From Leishmania mexicana MHOM/GT/2001/U1103 (Eukaryota; Euglenozoa; Kinetoplastea; Trypanosomatida; Trypanosomatidae): a stretch of DNA of 64,000 nt. The DNA lies in assembly GCF_000234665.1 (NCBI RefSeq), contig NC_018314.1:264130-328129 (forward strand). Direction: 5' to 3'. This document shows, piece by piece, positions 1 to 64,000 of the stretch. Numbering within the stretch: position 1 is the first letter of the stretch; the number at the start of each line of letters is the position of its first letter. Position numbers and translations under genes: made by a program. Under the pieces are notes generated by a model, which saw only the letters and a program-made list of their open reading frames with translations, did not search any database and was not told where the DNA came from.

Positions 1-1903
1 GGGGGTGCGCGCGCCGGGCTTCTTGCGAAACGTGGGCTTTGTTGGCCCCTTGTGGTCCTGGTTTTCCCACACGTGAAAATACATTTTTTTGCACACTTTG
101 GCTCATTTTGCCCCCGTCTCGCGGGGCTGTCTTCTCTGGGTGCTTTTCATTCCACTGCTTGTGCGTCCGCATGATCGTTTTATCTGCGGGTGCTTTCTGT
201 CTGTGCGGCTGTGTGTGTGTTTTCTCTCTGCTTTCCGGGGGCGGCTTCTTCGACCGTGCTCCCCGGCGGCATTGTGTTTTGGACCCCCCGTGGTTTCTTT
301 TTGGACGCTCTTATAGCACACGGTGTTTTCCACCCCTTCCTCGCCTTTTCTTTGCGCCTTCTTGGGGGGGGTGCGGGGCGTCTAGGTGGGGTCTTGATGC
401 CGCGCGCGCCTTCCCTGTATTCATCAACACCTCTTCTCATTTCTGTGTTCGGGCTTTCTCTTGCCTGGCTGTCTCTTGCTTGTTATTTGGCCTCTTTGGC
501 GTTGCCGCGTGGTCGGCCAAGTCGTCTCTCTCTCTTTTGTGCTCTCGATGCTTGGCGCCTCCGCGTGTGCGTTGTGTTTGTGCTTTGCCTCCTTGTCGGC
601 TCATGGCCCCTTGTGTGTGCCGATTTCGGGGATTCTGATCGCTAGGAGGAAGGGTTTTCAGTGCGCCGCTTCTTTGATGTGTCTTTGCTTTCCCAAACGC
701 CCTGTTTGTATGCGCGCGTGCGTTGGAAGCGCGCTGGGGTGGCGGGGTGCGTCTGCAGCTGTTTTGCCTGTGCCAATGCGGGGCCGCAAGGGGCCCATGC
801 GGCAAGAGATGAAAACTTGGTGTACCGCGCGACGCTGGACCCGGTTTCTGGTCTGGCTTGGCGTCGGTTGCGCATGGGGCGGCTGTGATTGTCTGCCTTT
901 CCCCTTTGGCTTCCGCTGATGGGGGCGCCCCGGGGTCGCCTCCTTTGACGCAACCCACCCGACCCCTTTTGGCCAAAATCTTGTTTATTTCGAGGGGGCG
1001 CCTCAAACGGGCCACTGGCGAAGGATCTTCGTTTCGGCTTGCGGGGTGATGATGGCGGGTTTTCTGCGGCGGTTGCGTGGCCGGCCCGCTCGCTGCCAGG
1101 ATGGCGAAAAATAAAAAGTCGCCCCGGTTTTCCGGCATGATGTCTGTTTTTCGCCTCGCCGGTTGGGCTGTTGCTTCGTGGTTCCCCCCTTTTCGCGTCT
1201 CGTGTGGGTTGGTGCCGGCTCAGTGGCGCTGGTGTCGTTGCTTCGGTTTCTGCTTGTGGGCGGGTGTATCTGGTCGCGGCCGGTTGGCGGCTGGGGCCGC
1301 GCGCGGTTTTTCTCGGGGCCGGGGTGGGGGGCGCTGCCATGGGCGGTGGGCCTCGGGGGTCCCCCACGCGGGCGGCGCCCCCCACCCCGACTCGCGCCGC
1401 GCACATTCCCGGCGAAGAGGCCCTTTTTCATTGCGAAGGTGCGCAGCATACGAGCAGGGGGGTGGGAGCTTTTCCCGGGAACAGCCCCGCCGCCGCCACG
1501 CCCCTTCATAGCCGCTTCCGCGCCCATGGCGAGGTGTCGGAGACGCGGCGCGAGGGCTGCGGGGCACGGCTGTGAGAGGGACGAAGGGGGGGGGGGAGAA
1601 GGGGGTCGGGTTTCAAAGTGGGGAGGCCCGAGCGCGAGGGCGGGAGTTGGATTGCGTGTCCGAGAAAGGGAGGATCGTGCAGCGGTGGCGCCGAGAATTC
1701 TTTTTTTTTCCCTCTTCTGGTTTTAATGTGCGTGCGTCTGCCGCCATGCGTGGAGCCAAGCGCCATCGCACCTTGTTCTGCAACACTGGGGTCGGGTTGT
1801 GTGTCAAGGTGCGTGGGGGGGGGGGTCCCCCTTCCCGCTCGATACGCACACACGTGATGGGGTTGTGGTGCTCCAGTGAACGGCGACGAGGGCAACTTCA
1901 ACC
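1..1903. other. G/T-skewed region without a recognised gene
   Basis: Roughly the first 1.55 kb is strikingly rich in G and T on the + strand, with few of the CA repeats or purine tracts that fill other intergenic regions here. Open frames occur on both strands but translate to Cys/Ser/Leu-rich or Pro/Arg/Thr-rich low-complexity strings without domains. The right part (about 1560-1900) returns to the purine-rich style of the other spacers and probably contains the 3' UTR of the endonuclease G gene. I see no tRNA, rRNA or known repeat. It may be an intergenic or transcription-boundary segment; this is open. Confidence 0.5.
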
Positions 1904-3433
1904 TCAGCGCTGCTCTGCGTGGTCGATCCGCCCCACACTCGCCGCGACAAGCTCCTCCATGCGCTTCTGGAACTCGTGCACGACGGCCTCGTCAAGGTTC
2001 CCGCCCGCCGTAGAGGCCTGCAGGGCTGCGTAGGTCTTCCGCAGCTGAGGCACGCTGTCGGCAGCCCGCAGCTGGGCCACCTGCCGGTACCGCTGGAAGA
2101 GCGCAGACGGCCGTGCATCGCACTTGTGCGTCTTGCAGAGGTCAGGCAAGCGCGTCGCGTCCATGCCTGGAAAAAACTGAAGTCCCGTGATACGCTGCAG
2201 TCGCTCGATCGGCACCTGGTACGCGGTGAGGGGCAGCTCCTCTATGATCGGTCCGTTGGGCATCATGAACGCCGCCACCGAGTGTGACCGGCCGCCGTTT
2301 TCCTCGGACAGAAACACCTTGAACAGATGGCTCGGCACAGCGACGAGGGTGCCACGCGCGGGGTGACCGGTGAGCTCGTACGTCATCATCAGCTTCACTG
2401 GAGCTGCGCTTTTCCACGGCGCCGCGCTCGCGTCCGCTGAGGACAGCGGCACATGGACTTCAGTGCCGTCCGGACGGTGCTCCACTCGCATGAGTCGGGG
2501 GACAAATGCGGGGCCGGTCACGACGTACAGCTTGCCACGGCTACTCGCGTCTTCCGCCTTGGTGGTATTCCCTGCTGGTGGGCTGTCGCCGCGTCGCCGG
2601 CCACGGCCAGGCTGCTGCTGCTGCTGCTGCTGCCCGACGCTCACCTCCTTGCTCAGCTTGCGCGTCAGGCCCTCCAGCCGCAGCCAATCCACCGCGTTCA
2701 GCGTCATGTCCTGCGGCACGACGTTCGCGTTCATGTTGAAGGTCGCATCCATCTCCGCCTGCGAGGCCTTGTGCAACTGCGCGGCGGCGAGGTGGCCGCG
2801 ACTCATGCCGCGTGACGTGTAGCTGTTGGGGCCGACGCGGAAGGCCGCGGGGACGGTGTCGTCGGCGTAGAAGTTGCTGCGGTTGCGCGAGACGTCGTCA
2901 CCACCGCGGGTGTCGTTGCACCCCTCTTCTTTGCCATGCGCGGCGTCGTCGTCCCTGTTAGCAGCGGCGGCTGCTGCCGGGGAGGAGGGTCGGCGCCCGG
3001 AGTGCAGCTTGCGGTAGTCAACCACCTCCATCACCCAGTTTGGGATGCGGCGCTCATAGTTGAGGCTGGCGAGGTAGCTGCCGTAGCAGCGCACCTCGGC
3101 AGTGGACGGCAGCCCGTGCGCCGCTGCCTCATTGCACTGCTGCAAGAAGCCGGCGGTGAGCGTGGAGGCGTGGGCGGGTGGTGTGTGAGGCGGCAGCACG
3201 ACAGGAAAGGCCAGCGTGGCATCACCTCCCACAGATCCCTGGCTGCTGCTGTCGCTGCCTGCGCCCCCGATCGACGGTGTAGCGGTGGCAGTCGTGACGA
3301 GAGAGCGGTTGGGCTGCACCACAAGCTGTGTGCGCTTGCTTGCCTGCGTGCTGTAGGTCCAGTAGGCGGTGACGCCGAAGAGAGCAACAGAAGCGGTGCC
3401 GAGCAGCCGGGCGATCGCTGCGCTGGCAGTCAT
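1904..3433 (-). CDS. Endonuclease G-like mitochondrial DNA/RNA non-specific nuclease
   Basis: 509 residues. It belongs to the metal-dependent DNA/RNA non-specific (beta-beta-alpha-metal) nucleases; family members sit in the mitochondrial intermembrane space and degrade DNA in cell death. Residues 1-30 form a hydrophobic signal-anchor (TASVALFGVTAYW) suited to mitochondrial targeting. The core starts near residue 118 (YGSYLASLNYERRIPNWV). The active-site motif reads SRGH at 211-214 instead of the usual DRGH, with the catalytic His kept. The metal-site region follows at about 231-252 (NVVPQ, then LNAVDW). The C-terminal half has the expected YVVTGP, VPSHLFKVFL and AFMMPN blocks. A seven-Gln run encoded by CAG codons (near 2615-2635) sits in a loop. 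The start at 3433 was chosen because it directly precedes the targeting segment; the frame stays open further upstream without a plausible sequence. Confidence 0.88.
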   Translation of the reverse strand: MTASAAIARLLGTASVALFGVTAYWTYSTQASKRTQLVVQPNRSLVTTATATPSIGGAGSDSSSQGSVGGDATLAFPVVLPPHTPPAHASTLTAGFLQQCNEAAAHGLPSTAEVRCYGSYLASLNYERRIPNWVMEVVDYRKLHSGRRPSSPAAAAAANRDDDAAHGKEEGCNDTRGGDDVSRNRSNFYADDTVPAAFRVGPNSYTSRGMSRGHLAAAQLHKASQAEMDATFNMNANVVPQDMTLNAVDWLRLEGLTRKLSKEVSVGQQQQQQQPGRGRRRGDSPPAGNTTKAEDASSRGKLYVVTGPAFVPRLMRVEHRPDGTEVHVPLSSADASAAPWKSAAPVKLMMTYELTGHPARGTLVAVPSHLFKVFLSEENGGRSHSVAAFMMPNGPIIEELPLTAYQVPIERLQRITGLQFFPGMDATRLPDLCKTHKCDARPSALFQRYRQVAQLRAADSVPQLRKTYAALQASTAGGNLDEAVVHEFQKRMEELVAASVGRIDHAEQR

Positions 3434-5013
3434 GCGGTCCTGATAAACCGTTTCGCGCAACGGACAAGGGAGCGACACGGCGAGAGACTCTCTCACGGAT
3501 ACGACTTGACGATAGGGGTGTTGTTGACGCGGTGGGCGTGCGGTCGCCGCCGCCCCCCGTTGGAACATGCAAGAGAGACACAAGCGCCGAGAGCGAAAAC
3601 CAGAAGGACGAGGAAGAGTAACTTCGTAGCGGGATCAGACAGAGACAGAGAGTGAAACAACGATGGCGTACGTGCGCACACAGCTCTCTCTGTGTGTGTG
3701 TGCTTGCCTGCGCCCGCTGCCGCTACTTTCCGGCACCTATGTCTACGGCGACGCCGGCGGACAGCGACGGATCACTGACACAGCCACCGACATGGACAGA
3801 CAGCCGTTTCGAAGAGTCTGGGGGATGCCGTAGGTTTTCTGGAGGAGGGTGCGACATACCTACACACACACACATACACACACACACGCACACAACGTGG
3901 CGAAAACAAGGCAGGGGAGGTGCAGTGCCGCTCTTCATCCGTCCTTGGCTCGGCTCCTGCACCGTCGTGCCTCGACACGTCGGTCTGGGGTCAAAAGCAT
4001 ATTCTTCTTTCGTCGTTTCTTTCACCTCGCACGTGCACAAGCACGCGATCAGCACACCCCGACGACTACATGCAGGGCGGCGATGATGGCGTTGCCGATG
4101 ACCATGATGGCGGGAACAACCCAGCTCACATAAGAGGTCCGATGAGAGGAGAACACCACGACGACGAAGAGCGGCGGGGCAGCGTCAACTCCCCCTTCCC
4201 CACCACCACCACTAACACAGACGAAGACGACGAGTTGCAAGCTGACGAGATACATGCACACAAACACTGCGAGCGAGCGAGGGAGCGAGAGGGAGAGGGA
4301 GGGAGACACGCGCGCACGCGCAACACGTGTGCCCCCCATACGGAGGGGACTTCTGATTTCCCTGTTTCTCGTCGTACCACATCCTCCCCTGACAAAGCAC
4401 CACACACACACACACGGGCAAGAGCAAGCACACAGAGGAGTCACGCAAGCAACGAGATGGCAAGGGCGGTCGAACCACCCACAACACACAAGAAGAAAAG
4501 CAGCGGTGGATTGGCGGGTGATGCGTGGGAGCTTGTCATTCCGGTGTCAGCGACTCTCGCTTCCTCTCCACAGATGTGTCTATGTCTGCAGGTGCTCCAC
4601 CTGGGTTGATGGAGGGGCTGGGGGGTGGGCGGCGGTCGTTGAACACCAGAAAACCGGCGCGCTCCGCTCCAGTCATGCACAACATACACAAGGCAATCGA
4701 CAGCACAGGATAACAATGATGGGGGTGGTGGGTGGGTGTGACGGGAAGACACCGAACAACGGAGGAGGAGATATAGGAAAGAAAGCAAGAAAACACACGA
4801 AACAGTGAAGGCAACGATGCACGTACTGGAGGGAGAGGGATGCTCGTGTGCATGCGCTTGCGTCTGTGTGTGTGTGTCTACGCGGATGTAGGCTTCGACC
4901 GATGTAGAAAGGCCTCGTGCCCCTCCCCCCCCCCCACACACACTGTGACGTTCACACCTCCTCCATACACGCGTACCCCCCTCTCCATCACTCCCTCCCT
5001 CCTCCCCCCACAC

Positions 5014-5032
5014 ATATATATATATATATATA
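5014..5032. repeat. (TA)n microsatellite
   Basis: Alternating TA run flanked by CACA on both sides, in intergenic DNA. Confidence 0.9.
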
Positions 5033-5311
5033 CACATACACGCACACTTCTTGTGCCATACATGTCACTGGTTCATAACACGCCTCTCCCTCTCCATCGA
5101 AGCAGCACATAGCCTTTTCTAGCAGCGGTAAGCTTCGCGCGCTGCACACAACCACCGTTGACGAGGGACGACGGGAAGGATGGATGCACAGGGGTTGAGC
5201 GAGCGAGCAAGCGAGACCAAAGGGCTGGCGACAGCCAAAACGCGCACGCACGCGTACAGATTACGGCCGATCTCAATGACGAAGATACTCTAAGAAACCA
5301 TCGCATAAAAG

Positions 5312-5339
<28 letters not shown>
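5312..5339. repeat. (CA)n microsatellite
   Basis: Fourteen CA units in a row, followed by related CAGACA and CATA steps. Confidence 0.95.
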
Positions 5340-5344
<5 letters not shown>

Positions 5345-5506
5345 AGACATATACATACATACGCGCGCCCGCATGCACACACACACCCACACGCACAGAG
5401 TCGCACCCTTATCGGTGAATGGTATTGTGCACACTACGAGCTCCTTCTACGGGGCCCCTCTCTCTACGGAGGGGGCGAGGGGCGAGGCTTCATTTTGCGT
5501 TCTTGC

Positions 5507-7774
5507 TTACCCGTTCAGTGGGTTACGACTTCCCTCCTCACTGGTCGCATCTAGCGTGCTGGCGAACTTCGGCTCCACGGTCAAAGCCGGCGCCACGACG
5601 GTGGCGAGGCGCCGCCGCTTCGAGGTCACGATGACTATCGCCACCACCAGAATCGCCGCCACCACGGCAGACGCCACGGCGATGCTAACAATGCACCCGG
5701 TGCCGCACTTTCGAGTGGTCGTTATCGTCGCATTTTGCAAGTAATCCGTGACGTTTGTCCAGTCGGTGCCATCGAGGCAGCGCGAGATGCTGAAGGTGTA
5801 ATGCAGGCTTTCCGGGATGAAGACAGTGATGTTAAAGTTGCTGTAAGGCAGCCCCGGGATCATCTGCTCGGTGAGGTTGCTGATGCCGACCCGCGGAACG
5901 CAGCCGGGGACCATGTCATCCTGCGAGTCACTCGAGCTGCTGTCAGAGCCGGGGTAGGAGGGGGTGTTCTCCGCGCACTTCGCCAGTTGTTCTTGAATCG
6001 CCATGTAGATGACCCACCGCACCACCTGCTGCTGCGCTGCAGTGAGGATGTGGAAGGGGAACGCGTTGCCGGCGAAAATAGAGTCATACACGAAGTCCGG
6101 TGCGTAGGCGTTGCGTACGGCCGCAAGCATCGTCTTGTTGAAGTGAACGTTCGCGAGCGCCGCCGGGGTCGTTGTGTTCTCGAAGAAGCCGGACTCATTC
6201 AGGATCTCGCCGAAGGGGTACGGCATCAGCAGCTTCAGCAGGGTCAAGTTCGGCTGCGCGTTCACCGTGAAGTTCTGTGCCCTCGACGTGTAGATGTAGG
6301 GGTACTGCAGGGCGGCGCGGGCATCAGCGGCCACGGCGCGCTCGATCATGTGCATCTTGGTGAGGTTGCACATGGGCAGCACGTTTGGGTCACCAAAGAG
6401 GATCTGGTTCGTGCGGTTGTAGTACGCCTGCAACCCATGCAGCGAACCCATGAACGGCGTGCTGGTGACCGCCGCGCTCGACGCCGTGGAAAAGAATCGA
6501 TTCGACACATCCACGGAAAAGCTGGTGTCCCACGTGCTGTCGGCCACCTCCGGCGTGGATTCGTTGATCGCCACGTACGGGAAAGGAATGTCCGAGTTGG
6601 CCACGAGCTCGTAGTTCATGCCGTCTAGCATCAGTGGCATGATCGAGGAGTTGTCCAGGAAGTACACCGGGAACGGGGTGCGGGTGATGGTGTCGCGGAC
6701 GGTGGTGTTGCCCACTAGGATGGCACGAACAACACTCGCGCCGCCGGTTGTCATGTACACCATGTCGGTACTCAAGGGGTAGATGCGGGCGATACCGCAG
6801 AAGGTCGGGCTCGTGTCGGAGTCGACATTGTTCAGCGCCGGGTTGCACCGCCCGGTCTCCTCACCAGAGACGAGGGTGTACGTGATCGAGGCGCCAGAGG
6901 TGGCGACGGTGTACACTGCGCTCGTCGAGGCTGCCATCAAGACTGGGGCTCCTCTGTTCGCGGTGTCCCTGTTGGTTGTGAACTTGGCGTCCACGAATGT
7001 GACACCGGCCGACTTTGAAATGAAGGCGCCGGAGAGGTCGAACCAGAACAGGTCCGCGGTCGGCGCCACGACGATGCCGCTGGCCGACACCGCGAAGCCC
7101 CTGAAGTCCGAGGAGACGGTGATGAGTTGATGGAATGCGGGACTCCCGGTGAGGGGGATCTGCGTACAGGCTGACCCCACTACGGCCCCACCGGCGCCTA
7201 TGCCGCACCTGTAGATGACATTCTGAGCACTGAGAAGATAGACGCTGTTGTTGTACACGGTCACGTCGAAGAGGCTGATGCCGGATTCTAGCTGTGTCAG
7301 GTACACAATGCTGTTCGACACCCAGTACAGAAAGCCGTCGTTCTGCACGTAGTAGACGATAGAGGTGGGCAAAGCGTTGCTAGGGTTGGGGCGCAGCGTC
7401 ACGCAGCCGAACACGCCGGTCAGCCGGACCTTGTCGATTGGTCCGCTGTTCAAGTTCATCGAGCCCTGGCCGTACCAGAAGCCCAGATAGGTGCTGTAGC
7501 GGTTGAGGGTGAAGAAGTACGAGGCACCCCCGATGAGGAGGGTTGTGTCCTCCACGTCGGCGGTGTCGAAGTTGGCGCAGATCGCGAAGGGGTTCAGGAT
7601 GCGGCTTGTGCCTGCTGTGCCCTGCAGGTTCTGCCCTACCATTAAGGCCCCTGCCACCGTGATGCCCGCATGATCGTACGCACGTGCCGTGGTGGGGGCA
7701 ACGGCGGCGGCGGCGACAAGTGCCATCAGCAGCGCTGCTGCCGCCGCAGACACTCGACGGATGCAGCGTCCCAT
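5507..7774 (-). CDS. Putative type I surface glycoprotein, unknown function
   Basis: 755 residues. An N-terminal signal peptide (about 1-32, Ala/Leu-rich, ending TTARA) is followed by a long ectodomain with many Asn-X-Ser/Thr sites. A single membrane segment lies at about 695-718, then the stop-transfer KRRR and a cytosolic tail of about 35 residues. The ectodomain has short beta-rich repeats with aromatic-Gly pairs (for example YLGFWYGQG), suggestive of a beta-propeller, but I recognise no named domain. A short Ser/Asp run lies near 615. The next gene to the right encodes a protein of the same plan, so the two may be diverged tandem relatives. Its start codon is supported by a good splice signal just upstream. 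A cell-surface or endosomal location is inferred from topology only. Confidence 0.8.
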   Translation of the reverse strand: MGRCIRRVSAAAAALLMALVAAAAVAPTTARAYDHAGITVAGALMVGQNLQGTAGTSRILNPFAICANFDTADVEDTTLLIGGASYFFTLNRYSTYLGFWYGQGSMNLNSGPIDKVRLTGVFGCVTLRPNPSNALPTSIVYYVQNDGFLYWVSNSIVYLTQLESGISLFDVTVYNNSVYLLSAQNVIYRCGIGAGGAVVGSACTQIPLTGSPAFHQLITVSSDFRGFAVSASGIVVAPTADLFWFDLSGAFISKSAGVTFVDAKFTTNRDTANRGAPVLMAASTSAVYTVATSGASITYTLVSGEETGRCNPALNNVDSDTSPTFCGIARIYPLSTDMVYMTTGGASVVRAILVGNTTVRDTITRTPFPVYFLDNSSIMPLMLDGMNYELVANSDIPFPYVAINESTPEVADSTWDTSFSVDVSNRFFSTASSAAVTSTPFMGSLHGLQAYYNRTNQILFGDPNVLPMCNLTKMHMIERAVAADARAALQYPYIYTSRAQNFTVNAQPNLTLLKLLMPYPFGEILNESGFFENTTTPAALANVHFNKTMLAAVRNAYAPDFVYDSIFAGNAFPFHILTAAQQQVVRWVIYMAIQEQLAKCAENTPSYPGSDSSSSDSQDDMVPGCVPRVGISNLTEQMIPGLPYSNFNITVFIPESLHYTFSISRCLDGTDWTNVTDYLQNATITTTRKCGTGCIVSIAVASAVVAAILVVAIVIVTSKRRRLATVVAPALTVEPKFASTLDATSEEGSRNPLNG

Positions 7775-9909
7775 CTTGAGCTGTTGCTTGTGCGTGCAAC
7801 GTCGTTTATCGGGTCTGCTCTAAGAGAGAGAGTGCGCGATGGACGCGAGCAAGCGAAACACCGGAAAAAAAAAGGTCTAACCCTTTCAACGACACGGGCA
7901 CAAACGCACACGCACCCAGGCACTCGTAGTAGCTGCTGTGCGCGAGGGACAGTTCCAGTGGCGGAGAGAAGGGCTCTGTGGGGGTGGGGTGGGAAGACAG
8001 TGGAGTCGGCGGATGTAGTAGACGGAAGCGAAGAATGAGCCACAGGAACACCCTCGCAGAGGGAGCTGGAGGGACCGGCACACACGAGAACAAAGGACCA
8101 GGGTGTATAGCACGACAGTGAAGGGGGTGGGGGGGACTGGGCAGATGGGACGTTTTTTTTCTTTGTTCTCGGTTTTGCCTCTGCTGCCTTCCGTCACACC
8201 CACACACAGGGGGGGGGGTACGACTGCTGCCTGTGGAGCCTGTGCTGCGCTGATAAGGAATGGGGAGGGTAGGGGGAGGGGGGAGAGAGGGGGTCAACGT
8301 GGGGCGACGAGGGCAGTAGCACGTACGAAAAAGGGTGCAGTTGATGGTACAGTATGCTTCGTGGTTCTAGGACGGATGGACTTTCTCGTTTACGCTGTTG
8401 CACACCCTCGCGTGTGAGGCTGCAGGCTGTATCGTGCAGGTGGGTTTCTGAGGAGAGGGAGGGACGGATGTGCGTGGGTAGGTGTCATTGGTTGCGTAAG
8501 AGTATGAAAAAGAGGGGAAGGACGATGAGTAGACGGCGCGCGTTCTTTCAAGAGAGAAGGAGGGAGGGAGGAGGTGGAAAGGGTGCAGGAAGACACGGCA
8601 AGAACACGTGGATGTCCCCGTCGATCTCTCCCCCCAGAACGGTCCATCCGGTGCGAAAGACAATATAACTCTACCGCTTGTCTCTCTCCCTCATCGCGCG
8701 CTGCGACCTCACGACGAGAGCGATGGAGAGGTCATAACAAGTGCAACAAGGACCTCCGCCCCTCCTCCCGATCCTCAGCGCCACCCTCGAGGGCACACAC
8801 ACACACACCAAATCCTTGTGCGCTTTTGAGTACACCTCGAGAGTCGCCGGCTGCCTGCGTTGATGGACCGCATGACTTCCATCTTGTGTTGGCAGGGGCT
8901 TGACACCACAGGGGTGGTGGTGGTGGTGTTGGTGGGGAGGGGGACATGACTGCGGTGCATTTCGTTTGAACCTTTTGTTGTTTGTGCTTTCCCTGATAAT
9001 ATCCTCGGCACACAAACACGCAGGAGGAGGGGGCAGGGCAGGGCAGAGGGACACACAAGCTGAGCAACCAAGAGCCAACGGACAAAGGCCCTCCCCCTCC
9101 CTCCAAGAAACGATGTACGCCCAAAGACATGAAAAGGGGCAGCAGCCGGGGTGGGGGGCAGGGCACGCACCACGGGGAGATGAACCGCAGAGCTGCACGC
9201 GCACGACGACAGCACAGGAAGAAAATTCGCGTTTCCGCTTCTGCGGATGTTTGATTCCGAACCGCTTGCTTTACCCCCTCCCCTCCCTGTGCTGCGTGAG
9301 TGCCACTACATAAAAGCCCATTCAGTATGTATGCGTGTGTGTGTGTGAGGGAGAGAGGAGCATATGATGGGCCAGAGAGGAATATGAAGGGAAAGGGGTA
9401 CGACAACGCCGCATCCCCGCCGTCGCCCTCCCCCCTACATAACCGGGCACACCGCACTCACGACCAGCCGCAGCCGCAGCCGCAGTACGCCTATCATGTA
9501 CGCCTCTATTCTTGCCCTAAATCCCGTGCACCTCCCTCCCCCCGCCACACACGCACACGCACAGGGGGGCCATGCGAGGGCCTCATACATCTCCTCCCGC
9601 CTCGTCCTTTGCCGCCGGCCGGCGTTCGCGTCTCTACGTGATTCTAACAAAAGAAAGAGTGAGGGAGACAACGCCATGTCTTCCCCTCTCACACGGGTTA
9701 CATATACACACATATATATATATAGATATAACCTGTTCCGAGTGGGCTGTGCGTCCCTGTGCGTAACGGTGATCGTGTGTGTGGGGGGGGTAAGTGGTGG
9801 GGAGGGTTGGGTCTCTCCTTCGCGCCCCCGCCCCTTTCTTTTTACATTGAAACACACATGCGCACAGAGTTCAACGAAAACGACGAAGGGTGTGGGGCGT
9901 GATCTCTAG
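7775..9909. other. Intergenic region
   Basis: About 2.1 kb without a credible gene. It has poly-G tracts on the + strand (8110-8300), purine-rich tracts (8540-8590), CA/GT runs and a short TA run (9711-9728). Open frames here are Pro/Ser- or Arg-rich artefacts of these tracts. Confidence 0.6.
7815..7874 (-). promoter_or_regulatory. Predicted trans-splice signal for the 755-residue surface protein
   Basis: Read on the minus strand, a run of ten T (7865-7874) is followed by an AG-free stretch. The first AG is at 7820-7821, about 45 bases before the ATG at 7774. This layout is typical of a spliced-leader acceptor. Confidence 0.6.
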
Positions 9910-11718
9910 TTAAATGATAGGGACCATCACCACCGCCGTGAAGATGTTCGATGGACTAACGATCATCAGTATAAAGAGTATGACGCCAGCCGATGCTATC
10001 ACCACTGAGGACGCGATAGCACCCTTGCACACGCCGTCGCACGCCGATTCAATGTGCGCAGGGCACTTGGGGGCCGTGATCGTCTTACAGGTGGTCCTGC
10101 AGTTGTAGAAGCAGAAGGGGCCAAGGTTCCAGCCACTGCTATTCAGTGACTCCAAAAACTCTCGCGTCCGTTTCCATGGGGATTCCGCCAAGGCATTTTG
10201 CGTGAACGCCAGGTCGCGGCCTCGCGGGCCCCAGAACAATATGATCAAAATCGTGCCGTCGTTGCTGCGGTCGGCGGTAACGTTGCCGCACCACGTCGAT
10301 ACGTTCACGTCGCCCTCCACGAGCGTGGTGATGTTCGTGGGAGGTACCAGAAACTCGATCACAAAGTCTTCGGTGTTGTAGGCCGCTGCAGCGTCGACGC
10401 GCATCCAGTCGTAGACCTGGGTCATGAGGCAGCTGTCGTTGGTGGGGAAGGCTGCTGTAGGGAAGGCTGCAATGCCTTGGTGGCGACCTGAAAGAATGCC
10501 TTCGCTGCTGCTGCTGCTACTGCTGCTGCTACTGCTGCTGCTGCTGCTGCTACTGGTGCTGCTACTGCTGCTGCTGCTGCTACTGCCGCTACTGCCGCTG
10601 CTGCTGCTCTCACCCGGGTGGATAGGGGTCGCTGAGACAATCAAAAACTGGGTAGTCGTGAGGATGTACCAGCTGTCCGAGGTACGCTCAAAGAAGAGTT
10701 GAATCGTACCGCCGATGAGCGAAGGGTCGAGGTCGATCATTCTCTGCGGCACCAGCGACGGCGAGGCGGCCGACGATGCTGTCGCGTCAAGAGAGACGAT
10801 TGTGCTGCCGTTGGTGGTCACATACAACACCCGTGTGCCATCTTCGCTCGCTTGGAGAATTCGACCAAAGTCGGCTACGAGAGGCGTGCTCACCTTCCAC
10901 GACTGGGAGCCGGGCTGGACGTACGACCAGCAGTACATCTGCAAGGTCGCGTTCACGATGAAGGCGCGACTGAGATGGGACAGAACGGTGATCGCGCCTG
11001 GCACGAAGTTGGGGTCGGTGGTGAAGCTCACCTGGCCCACCGGACTGCCCAGGGTCGGAATATAGAGAACAGTATGGTGGCCGGTGTTAGAGATGAAAAC
11101 GGAGGTTCTGCCGCTGATGATCGAGACGGCGAGCGAGTTGGGCGTACGGAGAAGGTCCGAGCCTAATATCGTCGTCGTCGCGTTCGTCGTGGCGTTGGTG
11201 AAGCGAAGGGCGTCGTTCAGGGTATCGGCCAGGTAGAAGCCGCCGTTGCCGTACGCGAGGGAGTTCGCACGACTGTCGCCACTAGGGATGCCGCCGAAGA
11301 GGGTGTCCACGGAAGGGCCATCGTGGTTGCCCCTCTTTCTGAGATTGCCGGCAACGGTGACAAGAACACCTGACTTGGAGATATGGCGAATAGCGGAGCC
11401 GCTGCCTCCCATGTCTGAGAACACCACCCCGTCATTCACCATGGCGCCGCCGTACCCGACTACACCGTATATGCCCACTCCACTGGGACCATCTCTAGAG
11501 TCGCCCCCGGCCGGGGCGCTGCGGAAGATGACGTGGTAATAGTATGTGCCATCATAGTACTCGTCTGAGCTGGGGGAGTTTTGCGCGGCTGCAGGGGTCG
11601 CGCATTGAAACAAAATACCAAGAAGGACGAAGGCGGTGGCAAAGAGCAGGGGGGGAGAAGGTCCCCGTGCCCCCAGCACCGGCGATCGCCTTGTCGTGAC
11701 AGCTGCGCAGTGCGACAT
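9910..11718 (-). CDS. Putative surface protein with NHL-like repeats and a long poly-Ser tract
   Basis: 602 residues. A signal peptide or signal anchor (hydrophobic FATAFVLLGILFQ, then ATPAAAQ) leads into an ectodomain. Its first half resembles NHL/beta-propeller blades: a GVLVTVAGN step, a GNHDGPSVDTLFGGIPSG step, and FYLADTLNDALRF. A nearly pure Ser tract of about 40 residues follows, encoded at 10498-10615 by AGC/AGT codons. Then comes a Cys-rich stretch (C..C pairs near the C-terminus) and a C-terminal membrane segment (ASSVVIASAGVILFILMIV) with almost no cytosolic tail. Eight or more Asn-X-Ser/Thr sites are present. The start at 11718 fits a pyrimidine tract and AG about 31 bases upstream. 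The plan matches the left-hand neighbour; function unknown. Confidence 0.78.
   Translation of the reverse strand: MSHCAAVTTRRSPVLGARGPSPPLLFATAFVLLGILFQCATPAAAQNSPSSDEYYDGTYYYHVIFRSAPAGGDSRDGPSGVGIYGVVGYGGAMVNDGVVFSDMGGSGSAIRHISKSGVLVTVAGNLRKRGNHDGPSVDTLFGGIPSGDSRANSLAYGNGGFYLADTLNDALRFTNATTNATTTILGSDLLRTPNSLAVSIISGRTSVFISNTGHHTVLYIPTLGSPVGQVSFTTDPNFVPGAITVLSHLSRAFIVNATLQMYCWSYVQPGSQSWKVSTPLVADFGRILQASEDGTRVLYVTTNGSTIVSLDATASSAASPSLVPQRMIDLDPSLIGGTIQLFFERTSDSWYILTTTQFLIVSATPIHPGESSSSGSSGSSSSSSSSSTSSSSSSSSSSSSSSSSSEGILSGRHQGIAAFPTAAFPTNDSCLMTQVYDWMRVDAAAAYNTEDFVIEFLVPPTNITTLVEGDVNVSTWCGNVTADRSNDGTILIILFWGPRGRDLAFTQNALAESPWKRTREFLESLNSSGWNLGPFCFYNCRTTCKTITAPKCPAHIESACDGVCKGAIASSVVIASAGVILFILMIVSPSNIFTAVVMVPII
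10498..10615 (-). repeat. Trinucleotide (CTG/CAG-type) repeat encoding poly-Ser
   Basis: The + strand shows a run of CTG units interrupted by CTA and CCG. On the coding strand this is AGC/AGT Ser codons in frame. Length is expected to vary between strains. Confidence 0.9.
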
Positions 11719-13612
11719 CCGCTCGCGCGCGTTTGGGTGGTGCGACGACTGGAAGAGGAAGAGGGCGATGCGGCGGGTGGGGGTGGGTGGGCTAGGGAGC
11801 AAGGCTCACGCTCGTTGTGTGTATGCGTGCACGTGTGTGTGAAAGGGGTGGAGGAGAGAAACTATGCAAACTAAGAGCAGCGCGCGGGGCGGATGCAGAG
11901 ACCGTACACGAGAAACACAAAGGGCGGAGAGAGAGAGGTCCGCGCGCACGCGGGTGTGTGTGTGATGCGCGAGGAAAAGCCCCCGGGACCACCGCAGCCA
12001 ACGACGGCTGCCAAAGAAAAAAGGAAAGGGAGAAGCGGTGATCCGCGGCACGGAGTTCTCACAACACAAAAGGGTGAGGAGCACACTAACACACAGCCCA
12101 CGCTGAGTGAGAGCGGGCGTGTGTGTGGGAGGGGGAGGGGAGGGCACACAGACACGGGAGGTCCACAGCTCACAGCGAGCGCCGAAAGGTGTGTGGTGGT
12201 GGCGTGTGCGTGTGTGCCGATGTAATAGAGAAATGGAAATACGAAAAAGAAGAATGGGGAGCGGCGGGCGGAGTACAGATGAATGAGGTCACTCTTAGAC
12301 AGGGAGGTGCCAGGGAGGGGATGGGAGAGGGGGGGGCAACTTGAATCTGCTGTGCCAGACAAGATACACAAGGGGGAGCTAAGGAGAAGAGATGAGGCAG
12401 GTAACAATGATAAAATGATGGAGGGCGACGAAGAGGGGGGGGGCGGGGGACGGACTGCCGTGGCGTTCCTCCTGTCTAAAGTGTGGGACCTCTGCTTTCT
12501 GTGTTCTTCGCCAGGCACTCTGTTGGTGCAGCCGCGACTGGGTATAGGGTGAGGCACCCGCGCACACACGGAGGAAGGTATGAAGGGGAGGGGGAGGGGC
12601 GCTAAAGACACCACCGCACAGAGACACAGAGAATACCCAACGCGAAAAAAACTGGCGGCGAGGACTGCGAACGTGAAACGTGTTTCGCAAAGGAGAGAGG
12701 GAGGAGGGGGGAGGGCGGCGGCGGGCCAGCGCGTCGTCGCCTTGGGGGGAAGTGCCCGTTGTAGCCGTTGGCGTGGTTCCTCGTTTCTTCCGAAAGGGGA
12801 GGGGGGCGGGGGTGCGCGGCGGTCAGGCGATGGAGGGCAGGGAGACAGAGGGGAGGGAACACGTATGGACCATGTTTGCAGGTGAGCGATGGTGGAAGGG
12901 GAAGGGGTGGGGAGCCAAGGGCAATCACGGTGATGTGTGGAAAGCAGAGGGAGGAGGAAGAGGACAGAGAGAAGGCGTTGAGGTCGCAGGGCGGCATCCA
13001 GCGTAGATGCCAAGCAACAGCGCACAAGCCACATCGCATGGTCTTCCCCAGAAAGGGACGGGGGGTGGGTGGGTGGGAGGGGACACACACACACGAGTGC
13101 TTCACATCCACAAACATACACGCGTTCTCCGTTTCTCTCGATTTCTCTCGCACAACACCGTACAACGAGGAGACACAAGCTCAATACGGCGTGGCACCTC
13201 TTGTCCAATGGAGGTCCGTCAAGGCAGTGCACCTCTGCACCTTGTTGGAGAACAAGGTTTGGCTGATTACCATATATATTTTCTTTTCTTCATGTGCTGT
13301 CCCCTCTCTCGAGTGACGTGGGACTGCGCCCCCCCCCCCCCCGTCGGTACCCGTATGGATGCCGCTGATACGGTTGCAGTGCACAGTGGGGCTAGTCGAG
13401 ATACCGGCGTGGGGGGTGGGGGGAGACGATGTCGAGGCGCTAACGAGGAGTACACAGACACGCCTGTACACGCGCCCGTTGCGCGCGCAACGGACGCTTC
13501 TCAGCAGACTACACCTCCGCCATCCTTGCCAGTTGTGCGAATAAACACTGCAGCCGCCGCCGCTTATCATGGCACCGGGGATACTCGCAATCGCCCGCAT
13601 CATCTCGCGCAC
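11719..13612. other. Intergenic region, purine/pyrimidine tracts
   Basis: About 1.9 kb. Purine-rich on the + strand at 11751-11768 (splice tract of the gene to the left) and 12560-12850. A run of about fourteen C begins at 13329. Long open frames on both strands are low-complexity and have no domain. Confidence 0.6.
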
Positions 13613-14344
13613 TCACGACTTTGCGACGCGGTTCACCGGCTGTCCGTGCTTGTCCAGGTGAGCGAAAGGGCATGCCGCGCCTCTTTGGCAGCCCTCTGGT
13701 GTGCGGTAGAAGTGGCATACCCCGCTGCTGCCCGCGAGCGCGACGTTGCTCGTGATGAACCCGTTGCTGCTGTTGTGCGCGTGGTAGACGGTGTTATCCA
13801 CGTGCTGGGCGTTGCGGCGCAGCTGTGCGATGCGATAGTCATTGAGCTTCTCAGCCAGGTTCGGGTCGTCGGGGGATGGCAGCGACGGAAGCGGAGGAGC
13901 ACCGGCGGCAGCGGACAACGACGACGATGGGGCGGCAGACGCCGACCCAGACAGCAACGACGACAGAGTGGCTCCACTGTTGCTGCCGCTGTTGCTCCCA
14001 CCCAATGCCCCACCGTGTGGCTTTTTCTGCTCGAAGGCGGTGAGCTGCTGCACATCCACCTCCTCCCTGTCCACGCCATAGTAGCCATCGCATACCTTGT
14101 AGAAATCCATGAGCGCTTGATGGGCAATGAACGGCGACGGGCGGAGCGTGTGGTCGTGCGGCTGCACTGCCTCGTAGAGGGCTTCGGGGGAGAGTGCCGT
14201 GTACGGCTTCGGCTCGGCGGCCCGCACGAGACACAGCATCGCAGGAGTAGCGTTCTCGATCAGGTAGTTCACACGGCCCGCTTTGCGGCGACGCGCCGCC
14301 GTGGCTGGTGCCTCTACCACCTCCTTGTAGGCTGCTGTAGACAT
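13613..14344 (-). CDS. CCCH zinc-finger protein, probable RNA-binding regulator
   Basis: 243 residues. One CCCH finger lies near the C-terminus at about 210-229 with spacing C-x8-C-x5-C-x3-H (CHFYRTPEGC, then QRGAAC, then PFAH). In trypanosomatids CCCH proteins usually bind mRNA and adjust stability or translation. The N-terminal 110 residues have ordered composition with a motif around FIAHQALMDFYKVCDGYYG; the middle is a Ser/Gly/Ala/Pro-rich linker. The start at 14344 is favoured because the first AG after the upstream polypyrimidine tract falls 24 bases before it, so the more upstream in-frame sequence would be outside the mRNA. The target RNAs cannot be deduced. Confidence 0.82.
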   Translation of the reverse strand: MSTAAYKEVVEAPATAARRRKAGRVNYLIENATPAMLCLVRAAEPKPYTALSPEALYEAVQPHDHTLRPSPFIAHQALMDFYKVCDGYYGVDREEVDVQQLTAFEQKKPHGGALGGSNSGSNSGATLSSLLSGSASAAPSSSLSAAAGAPPLPSLPSPDDPNLAEKLNDYRIAQLRRNAQHVDNTVYHAHNSSNGFITSNVALAGSSGVCHFYRTPEGCQRGAACPFAHLDKHGQPVNRVAKS

Positions 14345-15099
14345 GTGTACCGCGAGAAGACCAGGAGCTGAGTTGCCCAGAGGAGGCGGGGGTGGGGGGA
14401 GGGGATTTCCGCACCTCCAAAGAAAGGAAGAGAGACACACACAGACACAAGGAGGAGGAGGAGGAGCAGAGGCTGGGAGAAGGGGCGGAGGCGGAGTCCA
14501 CTTGTGTGCCGGTCACTCGCGTGGGCTGCTGTTCTCGTCCGAAAACTGAAACAGGGAGGGGGGAGGGATGGGAGAGATGGGAAAGAGGGGAGAGGGAGAG
14601 GGGGGGGAGCGAGGTGCTCAAGCAGGAGAGCCCCTCCTTTAAAACCGCTACTGTCAGACACAAGCGGGCAAAGGGGAAGAGGGAGGGAGGGAGGGGAGGG
14701 GTGGCGAGGCAGCGGCGGTTTGCTTGACTACCGTCTCGGCAACGCCACAGGGCACGCATACGTGCGCGGCCCGCAATGGATCCTCGCCACCACGGCAAGT
14801 ACCCCTTCTCTCCCGCTGCTTCTTCGATGCGTGCGCGTGTCCTTCAGGTCTCTTGCTCTCTTCCAGTAGCACAGGAGACGTCAAGTACGCGGCATCGCCC
14901 CTCTCCCTGCTCATCCGGTTCCACGACGACAACACAGCCAGCGCACCAGGCTGTGTGCGTGCATGCGTGCTTCAAAAGCTCGTGGGCCGCAGAAGACTCT
15001 CTTTCTCCCTCTAGCCCAACCGCGTAGGAGAAGTTGCGCGGAGCCACGCACGCACATGTACGGGCGTACCAATCAACGACGCAGGCCTGGGGAGGACTA
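14345..15099. other. Intergenic region
   Basis: About 750 bases with two strong + strand purine tracts (14380-14470 and 14550-14700). No gene seen. Confidence 0.6.
14368..14410 (-). promoter_or_regulatory. Predicted trans-splice signal for the CCCH protein
   Basis: A C-rich tract on the minus strand (14380-14410) is followed by the first AG at 14368-14369, 24 bases before the ATG at 14344. Confidence 0.6.
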
Positions 15100-16674
15100 C
15101 TATGGCGGCAGCAGCTTGAATTTATCGATGGCCCATTCCCGATACATCGCCATCTCACACGCCGGAAGGGCGAGGTAGTGGTCTACCATGTCGTAGCTGA
15201 TGGTCGCCGCGATCTTGTCGAAGTCAACGCGCCCCTCCCGCCCTTCCTGACACTCGATGGTGTCGTCGTCGAGTGTGTCGCTGCGATGGGAGCGATAGTG
15301 CGGGTTTCTGCGGCATTGACGCAGGTAAAGAACGTAGCCCAACAGCTCCGCCATGGCCCAAAGAGGTCGCTCGGGCACTTTAGCCGACGTGTGCTCGCCT
15401 TCAGCGCCACCTTCATCGTTCTGAGAGAGCTCGCGCGCAAACCCCTTGAATGCCAACTCCCGCAGCGGCGGAGTGCGATGCTGCCAATGGTGCGCCGTCG
15501 CCCCGTCCGTGTCTCGCGCTTCGCTCGGGAGTACCTCACGCAGCTCGTCGCCTACAAAGCACACGGTATGGTAGTGATGTCCCGGGAACAGCTGTACTTC
15601 TCCCGTCTCCGGTGAGGGCAGCATCAGCACGCAGCCGTCGCGCGTGGCTGCCTGCTTGCGTTTTTCCTGTAAGAGCGCCAGTAACTCGCGACGGGTCTCT
15701 TTCATTTCGTGCGTGATGGCTTTGCGTTGGCGCGACAGCTCCGACAGGAGGTGGGTCGTGGAGTCACCACCCTCCGTTGCACCGGAAGGAGCACGAGGAG
15801 CGGAGTCGCCAGTGTGCCTGTCGGGGTCACCTCCACGGTCGCCCACCCCGGATACTGGAACGCTCAGCTCTTTGTTCTGCCGGCGCGCCCGAGTGCGTCG
15901 CATGGACCACAGATTTTTTGTCCGAAGGAGGTCTGCGCGTGCCGCGACTAACTGCAAGGCACGTGACTGCAGCTCTTGTCGACGCTGACGGCGTAGACGG
16001 CGCTGCCGCAGCGCACCGGTGCAGTCGAGCAGCAGCACTGGTCGATTACCGTAGCAGTGCAACGGGGGAGAGGCAGCACCTTCAGCGGCGACAACACAGT
16101 CGCCGACGTCGCAGGCACCGGTAGCGCTCCGACCGTCTTCCGCGACTGCCTTCGGGGCGCGTGGGGCAAACAGAGCACGAGGCATGAGAAATGGATGCTC
16201 GGCAGGGACGATCATGCGCTTGTGATTGAGCATCACGACGAAGTCACGGCGACCGCTGGAGCTGACCTGTGCGGGCTTCTCGGACAGGGATGGCGGAAGC
16301 AACGCCGAGGCGGACGTCGGCTGAGCAGAGAGGGTCGACAAGAGGCGGGGAGGACGACCACCAACTGGGTTCGCCTCGCTGACGGTGGGGATATCGATAC
16401 TGCTGTCTGCCATATCTTCCGTGTGCGGCCGTCGTCTGTGCGGCTCATCGGAGCGGTGGGCATCCTTGGAGCTCTGCCCTAGCCTGCCTCTTTCGGTATC
16501 CTGGACTTGCGTTGCATCGTCGGATGCGGCGCGTGACCGCGTCGTCAGCTCCGACATGCCATCGCCCCGCCGCGCCCGCTTCCGATTCGATGAGTGCGTC
16601 AACGAGGTAGCGTTGGTGCCCGTGCCGCTGTGCCGCGACGGAGGTGTCCCGGAGGAGGGGTAGGAGGTGTGCAT
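15100..16674 (-). CDS. Conserved-looking protein of unknown function
   Basis: 524 residues from the first ATG. The first 100 residues are Ser/Arg/His-rich and probably disordered. A folded-looking segment begins near FVVMLNHKRMIVPAEHPF. A very basic helix with many Arg and Gln follows (LRQRRLRRQRRQELQSRALQ), with a second helical stretch (LLSELSRQRKAITHEMKETR) that may form a coiled coil. The C-terminus has aromatic, acidic patches (ISYDMVDHYLALPACEMAMYREWAIDKF). I recognise no domain. The start is uncertain: the polypyrimidine tract at 16675-16691 abuts the ATG at 16674, and the first AG after that tract lies inside the frame. An mRNA spliced there would start at the ATG at 16557 (485 residues). 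Confidence 0.72.
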   Translation of the reverse strand: MHTSYPSSGTPPSRHSGTGTNATSLTHSSNRKRARRGDGMSELTTRSRAASDDATQVQDTERGRLGQSSKDAHRSDEPHRRRPHTEDMADSSIDIPTVSEANPVGGRPPRLLSTLSAQPTSASALLPPSLSEKPAQVSSSGRRDFVVMLNHKRMIVPAEHPFLMPRALFAPRAPKAVAEDGRSATGACDVGDCVVAAEGAASPPLHCYGNRPVLLLDCTGALRQRRLRRQRRQELQSRALQLVAARADLLRTKNLWSMRRTRARRQNKELSVPVSGVGDRGGDPDRHTGDSAPRAPSGATEGGDSTTHLLSELSRQRKAITHEMKETRRELLALLQEKRKQAATRDGCVLMLPSPETGEVQLFPGHHYHTVCFVGDELREVLPSEARDTDGATAHHWQHRTPPLRELAFKGFARELSQNDEGGAEGEHTSAKVPERPLWAMAELLGYVLYLRQCRRNPHYRSHRSDTLDDDTIECQEGREGRVDFDKIAATISYDMVDHYLALPACEMAMYREWAIDKFKLLPP

Positions 16675-16701
16675 GCAGAGAGGGAGAGAGAGATAAACCA
16701 A

Positions 16702-17727
16702 GAGGAATTACTGGTGGGGTCTGCGAAAGGCCGCGAGGGGAGACGGAGGCGAGAGAGAGGGGGGGGGGAGGGGTGCGTGCGCAGAAGACAAGGAGTGGAA
16801 CGGCGGGTGTTCTTCGATGCAGTCGTGAAAGGCTGGGCAGGCGACATCAGCCACGGCACGCGTAGCGCTACAGGTGAGCGTGTCTATGTGAGGGGAGGGA
16901 CGGGTGGGGGTGGGCCATTGGTCGATGGGAAAACGAAAGCGGGGGGGGGGCGCACTGGCAACGCGGGTAGCGGCGTCTTTTTTGGTATCTTGCGCGAGCG
17001 TATTTCGCTTTTCTTCATCGATGGGCTGGCCTGAATGCCAAACCCCTTTTAGGGTGGTGGAAGAGTTGGGGACTGGGGGAAGGGGGAGGTGGAGGGGCAT
17101 GCACGCGTGTACCTGTTGTGCGGGCGTCGACGTGTGCGGCGGTGCAGGGGGACCCAAACCTGAAGCCATAAGAGGGTGGGTGGGTGGGGGGAGGCGACAG
17201 GGAGGGAAGGATGGGTGCACAGGTTCACATGCAGACGCACGCACACAGACGGACCCAGACGGGCACGCGGGGAGTTTAGGAAGGAAAATAAAGGACGTAC
17301 ATCTAGGCGCAGTCGACAGCGGCAATCAAAGACCAGTACACGTCTATACAAAACGCACGCACGCACGCACGGACGGGACATGGGGGGGCGGGGAGGATGG
17401 AGCACACACACCCACACACACACCACACCCACACAGACACATACCGAGAAGAAGAAAAGGACAGAAGCCTGCAAGGAAATTCAGAGCCGCCATCGCTGCA
17501 CAACACAACAGAGATCCTTGGACAGACATGCAGTGCGTGATGGTGGTGATGATGGGGGAGGAGGGGGGAGGGACGGTGATGGGTAACACCGCGATGCCAA
17601 CCACGTGGCAGCGTAGACAGGGACCACAAGAAGAAAAACAGCGCATAGATGGACACTCTTTCGCCGTCACCCGGTCGCACCGGGATGCGCCTCACCACCT
17701 CAACCGAGGGCGAACCCATTTCCTTGC
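16702..17727. other. Intergenic region
   Basis: About 1 kb, with a + strand purine tract at 16736-16772 that could serve as an alternative splice tract for the gene to the left. A CA-rich stretch is at 17403-17442. No gene seen. Confidence 0.6.
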
Positions 17728-20700
17728 TCACTCCACCTCCCTTCTCACTGCGGTGGGAGAGCCCTCAGGCCGGTGGGGAGAGGACGGGCTTCCCTGTCCG
17801 GGCTCCACATTGACGTCACGTCGCTCGCTGCAGCCTCGCCGCTGCACTGGCTTGCCGTAAGAGGCAAAGACGCACGGCGGGGCCATTGCTCCGCTCTCTG
17901 CCGCTTGTGGTGACGTCGACGACGGTGCGTCACCTGGATCGCGGTGCGTCTCTGCCGCTGCCGCCGATGTCGATGATGCCGAAGTGCGCATCTGCATCAA
18001 TGCCAGCAGCTCCGGTGGGAGAGATGGTCGTTGGGCGGGTGAATGCACAAGAGAAGACGTGGAAGGTGGCGCGATGGTAGAGGTAGGCGGTCCCGTCCTT
18101 CGCGGCGGCGAGGCGATGAACGTGGCTAGGGGGAGTGGGGCCGTGGCAGAGGAAGAGGGGGACACCAGCGGCTCGATGGGGGCGGTGGGGAAGACGGGAC
18201 TAGCGAACAAGCGCAGCTCGTCGGCAAGAGTCGGCTGCGGCGCCGTAGAAGAGGTCCGGGGCTGGACCGGCTGGAGCTGTAGCATAAGCGACGCTGAGGC
18301 GCGAGAGCGGCCGCTGCTGGTGATGTGAAGGCTCTCCCTGCTCCTCCTCATGCTGCTGTCACTGCTCGTCCGACGCTGACGGCCGCTGTTGAGAGGAGAC
18401 GGAGAGGGAGCGTCAATGCGTCCGCCCAATGGCGTGGCAGCGCCCAGCGCGTACTCCAGCCCTGCCCCCACGGTGGGCGTCGCAAGGACGGAAGGTGATG
18501 AGCGCAGTGTGGAGAAGGACAAGGCGCGATTCGCACGGCGGCGGCCGCCAATGTCGCGAAGGCTGCCCCTGCCGCTGCCGCTGCCGAGACTGCGGCTCCG
18601 ACGAGAGGATCCACGCACGTGCTGCGCCCGCTGCTCAGCGGCACTGGCGATCGAGGTGGAGGGGAGAGACCGGGTTCTGAAGGCGTCTCGCGTCTCGCCG
18701 TGTCGCAGTGGGGCCTGGTTGAACTCGGTGGACGGCAGCGATAGCCGTCCGCTCGGCGTACGGGGCGCAAAGGGCGAGAGCGACAGGGGTGACGACGCCG
18801 GGAACGCCCACGACTGTCGCGGCGAGGGGGCGCGCTGCTCCGACGATAGAGGGATCCAGTGGGGACTGGTTTCCGCTGCTTCCTCGACACCGTCGCCGCG
18901 ACGGGGCGCATCGCCAGGCGAGAACGCATAGGGCGGCGGAGGCACGCGGTGCTGTCGCTGCTGACGTTGATGGGAGAGGGCAAGCGCAGTGGGGGTAGAA
19001 TACCCCGTTGGCCAACGCTCGACACTGCCGGTGTTGCTGTTGGCGACGGAGACGGGGGCGATGGCACTCCCGAACGTTAACCGCTGCGGCGCTACTCCTA
19101 AGGCCTCGCTGAAGCGACTGCCACTGCTGTCGGTGCGACTTATGCCGCGGACGCTGACGGATGGGGAGTGTATGCCCACGGACGAGTGTGACTGTCGCCG
19201 CCGCCGCCGTTTCTGCTGCTGCTTCCGCGGTGCCCAAGAGCGTCGCCGTGCCACCGCGCTGCCGTAGACCGCGCTGCTTGCCGCGTGCACGCCTCGTCCC
19301 TCGTCGTCTTCGCTACAACCGTCACCACCGCTCGTACGGATGCCGCCTCCACTCCCCGGAGAGGCCGCTGCTCCCGCCAGGAAAAAGCTGAGCGAGCCGG
19401 TGGAGCGCCGCGAAGGGGATGAGGGTGGGGAGGGCGGGGGCTGCCGGGAAGAGCGCGCCAGTTCGCATACCTTGGGTGTCAGCGCCCCCGTCGTCGAGCC
19501 GCCTCGCGCGTGCGTGAGGCGTGTCGTGCGAGCCAAGAGCTGAATGTCCTCCTCCTGCGAGAGCGACAGCCAGTTCGCACCGCTCGGCGCCGCTGTCGAG
19601 GTGCTGCCCCTCCAGGCGGGATGCACCTGCAGGAAGGAGCCGGAGCCGCGAAAGGGCGACGGATGCAAGGGTGAGGCCGCCGCCAGGGCGGCTTCTGCGA
19701 CCGCCGCCCTTGACGGGGTCACCATCAAGGTGGCAGACGCCCGCACTGCTGCAGGGGAGGCACAGACACCAGATAGACGCGTTGGTGTCATGCTGCTACT
19801 GCCGCGCGAGTGTACATCATCGCCGCCTTGCCCCCCTTCGCGGACAAGATGCTGAGGCTCGTGACCTTTACCAGGGCTGTGGCGGACGCCGCCGTTGTCG
19901 CACTTTCTCTTAGTCTGGTCGCACGGCGTCATGAGCCGCGCCGGCGCAGTGGGCGCTGGCGTGGGGAAGCGGCCGTATGGGTTCTGGTCGGCGGTCCCCA
20001 TCTTGATCTCGTCTTCGACGTCATCGCTGTCTTCTCTCATCGCGCGCGGACTCGTCCGCCCCCCAGTCGACATTGTGGAGGGAATCTGTGGATGGCGATG
20101 AAAGTTCCGCCTGCTGCTGTGATTGCTGGTCCCCTTCTCCTGCGAGCACGGCGTCGCCGTGGACCACGTGGACGCCTGCAGCAGCGACTGCAAACGTGTC
20201 TGCGTCGGAGTGGAGAAGATGGAGAGTATAGAGGACTGCTCGGAGGATTCCTCCGGAGTGGCGGTGACGGCCGTTGCTGTAGTGCCATGGTGGGTGTGCT
20301 CACTTCCGTTGGCTCTACCCCACGCAACGGTGCTCGCCATTGAGGCGTGTAGGCGCCGCTCGTCTGCGGATAGTGCGAGGCGGCCGGCGACTCGGTGCGG
20401 CGTGCAGGTGGAGGGCCCCGTTGTGGTCATGCTGGCGGCAGTCCCGCACCTGCCACGCGTCACGTCGAGCGGCGAAAGTGGCGACCTCGACAGGTTGCTG
20501 TCGGACACCACCTCGTCTTCCATGTCCATCAAATAACGAATGGCAGTCCGGATTTGCGAGGGCGGGCTGGAGGATGTCGACGCGGCACTTCTGCAAAGAG
20601 AGCTGCCGGCGCCATCGTCAGCGAGAACGGTCCATGACTGATGCCGACGGTTGTGGGGGTCGCACATGTAGCGGTCCTGAGCACCTACACGCGCCGTGGC

Positions 20701-23604
20701 CGTGCGGTGCGCCTTCTGCGCCGCGACGACGGCAGCGCCGTCGGCCCCGTTATCCGGCGAGAAGGAGAGACGGAGCATATCGGAGAGGTAGACCATCGGG
20801 GACGTCGTGGCGGCCACCGCCGGGGTGTTGGCGGAGTCACCGGCTTCGCCGACCTCCTCACATGCCGCGTCCACGTCGATGTCGCCAGCCTTCGTGACGG
20901 TGCGAAAGTGCCACGGAGCGGGTGACGAGGACGAGGACGAGGACAAGGACGCGGCGCGAGACAAGGGCAGCAGTTGGGGATCACGACGGCTGCGCACGCA
21001 ATCGTCGTCACATCCGCCCGCTGAGGCCGACGGCTTAAAAATCTCGCCATGTGGCTCCGCTGCGCCTGGGGTACCACTGCTGCGGTGACTGCCGCTCTCT
21101 TTGCCGGTACCGTCACTCGTGCCAGGGCTGGTGCGCCGCACAAACGGTATCTCCTCATCGACCGCCCCAGCGTCCTCCTCGAACACATCGCCCCGGTGCG
21201 CTTCTGATGTGCTTCTCTCGAAGTCGACATCATCGCGACTACTGCGCTCAGAGGCCGCCGTCCGCCCGGTTGCGCTCGCTGAAGGGCAGGGGCTGCAGCG
21301 GGACTCCAGCTTCCACGCACGATGGCCAACCGTGCCGGCCACCACTGCGGCAATCACGGCCTCTGGGTACGTTGCAGCGCCTGCGGGACTGTTGCAGGCG
21401 CTCACTCTGTTTCGGGGATGCGCAGACGCAGAGACTCCTCGACTGCTGTCGCCCAGGCACATTATTCCCTCTGCCCAGCACACCTCTTCGCTGGGCACCC
21501 GGCTTGATGGGACGACGTCTGTGAGTGCTGCGGTGGGCAGTGAAGGGCGACGCAAGTGATCCACCGGAATCGGTGACGGGAGAACTCCACAAGACGATGT
21601 CACCATGGTGTCGTCGACGTCGACAACACCCGCGGTAGCGAAGGAAAGGGGAACATGCAGAGAGGCGCTGCGCTCATCGCGATCGACGCGTATGGACGGC
21701 GATAGGAGCATCTGCGCCGCACGTGTGCTGACCGACGTCGCGTGTGGTGCTGCAGATCGCGACGCAACCACAGAGGATGCCGGCGTGGAGGACGGCGCAC
21801 CAGTAGTGCGCTGCGGTGCGGACGCTGTGTGGTGAGGATGCGCATCTTCTCCAACGGCTGCTGCTGGAGACGGCGACAGCTGCTGATCATCGCTGTGGGC
21901 CTGCGGTGCAGCGTCCGGTTGTGGACACCGCCTTTGCGCAGCTTGTCCTCTCTGCCACCACAATGGGAGATCGTGTTGCTGCGGTGACGGTGAGGTGCTC
22001 CCACGCCTGGGCGTTTGCGTCCAGGCGAGAGGCAAACCCCGAGCGACGACGACAGAGTCCGCGCGAATCTCGTCCGCGTCATGTGCGCCGGTTCCACGGA
22101 ACACGTACGGCGCAGCAGGAGCAGCAGCAGCTCGCCCTCGTCGTGGTCCCTCGCTCGCTGACCGATGAGCGTCTGGTGCGTCCGGGGAGAGAAGCATGTG
22201 CTCTGCCGTGGGTTGCTGTGGCCCTCTTGCGTCACCCATGCCGTCGTCAAAATCGAACGTGAGCAGCTCGAGCTGGCACTGCCACTCCAGAGTGCGTTGA
22301 AGCTGCTGCTGGTGCTGCTGCAGTCGTTCTCGTGTACCCACCTCGCCGTGGGCGCCAGCGCCGACTTCGTCGACCACCGCATTGGCATTGCCGCCACTCA
22401 CGCGTTGACGTGGGTGCCGCGAAAGAAGCCAGCGTGACTGCTGCAAGTTTTCCATGGCTGCCTCAGCTGGTGCGTCATCTCTACCGGCAAGGAAAGGCGA
22501 GTCGCGACCCATGAGGATGTAGTGGCGGTCAGTGTCGCTGGGAAGCGCGGTCGCCTCCGCCGTCTCCGTGGAAATCGCTCGAGTGACAGAAGGGCGTAGG
22601 GAGCTGACGGCGAGAGAGACGGCTGACGCGGTGTCGCGCGGCATCGAGGTGGACGCTGATGAAGCGATGGCGGGTGAGAAGGAGAGGGCCGCGGAGGAGG
22701 GCGGGAGGGAGGACAGGAGACGCGCCAACGGCTGCGGCGCAGCCTCCTCCGTCTGCCGCGTGGGGAGGGGTGTGGTGGTGCTGCCGGTGTTCGAGGGCGT
22801 TCCACCGTGTAAATCAGGGAGAGGCAGGGGCTGCGTGCTGCCACTGCGGCCGACGCGGTACTGCATGCGCTGCGGATCTGGCCGTGGCCGTCGCTGATGG
22901 TGATGGTGCGGTTGGCCGGTGCCCAGGGGTTGATGGGGCTGTTGCTGCTGCTGCGGCTGCTGACGGTGGTGATGGTGATGAACAGGCCCTACAGGGCTCG
23001 ACAGCGCCGCAGTTGACATCGGCGTGGGCGCCACCGACTCCGGTACGGGACGCTCCACCGCAGCGAGCCTGCCCTCCGAGGAGTCTGAGGGAAGAGCGGT
23101 TGAGTGGCCCGCAGACGTCGCGAAGCGTACCACGTGACGCCCAGGAATGTCGAGTTCCGCGTTCTGAGAGGCGTACGGTGCTGCTGACGACGGTGGTGTG
23201 CGAGCCGTCATCCAGCCACCAGCGGCAGCTGAAGGGGAAGCCTCATGTAGCCGTTTTGTCCGTGGAGATCCGGAGGCAAGTAGCGGCACCGGACGCGATG
23301 CATGAAGGCAGGTAATCTTTTCCCTCTGCCGGCGATGCAGCGTCACGAAGAGAGCAGTGTAGTCGAGCGGGCAGCTGCCGGGGTGCGGGGTGGGCAGAAA
23401 GGTGCGTGTGTGACCGGTGCACACGACCTCGAACTGAGGAGGCGGTGGCGGCTCGATGCCATCCATCGCCACAACCCCAACTTCCACACGCTCATAACGC
23501 GGACCCACCACGCAGACATGCGGCCCCAGGGTCTGCACGGCGCGTGTTGGGGCTACCCAGGCGTGCGTGAAGACATCGGGAGGTAGATAGTCTAGCGGAT
23601 TCAT
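17728..23604 (-). CDS. Very large low-complexity protein of unknown function
   Basis: 1958 residues from the ATG at 23604. The N-terminal 100 residues look ordered (MNPLDYLPPDVFTHAWVAPT, then VVGPRYERVEVGVVAMDGIE, then CPLDYTALFVTLHRRQREKI). The rest is dominated by Ser, Ala, Pro, Thr, Arg, His-His and Gln-Gln runs, with scattered short acidic or hydrophobic islands. I see no membrane segment, coiled coil of length or catalytic motif. Trypanosomatids have many such giant disordered proteins, often cytoskeletal or signalling scaffolds, but nothing here points to one role. The uninterrupted frame of 5.9 kb is itself the main coding evidence. Confidence 0.75.
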   Translation of the reverse strand: MNPLDYLPPDVFTHAWVAPTRAVQTLGPHVCVVGPRYERVEVGVVAMDGIEPPPPPQFEVVCTGHTRTFLPTPHPGSCPLDYTALFVTLHRRQREKITCLHASRPVPLLASGSPRTKRLHEASPSAAAGGWMTARTPPSSAAPYASQNAELDIPGRHVVRFATSAGHSTALPSDSSEGRLAAVERPVPESVAPTPMSTAALSSPVGPVHHHHHRQQPQQQQQPHQPLGTGQPHHHHQRRPRPDPQRMQYRVGRSGSTQPLPLPDLHGGTPSNTGSTTTPLPTRQTEEAAPQPLARLLSSLPPSSAALSFSPAIASSASTSMPRDTASAVSLAVSSLRPSVTRAISTETAEATALPSDTDRHYILMGRDSPFLAGRDDAPAEAAMENLQQSRWLLSRHPRQRVSGGNANAVVDEVGAGAHGEVGTRERLQQHQQQLQRTLEWQCQLELLTFDFDDGMGDARGPQQPTAEHMLLSPDAPDAHRSASEGPRRGRAAAAPAAPYVFRGTGAHDADEIRADSVVVARGLPLAWTQTPRRGSTSPSPQQHDLPLWWQRGQAAQRRCPQPDAAPQAHSDDQQLSPSPAAAVGEDAHPHHTASAPQRTTGAPSSTPASSVVASRSAAPHATSVSTRAAQMLLSPSIRVDRDERSASLHVPLSFATAGVVDVDDTMVTSSCGVLPSPIPVDHLRRPSLPTAALTDVVPSSRVPSEEVCWAEGIMCLGDSSRGVSASAHPRNRVSACNSPAGAATYPEAVIAAVVAGTVGHRAWKLESRCSPCPSASATGRTAASERSSRDDVDFERSTSEAHRGDVFEEDAGAVDEEIPFVRRTSPGTSDGTGKESGSHRSSGTPGAAEPHGEIFKPSASAGGCDDDCVRSRRDPQLLPLSRAASLSSSSSSSPAPWHFRTVTKAGDIDVDAACEEVGEAGDSANTPAVAATTSPMVYLSDMLRLSFSPDNGADGAAVVAAQKAHRTATARVGAQDRYMCDPHNRRHQSWTVLADDGAGSSLCRSAASTSSSPPSQIRTAIRYLMDMEDEVVSDSNLSRSPLSPLDVTRGRCGTAASMTTTGPSTCTPHRVAGRLALSADERRLHASMASTVAWGRANGSEHTHHGTTATAVTATPEESSEQSSILSIFSTPTQTRLQSLLQASTWSTATPCSQEKGTSNHSSRRNFHRHPQIPSTMSTGGRTSPRAMREDSDDVEDEIKMGTADQNPYGRFPTPAPTAPARLMTPCDQTKRKCDNGGVRHSPGKGHEPQHLVREGGQGGDDVHSRGSSSMTPTRLSGVCASPAAVRASATLMVTPSRAAVAEAALAAASPLHPSPFRGSGSFLQVHPAWRGSTSTAAPSGANWLSLSQEEDIQLLARTTRLTHARGGSTTGALTPKVCELARSSRQPPPSPPSSPSRRSTGSLSFFLAGAAASPGSGGGIRTSGGDGCSEDDEGRGVHAASSAVYGSAVARRRSWAPRKQQQKRRRRRQSHSSVGIHSPSVSVRGISRTDSSGSRFSEALGVAPQRLTFGSAIAPVSVANSNTGSVERWPTGYSTPTALALSHQRQQRQHRVPPPPYAFSPGDAPRRGDGVEEAAETSPHWIPLSSEQRAPSPRQSWAFPASSPLSLSPFAPRTPSGRLSLPSTEFNQAPLRHGETRDAFRTRSLPSTSIASAAEQRAQHVRGSSRRSRSLGSGSGRGSLRDIGGRRRANRALSFSTLRSSPSVLATPTVGAGLEYALGAATPLGGRIDAPSPSPLNSGRQRRTSSDSSMRRSRESLHITSSGRSRASASLMLQLQPVQPRTSSTAPQPTLADELRLFASPVFPTAPIEPLVSPSSSATAPLPLATFIASPPRRTGPPTSTIAPPSTSSLVHSPAQRPSLPPELLALMQMRTSASSTSAAAAETHRDPGDAPSSTSPQAAESGAMAPPCVFASYGKPVQRRGCSERRDVNVEPGQGSPSSPHRPEGSPTAVRREVE

Positions 23605-24570
23605 CAAGGGAGGTGAGAAACACAGCGGGCAAGCGGACTCACGTCAGGGTGGGGAGGGACGATCAGGTGCGCACCGGATATGGTGATATCTCCTCCCTCG
23701 ACTCCCTTTTTCGATAGATGGGGATGACGCGGGGGGGGGGGTATTCGCTCCCCCGCATACGATGAAGGGAGGTTGGTGATGGGTGCCGTCGCACCGAGAG
23801 GGTTCAAGATGCACCGACTAAAATCGAGGAGAAGGGAGCATGCGAGTAGCGATGTGCGGCGGACCTGGCACGTACGGCTCCCAACACACACACACACACC
23901 TGGAGCCAGAGGGGCGAAAGGGGGTAGACGCTTTTCACGCCGCGAGCCGTGACCTTGATCGATTCTTGCCACCGCGCGCGCGCTCTCTCTGCACCTCAGT
24001 CTTGCCTGTGCCCCAAGGACAGGTCGGCCGCTCGCGGAACGGGACACGGAGGACACGTGAAAGACAGGAGCAGAAGGTAAGGAGGTGGCACAAACGACGG
24101 TGATGGAGTAAGTTGCGCGTGTGCCGGAGGGAGATGGGGGAGGGGGATGGGGGCCTTGAGAAGGACAAGACAGCGAAACACGTAAGGGGCAACCAAAATG
24201 ATGAACGCTCCTACACGAAGAAAATCAGGCGAGAGGGCGGTGATGACCAATAGGTCGTGATGTAGGGTCTAGGGTGTACGAGAAGCGAAAGCGCAACACA
24301 CAAGGGGGAGGGAGAGCGAGAGCGATAAAACGGCGCGGGTGAGCCTAAGCCGACACAACGGGAAAAATGATGACGACAGCGGGGGACAAAGGACAAGGCT
24401 GTTGCGCGCTTGTGTGTGCGTTGCGCCTCCAGTAACAGTGAAGGGGGAGGGGGAGGGGGGAGACTGGAGAAGGCCAACGCCGTGCAGGGGAAGCTGATCG
24501 TCGGCGCAGCCCCGTGCTCCTGTGCGGGTCGTGTCGTTGTGAGGATCTGTGTATCTGACGGCAACCGCTC

Positions 24571-24670
24571 NNNNNNNNNNNNNNNNNNNNNNNNNNNNNN
24601 NNNNNNNNNNNNNNNNNNNNNNNNNNNNNNNNNNNNNNNNNNNNNNNNNNNNNNNNNNNNNNNNNNNNNN
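24571..24670. other. Assembly gap (100 N)
   Basis: A run of exactly 100 N, likely a placeholder of unknown true length. Confidence 0.99.
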
Positions 24671-24904
24671 GAGTGGGTGCGGTTATCATGCGTGCCGGAG
24701 CGTGTGTGTCTCGCTTCCGCGAGAGCCGCGCAGTCTCACATGGTGCCACTGACGCAAGCCAAAAAAAACCCGTACAAGGGAGAAGGGCAAACCGAGAAGA
24801 AGGGTGGGGTGGGGGGGGCGAGTCGATGTGTGCAGAGGCTGTGGTGCGTCGATGCACGCGCCACAGAGATACAGACGCGGGCTACGAGAGATACTCGCTG
24901 AAAG

Positions 24905-24945
24905 ACGTACACATACACATACACATACACATGCACATGCACACA
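24905..24945. repeat. ACACAT hexamer repeat
   Basis: Several tandem copies of a CACATA-type hexamer in intergenic DNA. Confidence 0.8.
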
Positions 24946-25726
24946 AACCACACTCGCCACCCCCTCCCCCTCCTCCTTCTCCCCTTCCTCGCTCGGTCGC
25001 TGCAACGTGACCGACTTTGGCCTTTTAGTTTAACACGAACGTGCATCAAAGAAACGATTGAAACAGGTGGCAACAGCGAGGGCGGCGAGGCGGACACGAC
25101 GTCCCCCCTCCCCCTCCCTCCACCTGGTCTGCCACGAGAGACGAGGAAACACGAGAGAGAGAGTGAGGCACCCGCCACCCGTACGCGAATCGAAACACAG
25201 ACAGACGCACTGGCAACGCCGCCGCTGCGACGGTGCGTAAGCACATACACATGTGTGTGTGTGTGCGCCAGGGGTCACGCCACCGCTGGCGGCACCACGA
25301 AGATAAGTCGGGATCAGAGCAGGCGAACAGATGCTCAAGAACACATGCACATGGGTAGGCGCATGCGTGCACGATGGAGAAGTTCGAAAACACGAAAGAC
25401 GCAGGCAATAATGTAAGGAGATTGCACCCACCACCGTCTTCCTCGGTTCAGGGCATGGGGGCGGAGGGATGAGGTGGGGTGGGGGAGAAGGAAGTGGGTG
25501 AGGTGAGGCAGGGTGAGGGGTGGGGGACGGCGCCGCACTCCGCCCCCTCCTCCTCCTCCTCCTTTGTGGTTGAACAGCCGCCCATCATGCTTGACGCTGC
25601 GTGGGACACCACGACGCCACCCACCCCACCCCCTCTCTGCCTATCACGCATCCTTGGCGCGGTTTGCCCTCAGCTGTGTCGCGCTCGCGCTCTCTCTCGC
25701 GCTCGCTCGCTCTGTCTCGTTAACCT

Positions 25727-26851
25727 TTACACCGCCTTCGTCGTCGGCCTCACCGCCTTCAAGCGCGGCACACCCTTGCAAAGGCCCACCCCGACCAGCG
25801 TGCCGATGAGCGTTGGCTGCCAGTCGAAGTACAAGATGCACACCCCACCCACCCAGCACGCGTACTTGATCCAGCCGCTGAAGCTGCTCAAGATGCTCAT
25901 GGGCGTCAGACCGTAGTAAAGGTACTCCATTACAAACAACGCGGCAATCACGTCCCACGGACCGAACTGCTTCTCCGGGGCGGCCGTGCTGCCATAGTAG
26001 AGGTAGTTGCTCAGCCACATAATCGCGCCCGAGAGGACGGCGGTGCCACCGCAGTACATCATCAGTCCGCGGGAGCCCAGTGTAGGCATGACGTGGTGGC
26101 ACATGGTGTGCAGCAACATCATCGCATACGTCATGGCAAGGAAGTTATTCGTCAAGAACGAGTGCAGCAGCCACGTCCACGGGCGAACGTTGTTGTCGAC
26201 CCCCCACTTCTCCAACCACCAGCGCTCCTCCGTGTTACTACCGGTGCTGCAGAGGCAAAAGACGGTGAAGATGACGAAGTTCATGGCGTTGACGCTGTTA
26301 TAGATGTGCGGGAAGTTGGCGTAGTCGTCGCGCAGGCCGCGAACATGATCCATGAAGCTCTTCTTCCTGGCTTGGCCCTTGGCGTTCTTCTTGTTCTTGC
26401 TGCCCTTCGCGGAGGAGCCAGTCTGTTGATCGCCGTCCTCGTCCCCACCCTCCGTCTTGGTGTTCGACTCGTCACCCTCCGTACCGGTCTCCTCGGCGTT
26501 GCGGGCCTGCTGCTGCCGATCCTTCGCGCGTATCCAGCGATACTGGATGGCGTTCTGGGAGAGCAAGGAGGGCGTGGACAGCCGTGCCCTGCGCAGGAAG
26601 GTCGGCGTCGGCGTCGCACCGCAGCTAACAGGACTAGTACGAAGGTTCACATAGGGAGAGCGGAACTGGCGCTGAGGGATCCATGTTGCTGCCAGCGCCA
26701 TCGACGGTGTCACGGGCAGAAAAACAGCCGTTGTCTTCATCGCCCCACGGAAGCACGGCAGCGAAGAGGGGCCGCTCGGGTGCGTCACGCTTCGCAAGAC
26801 GGCCGAGGCGACGGATGTCGCGACTACGCAGGCACCGCGGAGGCGAAGCAT
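25727..26851 (-). CDS. Rhomboid-like pseudoprotease, probable mitochondrial inner membrane (TimRhom-like)
   Basis: 374 residues. The first 110 are rich in Ser, Arg and Ala and poor in acids, fitting a mitochondrial presequence. A charged linker follows (118-170, acidic then Lys-rich), then a polytopic membrane domain from about 185 to 360. The block at 225-285 (WTWLLHSFL..., LGSRGLMMYCGG, LSGAIMWLSNYL) matches the rhomboid core. The catalytic serine motif GxSG is replaced by GPWD at 297-300, and the distal His-containing helix reads DWQPTLIGTLVG, so the Ser-His dyad is absent. In T. brucei two inactive rhomboid-like proteins (TimRhom I and II) belong to the inner-membrane protein import complex; this is a likely relative, but I cannot say which. 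A pyrimidine tract and AG about 29 bases upstream support the start. Confidence 0.78.
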   Translation of the reverse strand: MLRLRGACVVATSVASAVLRSVTHPSGPSSLPCFRGAMKTTAVFLPVTPSMALAATWIPQRQFRSPYVNLRTSPVSCGATPTPTFLRRARLSTPSLLSQNAIQYRWIRAKDRQQQARNAEETGTEGDESNTKTEGGDEDGDQQTGSSAKGSKNKKNAKGQARKKSFMDHVRGLRDDYANFPHIYNSVNAMNFVIFTVFCLCSTGSNTEERWWLEKWGVDNNVRPWTWLLHSFLTNNFLAMTYAMMLLHTMCHHVMPTLGSRGLMMYCGGTAVLSGAIMWLSNYLYYGSTAAPEKQFGPWDVIAALFVMEYLYYGLTPMSILSSFSGWIKYACWVGGVCILYFDWQPTLIGTLVGVGLCKGVPRLKAVRPTTKAV

Positions 26852-27804
26852 CTTGTTACTTGGTTATATGTAGTTCCAGCTTCCACCCACGCAGGGAGGG
26901 GGGAGATGAGTGCAGACGTTGGTGACAAGAGAACACCAAGGTGAAGGGAGGGAGAGGGTGTCAGAGATGGTTCGCATGCGTTTCAACAAGGCGGAGTACA
27001 ATGCGCCAAGACAGAGACACCGTCTACAACGAGGAGAGAAGTCTGCATGGGTTGATGGGGTGGTGCGCGTCTGGGAGGGCGTGGACATGCTGCTTAGGAC
27101 ACACGTCCAGAGCGCCCTCTTCGCCACATGTAGACGTCGTCCCACCCACGCTGTGGTCTCACGGACCTGTGCGCGCAAGGTGACACACACACACACACAT
27201 ACATAGCGTATCATCATTGCCTTCCATACACGAGGAAGAGAGATGGCCCTCTCATGCGCAGCCACAAGGCAGACTTAGCCCAGGTGGCTTGGGGGAATCG
27301 GGTGTGCACGAGCTACTATCTAAGAGAACACCGAGCAAGCAAAGCGGAGGGCAGGCTGGAGGCAAATGTTAGGTCGGCCCCGTCGCCGTCTCGAACATTA
27401 CACCGCATAACCGACGTATGTATGTGTGTATGTGTGTATGTGTGTGTGTGGAGAGGGAGGGAGACGCATGCACCGAAGTACACACATACACACTCGTCTG
27501 CCTGTGCCTGTGCAGGGAGGGTTAAGCAGGGGTCCTTCCTCATCGTCCCCCCACACGGAAAATGACCGACACACCCGCACACGTGCCACTCCCCGCCTCC
27601 GTCGGAGAGGAGTAAGCTGGAAAGGTGAGCTTGTCGTACGCTGACGGGTGCACAGGGAGGGAGATCGGAGCCGTTCGCACACGCTGCCGTGTGGCAACGA
27701 CGGTGACGTCGTGTTTGCCTCGCCACAGACACTGTCGTCTACGTCCGCCTCAGCTTCGACGTCACAGGCACCCCCGTCCCCCTTGCGCACCTCCGTTTCG
27801 TCCT
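26852..27804. other. Intergenic region
   Basis: About 950 bases with CA/GT runs (27181-27204, 27420-27450). No gene seen. Confidence 0.6.
26880..26910 (-). promoter_or_regulatory. Predicted trans-splice signal for the rhomboid-like gene
   Basis: A minus-strand pyrimidine tract (26893-26910) is followed by the first AG at 26880-26881, 29 bases before the ATG at 26851. Confidence 0.55.
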
Positions 27805-29868
27805 CTACGTCGAATCCTCGGTATGCATGGAGAAGGACGAAGGATAGCCGCTGGCGGTGTGGGACCGAGAAACGTTGCGCCACGGATGCTGCTGGCGGCG
27901 GCTTGCTTCTTGGAGATAAGAGTCTTCTCCATGGTGCGGCTGCCACTGCAACGCATGGGCTGATGCGTATTGCGAGTTGCTCTCTCGCATGCTTGCAGAG
28001 GGCTGCCCGTTCACACGAGCATCGATTCCGGTCTTGTTGAACGGATTATGTGGTTGCGGCGTCGGCTGTGCCTGGTGCTGAGTAAGGGTCTCTCGGAGAA
28101 AGTGGCAAAGGTCAGCGATCTCGCGGTGAATAGCGTCCAGCTTCCGTTGATTCTGCTGGTGCTTGAGCGCGCGTGTGTGGGGATCAGTGAACGCCGCCGC
28201 AGAGCGTGCGTTTTTCGGGGTGGAGACGGGGGGTGGTGAGGGAGCAGAGACGCAAGTCGATACCCGAGATGATGTCGTTGCTGGTGCTGCTGTTGCCGCC
28301 GCCGGAACACCCGCGCTGTGACTGCTGCGGGACGGCAGAGACCGACGGACGTTCTTTTCGGAAGAGGCAGCAGTATGGGTGACAGTAGGGAGGACGGTGT
28401 CGTTGTTACTAGGTCGGTGCACGGTGGGATGGCCACGGGCTGCTGCTGCTGCTTCTACTCGATGCGCGCTCGACGACGGGAATGGCAAGGCGCCCGCACC
28501 GTGACTCGTGTAACGTGCCATGTCGGTGATGAGAGTTTCCTGTAAAAGCTCCTCCAATCGCGCCAGCTGCGTCGATTGCGCCTGCATCGTCTCCTGCATC
28601 GCCAGCAGCGTCGAGCACGCCTCGACCGCTTCGGGGCGATCCGGCTGTGTCGGCGAGAGCAGGCACCGGTGTCGCTGCCACAGTAACGCGTGCGGTGGCT
28701 CTGCTGTGCTCGTGTCATCCCTTGCTTCTCCCGTAGTCCTCATCAAGGAGTACGCTCGCGCGCCCTCATCAGAGCTATCGTGAGATATCGAACGACGCGC
28801 GACGACCAGCATCTCTCGCATCTGGCGCAGCTGTTTCTCCTGCTCCATTTTCAGGCGCTGCAGCCACGGCATGACCCACGTGGGTTGCGATGAGTTAGCA
28901 TCGCCATCCACATCGCAGGCGCGCATGCTTCGCGGCCCGGCGTCGTGAGTGCGTCGGTGTTGGTTGGCGCGCTCGACCGACGAAGAGGGCGACGTCGATG
29001 CCGATGCTCCTGCACAAAATGGCGATGCTGTCACCTCTGTAGTGTCCTCGGTGCGTAACCGCAGCGGCGGCCCCACGTGCGAGCCTTCCATGCCCAACAA
29101 CTCCAGAAGTGCCTCACGCACGACGCGGCCCAGTTCGTACTCATCTTCCATCAAGCGTTTCACGTCGCTGGCACAGCGCACAATGTCGTGATGCAGATGC
29201 TCCAAGGACAGCCGCGGAGGGGGCCGAGGGAGTTGCAGAGGACGCTGTGACGGTTCGTACTTCTGCAACTGCGGTGGTGCTGCGGATGGCAGAGCTAGAG
29301 GTGGGTTTGATTTACACATCGCCTTGGCAGGGGCCTCGCTGTCCCCTGTTTTCGCCCCCACATCAGCTGCGATGCCCGCTGATGTTGCCGTGTGGGGTGC
29401 CCCCTCGCTGCTCTTCTTGTCGTTCCCGCCCTTTGCACAAGCGGCAGAAGCTCGAGGAGGCGATGGTGATGTGCGATCTACCTCTGTGTCTCGCTGCTGC
29501 TGCGGTTTCTGATGGCGCAGCTGACGATGCGCTGCGCGCAGTTCTTCGAGTTGACGCACCTGTTCGTGCAGCTGGACTTCGCTCATCGACACACGCGCCG
29601 CAGCCTCTGCTCTACAGCGACTGCTGTGCAAGCCGCTACCTGATGAGTGGCCGTGGTACGCCCGCGGCTGCTCGTGTGCATCCTCGTGGTGGGGCGTTGT
29701 TGTCGTTAGCGCCTCAACGACTGCTGCAGGCAGCGCCGATCCCTGTGCGGCCGAGAGTGCGGGGGCCAATGATGAGGACAAGGCCAGCGGAATGCGAAAA
29801 GATGATCGATGGAATGGTTGTTGCGTCCAGTGCGTCACGTCTCTGGGGCGTGCGTCCGCGGCAGACAT
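27805..29868 (-). CDS. Coiled-coil-containing protein of unknown function
   Basis: 687 residues. Predicted helices separated by disordered Ser/Thr/Pro/Ala stretches: a coiled-coil stretch near 94-120 (SEVQLHEQVRQLEELRAAHR), a helical block near 220-260 (LEHLHHDIVRCASDVKRLME, then LGRVVREALLELLG), another near 335-360 (LQRLKMEQEKQLRQMREMLV), and one around 425-455 (MQETMQAQSTQLARLEELLQ). A last helix lies near 580-600 (QRKLDAIHREIADLCHFLRE). No membrane segment or catalytic motif. The pattern suits a cytoskeletal or structural protein, an inference from composition only. Confidence 0.75.
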   Translation of the reverse strand: MSAADARPRDVTHWTQQPFHRSSFRIPLALSSSLAPALSAAQGSALPAAVVEALTTTTPHHEDAHEQPRAYHGHSSGSGLHSSRCRAEAAARVSMSEVQLHEQVRQLEELRAAHRQLRHQKPQQQRDTEVDRTSPSPPRASAACAKGGNDKKSSEGAPHTATSAGIAADVGAKTGDSEAPAKAMCKSNPPLALPSAAPPQLQKYEPSQRPLQLPRPPPRLSLEHLHHDIVRCASDVKRLMEDEYELGRVVREALLELLGMEGSHVGPPLRLRTEDTTEVTASPFCAGASASTSPSSSVERANQHRRTHDAGPRSMRACDVDGDANSSQPTWVMPWLQRLKMEQEKQLRQMREMLVVARRSISHDSSDEGARAYSLMRTTGEARDDTSTAEPPHALLWQRHRCLLSPTQPDRPEAVEACSTLLAMQETMQAQSTQLARLEELLQETLITDMARYTSHGAGALPFPSSSAHRVEAAAAARGHPTVHRPSNNDTVLPTVTHTAASSEKNVRRSLPSRSSHSAGVPAAATAAPATTSSRVSTCVSAPSPPPVSTPKNARSAAAFTDPHTRALKHQQNQRKLDAIHREIADLCHFLRETLTQHQAQPTPQPHNPFNKTGIDARVNGQPSASMRESNSQYASAHALQWQPHHGEDSYLQEASRRQQHPWRNVSRSHTASGYPSSFSMHTEDST

Positions 29869-30367
29869 GCCAAACGTATAGAGGGCACGCCACTGTGCCT
29901 CTGAGCGCGCCAGGTCGAGAGAGAAACGGCGCTGCTCTGTCGGCGACGCTCGTCTGCATGCATGCGTGCGTGTGTGTGTGTGTCTGTGTCCGTGCCTGGA
30001 AGAGGGTGAGGGGAGGGGGGAGGGAGAAACGTGTGGAATGTGGGGTGCATGGGGGACAGGGGGCCTCGTCGCTGCAGAGAGTTCGCCATAATGCCTCCCT
30101 CACCATCGTTGGCATCGACAATGTAGTGAGGGGGAGAGAGGCCAAACACCAGCACAGACCTCTCCCCCTCTCACACACACACATCCCTATACACCCCGAC
30201 GTGAGCGAGCGCGTCTGCCGCCGACTCACCATACAACGGCAACAGAGAAGGGGAAGCCAAGCCATGAGCATCGTGTCTTTTCATCTATCGGTGGTGACGC
30301 GGATGCAGGCGGAAAGGCGCGCGCACACACATCGACGCACGCGCCCTCACCATGTGGGTATGCGCAC
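29869..30367. other. Intergenic region
   Basis: About 500 bases with a GT run (29968-29984) and CA runs near 30170. No gene seen. Confidence 0.6.
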
Positions 30368-33300
30368 TTAAAAGCACACCTTCAGCGCCTTGGCCGCCTC
30401 ATCACGCACGTCGGAGCTGGGGTCCTTGAGCAGCTGACGCAGGATCTGAAGAATGACACCGGCGCGCTCCATCTCATCGAACTGAAGGGGCGGCAGCACG
30501 GCATCCGCGCTGGCTGCAGCACGACCATTCCTACTACCGCTGCCAGCGAGAAGCGGAGGTACGGGCTTGTTCATCAAGATGCTGTACGCTATGGTGCCAG
30601 AGGGAAGCTCCGGCTTGTAGGAGGACGTGGGCGTGGGCGTCGACGTCCCGGAGGTTGTAGCCTCGCCATCCTTTGCCTCCAGAAACTGCGCCGGCGTCGT
30701 CATGGCGTGCACCTCGGGTGAGCTCACAAGGAGCACCTCCAAGATAATCTTTGCCACCATCAAGCGCACATTCAGCACCGGATCTCGGGCAAGTTGGTCC
30801 AGCAGTGGAATGAACGTGGATGTCTTGTCCACCCGTAGCCGCATTGCGATGCGCAGGAGAGCACTACGGCTTAGGTACGTCTCCCATGCGGGCGCGTAGG
30901 CGTAGATGCGTGGCCAGAGCACGTCGTCGACGAATGTGTTTGCATTGAGCGAGCCGGAGGCGGCGGCGACGGCATCGGCAGAGGTGTCGACGCCTTCAGT
31001 GTCGTAGCCCGCGCCAAATTGCCTGCCCGCACTGCCCTGCCTCGTTCCGCCGCCGCCGCCCCCCGCACCAGTGCCGGGTGCACTCCGGCTGCTCGCGAGA
31101 GCGAGTCGCACACACATCCGCTCCACCGCGTCGAGCGCAGCGTCGCGGACCGCCTTGACCTTGTCGAAAAGGACCGCCACCAGCAACGTCAGCAGCTCGG
31201 TGCGAGCCAGTTGGTATAGCGGGTGCGTGTGCGCCCACAAGGCGGCGTCCTCACCGCCTTGTTGAGCCATTAGAGCGGCATCCGTCACGGAGCCGCGCGT
31301 CGTCTCGTCCGTGCCGCCCTCGCCAGACACGCGCCTGGCATTGACGGCGCTGAAGTCCATGAAGGAAATCCACTGCACATTTGCGTGTCGTCCGTGCGAC
31401 GCGGGCGCGGAGGCAGCGGCGGTCGTCAGCAGCAGAGATCCACAGAGGTGGGCTAGGAGCAGCGCGTACTGCTCACGCAGCCGCCACAGGTCGTGCTGGG
31501 ACAGCTGCCGAAGGCACTGAAGAAGGGCGTCGTACTGCACCTCATCGGGGCTGCGGTACGGCGCGTCTGCGTCGTTTTCTCTGCCCTCCTCTCCGTCCCC
31601 GTCTGGGCCGCAAGTCGGCGAAGCGTCGCCTTCGCCACCCATCAGCTGACCCTGCGCCCGCCCGTTGCGGGGCTGCCCTTGCCGCTTCGCGTGGGGCGGC
31701 GTTCGCATGCGCATCAGTAGAAAGTCCGTGAGCTGAGAGACGAGGGCCAGCTGCACTGTGGGCCTGTTGCCAGTCATCAGCCTCAGCAGCGTGTTTGTAT
31801 TGGAGTGCAAGTAGCGGGCCCACACAGGCGGCTCTTCATCGTTTCTTGTGGATGTGGAGGAGGCGGACCGTGTCAGCGGTGACGGGTCTGCAACGACCAA
31901 GAGACTCAAGGTTCGCGATAGCCCCGCGAGGGCCTCGGCAGAGCGGCAGAGGACGCGTGTATCGCTGTCACTGGCAGCGGCAAGGACGCACTGCGCGATG
32001 GCGTCCAGTAGTTGCAAGAGCGGCTTGCGTAGCGAAGGGAGCAGCGAAGACTGCTGCGAGGTGACGCATGCCTTTGCGCGCGCCTTCTCATCACCAGCCC
32101 CGGCCGAAGAGCTCAGCCGGAGCACCGCCTCCGTTGCACTACCGAAGCACTGCGCCGCGCACCGCGCTGCGATGGAGCGCACCTCGACCTCCTCGTCATC
32201 CACCAGGTCATGCAGCGGTGCCGTCCCAAACTGCGCGGCGCACGTCCAGAGAGAGGTAAGGAGGTGCAGTGTGTGCCCCAGCCATATCTGTGCGCGCAGG
32301 TGATGGGCGGTGGGCCCCGGAGCGGGCGACACAGCGGCCCCCTCGGCGAGGGAGGACACGCGGACGATAAGCAGACAGAAGGTAGCGGTCAGTCGTGGCA
32401 GTCGCTGCGCAATCAACCACCGCGCCTTCCAGTTGATGTAGCGCGGCACCCAGCGCAGGGTGGCGGCGAGGAGGATGAAGAGCTGTGCGCACACGGCGTC
32501 GAGAATATGCGAGGGGGGTGCGTCGGCAACACTGGCCGGCGTTGATGTGCTAAGGAGCGAGCCGGCCTGCGGAGCGGCGGAGAGTTGTACGGCTGCCTCT
32601 GCCGTGAGGCGCTGCACTGCATCAAGAGCGGCTTCGAGAAGAGCGAAGTCTACGGAGGCGGGGCTCTCTTCTGCTCTGGACGGTGCTTCTGCCGCAGCGG
32701 TGTCGAGCTCTAGCACGCTGCCAGCGGCGGTCATAGCAGCCCACAGGGCCGGTGCCGTCATGGTCGTGCCAGCAGGATCGACGTGGCGGGAGGACGGCGT
32801 CGACGCGGCCGCCTCACCTGCGTGCTTCTCAGCAGCCCCGTGGTCCTTTTCCACCTGATGCTGGAGTTGGACGGTGACTCGAAGCACGTTCAGCAGCGGA
32901 GGAAGGGCACTGGGCGGCACCAACACCTGCAGCAGCATTGGACACACCGCCGACAGGGAGAAGACGCCGGCGACGGGTGCGGACGTGCCGCTGGTGCTCG
33001 CGTTCGACAGGGCGCGTGTAGATGCGCAGGAGTGAAGGATGCACGGGAAGTCGACGCAAAGCGGGAGCGCTCGCAGCAGCGCACGGCGCACAAGTCGGTG
33101 GAGACGAAAGACGGAGACGGCGTTGAGGGTACCAGGCAGCCACTTGGCGCTGCCCTTCTCCGTCCCTCCGCCAGCGGCGGGCGTGGTCGTCATCAGGAAG
33201 GTGGCGTCATCGGGCATGTTAGGGGTGGCAGCGGTGGCAGCACCCGCGGTGGTGCTCGCGCACGCGAAGCTGACGTCCCACGCGCTGTACGAAGCGAGAC

Positions 33301-35401
33301 GGGACTCGCTTGGGCCGACGCCGACCTGCAGCATCATGCAGCTAGCATCCAGGCCCAACCGGTGGTGAGGGCTTTCTAACGTCGTCGTGGATGCAGCGGC
33401 GCTGCACACGTCAAGTTTCATGAGAACGTGGTGGCGCAGAAGAAGATCTGCCAGCAGTCGCTGTGCCGTGACCAGAGCAGAGCGCATGAGGCGCCCGATG
33501 CTGTCCGTGAGCACCTTCATCGATGTGGATGTCGGAGAGGGCGGCATTGACACTGTGCGCGCGGACACGGCAGCGGCGACGCAATATGCCACGTGGCGGC
33601 GCGTCATGCGGTGGAGGAACATCTGCAGCTCCGCTGTAGTCAGGAGTGGTTCAGCCGGTACGCGGATCCCTGACCATGCATCCACTTCCGCATCCGCATC
33701 TATCGAGGTGGCCTTGTTTTTCAGGTGGGCCGCACGGGAGCCGGCACTGCTTGACTTGGCCCTCTGTTGCTGCTGCTGCTGTTCGACCTCCCACAGTGCT
33801 GCTTGGATGGTGTGCAGCAACCCGCTCACCGTCTCCACAGCCGCCGCCACCGGGCCGGGGTACGGTGACTCCAGAAATCCCTGAAGCATCTTGATCAGCG
33901 AGCGCCACCGGCAGCGCAGCACATCACGACGTTCATCGCAGCACAGGTAATCAAAGAGTGAGAGACTGCCGTCCGCGTGCAGTCGAGCAGACCTGGACGT
34001 GTCCGCATCGGTGCTCGGGGACGTGACAGTTGCAGCGGGTGCTGGCGGGCCCAGCGCGTCCATCCACCGGACAAGGCCCGCCACCAACGCCCGCGCTCGA
34101 ACGTTTACAGAGAAGAAGTCGTCACCGCTGCCGCTGTCGGCATCCGAGGCGTAGGCGGCACCGTAGAGGTCTAAGTCAGCGCCCGAGAGCGGCAGGCAGG
34201 CCGCTGGAGGCTCCGCTCGAATCGTTTGCCCGTTGTCCACACGCCGGCGATGCCTGCGGAAGCAGCGAAAGCTCGCCATTCCTCGGCTGGCAGAGGCAGC
34301 ACTGCCACTCCTGCACCTTCCACAAGCGTCGCTCGCATCGTTGCAGAGGGAGGCGAGGGGACCGCTGCCATCAAAGAGCCATGGCCCTGTTAGGGCAGCG
34401 TAGGCCCCGCTCCACAGGAACTGCACGGACTCGTCCTCCAAGGCAAGGGCGTAGCAGCGCTTTCGAACGTCCTCTTCCGTAGGAGCGGGAGGGTCCGTGA
34501 CGTCAGTTGCTGAAGAGGATGTGTTTGAGTCCCTGCCGCTGACAGTGGACGACGCGCGCGCTGCGGCGGCCCTCGCTTTCATGGTGAGCCGGTGCTTCCG
34601 TAGAAGCTGTTTCCGCACTGCCGCCATAAGCCGCGACGTCGACGACGCGCCATCGTCGGTGTCTCTCTTGTCCACTGCGCCGGCAGTCCAGCTCGGGTTG
34701 CTGTCCTCGCTTTCCAAGTATTCAGCCGCTTCGTTGGCATCCATCGACGTTGCTGTGGTTGTCATGTCTGCCTGCAGCACGGAGATCGGCACGTACTTGA
34801 GATCCCAGCTCTCCAGTGTCATGTCACGCTCGAGTGCCACACCAAAGAACAGGTGGGGAAGCACCACCTGTGCTGCGAACTGCCGCGTCTCCTCCGCACT
34901 GCTGGATGCGAGCAACAAGCAAACCGGCTGCACATCCTCGACAGACAGGAAGGCTCCAAAGTTGTTGCCGGCTGCGCTGTTGAAGGTGCTAGATGCGCCC
35001 GGTGAACTGCTGCTGGACGACGAGATGGTAGGCCCCAGCGGTGCGCGACGAGGCAGCGTCACCCCGAGCAATGCCATCCCGGCCACCAGCGCCAGCTGCG
35101 GGTCATCTTCTTCCACGCATCGCAGGAGATACGGCACAATCTCCGTCTCCGCCCAGCGGCTTCCGAGCCTGTGGCACAGGTGGGGGAGGAGAAGAACGGC
35201 TCGATAGCGGTCCTGCTTGCGCTGCCGCGGCTCCCTGGAGAGGTCTTCGGCATCACCGGCAGACACCAACGCTTCGGTCGCGCTACCGCCCTCATCGTCC
35301 TCGCCAGACCCGCGCGCTACTGCAGCGTAGCCGCTTCGATTCGGCAATGGCCAGTGGATGAGATTCTCCAGCACCGCCAGCGCCACCACGCGGTTCTCCA
35401 T
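30368..35401 (-). CDS. Large HEAT-repeat protein, PP2A/PP4 regulatory subunit-like
   Basis: 1677 residues. Helical-repeat sequence at both ends. Near the N-terminus a block (YRAVLLLPHLCHRLGSRWAE, then IVPYLLRCVEEDDPQLALVA) resembles HEAT repeats of the PP2A scaffold subunit and PP4 regulatory subunit 1. Near 1520-1555 comes FIPLLDQLARDPVLNVRLMV, the PP2A-A style motif. The last 28 residues are again HEAT-like (ILRQLLKDPSSDVRDEAAKA). Between are long helical stretches broken by disordered inserts rich in Ser, Ala, Thr and Gly, which makes the protein much longer than PP2A-A (about 590) or human PP4R1 (about 950). A scaffold role for a phosphatase is inferred from the repeat type, not proven; other HEAT scaffolds are possible. 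Confidence 0.72.
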   Translation of the reverse strand: MENRVVALAVLENLIHWPLPNRSGYAAVARGSGEDDEGGSATEALVSAGDAEDLSREPRQRKQDRYRAVLLLPHLCHRLGSRWAETEIVPYLLRCVEEDDPQLALVAGMALLGVTLPRRAPLGPTISSSSSSSPGASSTFNSAAGNNFGAFLSVEDVQPVCLLLASSSAEETRQFAAQVVLPHLFFGVALERDMTLESWDLKYVPISVLQADMTTTATSMDANEAAEYLESEDSNPSWTAGAVDKRDTDDGASSTSRLMAAVRKQLLRKHRLTMKARAAAARASSTVSGRDSNTSSSATDVTDPPAPTEEDVRKRCYALALEDESVQFLWSGAYAALTGPWLFDGSGPLASLCNDASDACGRCRSGSAASASRGMASFRCFRRHRRRVDNGQTIRAEPPAACLPLSGADLDLYGAAYASDADSGSGDDFFSVNVRARALVAGLVRWMDALGPPAPAATVTSPSTDADTSRSARLHADGSLSLFDYLCCDERRDVLRCRWRSLIKMLQGFLESPYPGPVAAAVETVSGLLHTIQAALWEVEQQQQQQRAKSSSAGSRAAHLKNKATSIDADAEVDAWSGIRVPAEPLLTTAELQMFLHRMTRRHVAYCVAAAVSARTVSMPPSPTSTSMKVLTDSIGRLMRSALVTAQRLLADLLLRHHVLMKLDVCSAAASTTTLESPHHRLGLDASCMMLQVGVGPSESRLASYSAWDVSFACASTTAGAATAATPNMPDDATFLMTTTPAAGGGTEKGSAKWLPGTLNAVSVFRLHRLVRRALLRALPLCVDFPCILHSCASTRALSNASTSGTSAPVAGVFSLSAVCPMLLQVLVPPSALPPLLNVLRVTVQLQHQVEKDHGAAEKHAGEAAASTPSSRHVDPAGTTMTAPALWAAMTAAGSVLELDTAAAEAPSRAEESPASVDFALLEAALDAVQRLTAEAAVQLSAAPQAGSLLSTSTPASVADAPPSHILDAVCAQLFILLAATLRWVPRYINWKARWLIAQRLPRLTATFCLLIVRVSSLAEGAAVSPAPGPTAHHLRAQIWLGHTLHLLTSLWTCAAQFGTAPLHDLVDDEEVEVRSIAARCAAQCFGSATEAVLRLSSSAGAGDEKARAKACVTSQQSSLLPSLRKPLLQLLDAIAQCVLAAASDSDTRVLCRSAEALAGLSRTLSLLVVADPSPLTRSASSTSTRNDEEPPVWARYLHSNTNTLLRLMTGNRPTVQLALVSQLTDFLLMRMRTPPHAKRQGQPRNGRAQGQLMGGEGDASPTCGPDGDGEEGRENDADAPYRSPDEVQYDALLQCLRQLSQHDLWRLREQYALLLAHLCGSLLLTTAAASAPASHGRHANVQWISFMDFSAVNARRVSGEGGTDETTRGSVTDAALMAQQGGEDAALWAHTHPLYQLARTELLTLLVAVLFDKVKAVRDAALDAVERMCVRLALASSRSAPGTGAGGGGGGTRQGSAGRQFGAGYDTEGVDTSADAVAAASGSLNANTFVDDVLWPRIYAYAPAWETYLSRSALLRIAMRLRVDKTSTFIPLLDQLARDPVLNVRLMVAKIILEVLLVSSPEVHAMTTPAQFLEAKDGEATTSGTSTPTPTSSYKPELPSGTIAYSILMNKPVPPLLAGSGSRNGRAAASADAVLPPLQFDEMERAGVILQILRQLLKDPSSDVRDEAAKALKVCF

Positions 35402-36254
35402 GCTTGGAGGTTCGTCGTTTTCTATGCTAGTGCCTGTGCTCGTGTGCTGCTATTCTGTGCGTGTGCGCATGAGAGGTGAGGTGAGGTGCAACGTGTGGGG
35501 GAAGGGGGGGGGTGCAGGGCGGTGCAATGCATAGCCGAAGGAGACTTCTTGGCGAGTTGGAGCGTGTAGGCGGGTCTTGAGGTTTGGAAGGGGGGGGGAG
35601 GGCGCAACAGAGAGAGAGAAACAGTGCTCATGCACGCGCAGAGTGTCCGAGAGCCTCACGGCACGCCTGGACGGGGCTCGGCACTCGCACTGATCCCAAA
35701 GGGGGTGCGTGATCGGCACCCTGTGAGGAGGCGTTCGCGTGCGTGCCACAAGCGCTTCGCACCGTTGCCCCCTTCAACGATAACCAGCGACCGTCCGTAG
35801 CCGTCGTTTCCTTCTACGGTTCTCTTGGTGCGTGTGTGCGCGTGTGTGTGCGTGTGTCCGTGGATGGGAATGCAGTGCTGCTTCACACGCGCAGACACAC
35901 GCGGGCGCCAACACGCGCAGACACAGCAGTTGGAGGAGGGGGAGGGGGGAGAGGGAGAGGGAGGTATAGGTATGGNNNNNNNNNNNNNNNNNNNNNNNNN
36001 NNNNNNNNNNNNNNNNNNNNNNNNNNCACCCATCCATTCCGTTCGCTTTATGCTTTATTATCAACGACTTGATCGGTTACACGTGTGCTTACACGACGCC
36101 CTCGTAGTTCAAGGCCCTCCCCCTCCCCTCCCCCTCCACCAAAATTGAAGCAAGTAAACGGGCAGACAAGGCAGAACAGAGATGAAAACGGCGAAGGTCA
36201 CGCGGGTCGTGAGCGGCCCCGAGGAGACACATGAGCACCAAGTTCAGTGGCCGA
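35402..36254. other. Intergenic region with an assembly gap
   Basis: About 850 bases including 51 N. Strong + strand purine tracts at 35586-35622 and 35930-35975. No gene seen. Confidence 0.6.
35976..36026. other. Assembly gap (51 N)
   Basis: A run of N directly after a purine-rich stretch; the flanking simple sequence probably caused it. Confidence 0.99.
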
Positions 36255-39131
36255 CTACCCGTCCAGCTTTGCGTACTGCAGCACCAGATGCCGACCGTAC
36301 AGGTGCGTTGCTTTGAGCGTCTCCAGCGCGCGTGCCGCCTCGGCCTCGGAGAGGAACTCGACGAAGGCAAAACCCCGATGGTTGTTCTCGCGGTGGGAGG
36401 AGAAGGCGTGGCTCTTGCGCGGCACACGCACGGTACGGATCTCGCTGAAGGCGGAGAAGAGCTCGCGTACGTCCTTCTCGGTCGCCTCAAAAGGGAGGTT
36501 CTTGACGATGAGCTTCTGCGGGTCGCTGCCGGGCGGCACCTTTGATACCGACGCAGAATTCGAGATGGCGCCACTTCCGCCGTTGTCTGGACTTACGCCA
36601 CCGGCGCGACGGCGAGCGATGACGGCGGTCTTTGTGGGGTCGAACTCATCGTGATTTCCACCGTCCGCGTCAGCTCCAGCGAACCGTCTCGTGGTGCCCT
36701 GTGGTGCCGCGGTGGTGTCTGCCACACGTGCCTGCTGCTGCAGCTGAGCGGTGTGCTTGCTGACGACGCACGACAGAGTGCGACCCGCCAGGGTCTTGCC
36801 GTTGAGCTTCGCCACACAGTAGGCCAGGGTGCTCTGGTCCGCCACGGTGAGGAAGGCTCGGCCTTGCTCCTGCTGGAGGACGAGGCGCTTGATGAGTGTC
36901 TCTGGCGCGCGGGCCAGTCGCGGGCATGCATCCAATAGGAAGGCGTGCAGCTCATCCTCGGTGGTTTGAAAGGGGATGTTGGTGAGAAACAGCGTGTACA
37001 CCATCGCCTTGGCGACCACGGCGGCAGCAGAGTCACCGGTGTCGGCGTCCGGATCGTTGTCAGCGGATGGGCCACCCACCAGCCCTAGGTCTGAGGCAGC
37101 TACAGCTGAAGCGCTGCCGCCCTCGCCGTCTTCCATCAACGCCCCGACCGGTGCCCACTCGAGGAACAGCGGCGCTGTCTTGAAAAGCTTGTAGGAGAGC
37201 CGCGTGAAGGCGATGCGCGCGTCTTGCGGATGCGTGTAGCGGAACAGCGCAAACGTCCCTGCAGACGGGAAGGCCGACGTCTCTAGCACACCGAAGCGCA
37301 CAAATAACTTTGTGAGCTCCGCTGCATCGTTGCCATCCTTTAGCTGGAGGTTCTTCACGAGAATGGTCGTGTTCGACCGCGACTTCAGAAAGTTCTGCGT
37401 GGCACCCTCTAGGAGATCAAAGGCAATCCCTTCGTCGCTCAGCACTTGCTGCACCTCGCTCGTCAGATACGCCTCTGCGATGGCCGCGCGCACGGCGGCA
37501 CCCTTGGCACCGACGCCGACGACATCCTCCGACCGCACGCCAAGCCGCTGCGCCACCGTCTCCACGGCCGCGTGGCTGTTCATGTACATTGTGTTCCACG
37601 TCACTTGCCCGCCTCCGCCCTCCTTGCCGCGGCGATCCGCCTCGCGCTGCTTCTTGAACTGGGAGGATCCAGCAAGAGTCGCCCCGTTCAGTGCACCATT
37701 GGCTGCTTGAGCGGCTGCCGTCGAGGCGAGCGCAGCTTCTCGCTCCATCACACGCTTGCTGTGGGGGTCCTCTTCGGCGGCGCTGACGCGGAGCAGGCGA
37801 CCCATGAGGATGGCACCGCGGCACAACTGAAGCGCTCGCACCGCATCCTCGCCCGATGAAAAGCGCATGAAGGCAGCGCCTTTGTTCTGCCGCGTGTCTT
37901 TGGTGAGGGGGATGTGCACCGACTCCACGGGTCCCACGAGGGAGGCGGCAAACTGCTTCAGGTGCTCTTCGGTGGCGATGTACGGGATGTTGGCAAGGCG
38001 AATGCGGTGGGACGCACGCGCGATCTCTTCCTGCGCCTCCTGCGTCATGGCCGCAGGGTCATGGTCAACACCTTTCTTCCCTAGATTCGTCGAGTTAGCG
38101 GCATTCATAGCCGTAGCAGGGATGTCCCCGTCGACATCACTGTCGCGCGTGGAGGCGACGTCGTCCGCGCCATCTTCTCGCCGCGCCGTTTCTTTCGCAT
38201 CCACCGCGCTGTGCGTCAGGGGGCCCGCGAGTCTGGCCAGGAAGTCCATGTCGCTCACTTCCCCCAGCGCTTGCTGCCGCGACAGGGCCAGACGCTCTTG
38301 TTCGGCCTCGTCGTCGTCATTGGTGTCGCCGCCGTCAGCGGCACGCCTCTCGGCTTGCTGGCGGCTCCTCCGATGCTGCGGCGTCTTCTCGCCCATAGCG
38401 GAATTCTTCGGCTCATCCTCACCCGCCGCAGCTGTAGACGAGGTATCCGGAGCCAGGAGCACCTCTGCTGCCCACGTGGGCCCTTCCGTCGCCTTGCTTC
38501 GCAGCTCTACAAACTCACGCTGACGGCGTGCGAGGCCGTCCGCTAAGGTCGCACCGGTGTCACTGTCCTTCTGCCCATCCTCCTGGTCACTGTCGCGCGC
38601 ACGCTTGCGAGTCGGCGCCTGCTCGCGCGACGTCGTGGACGAGGTGAGCCCGGAGGCGTGGGCATCGTCTGCGGCGCCAGCTCTCGATTTGCCTCTGCTC
38701 TTCCGGCCGCTCATCTCTTCTCCCTGCTGCTGCTGCTGCTGCTGCTGCTGCTTGCGCAGCTGATTCAGCGTGACGCCGACCTCGTTGAGGCCCTTCGCCA
38801 GCTCGACCTTCAGACGAGAGCTGCGGAAGAAGGAGCTGTTAAAGTACTCGGCGACAAAGTGCCCCGCCGCTGAGGTACGGAAGCCGACAAACGCCATGCG
38901 GAGGATCATCTTGGGGGCCTTGGCTGCTGCGACTGCGCCGACGGAGCCCTGCCGTTGCTTCTGATGCCTGTGGTGGTGATCCCGGTCCGTGGCCGTGGCG
39001 GGTCTGCGAATAAACTGCACGTCGGTGATCTCCAGCAGCGGAGCCTCTCGCGGCGCCGTGCGCAGGAGGTGCTGTTTCAGCTGCTCCTCCGTGCAGTCGT
39101 TTGGTAGGTTGAGAATGCGCACACGCGACAT
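36255..39131 (-). CDS. Mrd1/RBM19 homologue, five-RRM ribosome-biogenesis factor
   Basis: 958 residues. Mrd1 (yeast) and RBM19 (animals) bind pre-rRNA and are needed for early 18S rRNA processing in the nucleolus. RRMs lie at about 3-113 (VRILNLPNDC), 376-452 (IRLANIPYIATEE...), 589-662 (TTILVKNLQL), 711-790 (YTLFLTNIPFQTTE) and 872-955 (KLIVKNLPFEATEKDVRELF). The Mrd1-specific linker is present before RRM3 (TWNTMYMNSHAAVETVAQRL), as is the strand ending PLFLEWAPVG typical of RBM19/Mrd1. The last RRM ends near the C-terminus as in the family. The linker between RRM1 and RRM2 is long, with a Gln run near 128-136 (CAG repeat, about 38726-38756) and acidic/basic low complexity. The start at 39131 is favoured because a frame start further upstream lies in the likely splice tract. 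Confidence 0.92.
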   Translation of the reverse strand: MSRVRILNLPNDCTEEQLKQHLLRTAPREAPLLEITDVQFIRRPATATDRDHHHRHQKQRQGSVGAVAAAKAPKMILRMAFVGFRTSAAGHFVAEYFNSSFFRSSRLKVELAKGLNEVGVTLNQLRKQQQQQQQQQGEEMSGRKSRGKSRAGAADDAHASGLTSSTTSREQAPTRKRARDSDQEDGQKDSDTGATLADGLARRQREFVELRSKATEGPTWAAEVLLAPDTSSTAAAGEDEPKNSAMGEKTPQHRRSRQQAERRAADGGDTNDDDEAEQERLALSRQQALGEVSDMDFLARLAGPLTHSAVDAKETARREDGADDVASTRDSDVDGDIPATAMNAANSTNLGKKGVDHDPAAMTQEAQEEIARASHRIRLANIPYIATEEHLKQFAASLVGPVESVHIPLTKDTRQNKGAAFMRFSSGEDAVRALQLCRGAILMGRLLRVSAAEEDPHSKRVMEREAALASTAAAQAANGALNGATLAGSSQFKKQREADRRGKEGGGGQVTWNTMYMNSHAAVETVAQRLGVRSEDVVGVGAKGAAVRAAIAEAYLTSEVQQVLSDEGIAFDLLEGATQNFLKSRSNTTILVKNLQLKDGNDAAELTKLFVRFGVLETSAFPSAGTFALFRYTHPQDARIAFTRLSYKLFKTAPLFLEWAPVGALMEDGEGGSASAVAASDLGLVGGPSADNDPDADTGDSAAAVVAKAMVYTLFLTNIPFQTTEDELHAFLLDACPRLARAPETLIKRLVLQQEQGRAFLTVADQSTLAYCVAKLNGKTLAGRTLSCVVSKHTAQLQQQARVADTTAAPQGTTRRFAGADADGGNHDEFDPTKTAVIARRRAGGVSPDNGGSGAISNSASVSKVPPGSDPQKLIVKNLPFEATEKDVRELFSAFSEIRTVRVPRKSHAFSSHRENNHRGFAFVEFLSEAEAARALETLKATHLYGRHLVLQYAKLDG

Positions 39132-40729
39132 GGCGCGTTTGTTAGCAGTGCGATGCTGCGAAGGACATGTAGATCGTGTCACGGGAGGGCGAGCAGAGGA
39201 GAGATGAGGAAAGTTTTAGTTGGACAGAACACATACACGCAGAGACATAATACACATAAAAGGATTCTGGCAGGAGGCGGCAACGGCACCACCATCACAC
39301 TAGCACCGCCGCGCGCATGCGAGGGGGCCCCTCTCCCCCCGAACACTCACACACACAGACACAGACGTCGGTGCGTGTACCTTCCTCGTGCTGAGTTCAT
39401 CCGCGAGCACTGCATACACAAACATACACACAGAGGGAGGGGGAGAGATGTGAAGCAAACAAGAACAGAAAAAAAGGTTACAGGTAAAGCAAGCAGAAAA
39501 AAAAGGCCGCGTACGCACACACGCACACATACATACATACATACATATATGTGTGTGCAGACGTATATCTATATGCCACGCACATGCACACCAATACATA
39601 TGCATGTACATCGGTACAGACCTAAACACACGTTCGCCCATACACGTGTGTGCGCCGACGCGGCACCGCTGTCAACGCCTCTTTCACCCATGTCCAAAGC
39701 ACGATCGCTGGCCCCTCCCCTCACCTCCCTCTCCGTTGTGCCTTCACACCACCACGCACGCGGGTGCCGTTGGGTGCCGAACACACACACATAAAAAAAA
39801 AACGATGAGTCCACGTGAGGGGAGAGAGAGGGGGGGGAGTGGGCGGGACTCGGGCGGCATCGGCGCTCGCTCTACCGAGCAAAGATAAAAGAAAACGGTA
39901 ACGATGCCCAAGGGCAGCGCAAACAAAGTTCATTAAGCGTGTGCGTGTGTGTGTGTCCACATCCTCTGCGGTATACAGGATGGGGCCAAGCCGCCACGCG
40001 GCACCCAACCCACCCACCTCCTCGACCGGGCCCCGCCACAGACCTCATCGCGTGGCGCGAGGCATCGGTAGACACACACGCGCTACAGCAGTGCGCCGAC
40101 TCGGCTACCTGAGCACGGCCGCTGGCTCAGGCTCTACCTGGCCCCACGCGTCGCAGGTGTCCGCCTCACCGCCGCTCCCACTGTGCCGGCCACCACCTCA
40201 CGCACCTCATCAGGGTGACGCTCAGGCCCCCTGCCAGCAGGCAGTGATGGCCGGGTGGGATGTGTTCGAATTGCGCTGGCATTTCGCCTGTCATAGGGAT
40301 GGTGCAAAGGTGCTCGCTGTCGCAGGTCGCACCGGCGCAACCATGTCCACGACATGAGCGCCGACATGGCAGTCGCGATGCATCGCTCTGGCCTCCCCAC
40401 GTCGTAGGCACGTGACCACGTCACCAGCAAAAGCGGTTCGGCATTGGCAAGGGATGGAGGGGGAGAAGGGGGGTGGGGAAGGGGGTGCTTGGCTTCCAGC
40501 CCAAACAGAGCGTGGTCCACTGGACCCTGGGATGCCGCGCATTGCGGCGTGTGTGTATGTGCGCCTCCCCCCTCTCGTCGTCGTCAAGGGGTTTGCATTC
40601 GGGTACCAAAGGAGAAGAAACGCGAGAGCTGTGCAACGGCCGGGCAGAGGCGTATACCGACACACTCACACTCCGACGCGCGCACCAGGAGGGGACGGCG
40701 GCTCAAAGCACGTTCGCCCTTCTTCCCCT
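39132..40729. other. Intergenic region and 3' UTR of AAP24 copy A
   Basis: The left part holds CA runs and a CATA tetramer run (39529-39548). From about 39946 the sequence is duplicated downstream of AAP24 copy B with only a few differences, and is most likely the shared 3' UTR. Confidence 0.65.
39156..39213 (-). promoter_or_regulatory. Predicted trans-splice signal for the Mrd1 homologue
   Basis: A pyrimidine-rich stretch on the minus strand (39184-39213) is followed by an AG at 39156-39157, about 25 bases before the ATG at 39131. Other AGs may be used. Confidence 0.45.
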
Positions 40730-42046
40730 CTATAGAGTCTCGATGATACTGTATGTGCCGATAACCATGATGAGCACTCCCACGAGAAGGTACACGTAGC
40801 AGCGGATGCGCTTGAAGGTAACGCACGGCGTCGCAACGAAGATCTTCTTCCAGTACTGCAGCGTGTTGCGGTCCGCATCGGGGTACGCCACGGCATACTT
40901 CACATGCATGGCGAGGACCGACGGGATGATCATGACCATGCACACTGACGGCAGCGCGCCAATGAACGCGACGACGGTGTTGACGGCTGAGGTCGGCATC
41001 CCCATGGCCAGGGCCCAGATAACAAGATTGATGAGCAGACGGAGGCCGATGCCTATCCAGCTATGTGGTTTGCACCTCACCGTCTGGTCAATCAGCTGCA
41101 TCGCTGGCATGAACTGCACCGGGTAGGTGAAGATGAGGTTGAGCATAAAACACACGCGCACACTCGTACCCCACGGCGAGTGCGCCACCTTGGCCACCAG
41201 CGAGGTGGTCATGGAGTTGCCGTAGGCGAGGTAGCCAGTCAAGCCAAACAGTATGTACCAAGCAATCACGCCGATGATGACAAGGGTCGCCATCTTGAGC
41301 ACCAGCCGCTTCTTCGTGCAGGCGGCGTGCACCGGCAGGATGATGGCAATGCCCTCCAGCACCATCATGTTGTTGGCGAGGTTATTGAACCAGCCCACGG
41401 NNNNNNNNNNNNNNNNNNNNNNNNNNNNNNNNNNNNNNNNNNNNNNNNNNNNNNNNNNNNNNNNNNNNNNNNNNNNNNNNNNNNNNNNNNNNNNNNNNNN
41501 GCTGGCTGTACATGAGCAGAGCCCAACTGCGCAGGGCCATGCACNNAACAAGAACCAACNCAATCCGGCGCCGCACACGTAGCGGCACACTNGCGAGTAG
41601 GTGGTCACATCGCTGCGGTTGATCGTCACCTTCACATCCACCAGCATCCGCGTACAGTCGATGACGGCGGCGCCCATGAGGACGGTGAGGATCACAGAGA
41701 CTGCGTAGCCTGCATCGGGGTAGAAGGTGGGCAGTAGGTACACGCCGGTGCCGACGTTTGCTTTGAAGACGTGGAAGGCGGACTTGTAGATGTTTGTGTT
41801 CTCCTTTAGCTCACCGGCGGCGAGGCGGACGACAGTCGTGTCATCCTCGTCGTCTATTTCCAGGTACTCCTGCGCCTTCTGGTCGTTCTGGGGGACGGAG
41901 GGGTCGCCATGGCTCGCGTCCCCGTCGCCCTCCACCTCAGCCCCGCTCATGAAGTCCTCGATGAGGGTGCTGCGGTGATGTTCGTCCTCCATTTGCGTGA
42001 GATGTGCGGGTTCGTTGTCTGATGCGGTGCTCGGGAACCTGGTCAT
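40730..42046 (-). CDS. AAP24: Proline/alanine transporter AAP24, copy A (interrupted by assembly gap)
   Basis: Second copy of the permease at 43560-45026. The coding strand is broken by 100 N (41401-41500). By comparison with copy B the gap replaces 246 bases, about residues 184-265. Next to the gap the sequence has several single-base losses in homopolymers and four more N (41545-41546, 41560, 41592). This is poor contig-end sequence, so the apparent protein change there should be ignored. All other visible residues equal copy B except two in the cytosolic N-terminal tail: His23 (Arg in B) and Glu30 (Lys in B). Met1 and Met19 are both kept. The gene is probably intact in the organism. Confidence 0.9.
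   Translation of the reverse strand: MTRFPSTASDNEPAHLTQMEDEHHRSTLIEDFMSGAEVEGDGDASHGDPSVPQNDQKAQEYLEIDDEDDTTVVRLAAGELKENTNIYKSAFHVFKANVGTGVYLLPTFYPDAGYAVSVILTVLMGAAVIDCTRMLVDVKVTINRSDVTTYSXVCRYVCGAGLXWFLXXAWPCAVGLCSCTASXXXXXXXXXXXXXXXXXXXXXXXXXXXXXXXXXXVGWFNNLANNMMVLEGIAIILPVHAACTKKRLVLKMATLVIIGVIAWYILFGLTGYLAYGNSMTTSLVAKVAHSPWGTSVRVCFMLNLIFTYPVQFMPAMQLIDQTVRCKPHSWIGIGLRLLINLVIWALAMGMPTSAVNTVVAFIGALPSVCMVMIIPSVLAMHVKYAVAYPDADRNTLQYWKKIFVATPCVTFKRIRCYVYLLVGVLIMVIGTYSIIETL
41401..41500. other. Assembly gap (100 N) inside AAP24 copy A
   Basis: Placeholder gap; the intact copy predicts 246 missing bases. Scattered N and homopolymer losses follow to 41592. Confidence 0.97.
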
Positions 42047-43559
42047 GCGTGCGAGCAGGAGGTGGGTGGGTGGGGATGGGTGGGGCGGTCAATCGAATTG
42101 GGGGGAGGGGGAGGGGGGTTATTGTGGTAAAGGGAAAATAAGGACGGGTCCAAAGGAAGGGGGGGGTGAGGAGAGAGAGGGTGGGGTGGGGGTGGTGGTG
42201 GTGGTCCAACGCCGCCGACGAGGAGAGAGAACGCTGCGCCGTACCGTGGCAGCTCTGAAGAAGCTGCGAAGGGAGCAGTTCGGTCGCGGGCGGTTGTGCC
42301 AGCGACGGCCACTTCAGAGGGAGGAGGGGGTGAGGGGTGGGGAAAAGGGTGCTCGGCGTACGGAAGCCCGCCTTGCACCCACTGTAGGAAAGTTGAGGAG
42401 TAGGATGAACCTTGGGAAGAGGGGGGAGGGGGAGGGGCCCACAAAGCCAGTGGAGGCGTGAGAAAAGACTGCGTGTGCCCACAGATTAGGCGAGGGGGAA
42501 TAGGCGCGTTCCGTCGGAGACGGGAAGATGGTGACCCTCTCAAAGCCTTCCACCGATCCATATCACCGCTATGGCTCTCTACTGCAGTCATCTCTGGCTG
42601 CTTCTGTGTGTGCGTGGGCGCACGTGTGTGTGTGTGTGTGTGCCAATCGTGCGCTTTCCGTGTCGCACCGAAGTGTCACAACACACAACACACAGCACAC
42701 ACACATATCCGAATAAAGCTATAAAAGAGAAATGTTACCGTTACCTGTGCGCTTAGTACCCATACCCCACGCGTGCGCGTGTGTGTCCACATCCTCTGCG
42801 GTATACAGGATGGGGCCAAGCCGCCACGCGGCACCCAACCCACCCACCTCCTCGACCGGGCCCCGCCACAGACCTCATCGCGTGGCGCGAGGCATCGGTG
42901 GACACACACGCGCTACAGCAGTGCGCCGACTCGGCTACCTGAGCACGGCCGCTGGCTCAGGCTCTACCTGGCCCCACGCGTCGCAGGTGTCCGCCTCACC
43001 GCCGCTCCCACTGTGCCGGCCACCACCTCACGCACCTCATCAGGGTGACGCTCAGGCCCCCTGCCAGCAGGCAGTGATGGCCGGGTGGGATGCGTTCGAA
43101 TTGCGCTGGCGTTTCGCCTGTCATAGGGATGGTGCAAAGGTGCTCGCTGTCGCAGGTCGCACCGGCGCAACCATGTCCACGACATGAGCGCCGACATGGC
43201 AGTCGCGATGCATCGCTCTGGCCTCCCCACGTCGTAGGCACGTGACCACGTCACCAGCAAAAGCGGTTCGGCATTGGCAAGGGATGGAGGGGGAGAAGGG
43301 GGGTGGGGAAGGGGGTGCTTGGCTTCCAGCCCAAACAGAGCGTGGTCCACTGGACCCTGGGATGCCGCGCATTGCGGCGTGTGTGTATGTGCGCCTCCCC
43401 CCTCTCGTCGTCGTCAAGGGGTTTGCATTCGGGTACCAAAGGAGAAGAAACGCGAGAGCTGTGCAACGGCCGGGCAGAGGCGTATACCGACACACTCACA
43501 CTCCGACGCGCGCACCAGGAGGGGACGGCGGCTCAAAGCACGTTCGCCCTTCTTCCCCT
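42047..43559. other. Intergenic region between the two AAP24 copies
   Basis: About 1.5 kb: the 5' flank of copy A (shared to about 42172), a unique 600-base spacer with purine tracts and GT/CA runs (42626-42645), then the duplicated 3' flank of copy B from about 42776. No gene seen. Confidence 0.65.
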
Positions 43560-45153
43560 CTATAGAGTCTCGATGATACTGTATGTGCCGATAACCATGA
43601 TGAGCACTCCCACGAGAAGGTACACGTAGCAGCGGATGCGCTTGAAGGTAACGCACGGCGTCGCAACGAAGATCTTCTTCCAGTACTGCAGCGTGTTGCG
43701 GTCCGCATCGGGGTACGCCACGGCATACTTCACATGCATGGCGAGGACCGACGGGATGATCATGACCATGCACACTGACGGCAGCGCGCCAATGAACGCG
43801 ACGACGGTGTTGACGGCTGAGGTCGGCATCCCCATGGCCAGGGCCCAGATAACAAGATTGATGAGCAGACGGAGGCCGATGCCTATCCAGCTATGTGGTT
43901 TGCACCTCACCGTCTGGTCAATCAGCTGCATCGCTGGCATGAACTGCACCGGGTAGGTGAAGATGAGGTTGAGCATAAAACACACGCGCACACTCGTACC
44001 CCACGGCGAGTGCGCCACCTTGGCCACCAGCGAGGTGGTCATGGAGTTGCCGTAGGCGAGGTAGCCAGTCAAGCCAAACAGTATGTACCAAGCAATCACG
44101 CCGATGATGACAAGGGTCGCCATCTTGAGCACCAGCCGCTTCTTCGTGCAGGCGGCGTGCACCGGCAGGATGATGGCAATGCCCTCCAGCACCATCATGT
44201 TGTTGGCGAGGTTATTGAACCAGCCCACGGGGATGCGGTTGCCGGCGACGTTGCAGCCCGGGTGAACACCGTCCTGGTTGAGCTGTACGAGCGACGTTGC
44301 GAAGCAGGATATGAGGGAGTAGAAGACACTGACGGTGGCGATGATGGAGCCGATGGCGAGCAGCGAGAGGTTGTCGGAAAAGCACGTCATGGGGAAGCAC
44401 AGGAAGAGCATCACCGACACCCACAAGTACTTGGAGCCCCTGAAGTTGACGAGGTCATCCATGGTGTCACCAAACAGCTGGCTGTACATGAGGCAGAAGC
44501 CAAACTGCGCAAGGGCCATGGCAACAAACAAGAACCAACCCAATCCGGCGCCGCACACGTAGCGGCACACCTGCGAGTAGGTGGTCACATCGCTGCGGTT
44601 GATCGTCACCTTCACATCCACCAGCATCCGCGTACAGTCGATGACGGCGGCGCCCATGAGGACGGTGAGGATCACAGAGACTGCGTAGCCTGCATCGGGG
44701 TAGAAGGTGGGCAGTAGGTACACGCCGGTGCCGACGTTTGCTTTGAAGACGTGGAAGGCGGACTTGTAGATGTTTGTGTTCTCCTTTAGCTCACCGGCGG
44801 CGAGGCGGACGACAGTCGTGTCATCCTCGTCGTCTATTTCCAGGTACTCCTGCGCCTTCTGGTCGTTCTGGGGGACGGAGGGGTCGCCATGGCTCGCGTC
44901 CCCGTCGCCCTCCACCTCAGCCCCGCTCATGAAGTCCTTGATGAGGGTGCTGCGGTGACGTTCGTCCTCCATTTGCGTGAGATGTGCGGGTTCGTTGTCT
45001 GATGCGGTGCTCGGGAACCTGGTCATGCGTGCGAGCAGGAGGTGGGTGGGTGGGGATGGGTGGGGCGGTCAATCGAATTGGGGGGAGGGGGAGGGGGGTT
45101 ATTGTGGTAAAGGGAAAATAAGGACGGGTCCAAAGGAAGGGGGGGGGGTGAGG
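42776..45153. repeat. Tandem duplication, unit B (AAP24 copy B with 3' UTR)
   Basis: Second copy of the unit at 39946-42172. The units are separated by about 600 bases of unshared spacer (42173-42775). Identity ends upstream of the gene in a poly-G/purine tract, where the two 5' flanks diverge. Confidence 0.93.
43560..45026 (-). CDS. AAP24: Proline/alanine transporter AAP24, copy B (intact)
   Basis: 488 residues, an amino acid/auxin permease (AAAP) family transporter of the plasma membrane. An acidic cytosolic tail of about 88 residues precedes the first membrane helix, which carries the family motif NVGTGVYLLP (97-106). About ten further hydrophobic helices run to the C-terminus (LLVGVLIMVIGTYSII). 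The first 18 residues are followed by Met19 (MEDERHRSTL). In L. donovani AAP24, alternative trans-splicing is reported to give a form lacking 18 N-terminal residues that carries proline only, while the long form carries proline and alanine. The same architecture here is strong support for the name. Tandem duplicates share the 3' UTR, so they are probably regulated alike post-transcriptionally. Confidence 0.93.
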   Translation of the reverse strand: MTRFPSTASDNEPAHLTQMEDERHRSTLIKDFMSGAEVEGDGDASHGDPSVPQNDQKAQEYLEIDDEDDTTVVRLAAGELKENTNIYKSAFHVFKANVGTGVYLLPTFYPDAGYAVSVILTVLMGAAVIDCTRMLVDVKVTINRSDVTTYSQVCRYVCGAGLGWFLFVAMALAQFGFCLMYSQLFGDTMDDLVNFRGSKYLWVSVMLFLCFPMTCFSDNLSLLAIGSIIATVSVFYSLISCFATSLVQLNQDGVHPGCNVAGNRIPVGWFNNLANNMMVLEGIAIILPVHAACTKKRLVLKMATLVIIGVIAWYILFGLTGYLAYGNSMTTSLVAKVAHSPWGTSVRVCFMLNLIFTYPVQFMPAMQLIDQTVRCKPHSWIGIGLRLLINLVIWALAMGMPTSAVNTVVAFIGALPSVCMVMIIPSVLAMHVKYAVAYPDADRNTLQYWKKIFVATPCVTFKRIRCYVYLLVGVLIMVIGTYSIIETL

Positions 45154-45181
45154 GGGGAGAGGGTGGGTTGGTGAGGCCACT
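45019..45181 (-). promoter_or_regulatory. AG-free pyrimidine-rich leader of AAP24 copy B
   Basis: On the minus strand no AG occurs between 45180-45181 and 45019-45020, the latter lying in codon 3. The stretch contains C/T-rich tracts (about 45036-45060, 45079-45098, 45138-45168). The nearest acceptor downstream of these tracts removes the first ATG and leaves Met19 as the first start codon; the acceptor upstream keeps the long form. Confidence 0.6.
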
Positions 45182-46348
45182 CCACACAGACTCCTTTCGT
45201 ATGCGAGATGCGACGGATTGTTGGAAAGGGATGTGAATGTGTGTGCGTATTGGGAGAGGGAGAGAGGAAGGGAGAGGGGCGGAAATCGTGCGAGAGAGTA
45301 TGGATCGCGGGGGCGTCACGGGACGAGTTGCTTGCCTCTGTGGCACAACGGAGATGGACTGTGATGGCGAAGTTTTACTGAAGACGCGTGGGGAAGCGAG
45401 AAGGGGGGGGGGATGGGGAGGGGAAGGCGACGACGATGAACGCAGCAGGCCAAGGGAAAGGAGAGGGAGGGGTATAGGCAAAATTAACTGCATAGCATAG
45501 TGTGGGGGGAGGGGGATGCCGGCGGATGTTGCCTGGCGAGCACCGAGAGGGCTGAGAGGTAGATCGGAGGAGGAGGAGAGGAGAGGAGAGGCGACGCGGG
45601 GCGCGAGCGGGCGAACAGCACTCACCGAAAAGGCCCCAAAGTGAATCGCACGTGTACGCCTGTGCGCATGCAGGCATGCGTGCGTCGGATCTCCGCCTTT
45701 TGTTTTGTCTTCGGTATTTGGTGCCCCGCAGAGGGACAGACGAGGCGGGTTTCTCCTCTTCCTGCGTATGCTGCCGCGTTCGGTTGGCGAAGGGGTAGTG
45801 GACGGAGTGACGATGAGGAGAAGGGCTGAGGGGGAGGGGGACGGGGGAGGGCTCTGTGCGCATGTACATATGCATGTGCGTCGGTGATGGCACTAGCACG
45901 TCCCACGACACGGACACGTGACGTATGGAGCAGCCGCCCTACTCCTGACTTTCGCCATTCCCCCCCTCTCCCCTGCCTCCATGGCTCACCCTTTCAGCCA
46001 CGCGGACGCGTGCGCCAGAGCATTAGACGGAGCAAAGCAAAAACCGAAAATAAACACACCGAACACGAAGAAGAAAACACACACGAGAAGAGCAGCACCA
46101 GTGCTACTAGAGTCGAGGTAGCATTGGCCGTGCGCACGCCTGTCGTGAGCGCCAGCAAGTTGAGGCTGGCGACAACCGTACCACAGGACTGGAGACGCAT
46201 ACACACCTACACATTCATCTCACAAGAGAGAGGCCTGTGCATGTGCGACACCGCTCTCGATGGAGGCCTTGCTGTGACTGAGGTGCACAGTTAGCCCTTG
46301 CAGTTGTCGACGGCCCTCCTCAGCTACCTCACCTCGGCACAGAAGCAG
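45027..46348. other. Intergenic region
   Basis: About 1.3 kb. It begins with the AAP24 leader, followed by purine-rich + strand tracts (45250-45280, 45395-45430, 45565-45595). No gene seen. Confidence 0.6.
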
Positions 46349-46537
46349 CTAGTACCGTTGAAGGCATCTCTTGAGTTCCTCCGCATAAGCTTTGTTGAAG
46401 AGCTGAACGGCGGGGGACATCGGGGTGACCGCCGTGAAGGTGGCGCAGCAGGTGAAGCGCACCGTATAGAAGAAGAAGGCTAGGAGGCCCACGGTGAAGA
46501 TGACCTTTGCACAGAACAAGGCAGCCGAAGGGAGCAT
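46349..46537 (-). CDS. Small single-pass membrane protein, unknown
   Basis: 62 residues. A hydrophobic helix spans about 5-26 (AALFCAKVIFTVGLLAFFFY), followed by a Cys pair and a short polar tail ending KAYAEELKRCLQRY. Composition is unlike the Pro/Ser strings translated from neighbouring tracts. A minus-strand pyrimidine tract (about 46567-46590) is followed by the first AG at 46554-46555, 17 bases before the ATG, so the frame sits exactly where a trans-spliced gene should start. The upstream in-frame extension is low complexity and lies across the tract. Such peptides in this group are often mitochondrial or ER membrane subunits, but I recognise no family. Confidence 0.55.
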   Translation of the reverse strand: MLPSAALFCAKVIFTVGLLAFFFYTVRFTCCATFTAVTPMSPAVQLFNKAYAEELKRCLQRY

Positions 46538-47064
46538 CTGGCTACGACGAAGCCTGAGGGCGCAAGGGGGTGGGGGTGGGAGAGAGGGAGTACAGATAGC
46601 TTTGATTGTATCAGGACTAAAGACAGACGCGCGCAGACATAGAGGTTGTCTGCGCGTGTGCTCGTACGTGTGTGGGGGGAGGGCGAGGGGGAGGGTGTGT
46701 GTGTAGGGGGTGGGGGGGGGGACGCAGAGGGCGCTCGTTGGCAGCAAGGGAAGACGCAGGAAGAGCGACAGTGAGGCGCGCGAGGCATGCCGCGCTAGCA
46801 CAGGAGCGTCACGTGCACCAGCGGTGCCCGAGACAGCGAGAAGAGAGAAGCCAGGAAGTCCGGGCCACCAACGGTGATGCCACCACGTCTTGCATGTACA
46901 TCTTCCCTGTCTATGTGTGGTAGTTCACCGCATTTTCGGGTGTGCGGCTGTCGTTCGCTTTTTCACAGCAGCGGCCTCAATCATTACCTTCACGCCCATA
47001 AACATGCACGCTAACGCGCCCCGGGAGGAGAAGAGGCTGAGAGAGGAGGAGAGACGGGTGAAGC
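46538..47064. other. Intergenic region
   Basis: About 530 bases containing the splice tract of the small gene and a G-rich stretch (46660-46722). Nothing else seen. Confidence 0.6.
46554..46590 (-). promoter_or_regulatory. Predicted trans-splice signal for the 62-residue protein
   Basis: C/T-rich tract on the minus strand, first AG at 46554-46555, 17 bases before the ATG at 46537. Confidence 0.5.
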
Positions 47065-47910
47065 TCAAGCCTTCCGGCGGCGCTTGTGCCCCGGGGCGTT
47101 GGGGTTCTCCCGCTCGTAGAAGCGTTGGAGGAGGCTGATGGCCTCTGCCTCGGTATGACCGCCCTCACTCACGTACCCGGGCCACCACTCACCACTACAG
47201 ACGACCCCACCCTCATCAGCGCTGGGCGAGCCCTTCGACGTGCCCACGAAGTGTGGCATGCTGGCTGCTGACTGATCTGGTTGCGAAGGCTGTTGCAGCA
47301 GCCGCTGCTGTTGAAAAGGTGACGTGTGCAGCGCCAAGACGGTGCCGTTGCCGCCAAAGCGCGGGTTTCGACAGCCGAAAAAGACGTGAGCGATACGGTT
47401 GTAGAGCAGCATCGCACCGCACATCACGCACGGTTCAACAGTGACGTAGAGGACATAGTCAGCCAGGCCGGACAGTGGCGGGGTAGTTGGTGAGGAGGTC
47501 GATCCGCTTTCTTTCTCTTCCTCAACGAGTCCGTTCTCTCCTTCGCCAGCACCGGCTTTACTTGACCTCGCACCCGCGCTTCCGTCTCCGCCTCTCGTTG
47601 CACTATCGATAAGCTTCTGAGCGGCGATGAACTCTGCGTGGGCCAGGGCATGGTGCTGCAGATTCGTTTGATTACGGCCACGCGCAGCGATGCACGACTC
47701 GACCAGCTGGTCGCAGCTGAGCGGCGGGGCTGCGTGAGGTGACGCATTGACCACATCGTCCGACAGCTGCAGCGCGAGCTTCGCGTACACCGTTTCATTG
47801 GTGTCCGTGCGCACCAGCACGCAGCCAACAGGCACTTCACCCTCTTCCAGCGCCAGCTCGGCTTCCTTGAGGGCCGCGCGCATGAAGGCATCGACATAGT
47901 GCACAGACAT
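47065..47910 (-). CDS. ADAT2: tRNA adenosine deaminase subunit ADAT2
   Basis: 281 residues. With ADAT3 it forms the enzyme that converts A34 to inosine in the anticodon wobble position of tRNAs; ADAT2 is the catalytic subunit. Zinc and catalytic residues are present: HAE at 91-93 (Glu93 as proton shuttle) and PCVMC at 160-164 in the context TVEPCVMCGAMLLYNRIAHV. The N-terminal VDAFMRAALKEAELALEEGE and VPVGCVLV are typical of the family. A charged insert of about 45 residues (105-150) separates the two zinc motifs, and a Gln/Ser-rich insert lies near 188-220. The C-terminus ends in the basic KRRRKA; the T. brucei enzyme also has a C-terminal Lys/Arg region used for tRNA binding. The start at 47910 follows a T-run and AG 42 bases upstream. 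Confidence 0.93.
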   Translation of the reverse strand: MSVHYVDAFMRAALKEAELALEEGEVPVGCVLVRTDTNETVYAKLALQLSDDVVNASPHAAPPLSCDQLVESCIAARGRNQTNLQHHALAHAEFIAAQKLIDSATRGGDGSAGARSSKAGAGEGENGLVEEEKESGSTSSPTTPPLSGLADYVLYVTVEPCVMCGAMLLYNRIAHVFFGCRNPRFGGNGTVLALHTSPFQQQRLLQQPSQPDQSAASMPHFVGTSKGSPSADEGGVVCSGEWWPGYVSEGGHTEAEAISLLQRFYERENPNAPGHKRRRKA

Positions 47911-47951
47911 CGATGCCGGAGGCCCGCAACCCCCGTGCCCGTCTTCACTCG

Positions 47952-47961
47952 CTAAAAAAAA
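47952..47961 (-). promoter_or_regulatory. Predicted trans-splice signal for ADAT2
   Basis: A run of eight T on the minus strand is immediately followed by AG at 47952-47953, 42 bases before the ATG at 47910. Confidence 0.55.
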
Positions 47962-49109
47962 GGCCAGTGGGACGGCAAGCGTGCACCGCGCAGCGACGGC
48001 GCACGAGTGGGAGGGGGGAAGGCGAGGAGGTCCACTGACACACGATTGCCGCGGTGAAAGACAATGGACACAGTATAAGAGGTCGGGGAAGGGCAGAGGA
48101 AGGGAAGGGAGGGGGGGGGTAGTGCTTCGATTTTCACTGACATATGCGCCATCACATGGAATGCGTGGCACACAGCCAAGCTGAGGTCCGCACATCCAGG
48201 AACCAACACAAGTTCACATGGAGGGAGCGCGCGCGTGATGCTGCGGGAGAAGCTTCCCTCCCTCCCTCCTCATCCGCTCTTCTCTGGTTCGCTGCAGTGG
48301 CGGAGGCGGGGGGGGAGGGCAAGAGAAGGACCAAGAGACGCAGAGCATGTCAGCCACTCTCGCTCCGCCATGTGTGCTCACCCTGCCAGACCGTTCGTGC
48401 TTGTTTGTTTTCGGCTTCTCTCGCCTTTTTCCGCGCCTCCTCTTCGCCGGCGACTGCCCCCGTGCTCAGAGGGCATGACTTTAGAGGATGGCGGAAGCAT
48501 GCGAGAGTAAAGGAAACAGGCAGTCTGGATATCACATGGGACCACACATCATGGGGAGGCGCACACGCACATGTGTGTGTGCCTGCGCGTGCGTGGGCTC
48601 TGCTGTCTCCGAGATATGGTTTCCCTCTTGTTGTTTATCTAAAGCTGTAGGCGTAACACAGACAACCATACGACGGAGGAGGACATCGCCGCCCACACTT
48701 TACCACCGCGGCCCCCCTCTCAGCGGCCATTTTCTGTTGGTAACGACGAGCGCACTCTGGCAGCCCTACTCCCCGCCCCGCAACACACACACGCACATGA
48801 CGCACATCGAGCGGAGTAGAAGGAGAGCAAACACGTGAATGCCGACAAACAACCCCCCCGCACCATCCCTCAAGCCCCCCAAAACCCCAAAGAAAATGCC
48901 TCTCTGTCGTTCGTTCGACGACCAACCATGCGGACTGGCGGGCATCAGGGTAGGTGCATAGGTATAGATGGATTTGTATGTATACATGATTTACTGTTCT
49001 GTGCTTGCCGTCGATGGGGTCTGTATTCTTCCTACCATCGCCGCAGCGTTTGTCTTCCCCTCCTCTTCCTCCCGCCGCCTCTTGTTGCGCTCTCTCGACT
49101 TCGACGCCG

Positions 49110-49135
49110 ACACACACACACACACACACACACAC
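49110..49135. repeat. (CA)n microsatellite
   Basis: Uninterrupted CA run in intergenic DNA. Confidence 0.9.
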
Positions 49136-50087
49136 CGGTTGCGCTCTCACGGATATTTTGGTATGTGGGGATTAGGGGTCAAGAAGGAAAGGATGCGGGG
49201 AGGCGGCGGAGGTGGAGGAGTGGCGAGGAGGGAGACTCCTGTTGGCCACGCTGCCACCAGCCCCCCTTTCCTCCCCACCACACACACATGCTCACACTCA
49301 GATGTGCAGTCGCGCCAACTACCAAAAAGGACACCAGCGACGGACAGCCTCACGCAACGCGGAGTGTAAGAAGCCGGAGGGAGACACACGATACAACATG
49401 ACGTGAGCGAAGGAGCGTTGGGTCGACAGAAGAGAAGGGCAAGGGGGGCATCGAGGAAGGCACGTCCATGGGGGGGGGAGGCAGCGGACTCTGGCGAGAG
49501 TAACGACGAGAGCAAGGGCGCGCAAGGGGGGGGGAGGGGGAGGGCGAGATACCCCCACCCCACTCCCTCAAATAAGGAGCAAATACACGCTGGGTTGGCG
49601 ACCTTGGTGTGCCAAGGCGGCCTGTACCTGTGCCAGCACACGCATCTTTGTGCATGTATACGTACACACACGCTGCAGCGGCATCAACGGCAACCACACA
49701 GACGAGCTATACGGTAAAACAAACAAAAAAAAGATCAAGAGAGGTGGAAGAGGGAGGAGAGAGCGAGTACATCCGATTGCGCCAGCCACGGCATACCCTC
49801 CCCCCTCCCCCCTCACACACACACACGCACACACACACACACAGATCCAAGATGGGGGGGGGCAGGTACTGCTGCTCTTGCTTCTGCGTCCCATCACCTC
49901 CATCTGCTTCACAGTATGAGTTGTTTTTCGAGAGCGGAGAGGAGGAGGGGGGGGCAGGTAGTCAGGCGTGTCCTCGAACGACTCCCGTCTATTTGTTCCA
50001 TTTTACCCTTCTCCTCGCATCCATCAGCTGTGCACATCTGCGCGCGCACACGACGACCGGGGGGGGGGAGGACGACGTAGCGGTATC

Positions 50088-50456
50088 TTACTCTCCACTG
50101 AAGATGTTGTAGGTCTGGCGGTTGGCGTAGCCGGCGCCGGGGCGAAGGCCACGGCCAGTGCTGGCTGACACAGTCTGCTGCTGCGGTTGCTGAGGAGGAG
50201 GCTGTTGCTGCCGTTGTTGGGTAGGCACCGCACGGTGATCGTCCGTGTTGTGGTCATACACATGGCCACCACCGTAGCAGCCCTCCGTCTGGTCCGTTTT
50301 CCACGACAGCTCCGACTGGCCGAGTATTTCCTTCATCGCGTTGCCGCTGCAGCCCTCGCGGTACAGGCGGCTCTGTCGCACGCACGGACGATCGCCGAGC
50401 ATGTTGCCCTGGTTCTGCGTCAGGTTGGGGTCGTTTGTGTGATGGTGGCCGGACAT
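50088..50456 (-). CDS. Small Gln-rich protein of unknown function
   Basis: 122 residues from the ATG at 50456. The N-terminal two-thirds look like a real, evolutionarily constrained sequence (DPNLTQNQGNMLGDRPCVRQ, then CSGNAMKEILGQSELSWKTD) with conserved-looking Cys, Trp and Gly. A Gln/Pro run follows (around 83-97), then the tail GRGLRPGAGYANRQTYNIFS. No membrane segment or signal peptide. The frame remains open upstream, but that part is a Pro/Ser/Thr-rich string across pyrimidine tracts and is excluded. Function unknown. Confidence 0.65.
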   Translation of the reverse strand: MSGHHHTNDPNLTQNQGNMLGDRPCVRQSRLYREGCSGNAMKEILGQSELSWKTDQTEGCYGGGHVYDHNTDDHRAVPTQQRQQQPPPQQPQQQTVSASTGRGLRPGAGYANRQTYNIFSGE

Positions 50457-51378
50457 GATGCAGCTGTTCGGTATGCCGTGCGTGTATGGCAAAAGACGGC
50501 GCTCTGCGTGTGTGCGGTGCAGCAGGGGCGGCAGGCGAGAGAGGGAGGGAGAGCTTGTGTGTCTGAGAGAGAGAGAGACGTCTACGTACGTCACCACCAC
50601 GACAGTGTGACGGAGGAGGAGGAGGAGAAAAAACGAAAGAAGAAGGGAGCACACGACTGTCTGTGTTCGTGTTGATGTTTCTGTGGTGGTGGAGTGGGGG
50701 GGGGGTCGTAGTGGAAGGCGGAAGAAGAAGAGAAAGAGGCCAGCTGCTTCTGTGCAGCACGTGACGCGTGTGGAAGCGCGTGTGCATGCCGTAACGCACG
50801 GCATGAAGTTGTTGAGGGGGAGGGGGGGGGGAACGCCGAGGATGGGATGAGAGAACGATGCAGCACAAGGAGGGTTGGGTGAGGGCAATCCGGCTATTGC
50901 CGTGTCCTTCGTCTGCGTGTTGTCGGCGTTGCGCAAGGGCAGCACCGCAACAGCGCTGGAAAAGGAGGGAGAAAGGGGTGTGCGTGCGATCGGTGAAATC
51001 TTTGCTGTTTTTTTGTTTTGCAGGGGGGATTGGGGACAGCGGCACACAGAGGGTGTCGGTGGTGAAGAAGCGTACCAACCGCAGAGCACGCACCTTCATC
51101 TCCCCTTCACCGTCATGGGCGTGTATGTGCACCGCCCCTTTTCCACTCGCTCTACCTTCCCCCATCACAAGGGGCGCACTCACCACGTACCTCTCTGGAG
51201 TTTGCCCGCCTTTCCATTTTGTTTATATTATAATCTTTGTTGGTTTCATGACTCCCCCTCCTCTTCCACTTCCGTGGCGTCCCCCCCGCCCCGCCTTCCT
51301 TTGGCCTGCGGTGCGAAGCTGTCCTTCTCGGCCGATGCCTTGGGACGGCACTCGTTGGCCATTCCTCCCTCCTCGCAC

Positions 51379-51404
51379 CACACACACACACACACACACA
51401 CACA
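51379..51404. repeat. (CA)n microsatellite
   Basis: Uninterrupted CA run. Confidence 0.9.
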
Positions 51405-51962
51405 ACATGCCCCCAGAAACAAAACACGCGAGGCCTACACACACACACAGATGCACCACTACCTGCAAATGGTGCATTGGCACCTTTCCTTTGCCAGCGT
51501 GCGCCAGAGGAGAGAGACGGAGTTACATGGAGGCCATATGGGCGAGTCCGCGTATTCGTGTCCATCGATCCGGCTTCTGGGGAGGGAGGGGCGGCGGCGG
51601 TGGTGGTGGTGGTGGTGTGTGTGTGTGTGTATGATCGAGCTGCTTACACCGAGAGGGTCATATGCGTATATGTCTGTGTTCGTGTGTGCTGGCGAGAGTG
51701 CGGAGCCGCACGTTCTTCCAGCTTCCTGCCTCAGCGGGATGGCGACATGAAGGGGATTCCCCGCATGGTGGGCGGCGGACTTACTCTGGAAACACGAAGA
51801 GCGGGGATAGCAGGAGAGAAGGGGGGGGGTCCATGAAGTCATGATGACAGGTGGAGTACCGACGTCACTCGACACCCCCGATCTCGTCGCACCGTTTCGA
51901 CCTGAGAAATGTGTACGAAGAAGAGCAATACAAAAAATAATTACAGCATATATGTATACACA

Positions 51963-52000
51963 CACCTATATATATATATGTATATATATATATATAGGTG
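51963..52000. repeat. TA-rich inverted repeat flanked by CACC/GGTG
   Basis: A 38-base near-perfect palindrome: CACC, then alternating TA with one central G, then GGTG. It could extrude as a hairpin or cruciform. Confidence 0.85.
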
Positions 52001-52970
52001 CGCGTGGGTGTGCGGGTATACTTCACAGGGACTGGCACACGGCCACATGCTGGCGTAGGCGATGACAGAAAAGAAAAATGTCAAAGGCGAACGCAAGAGA
52101 GTTGGCCGGCGGCCTTCCACGCCTACTGGGCGCACGCCTTCACCACCCTACAGGACGGATGTTCTCTGTGCGTGTGTTGTATGCAACAGATGTGGAAAAC
52201 ATGCTCACGAATACGTAGCTGCGCCCGCTCACATACGAGGCAGCCAAGGCGAGATGGGGAGGGGGAGGGGGAGGAGGGCCCGCGTAACACAGAGACAACA
52301 GAAGACGAGGGGCAACGACGGAAACAGCACAAAAGGACGAAAACAAACGAAAGCCAGAGGGTAGGGGAGCGACCGCTGACAAGAGAAAACCAATACGACA
52401 GAGAAACGGGGGTGATGGGTGGGTGGGGTGGGGGAGAGAGGACCAGGCGGAGGGCCCGCACGCTCCGTGAAGAGTGTGTTGCCGCCGCCGCTGCCGCCCT
52501 CGCCCATCCCCACCTCCCCCCTCCCCAAACGCCGCACCGCGGCATACGTTTGCCACATGAAAGACACAACAAACGGCAAGAAGAAAGCAAGTCACTGCCA
52601 TCGGCTCAAGCCACTCGTACTAGACGGAAAGACGGCGAGGAGGAGTGGCGGTGGGTGGGGAGAGTGGGGGGAGGGGAGACACACGCACGCGCCCACACAC
52701 GACGACAGAACTTTAGACGAGGAAGTGACCGATTAACAAGACACGGATACCACCCGAGCATATCGACAGGAGCGTTGGCAGGAGCGACGGGGGAGCTGCA
52801 CGAGTGGGACACCGGCAAGCCACCACAGAAAGGCACGCCAACGGAGACCAGAATGAACAACAACAAAAAACGGAGCACCATCGTCGAAGAGGATCGTGGG
52901 GTGGTAGGGAGAGGACGAGGATAACGAGAGGGAGGTCACGTTGGGGGGAGGGAGGGGGGTGACCACAGCG

Positions 52971-52999
52971 GTGTGTGTGTGTGTGTGTGTGTGTGTGTG
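52971..52999. repeat. (GT)n microsatellite
   Basis: Uninterrupted GT run of about 14 units. Confidence 0.92.
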
Positions 53000-53455
53000 C
53001 CTGAGGACCAAACACAACGCACGTGGCGGCACAAGGAGTGCGGTGGGTTAGGATGAGGTGCGGGGCCAAGCATGAGAGAAGAGCGCATCAAGCCACAGGG
53101 GCACCACAGTAAAGGCACGACGAAAAAAGAAAAACGTGTTTGGGAGGAAAGGGAGGTGCGCCACGAAGGGCGGGGACCCCCACGGATAATACAGGTAAAC
53201 ACAAACAACGCATACACCCGCACGCGGAGATTGGGAAAGTGCCGCAGCAGCGCCAACAGAATAGGAGGAATACAGCCAGGAAGGGGGGAGGAGGAGGCGG
53301 AGAGTGAGCGTTTCTGTGCACGTGCACCCCCTCCCCCCAACGCCGGCCCTCTCTCTCACACACGCACACAGCAGAGATGAACGGGCCAGAGGAGGGAAAA
53401 GGGTGGTGGGTAGTGGCCCACCGAGAGAGACGGACGGACCCGCCCACATGACGTC

Positions 53456-56400
53456 CTAGAGGCGCAGACCGAAGATCCAGCTTTCGATGGCTTGTTTCTT
53501 CGTCTTGACAGTGTCCAGCGCCACACGCATCCGCTCCGCCTCCACCATGGACGCCATCGTCAGTGCCTTGCTTTCCCGGAGCTCGCGCTTACTGTGCGGC
53601 TGTCGCTCTGGTGCGGCGGCGCCGCTCGACTTCCGCTTCGCTGCCGCGCTGCTGCTTGCTGCCGCTGTCGCATTCACATGCGCGCCGCCGGCGCTTTTGC
53701 CGTGCTGCTGACTCCCTCTGCTCGAGTGTTCTTTACCCGCCTTGCTGGTATGCGTTAGGGGAGGCAGCGACAGAGTCGCGCTGCCTTGCTCCGGTATCCG
53801 TGGAGACCAGAAGCTCATAGCCAAGTGCCCCCCCACCGCCGCGTCTCCGGCGTGCTCTTCAGACCCGATTGAGTAGCTGCTGCTTCCACTCGGGTTGACG
53901 CCGTTGCTGGAGCCATCGCTGATGGTATATTCGGCCTTTGCCGCCGCCGCCGCGTTGGTGGTGGTGGGCTTCAGCGACAACGTGACGAAGGGCTCCTTTT
54001 GCGGTTGCGCGTGCGGCCGCAAAATGGTTGGAGACGTCAAAACGTGAGCCTTGTAGTAGTAGCCCGCCGCCGCCGCCGCCGGGGTCATGTTTGCGCGGTA
54101 GCGGCGCACAAGCGCCTCCAGGCCACGGCGGTTCTCCTCCGTCTCGCGCCGCTTCTGCTCATGAATGACGAGCTCCGTCTGGTACGCCGCTGCCAGATAC
54201 GCGAGGCGCTGGCGGTGCTGCTGCGCGGCCATAGCACCGGTGGGCTTCATCGGGCTGGAGCACAGGAGGCAACGACTACCGTAGCTGCTGCATGGCGGGC
54301 CGGCGTCGCTGTAGTCGGACAGGCTCGACGCGCGGCTATGCGCCCGCGGCGCCTCGGTGAACGATGGAAGCAACTCCGACCCGCCATCGAGGAGAAACTG
54401 CAGTGGATTGCCCATTCCGACCGACTCCGCGGCTTCGGCCTCGCGCACCAGCTGCTTGCGCTGCATCTTCTGCTTCTTCTTCTCGATGCGCTTCTGCAGC
54501 TTTGACACGATCCACTCCGTAATGAACGGTCGCTTGCCGCTCCCCGGCGCGTTCAGGCCATTGTTGAAGTCGGACGATATACCAGTGAGCGAGTCCTGCA
54601 GATGGCAGCGCTGCAGCAGTGAGTCGTAACAGCCGCTGCCGTTGGCGAGTGAGGTGGCGAACAGATCGGTGGTGCCCTCGCCGCTGCCCCCAGCCGACGC
54701 ATTGTCCATGGCGCGGTAGGTCACGCAGACGAGATCCTCGGAGTTGCGCGGCGCCGCAATGTCGGTCGACACCACTTTTCCGCCGTCTGCAAACACACCA
54801 AGCGTTTGACGGCTGCTCGCCGCTATGGTGCTGTTCGGTGCACCGAGGCCTGCAGCAGCTGCTGAGCCGGTCACGGAGGAGTCTACAGCGTGGGCCTTAG
54901 CGCCCGCCACTGCTTCGGCCTGGTCACTGCCAAGCGCATCCTGAGTTCCCCGAGTTTTGCTGCTGGCGATTGTGGAGAGGCGGCTCGAGTCTCGCGCGTG
55001 CGTGGACGCCGCTGCTTCGGTTGCTGTGGCGGCGGCGGCCTGCTCCACGGTGCGCAGCATCACCTCACCCGCCTCTACGGGAGAGGACGGCATCCAGTCC
55101 TGCCAGCGGAGCCCGTCGAGACCGGCCCCGAAGGCGCAGGATGAGGTCGTGGTGATGCTGAGCATCTCGAGCGCCTCCTCGTCGCGGTGGTATGGGTCAT
55201 CGCAGCAGCGAGGGATGTGAAACAGGAAGCGCGGTGTGCCGAAGGTGGTATCCTCGTGCTCGTCTCCCATTTCGTCGCTCTCTTCCTGTCCCTCGTCCCA
55301 CCGCGCCTTCGCGTTGCGTCCATCACCCGCTGTGCTCGCGGATGCGGCGTTCTGCAAAAAGTTGGCGTGACAGTCCGCCAGCGACACAACGCAGAGCGGG
55401 CTGCCAGACGGCGGTGGCGACGGGGACGGCGACGACTGGCGCGCAGTCGAGCGGTGGTGCGGGGTGGTCAAGGATGTGCCTGGCATTGCGCGTGCCGAGG
55501 TGCACCGCTCATGGCTCAGGTAATAGCTGCATTCTTCTGCTTCAGCAATGGCGCCGCTGCGGACTGCGGCGCGATGGGCGTCGAAGGCGAGTCGGCCAGC
55601 CATTCCAGGGCACCGCGCCCCCGGTAGTGGTGGCGGGAACCGGGAGCGGCGGCGCTGGCACTCCGGCCGCTGGTACTTGCAGAAGACCTGAGGTGCTGCG
55701 GCGGTTGGGGTAGCCGTGGAGGTGGCCAAGTACGGTGAACGAGGCAGGCCCAACGAGGTGCGCTGTGCACCCTGTGGAAAGGTGCTGCCGATTGTGCCCA
55801 GCGAGGGTGTTTGTAGGGGCGGGTGGCTGAGGAGGGACGTCGACGCGAGAGAGCAGCTCGACATCCGCTGGTGCGAGGGCACTAAACCGGAAGAGCTGCG
55901 TTGCTGCGTCCTACAAGGCGGTGTTGCCGGCTCCGAGAATATGAAGTTGTTGCTGTTGCCGAGGTAGCTCGCGTGCGGCCCCGTGGAGGTGCCGTGACCC
56001 CAAACTGTGGACATGGCTGGGGTGGCTGTGAATGTAGCGAAGCTGTTGTTCTCGAGCCACGCTGTGCTCTCGCTGGGGGCGTAGAGGCGTGCCTCCGTGT
56101 ACGCCGGATGCCAGAGTGACCGCGCCTGCAGATCCCTCTTGCTGTCACGCCGCGTGAGCGGCGCCATCGAGCATGGCATGAGTTGCGGAGGCGAGGCCAA
56201 GTATTGCTGTGTTAGCTGTACAGAGGAGGCGTGGCTGCAGTAGGCAGCGTTGCTGTAGTCGTCTCCACCCTCGCCAGTCGCGAAAAGATGCAGAGAGGAC
56301 TCGGCACTGAGCTGGTTGGTGGTTGGTACCTCTGTGTGGGAGTGCTGCTGCGGCGCAGAGATGAGGCTCCACTGCTGCAGCTTCTGGTGTCGATGTTGAA

Positions 56401-59296
56401 AGTCGCTGCACGACGGGTTGGAGGCTCCGTGCGCCGTCGGTGGGCTGAAGGCCACCGTGCCCGCCGCGGAGGCAGCCGATGAATTTTCGTGCGGAAAATA
56501 GGGGCAAGGGCCTGTGTCGCACCCCGCGGCGACAGACGATGGGCTCGAGTGTTCCTGTTGCTGCTGCCGGCGCAGGAGGAATGAGCGATGCCGTTGCACC
56601 ATCACCGTCTTCACGTTGAGCGGCGGGGGCGTGTCCTTACCTCTTCCGGGATTGGCGGCAGCAGCCTCTCTGATCGTCGCGCTCCGCATCATTATCTTTG
56701 GCTCAGCCGCCGCGGAGGCGTAGAGGGGTGTCGAGGTCACAGACGGCAACGGGGACTGTGTGGCGGAGAAGGCGCTTCCTGCGTGCGCACCCCCACCATC
56801 GCCGGCGCCGGTTGTGGGGGTGACACTATTTACTAGCGTGGGGCTGTCCAAGTTGATCCACACCTTTCCGCTCGGCCTGGGATCAGAGAAGCTTCGACTG
56901 CTCGTGTTCAGGGGGCACGGGCGCTGAGTGTCCACCACATCACGGGGACCGCCGCCTTTTTGCTGTTGTTGCTTCTGCTGCGGCACATGCGGGGACAAGA
57001 GGGCGCAGGAGAGAGCGGATGCCATGGACTGCGAGGCGGACGGGTTTGCCGGGGCCAAGCTGGACGGCTGATTCGGGCTCGACCCTCGATCTGTGCTGCG
57101 GTTGAGACTGTGGTGATGTGTCGACCACGTGCGCGCAGTGCTGCACGTGTTGGCGGTCACGTACGTGACGTGGAGGCGATTCGGTCCTCTGGCAGAGGCA
57201 ACACCACCCAATGAACCGCGAAGGCTGTGGGGGCCGACCGGGCCCATCGTGCCGAAAGGGTTGCATGAGTTCCCTGCCACGACCACTTGGCGCGAGTAAT
57301 AGTAGGAGCCGTACGTCGCGGCCTCGTCGGCGCAGTCCTGCGCAGGAGAGCGAATGATGAAAAGTGAGTTCCGCCGGCGGACAACGCTGTGGAGGTTGGC
57401 AGAGAAATTATCTGCGCTGGACGGCGTTGGCAGCTCCGAGCCAGAGATGCTGAGCGCTGCCGTCCGCGCCGCCGTGTTCGTGCTCTGAGAAAGGATCGTG
57501 GTGCCCTTCAGCGGTGGATGTCGGGAGAAGGGGCGGGCCGGAAGTGCGCCGCTGTTGCTGTCGTTGATGGAAGCGTTGCTGGGAACAACAGACAAGGCAG
57601 CTTCCTCGTCCTCGCTCTCACCGCGCATGCGTGCTTGTGAGCGCGCAGCGGCACGGCCGGGGGTAGAGGAGGGGGAAGCACGTCTTCCTGTAGCTGCCGT
57701 GGTGGTGGTGGGGTCACCGGCTTCTCTATCACTGGAGCACAGTTTCTGCTCTTTCTGCAGCGGCGCGTCAGCGCGTGGAGTGGTGTCGGACAAGAAGGCG
57801 CCAGTCATAGCACTGGGGGGGCGTGGGGTGGACCGACCCACTGTCGTGGCGGCGTCAGAGAAGTTCACCGATCCTGGCACCCGTGGCGGCGCGAAGTCCT
57901 GATGCGGCACCTTTTCCTTGGCTCCGCCGTACTGCTTTCCGTCATACGCGCCCGCATCCACCGCGGCTTCTCGGCCACCCAAGCTCGACGACGGCCCTGC
58001 GAGGCGAATCCACTGCTGCAGGTACATCGCGTTCTCCGGCTGCGCGAGGGCTGGGTACTGTGCAAAGAAGCGACGCCGCCGCTGCCGTGCACCGCTCCAA
58101 CGAATCGTCACGTGCACAGGCCGATGCCCGTTTCGACTGGCCGCCTGCCTTCCTCGGTACGGCGGGCTGTGCGGAAGGCGAATGTTAAGTGGATCGCGGA
58201 TGTAGCCTGGTCTCTCGCTGCCGTTGTCACTGTCCGCAGCGACGCTGCCGATGGTGCTGCTCGAGTTTCTAGCGGCTTTCTTTTTCTGCGTCGCGGCTGA
58301 CCCGCTGCTAGGACCGCCTGTGGTCGTTGCCGCGGCGCTGCTGCGCACCGTCTTCCGTTTCGTGTCGTTCGCGTCGACATGCACCGACTTGGGTTTATTA
58401 TGGTCTCCCTTCGATGTGGCAGCTGCGGCGGAGGGGGAGTCGTTGGCGACACTCGTAGGCACTTCGTCGGACTCTTTCTTTGCCGTGGCCACTGCCGCCT
58501 TCTTGACGGTTGCTGCTGCTGCTGCGCGGGTGAGTGGAAGCGATACGCTCTTCGCCGCCGCGCTGCCAGTGCGTTGTGATGGTGACGCGTTCGCCAAGGG
58601 ACTGGGAGCGGGGTGAGCGGCGGCTACGACCTTGACCCGGCTGCTGGCCAACGCGGAGGAGCTCTCCTCGGGGGCGCTGGTACTCTTGCTTTTATGGACC
58701 GCTGCTGTGGTTGCGCCTGCTGCGTGTGTCGACGACGTTGCCCCCTTCGCCTTCGTTTTCGCTGCTGCTGCTGCTGCCGGGTTTGCAGTGACGACCAGCG
58801 AGCTGCTGAGCTTTCTGGCTCGCGTAAGTGACGACGCGCTGGAGGTGGTCCGTTGAACGCCAACAACAACGTGCGCTGCCGAGGTTGTAGAATTCAAGCT
58901 GGGGCTCTTACTGCAGATTCGCCGCTTCGCCTTCGCCTGCGATGCGTCCTTTTGTGTCTGCTGCTGCCCCGGCAGAGCTGCCCCGCCACGACGACTTCGA
59001 CAGCCGGCCTTCACGGGCTCCTTGCGCTTGCGCTTCAGACGCAGGCTGAAGGTCTCAAACGGATTGAACACGCCGCCGCCACCGCCGCTGCTCTTCTTAC
59101 TTTCATCTTGGCCGGCGACCGCCGCCACAGGCGGGGAGGCCCCAGGCGCTTGGCACCGGGGTCGCTCTTCAGCCTCCTCGATATCACGGGTTGTCCTGTG
59201 GTAGTGCGGGGCCGGCCAATGGCGGCGCAGCTCGGCACGACAGCTGGGGTGCAGGCTGATGTGCCACGCCAGGTCCGACAGGAATGCTCGGTTCAT
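53456..59296 (-). CDS. Very large low-complexity protein with C-terminal helices, unknown function
   Basis: 1946 residues. A short ordered N-terminus (FLSDLAWHISLHPSCRAELR) is followed by some 1300 residues dominated by Ser, Ala, Thr, Gln and Lys. The first few hundred are very Lys/Ala-rich (a possible nucleic-acid or microtubule-binding character). Ordered islands return late: a Cys/His cluster (FHIPRCCDDPYHRDEEALEM), a basic helix (EWIVSKLQKRIEKKKQKMQR), a CLLC stretch, a helical block (QTELVIHEQKRRETEENRRG), and a final helix ending VDTVKTKK-like before SWIFGLRL. The uninterrupted 5.8 kb frame supports coding. No membrane segment or enzyme motif. A cytoskeletal or flagellar scaffold would fit but is not shown. 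Confidence 0.75.
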   Translation of the reverse strand: MNRAFLSDLAWHISLHPSCRAELRRHWPAPHYHRTTRDIEEAEERPRCQAPGASPPVAAVAGQDESKKSSGGGGGVFNPFETFSLRLKRKRKEPVKAGCRSRRGGAALPGQQQTQKDASQAKAKRRICSKSPSLNSTTSAAHVVVGVQRTTSSASSLTRARKLSSSLVVTANPAAAAAAKTKAKGATSSTHAAGATTAAVHKSKSTSAPEESSSALASSRVKVVAAAHPAPSPLANASPSQRTGSAAAKSVSLPLTRAAAAATVKKAAVATAKKESDEVPTSVANDSPSAAAATSKGDHNKPKSVHVDANDTKRKTVRSSAAATTTGGPSSGSAATQKKKAARNSSSTIGSVAADSDNGSERPGYIRDPLNIRLPHSPPYRGRQAASRNGHRPVHVTIRWSGARQRRRRFFAQYPALAQPENAMYLQQWIRLAGPSSSLGGREAAVDAGAYDGKQYGGAKEKVPHQDFAPPRVPGSVNFSDAATTVGRSTPRPPSAMTGAFLSDTTPRADAPLQKEQKLCSSDREAGDPTTTTAATGRRASPSSTPGRAAARSQARMRGESEDEEAALSVVPSNASINDSNSGALPARPFSRHPPLKGTTILSQSTNTAARTAALSISGSELPTPSSADNFSANLHSVVRRRNSLFIIRSPAQDCADEAATYGSYYYSRQVVVAGNSCNPFGTMGPVGPHSLRGSLGGVASARGPNRLHVTYVTANTCSTARTWSTHHHSLNRSTDRGSSPNQPSSLAPANPSASQSMASALSCALLSPHVPQQKQQQQKGGGPRDVVDTQRPCPLNTSSRSFSDPRPSGKVWINLDSPTLVNSVTPTTGAGDGGGAHAGSAFSATQSPLPSVTSTPLYASAAAEPKIMMRSATIREAAAANPGRGKDTPPPLNVKTVMVQRHRSFLLRRQQQQEHSSPSSVAAGCDTGPCPYFPHENSSAASAAGTVAFSPPTAHGASNPSCSDFQHRHQKLQQWSLISAPQQHSHTEVPTTNQLSAESSLHLFATGEGGDDYSNAAYCSHASSVQLTQQYLASPPQLMPCSMAPLTRRDSKRDLQARSLWHPAYTEARLYAPSESTAWLENNSFATFTATPAMSTVWGHGTSTGPHASYLGNSNNFIFSEPATPPCRTQQRSSSGLVPSHQRMSSCSLASTSLLSHPPLQTPSLGTIGSTFPQGAQRTSLGLPRSPYLATSTATPTAAAPQVFCKYQRPECQRRRSRFPPPLPGARCPGMAGRLAFDAHRAAVRSGAIAEAEECSYYLSHERCTSARAMPGTSLTTPHHRSTARQSSPSPSPPPSGSPLCVVSLADCHANFLQNAASASTAGDGRNAKARWDEGQEESDEMGDEHEDTTFGTPRFLFHIPRCCDDPYHRDEEALEMLSITTTSSCAFGAGLDGLRWQDWMPSSPVEAGEVMLRTVEQAAAATATEAAASTHARDSSRLSTIASSKTRGTQDALGSDQAEAVAGAKAHAVDSSVTGSAAAAGLGAPNSTIAASSRQTLGVFADGGKVVSTDIAAPRNSEDLVCVTYRAMDNASAGGSGEGTTDLFATSLANGSGCYDSLLQRCHLQDSLTGISSDFNNGLNAPGSGKRPFITEWIVSKLQKRIEKKKQKMQRKQLVREAEAAESVGMGNPLQFLLDGGSELLPSFTEAPRAHSRASSLSDYSDAGPPCSSYGSRCLLCSSPMKPTGAMAAQQHRQRLAYLAAAYQTELVIHEQKRRETEENRRGLEALVRRYRANMTPAAAAAGYYYKAHVLTSPTILRPHAQPQKEPFVTLSLKPTTTNAAAAAKAEYTISDGSSNGVNPSGSSSYSIGSEEHAGDAAVGGHLAMSFWSPRIPEQGSATLSLPPLTHTSKAGKEHSSRGSQQHGKSAGGAHVNATAAASSSAAAKRKSSGAAAPERQPHSKRELRESKALTMASMVEAERMRVALDTVKTKKQAIESWIFGLRL

Positions 59297-60460
59297 CAGC
59301 CTTGCCTCCCCCCTCCTTCTCTCCTTTGTTGCGCGTGTTTGCGTTGTGGCGGCTGGTTGGTGTTGTTCACCCTCTGGTCCGCGTCAGCGATGTGCGCGCC
59401 AGAGTAGGAGAAGGAGGAGGAGGAGGGGGAGGGCGGGAGGAGAGAGTCGCTCCAACACAAGCGCCGTACGGCACCGCAGCTGAAGAGGTGGTTGGGAGGT
59501 GTGTGCGTACGCGTACGCGTGTGCGTATGTGTGTGTGTGTGAGGTGGGGGAGCACCCCCACTAAGAAATACGAAAAAGACGAATCACAGACCAAGTTGGA
59601 GGGCGGCGTCGACAGACGGGGTGGCGAGAGATGTAAAGGCAGCGGCAACACCACAGAACAACAACAGGCGTCCACCCGTACTCGCCGATGATCGCCGGCC
59701 CCAAAGTGGCTCGGGGTTGACCGTGTTGCGTGGCCTTTGAGGATGTGTGGGGTGGGGCCAGCGGTTGGTGGGGGAGGGGGGGGGGGCAGTGAGAGAGGAG
59801 GAGGAGGAGACCTTGGATGGGGGATGGGAGGGGAGGTGCGCGTGCGTGTGTGTGAGGTCACATGAACAGCATGCACACACACACACACACGCGCACACAA
59901 CGACAACACCGAAAGCGAGTACACCGTCAAGCGTTACGAACTTTTACACAGGGAACGCCTTTCCGCCTTTTCTTTGTATAAAAGCCTCGCCCTCCCGCCG
60001 TCGCCGTCGCTGTCCAACCGGGATGCTTGTGTGCGAGGGGAGGGTGTGTGTGTGTGCGTGTGTGCGTACACGCAACTCTAGACGGCAGGAGAAGACAGGC
60101 AAGGATAGGGACGAAGACAGAGAAGCAGGGCACACAGCAGCAGCAGCACAAGCAGCAACAGCGGGTGGCGAATAGGGAAGAACATGCAGAGCAGGGTAAG
60201 AAATGACGAGAGAAAGTGCAGCGCACCTGGTCATGTGAGTCTGGCTGACGGTTGGAGGGGGAGGGGGCAACGCATCATGGCGGGGAGGCTTCGGGTGGGG
60301 TGCGGCGGCGGCGTCATCTCGGCCTTACTTCCAGCATTGCGTATGCCCACACCACGCCTCTCCCCCAGCTCACGCGCTCGCGTGCGTATTCGGCTTTACA
60401 CCGGACCGTGCCCACCCACACACGGAGTAGAGAAGCGCTGTCTTGCGCGCCTGTGCGACT
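59297..60460. other. Intergenic region
   Basis: About 1.2 kb. Purine tract at 59407-59445 (candidate splice tract for the gene to the left), CA/GT runs (59530-59541, 59874-59890). No gene seen. Confidence 0.6.
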
Positions 60461-62359
60461 TTACGGCTGCTCCACTACTACTTCTCCGCCTTCTGCTGCC
60501 AGCGCGGCCACCACGCGTCCAACGGCGTCACCGCATCCGTACTGGAAGGCGGAGAAGTTCACGTGCGTGTAGCCGCGAGCGCGGAGGTCGCGCACAATGT
60601 CCACCGTGATGGCCGCCATCCGCTCCTGGAAGTCGGTCTCCGCCCTCTCCTTCGCCTCTACATACGCATCGATCGCGTGGGAAGACACTACGCTGCGCAG
60701 CGTCTCCACCGCGGTGTGCAGAGCCCCCTCATACTCGCGCAACGCACGCCGGAATGGCGCACTCGGGATAACCTTGAGCTGCAGCGTCGAGCGCAGAAAC
60801 TGTTCCCCCCGCAGCGGCGCCATCAACCCCGGCACTACGACGAGAGAGGGCGATGATGACGGCAGCGCCGACGCTGCTTTTGACTGCAAGCATGGCACAC
60901 TCGCTCCCCTCGCCTCGGCGGCGGCGGCGCCATCTCTGTCGTGGGTGCACAGAACGCCTCTGGCGGGCGGTGCCGACGAGCGCAGCGCGCTCCGTATGTC
61001 CTCTACGTAATCGAAAAACTCTGTGGCAGAGGTGATCATCTGCGTCACGACCACGCGGGCGCCTGCACTGCCACACCCGTCCCAAGCGCCGTCTGCGACG
61101 CATTGCCGCGTTCCAGGTGGTCTGAGAAACGCCTTGTCCGCAACTGTCCGCCGCGTGCATGCGGCGCGCACGCTTGGCGGGTAGTAGGACGGCGTTGTCC
61201 ACAGACGACGCACGGCGCCGAGGCGAGTGAAAAGTGCTTCAGCTGCCTCCACACAGGACTCGAGCGACGGAGGACGTGGGTCACTGTGTGTTCCCTGGGC
61301 CCGCCGAAGCTGCGCCTCCGTGTCGGCAAAGACAGTGTCTACTTCGTCAAGAAAACGAAGCGAGGCCAACGTCTGGCAGGGCGAGGATGACTGCGCCGAC
61401 GGCACAGCCGCAGCGGTCGCGGCATCGGCTCCCTCTTGTGCGGCTCCCCATTGTCGGTCCAGCACATGGCCCTGCGGGTACCCGCCTACGCACAGGCATA
61501 CAGCTGCGCCAGCAGACTCGCCACCGGCGATTTTAGGTATCGCTTCACCGTCGCGACTTCTGAGAGTGGAGTGGACAAAGCCCAGAAAATCAACGCCATC
61601 CGCGAAGTCGACGTACGGGTTTGGGGACGGCGACGGGGAGGGGACCGACGCGGATGCTCCGTCCTTCTGCGCGGCTATCATGCGCTGCCGGGTGTACCCG
61701 CCGTCATCACCGCGCAAGACCATCAGACCACGGCTGCGGTGGCGAGCCGCTGGGCCCAGCTCGGTAGCGGGTGCTGTCGAGGTGCGGCCGATGAAGTCAG
61801 CTAGGACGGCGGCTGTTCCGCCCCGGCTCGCACCCGTCAGCGTCGCTGTCGTCGTCGTCCGCTCTGTAGAAACAGAAGAAGAGGATGTGTGCTGCTTCGG
61901 ATGCTGCTGCGAGTCCCGATTTCCCCCTTGTGTGCTCTGCACCGACTCCGCGTGGCGCGTGGCGCGCGTGGCGGTGACAGTGAGGACAAGACCCACATCT
62001 GCCGCGACACATTGGTGGAGGTATGAGAGTGCCTGTTGGGTTGCAGACACCTCCGTCGCGTTCGCCGACTCGTCTGCGGTGTCCGCTGCAGCGGAGGTGA
62101 AGTACGGGCTGTAGCTCGTGCAGGTGATAAAGGTCGGGTGTGGGACGTGGCGCAGCAGCGTACTGATGTGTGTCTCAAAGGCCGGGGTGGCGGCTGGAGC
62201 GGGTGGCGGCACCACGACGAAGCTGTAGGATATGTGGCGCGGCGCTGCAGCGGCATGTTCAGTGGTGATCTTTGCCACACTGTAGTTTTGACCAGCAAAG
62301 AGCGGCAGTGTGGGCTGCAGCAGCTGTAGGTGACGCCATAGCGGCGGGGTACTTATCAT
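60461..62359 (-). CDS. Divergent methylenetetrahydrofolate reductase (MTHFR)-like protein
   Basis: 632 residues from the ATG at 62359 (the frame upstream begins only with a non-ATG codon). MTHFR is a flavin TIM barrel reducing methylene-THF. The barrel landmarks occur in order: strand 1 with PPP at 51-53, LRGD at 215-218, GGYPQGH at 292-298, VVVTQM at 436-441, VVVPGL at 507-512, and a last strand near HVNFSAF. The spacing of strand 1 to FITCTS fits E. coli MetF closely. LRGD and the Tyr/His of YPQGH match flavin-contact residues. The position of the catalytic Glu (F-E-F-F-P-P in MetF) is Val48, and the MetF flavin-loop His is also not seen. A private insert of about 135 residues separates GGYPQGH from VVVTQM. 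It lacks the C-terminal regulatory domain of eukaryotic MTHFR. A paralogue follows to the right. Confidence 0.72.
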   Translation of the reverse strand: MISTPPLWRHLQLLQPTLPLFAGQNYSVAKITTEHAAAAPRHISYSFVVVPPPAPAATPAFETHISTLLRHVPHPTFITCTSYSPYFTSAAADTADESANATEVSATQQALSYLHQCVAADVGLVLTVTATRATRHAESVQSTQGGNRDSQQHPKQHTSSSSVSTERTTTTATLTGASRGGTAAVLADFIGRTSTAPATELGPAARHRSRGLMVLRGDDGGYTRQRMIAAQKDGASASVPSPSPSPNPYVDFADGVDFLGFVHSTLRSRDGEAIPKIAGGESAGAAVCLCVGGYPQGHVLDRQWGAAQEGADAATAAAVPSAQSSSPCQTLASLRFLDEVDTVFADTEAQLRRAQGTHSDPRPPSLESCVEAAEALFTRLGAVRRLWTTPSYYPPSVRAACTRRTVADKAFLRPPGTRQCVADGAWDGCGSAGARVVVTQMITSATEFFDYVEDIRSALRSSAPPARGVLCTHDRDGAAAAEARGASVPCLQSKAASALPSSSPSLVVVPGLMAPLRGEQFLRSTLQLKVIPSAPFRRALREYEGALHTAVETLRSVVSSHAIDAYVEAKERAETDFQERMAAITVDIVRDLRARGYTHVNFSAFQYGCGDAVGRVVAALAAEGGEVVVEQP

Positions 62360-63012
62360 AATGGTCCGCGAGAGGCACGAGCGCCCGGGGAGGAGGGAGG
62401 AGGGGGAGACCGACACGGCGGCAGCAGGGAGGGACAGCGTAGGGGTCCGTTGTTAACACTCGCACTGCGTCCGCGCGCGCGTGCGCTCCGCCGGTTGTGT
62501 GCGCGTGTGCACGAACGTGAAGGCAGGCGGCACAGGAAGGAGAGGAGGGGGTTGATGCCCACAGAACACGGTGGAGTTACGGCTTGCACCGCGCCAGTCG
62601 CGCTAGACGTCCGGAAATATGACGGTGCCGTAGGTAGCGCCAGAGCAGCCACTTATATCGATGGTGAGCGACAAGCGGCGGGTGCGTGTGTGTGCGGCGT
62701 CGCCCGGCAGCCGCCGTGACAGGAGAAGGTGCGGCGCAACGAAGGTGGTGAAGGGTCATCTCTCCGAGGCTTGCCCGCGGGGAGTGTGGGTCCCCGCAAC
62801 ACGCTTTACACACGCCGCATGCCGTGATAGGCAAGTTGGCCAAGATATGTTCTTGACAAGAGAAGACCGAGCGCAAGAACATGTCTGTGTGTGTGTGTGT
62901 GTGGGTGGGTGCGAGGGAGCGTGGCAGCAGCGTCAGGGCCATGCCCAACGAACAGCAGAGTTGCGTACATGGCAACTTGGCTGCTTCCGTCTCCCTTCTC
63001 TCTCGCCGTGCC
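62360..63012. other. Intergenic region between the MTHFR-like genes
   Basis: About 650 bases. A strong minus-strand pyrimidine tract at 62389-62410 lies just upstream of the ATG at 62359. A GT run is at 62885-62903. No gene seen. Confidence 0.6.
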
Positions 63013-64000
63013 TCACTGCTCCGTGGACGCACGACGCTGTGCATCGTAGGCCGCCAGCAGCTGCGCCACTCGCACATCCACCTTGTCGTTGAACATTGTG
63101 AAGAGGTGCACCCGCGCCTGCCCATGTCGCTGAAGGTCGTGGAGGAGATCCACTGTCTCCGACAGCCACAAAGACGTGAGGCGGCAAGACGCGCAACGCC
63201 GTACCTCACGTACGCGCGCTTCAACTTGGGCAACGCAATCCTCGCTGACCTCTAGTGTCGCCGCAGAGACGTCGCTCTCCGTCAGTGCTTGCAAGAAGGT
63301 GTCGTCCTGCAGCGCCGGCTCCCTTTTCCTCCGAGGGTGCTCGTCGGCGAGCTGCCGCCATGCGCTCATGAGCTCGCTCGCGTACACCTCCAGGGCTTTC
63401 TGCATGCGCGCGCTGGGAATCACTTTGGTGTAGTACAGCGACCGCAGCAGTACGTGCACATCGGTAAGATGTGGCAGCAGCACACCAGGGATGACGGAGA
63501 TGGGTGAGAGTACGGTCGGTGCGGCTGCGTGTAGGGGGTGCTGCTGTTGGGGATCGTCACCAGCCGGCTCCGGCTGCTCTCCACACGCTGCAGTGGCGGC
63601 CCAAACACCCAGCCCACGCTGTATTTCTGCCACGAAGTCCGTAAACTCCTTCGCTGTTGTGATCATCTGCGTCACAATCACGGGGGCTGCGGCGCCATTG
63701 TGCAAGCTGCCTCGCCGAATGCAACGATGCTGGAGCTCGCCAGGTGACCTCAGCAGCACCTTCTCGCGGAGCATTCGATGTATACAGGCGGCTCGCACAT
63801 GGGGCTCGTAGCTGGAGGAGGACGTCCATAGTCGCCGCACCGCACCGAGTCGTCCCAGGGTGCGGCACAGCTCCTTTAGCTCGGGCATGACAACCGGCGG
63901 CGTGGAAAGGTGCCGCGCACGCGCACTGGGCTCGTCGGAGGCCGCGGATGGAGCACCATCATTGACACTGGTATCGCTGGACCTCTTCTCGGCCGGTACC
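63013..64000 (-). CDS. Second MTHFR-like protein (5' end beyond the window)
   Basis: The frame is open from the stop at 63013 to the right edge; the N-terminal part is outside. The visible 328 or so residues align with the C-terminal half of the neighbour: the RLGAVRRLWT insert motif, a basic stretch, VIVTQMITTAKEFTDFVAEI, VIPGVLLPHL, a YTKVIPSARMQKALE block and a final strand HLFTMFND. Identity is patchy, so the duplication is old. The position equivalent to the catalytic Glu cannot be seen. A low-complexity stretch rich in Ser, Ala and Pro lies at the visible N-terminal end (63889-64000). Probably the same family and general role as the neighbour. Confidence 0.72.
   Translation of the reverse strand, partial: VPAEKRSSDTSVNDGAPSAASDEPSARARHLSTPPVVMPELKELCRTLGRLGAVRRLWTSSSSYEPHVRAACIHRMLREKVLLRSPGELQHRCIRRGSLHNGAAAPVIVTQMITTAKEFTDFVAEIQRGLGVWAATAACGEQPEPAGDDPQQQHPLHAAAPTVLSPISVIPGVLLPHLTDVHVLLRSLYYTKVIPSARMQKALEVYASELMSAWRQLADEHPRRKREPALQDDTFLQALTESDVSAATLEVSEDCVAQVEARVREVRRCASCRLTSLWLSETVDLLHDLQRHGQARVHLFTMFNDKVDVRVAQLLAAYDAQRRASTEQ

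What the first reader, a model, noticed from the sequence alone, without database searches (positions are those of the whole stretch)
60461..62359. MTHFR-fold protein with the catalytic glutamate replaced
The order and spacing of barrel motifs (SYSF...PPP, FITCTS, LRGD, GGYPQGH, VVVTQ, VVVPG) match MTHFR, yet the residue aligned with the essential proton-donating Glu (Glu28 in E. coli MetF) is Val48, and the flavin-loop His near the third strand is lost. Flavin-contact residues (LRGD, Tyr and His of YPQGH) and the folate-contact Gln of VVVTQ remain. This suggests a protein that may bind flavin or folate but does not carry out the usual reduction: a pseudoenzyme, sensor, or an enzyme with new chemistry. 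I do not know of a described role.
Basis: partly seen in the sequence, partly recalled or inferred. Interest (0 to 1): 0.75.

Follow-up and report, generated by a model that had tools for sequence, protein, structure and literature searches.

The report
Leishmania MTHFR-like protein lacking catalytic glutamate
Leishmania and its close relatives carry a strongly conserved cousin of the folate enzyme MTHFR in which the acid residue needed for the usual reaction is replaced by valine or alanine, and it sits next to a second MTHFR-like gene that appears to have kept that acid, which points to an undescribed folate- or pterin-binding pair.

The parts
60461..62359 (-). Target gene: MTHFR-fold protein without the catalytic Glu, 632 aa (P0001); L. 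major counterpart inferred (from gene order only) to be LmjF.10.0760
62201..62230 (-). Strand 1 motif SYSFVVVPPP (residues 44-53); V48 (codon 62216-62218) stands at the Glu28 position
62099..62131 (-). Strand 2 / loop motif FITCTSYSPYF (77-87); T81 aligns with E. coli Thr59, 16 of 16
61958..61987 (-). Strand 3 motif VLTVTATRAT (125-134) where the flavin-loop His is missing in 16 of 16
61697..61720 (-). Loop L4 motif VLRGDDGG (214-221): D218 = Asp120 of the pterin site; D219 = extra acid, 16 of 16 here and 0 of 9 neighbours
61466..61486 (-). GGYPQGH (292-298): Tyr152 and His156 equivalents
61061..61465 (-). Residues 299-433: 135 residues, largely helical in the model, where E. coli MetF has 20; shared with the tandem paralogue; contains K409 (Lys172-like)
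61034..61054 (-). Strand 5 motif VVVTQMI (436-442): Q440 = folate-contact Gln183
63013..63999 (-). Tandem paralogue, 3' part only (its 5' part lies beyond the window, where the genome tool reads N); L. major LMJF_10_0770

Best explanation
It is a strongly conserved paralogue of MTHFR in the Leishmaniinae that can no longer act as a methylenetetrahydrofolate reductase but keeps a ligand pocket. SHOWN by computation: MTHFR barrel; Glu28 replaced by Val/Ala in 16 of 16; pterin-anchoring Asp and Gln kept in 16 of 16; Thr, Arg, Tyr, His156 and Lys172 equivalents of the flavin site kept in 15 or 16 of 16; strand-3 His lost; an insertion shared with a tandem paralogue. INFERRED: without the acid on strand 1 it cannot activate methylene-THF to the iminium ion, so the folate half-reaction is off. 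It binds a reduced pterin or folate (Asp218/Gln440), probably beside a loosely held flavin, and works as a binding, sensing or redox subunit with the neighbouring S/T-x-E paralogue (heteromer or shared step). Rough chances: no MTHFR activity 0.85; pterin/folate binding 0.6; flavin bound 0.45; physical partnership with the neighbour 0.3.
Against: No ligand, activity or interaction data. Flavin contacts only partly kept (His88 gone; Asp165, Asn168 and Arg171 not matched in a poorly alignable helix). D219 or another acid could replace Glu28 functionally. 204 of 632 residues have pLDDT under 50, pocket geometry was not examined, and AlphaFold was trained on PDB structures that include MTHFR. By sequence the target family alone is weak; much of the joint signal comes from the neighbour family (neighbour alone E=1.5e-06, target alone E=0.002). 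The neighbour was not listed for Lotmaria or Leptomonas pyrrhocoris, so the pairing may not be universal; that search used one fragment and may have missed them.
Confidence: 0.6

Rival explanations
1. Active flavoenzyme with a relocated acid: Asp219 on loop L4 (or Glu519) takes over proton delivery, and the protein reduces or oxidises a different reduced pterin or folate (for example a biopterin derivative).
For: D219 is in 16 of 16 members but 0 of 9 neighbours (T/S/A), next to the pterin-binding Asp218; E519 in 15 of 16 (Asp in one) against His in 9 of 9 neighbours. Flavin contacts R216, H298, T81 in 16 of 16 and Y294 in 15. Trypanosomatids salvage folates and pterins (PMC10874023, passages).
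Against: Direction of the D219 side chain unknown; in the passages read of PMC11094777 the acid sits at the same position in all three reductases; His88 and several ADP contacts missing.
Confidence: 0.2
2. Structural or regulatory pseudoenzyme: the barrel is kept only as a scaffold or partner for canonical MTHFR or the tandem paralogue, with no ligand.
For: Catalytic Glu and strand-3 His lost; large insertion absent from canonical MTHFR.
Against: Residues that contact the pterin in MTHFR (Asp218, Gln440) are kept in 16 of 16, which a pure scaffold would not need.
Confidence: 0.15
3. Decaying pseudogene of MTHFR with no function.
For: A different MTHFR-like sequence on contig C20 does look decayed.
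Against: Full-length frame in the window and related proteins in many species, with 89 invariant columns in 16 members.
Confidence: 0.03

Closest known systems
FAD-dependent MTHFR (MetF; PF02219; PDB 7th5, 3apy, 1b5t, 6fcx)
   Same: Same (beta-alpha)8 barrel over nearly its whole length; Arg-Gly-Asp of loop L4, YPxxH and TQ motifs; pterin anchors Asp and Gln
   Different: No catalytic Glu, no strand-3 His, extra Asp219, about 115 extra residues between strands 4 and 5, below the Pfam cut-off
FAD-independent mycobacterial reductase (Mfr, MSMEG_6649; 7wmx, 8bgr)
   Different: Mfr has the acid (Glu9) and is active (PMC11094777, passages); target lacks it
Cthe_2304 of Clostridium thermocellum (3ijd)
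   Different: 10% identity; function unknown; its active-site residues were not examined here
Canonical Leishmania MTHFR (L001:1483-2412)
   Same: Same organism, same fold
   Different: 309 aa, SYEFYPPR with Glu, lacks the long insertion, strong PF02219 match (E=6.4e-93)
Tandem paralogue LMJF_10_0770 family
   Same: Same insertion and many motifs, E=6.6e-53 over 491 columns
   Different: S/T-x-E at strand 1, no Asp219, no Thr59 equivalent, ending RVHLFTMFN closer to MTHFR
Acetogen MetF with accessory proteins (MetV, RnfC2)
   Same: Precedent for an MTHFR working with a partner protein (PMC13001107, section 6 read)
   Different: There the partners supply NADH or iron-sulfur sites; no evidence here that they resemble this protein

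Membership tests
MTHFR fold / superfamily | MetF-like (beta-alpha)8 barrel | tested here: met
MTHFR fold / superfamily | Profile-level sequence homology in the right order | tested here: met
   Joint target+neighbour profile, trimmed: E=3e-11, 0 of 180 shuffles reach it; target family alone not convincing
MTHFR enzyme (PF02219 / TIGR00677) | Score above curated cut-off | tested here: not met
   18.3 bits against 24; 12.6 against 310
MTHFR enzyme | Catalytic Glu on strand 1 | tested here: not met
   V in 13, A in 3 of 16
MTHFR enzyme | Pterin-anchoring Asp120 and Gln183 | tested here: met
   16 of 16 each
MTHFR enzyme | Full FAD shell (Thr59, His88, Arg118, Tyr152, His156, Asp165, Asn168, Arg171, Lys172; list recalled, from no call) | tested here: inconclusive
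   Thr, Arg, His156 in 16 of 16, Tyr and Lys in 15; no His in strand 3; the other three not matched, register there uncertain
MTHFR enzyme | Reductase activity and bound FAD | not testable with these tools
   Needs protein
Flavin-free Mfr | Catalytic Glu (Glu9) | tested here: not met
   Glu absent
Flavin-free Mfr | NADH bound at the flavin site | not testable with these tools
   Needs protein

The most novel reading that the evidence does not exclude
A tandem pair of MTHFR-fold proteins, one without and one with the strand-1 Glu, forms a two-subunit flavin/pterin protein specific to Leishmaniinae that handles or senses a reduced pterin (biopterin or methyl-THF) by chemistry other than methylene-THF reduction, with Asp219 as the new acid.
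Probability: 0.15. Interest if true: 0.8.

Novelty: new variant of a known kind. Interest (0 to 1): 0.52.

Why it matters
The strand-1 Glu is near-essential in all three methylene-tetrahydropterin reductase types compared in PMC11094777 (passages). A family that kept the pterin anchors but fixed Val or Ala there tests what the fold can do without that acid. It also adds two unassigned one-carbon/pterin-related genes to parasites that depend on salvaged folate and pterin, and makes the ligand question directly testable on purified protein.

Tried and rejected
Single-sequence routes failed or were weak. phmmer of the target against PDB gave only RecA at E=1. The A3 profile against PDB gave three unrelated hits at E above 1 and no MTHFR. 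NCBIfam hits were far below cut-off. Untrimmed hhalign of the target family against seven MTHFRs gave probability 15%, E=0.0018, 39 columns. The trimmed target-only profile beat 200 of 200 column shuffles but was reached by 29 of 200 30-column block shuffles: the local score comes from one strand-1 block, so order is not tested there. Adding the neighbour family gave E=3.8e-06, and removing columns under 50% occupancy as well gave E=3e-11. These hhalign E-values are for one pairwise comparison.

Neighbour Glu: the joint alignment puts E43 of P0025 at the Glu28 column, with the canonical S/T-x-E spacing. But hhalign of the neighbour alone did not align strand 1 with MTHFR, and the low-confidence neighbour model (pLDDT 57.3, pTM 0.54) has start pairs (38 with E. 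coli 21, 40 with Mfr 4, 40 with Mer 1) that fit Ser45 there, with Glu43 two residues earlier. So 'neighbour keeps the catalytic Glu' is likely, not shown.

Plasmid search with the neighbour fragment: no match. Paper searches on locus tags and on MTHFR with pseudoenzyme listed no paper on the target or neighbour; one search hit only LmjF.10.0780, another gene, and the three papers are on other subjects by title and abstract. Searches for Cthe_2304 (none of the 5 listed of 3,450 held that name) and Sphingobium MTHFR gave no primary paper on those structures. Considered and rejected: pseudogene, luciferase-like Mer, proline dehydrogenase-like barrels (none among the 50 rows shown, which does not exclude them).

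Full report
WHAT IS THERE. The window lies on contig C10 of a 32-Mb genome. Orthologue identities (86% to L. donovani, 84% to L. major) and the contig numbering suggest Leishmania mexicana chromosome 10 (inference, partly recalled). The ORF at 60461..62359(-) starts with ATG and has 632 codons. It is coding: the protein searches list 15 other members, in named Leishmania species, Novymonas, Leptomonas and Lotmaria plus three from unnamed samples (P0011, P0015, P0016), all called hypothetical or unnamed.

THE CATALYTIC SITE. Profile alignments pair SYSFVVVPPP with canonical SFEFFPPR: S46 with Ser26, V48 with Glu28, P51/P52 with Pro31/Pro32. VIA start pairs for E. coli MTHFR, Mfr (8bgr) and Mer (8qpm) fit V48 on Glu28, Glu9 and Glu6 if the strand is ungapped. 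Position 48 is Val in 13 and Ala in 3 of 16. In PMC11094777 (passages read) the Glu to Gln change leaves about 0.01%, 0.2% and 0.4% of k_cat in the three reductase types, and the Glu is proposed to protonate the substrate. Kept in 16 of 16: D218 (Asp120) and Q440 (Gln183), which hold the pterin ring, also R216, T81, A434 and H298; Y294 and K409 in 15. Lost: any His in strand 3, 16 of 16. The helix carrying E. coli Asp165/Asn168/Arg171 is not matched, though its register is uncertain.

WHAT IS NEW IN THE FAMILY. D219, directly after the pterin Asp, is in 16 of 16 members and in 0 of 9 neighbour proteins; E519 is in 15 of 16 against His in 9 of 9 neighbours. Between H298 and A434 lie 135 residues where E. 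coli has 20, largely helical in the model. R132, Y607, C609, K570 and E574 are further residues invariant here and different in the neighbours. I read this as selection for a specific, different pocket rather than decay (inference).

THE NEIGHBOUR. ORF 63013..63999(-) is the 3' part of a second such gene, cut by the window end; the sequence beyond reads N. Its L. major homologue is LMJF_10_0770. The two families are homologous at E=6.6e-53 over 491 columns, or 2e-48 without the Leptomonas member, and share the insertion, so they probably duplicated after leaving the MTHFR line (inference). Locus tags are neighbouring in L. martiniquensis (LSCM1_07074/07075), Novymonas (NESM_000381200/000381100) and Leptomonas seymouri (ABL78_3313/3312). 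Of the neighbour proteins 7 of 9 match PF02219 at E<=10, best E=3.1e-07. In the 7 of 9 that reach strand 1 the sequence is S/T-x-E. By joint alignment this is Glu28, but the low-confidence model would place it two residues earlier, so I call it likely. In Leptomonas seymouri the two proteins share identical runs of 39 and 32 residues; outside P0001 361-480 they agree at 106 of 407 aligned positions (summed). That looks like gene conversion, or misassembly, over the strand-5/Gln183 region.

OTHER MTHFR LOCI. The same genome has one intact canonical MTHFR on C20 (309 aa, SYEFYPPR) and one broken MTHFR-like sequence on C20, so loss of Glu in the target need not cost the cell MTHFR activity.

MECHANISM. 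Committed reading: a non-reductase MTHFR paralogue that binds a reduced pterin or folate through Asp218/Gln440, perhaps with flavin, and acts together with or beside its S/T-x-E neighbour. The strongest rival is an enzyme with a relocated acid (Asp219). Precedents for departures from the MTHFR scheme are FMN-type MetF with partner proteins, flavin-free Mfr, and the reverse-running Sphingobium enzyme (PMC13001107, section 6 read), and Cthe_2304, which by its PDB title binds two methyl-THF. I did not examine the Glu position in the Sphingobium or Cthe_2304 structures.

LITERATURE. Searches for MTHFR with Leishmania (20 of 45 papers listed), with trypanosomatid (11 of 11 listed), with pseudoenzyme and for locus tags showed no title, abstract or hit that describes this gene; apart from the papers cited by passage, the full texts were not read. 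The library lacks most subscription papers, including Vickers 2006 on Leishmania MTHFR (seen only as a reference).

VERDICT. New variant of a known kind; interest 0.52.

Noticed in passing
window 63013-63999 (-): Tandem MTHFR-like paralogue cut by the window end; longer homologues carry S/T-x-E at strand 1, while the annotated L. major and L. infantum proteins begin downstream of it (missing strand or annotation, unknown).
   Followed up: partly
G000 contig C20:774335-775040 (L002, L003): A third MTHFR-like sequence in two pieces, with one in-frame stop inside one match: looks like a decayed gene.
   Followed up: partly
P0012 and P0026 (Leptomonas seymouri): Target and neighbour share identical runs of 39 and 32 residues against about 26% identity elsewhere: likely gene conversion between the tandem genes, or misassembly.
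   Followed up: partly
P0015 (908 aa, source unnamed): Distant relative (34% identity in the alignment) with large low-complexity inserts yet the pocket motifs kept, including Val at the Glu site and the extra Asp.
   Followed up: partly
window 40730-42046 and 43560-45026 (-): Two amino-acid transporter genes (PF01490) in the same cluster.
   Followed up: no
window 1904-3568 (-): DNA/RNA non-specific endonuclease (PF01223, E=4.6e-39), probably the EndoG named LmjF.10.0610 in PMC3417670 (passages).
   Followed up: no
window 47065-48195 (-): Cytidine/deoxycytidylate-type deaminase domains (PF14437, PF00383).
   Followed up: no
window 53456-59296 and 17728-23604 (-): Very long ORFs (1946 and 1958 aa) with no Pfam match at E<=0.01.
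   Followed up: no
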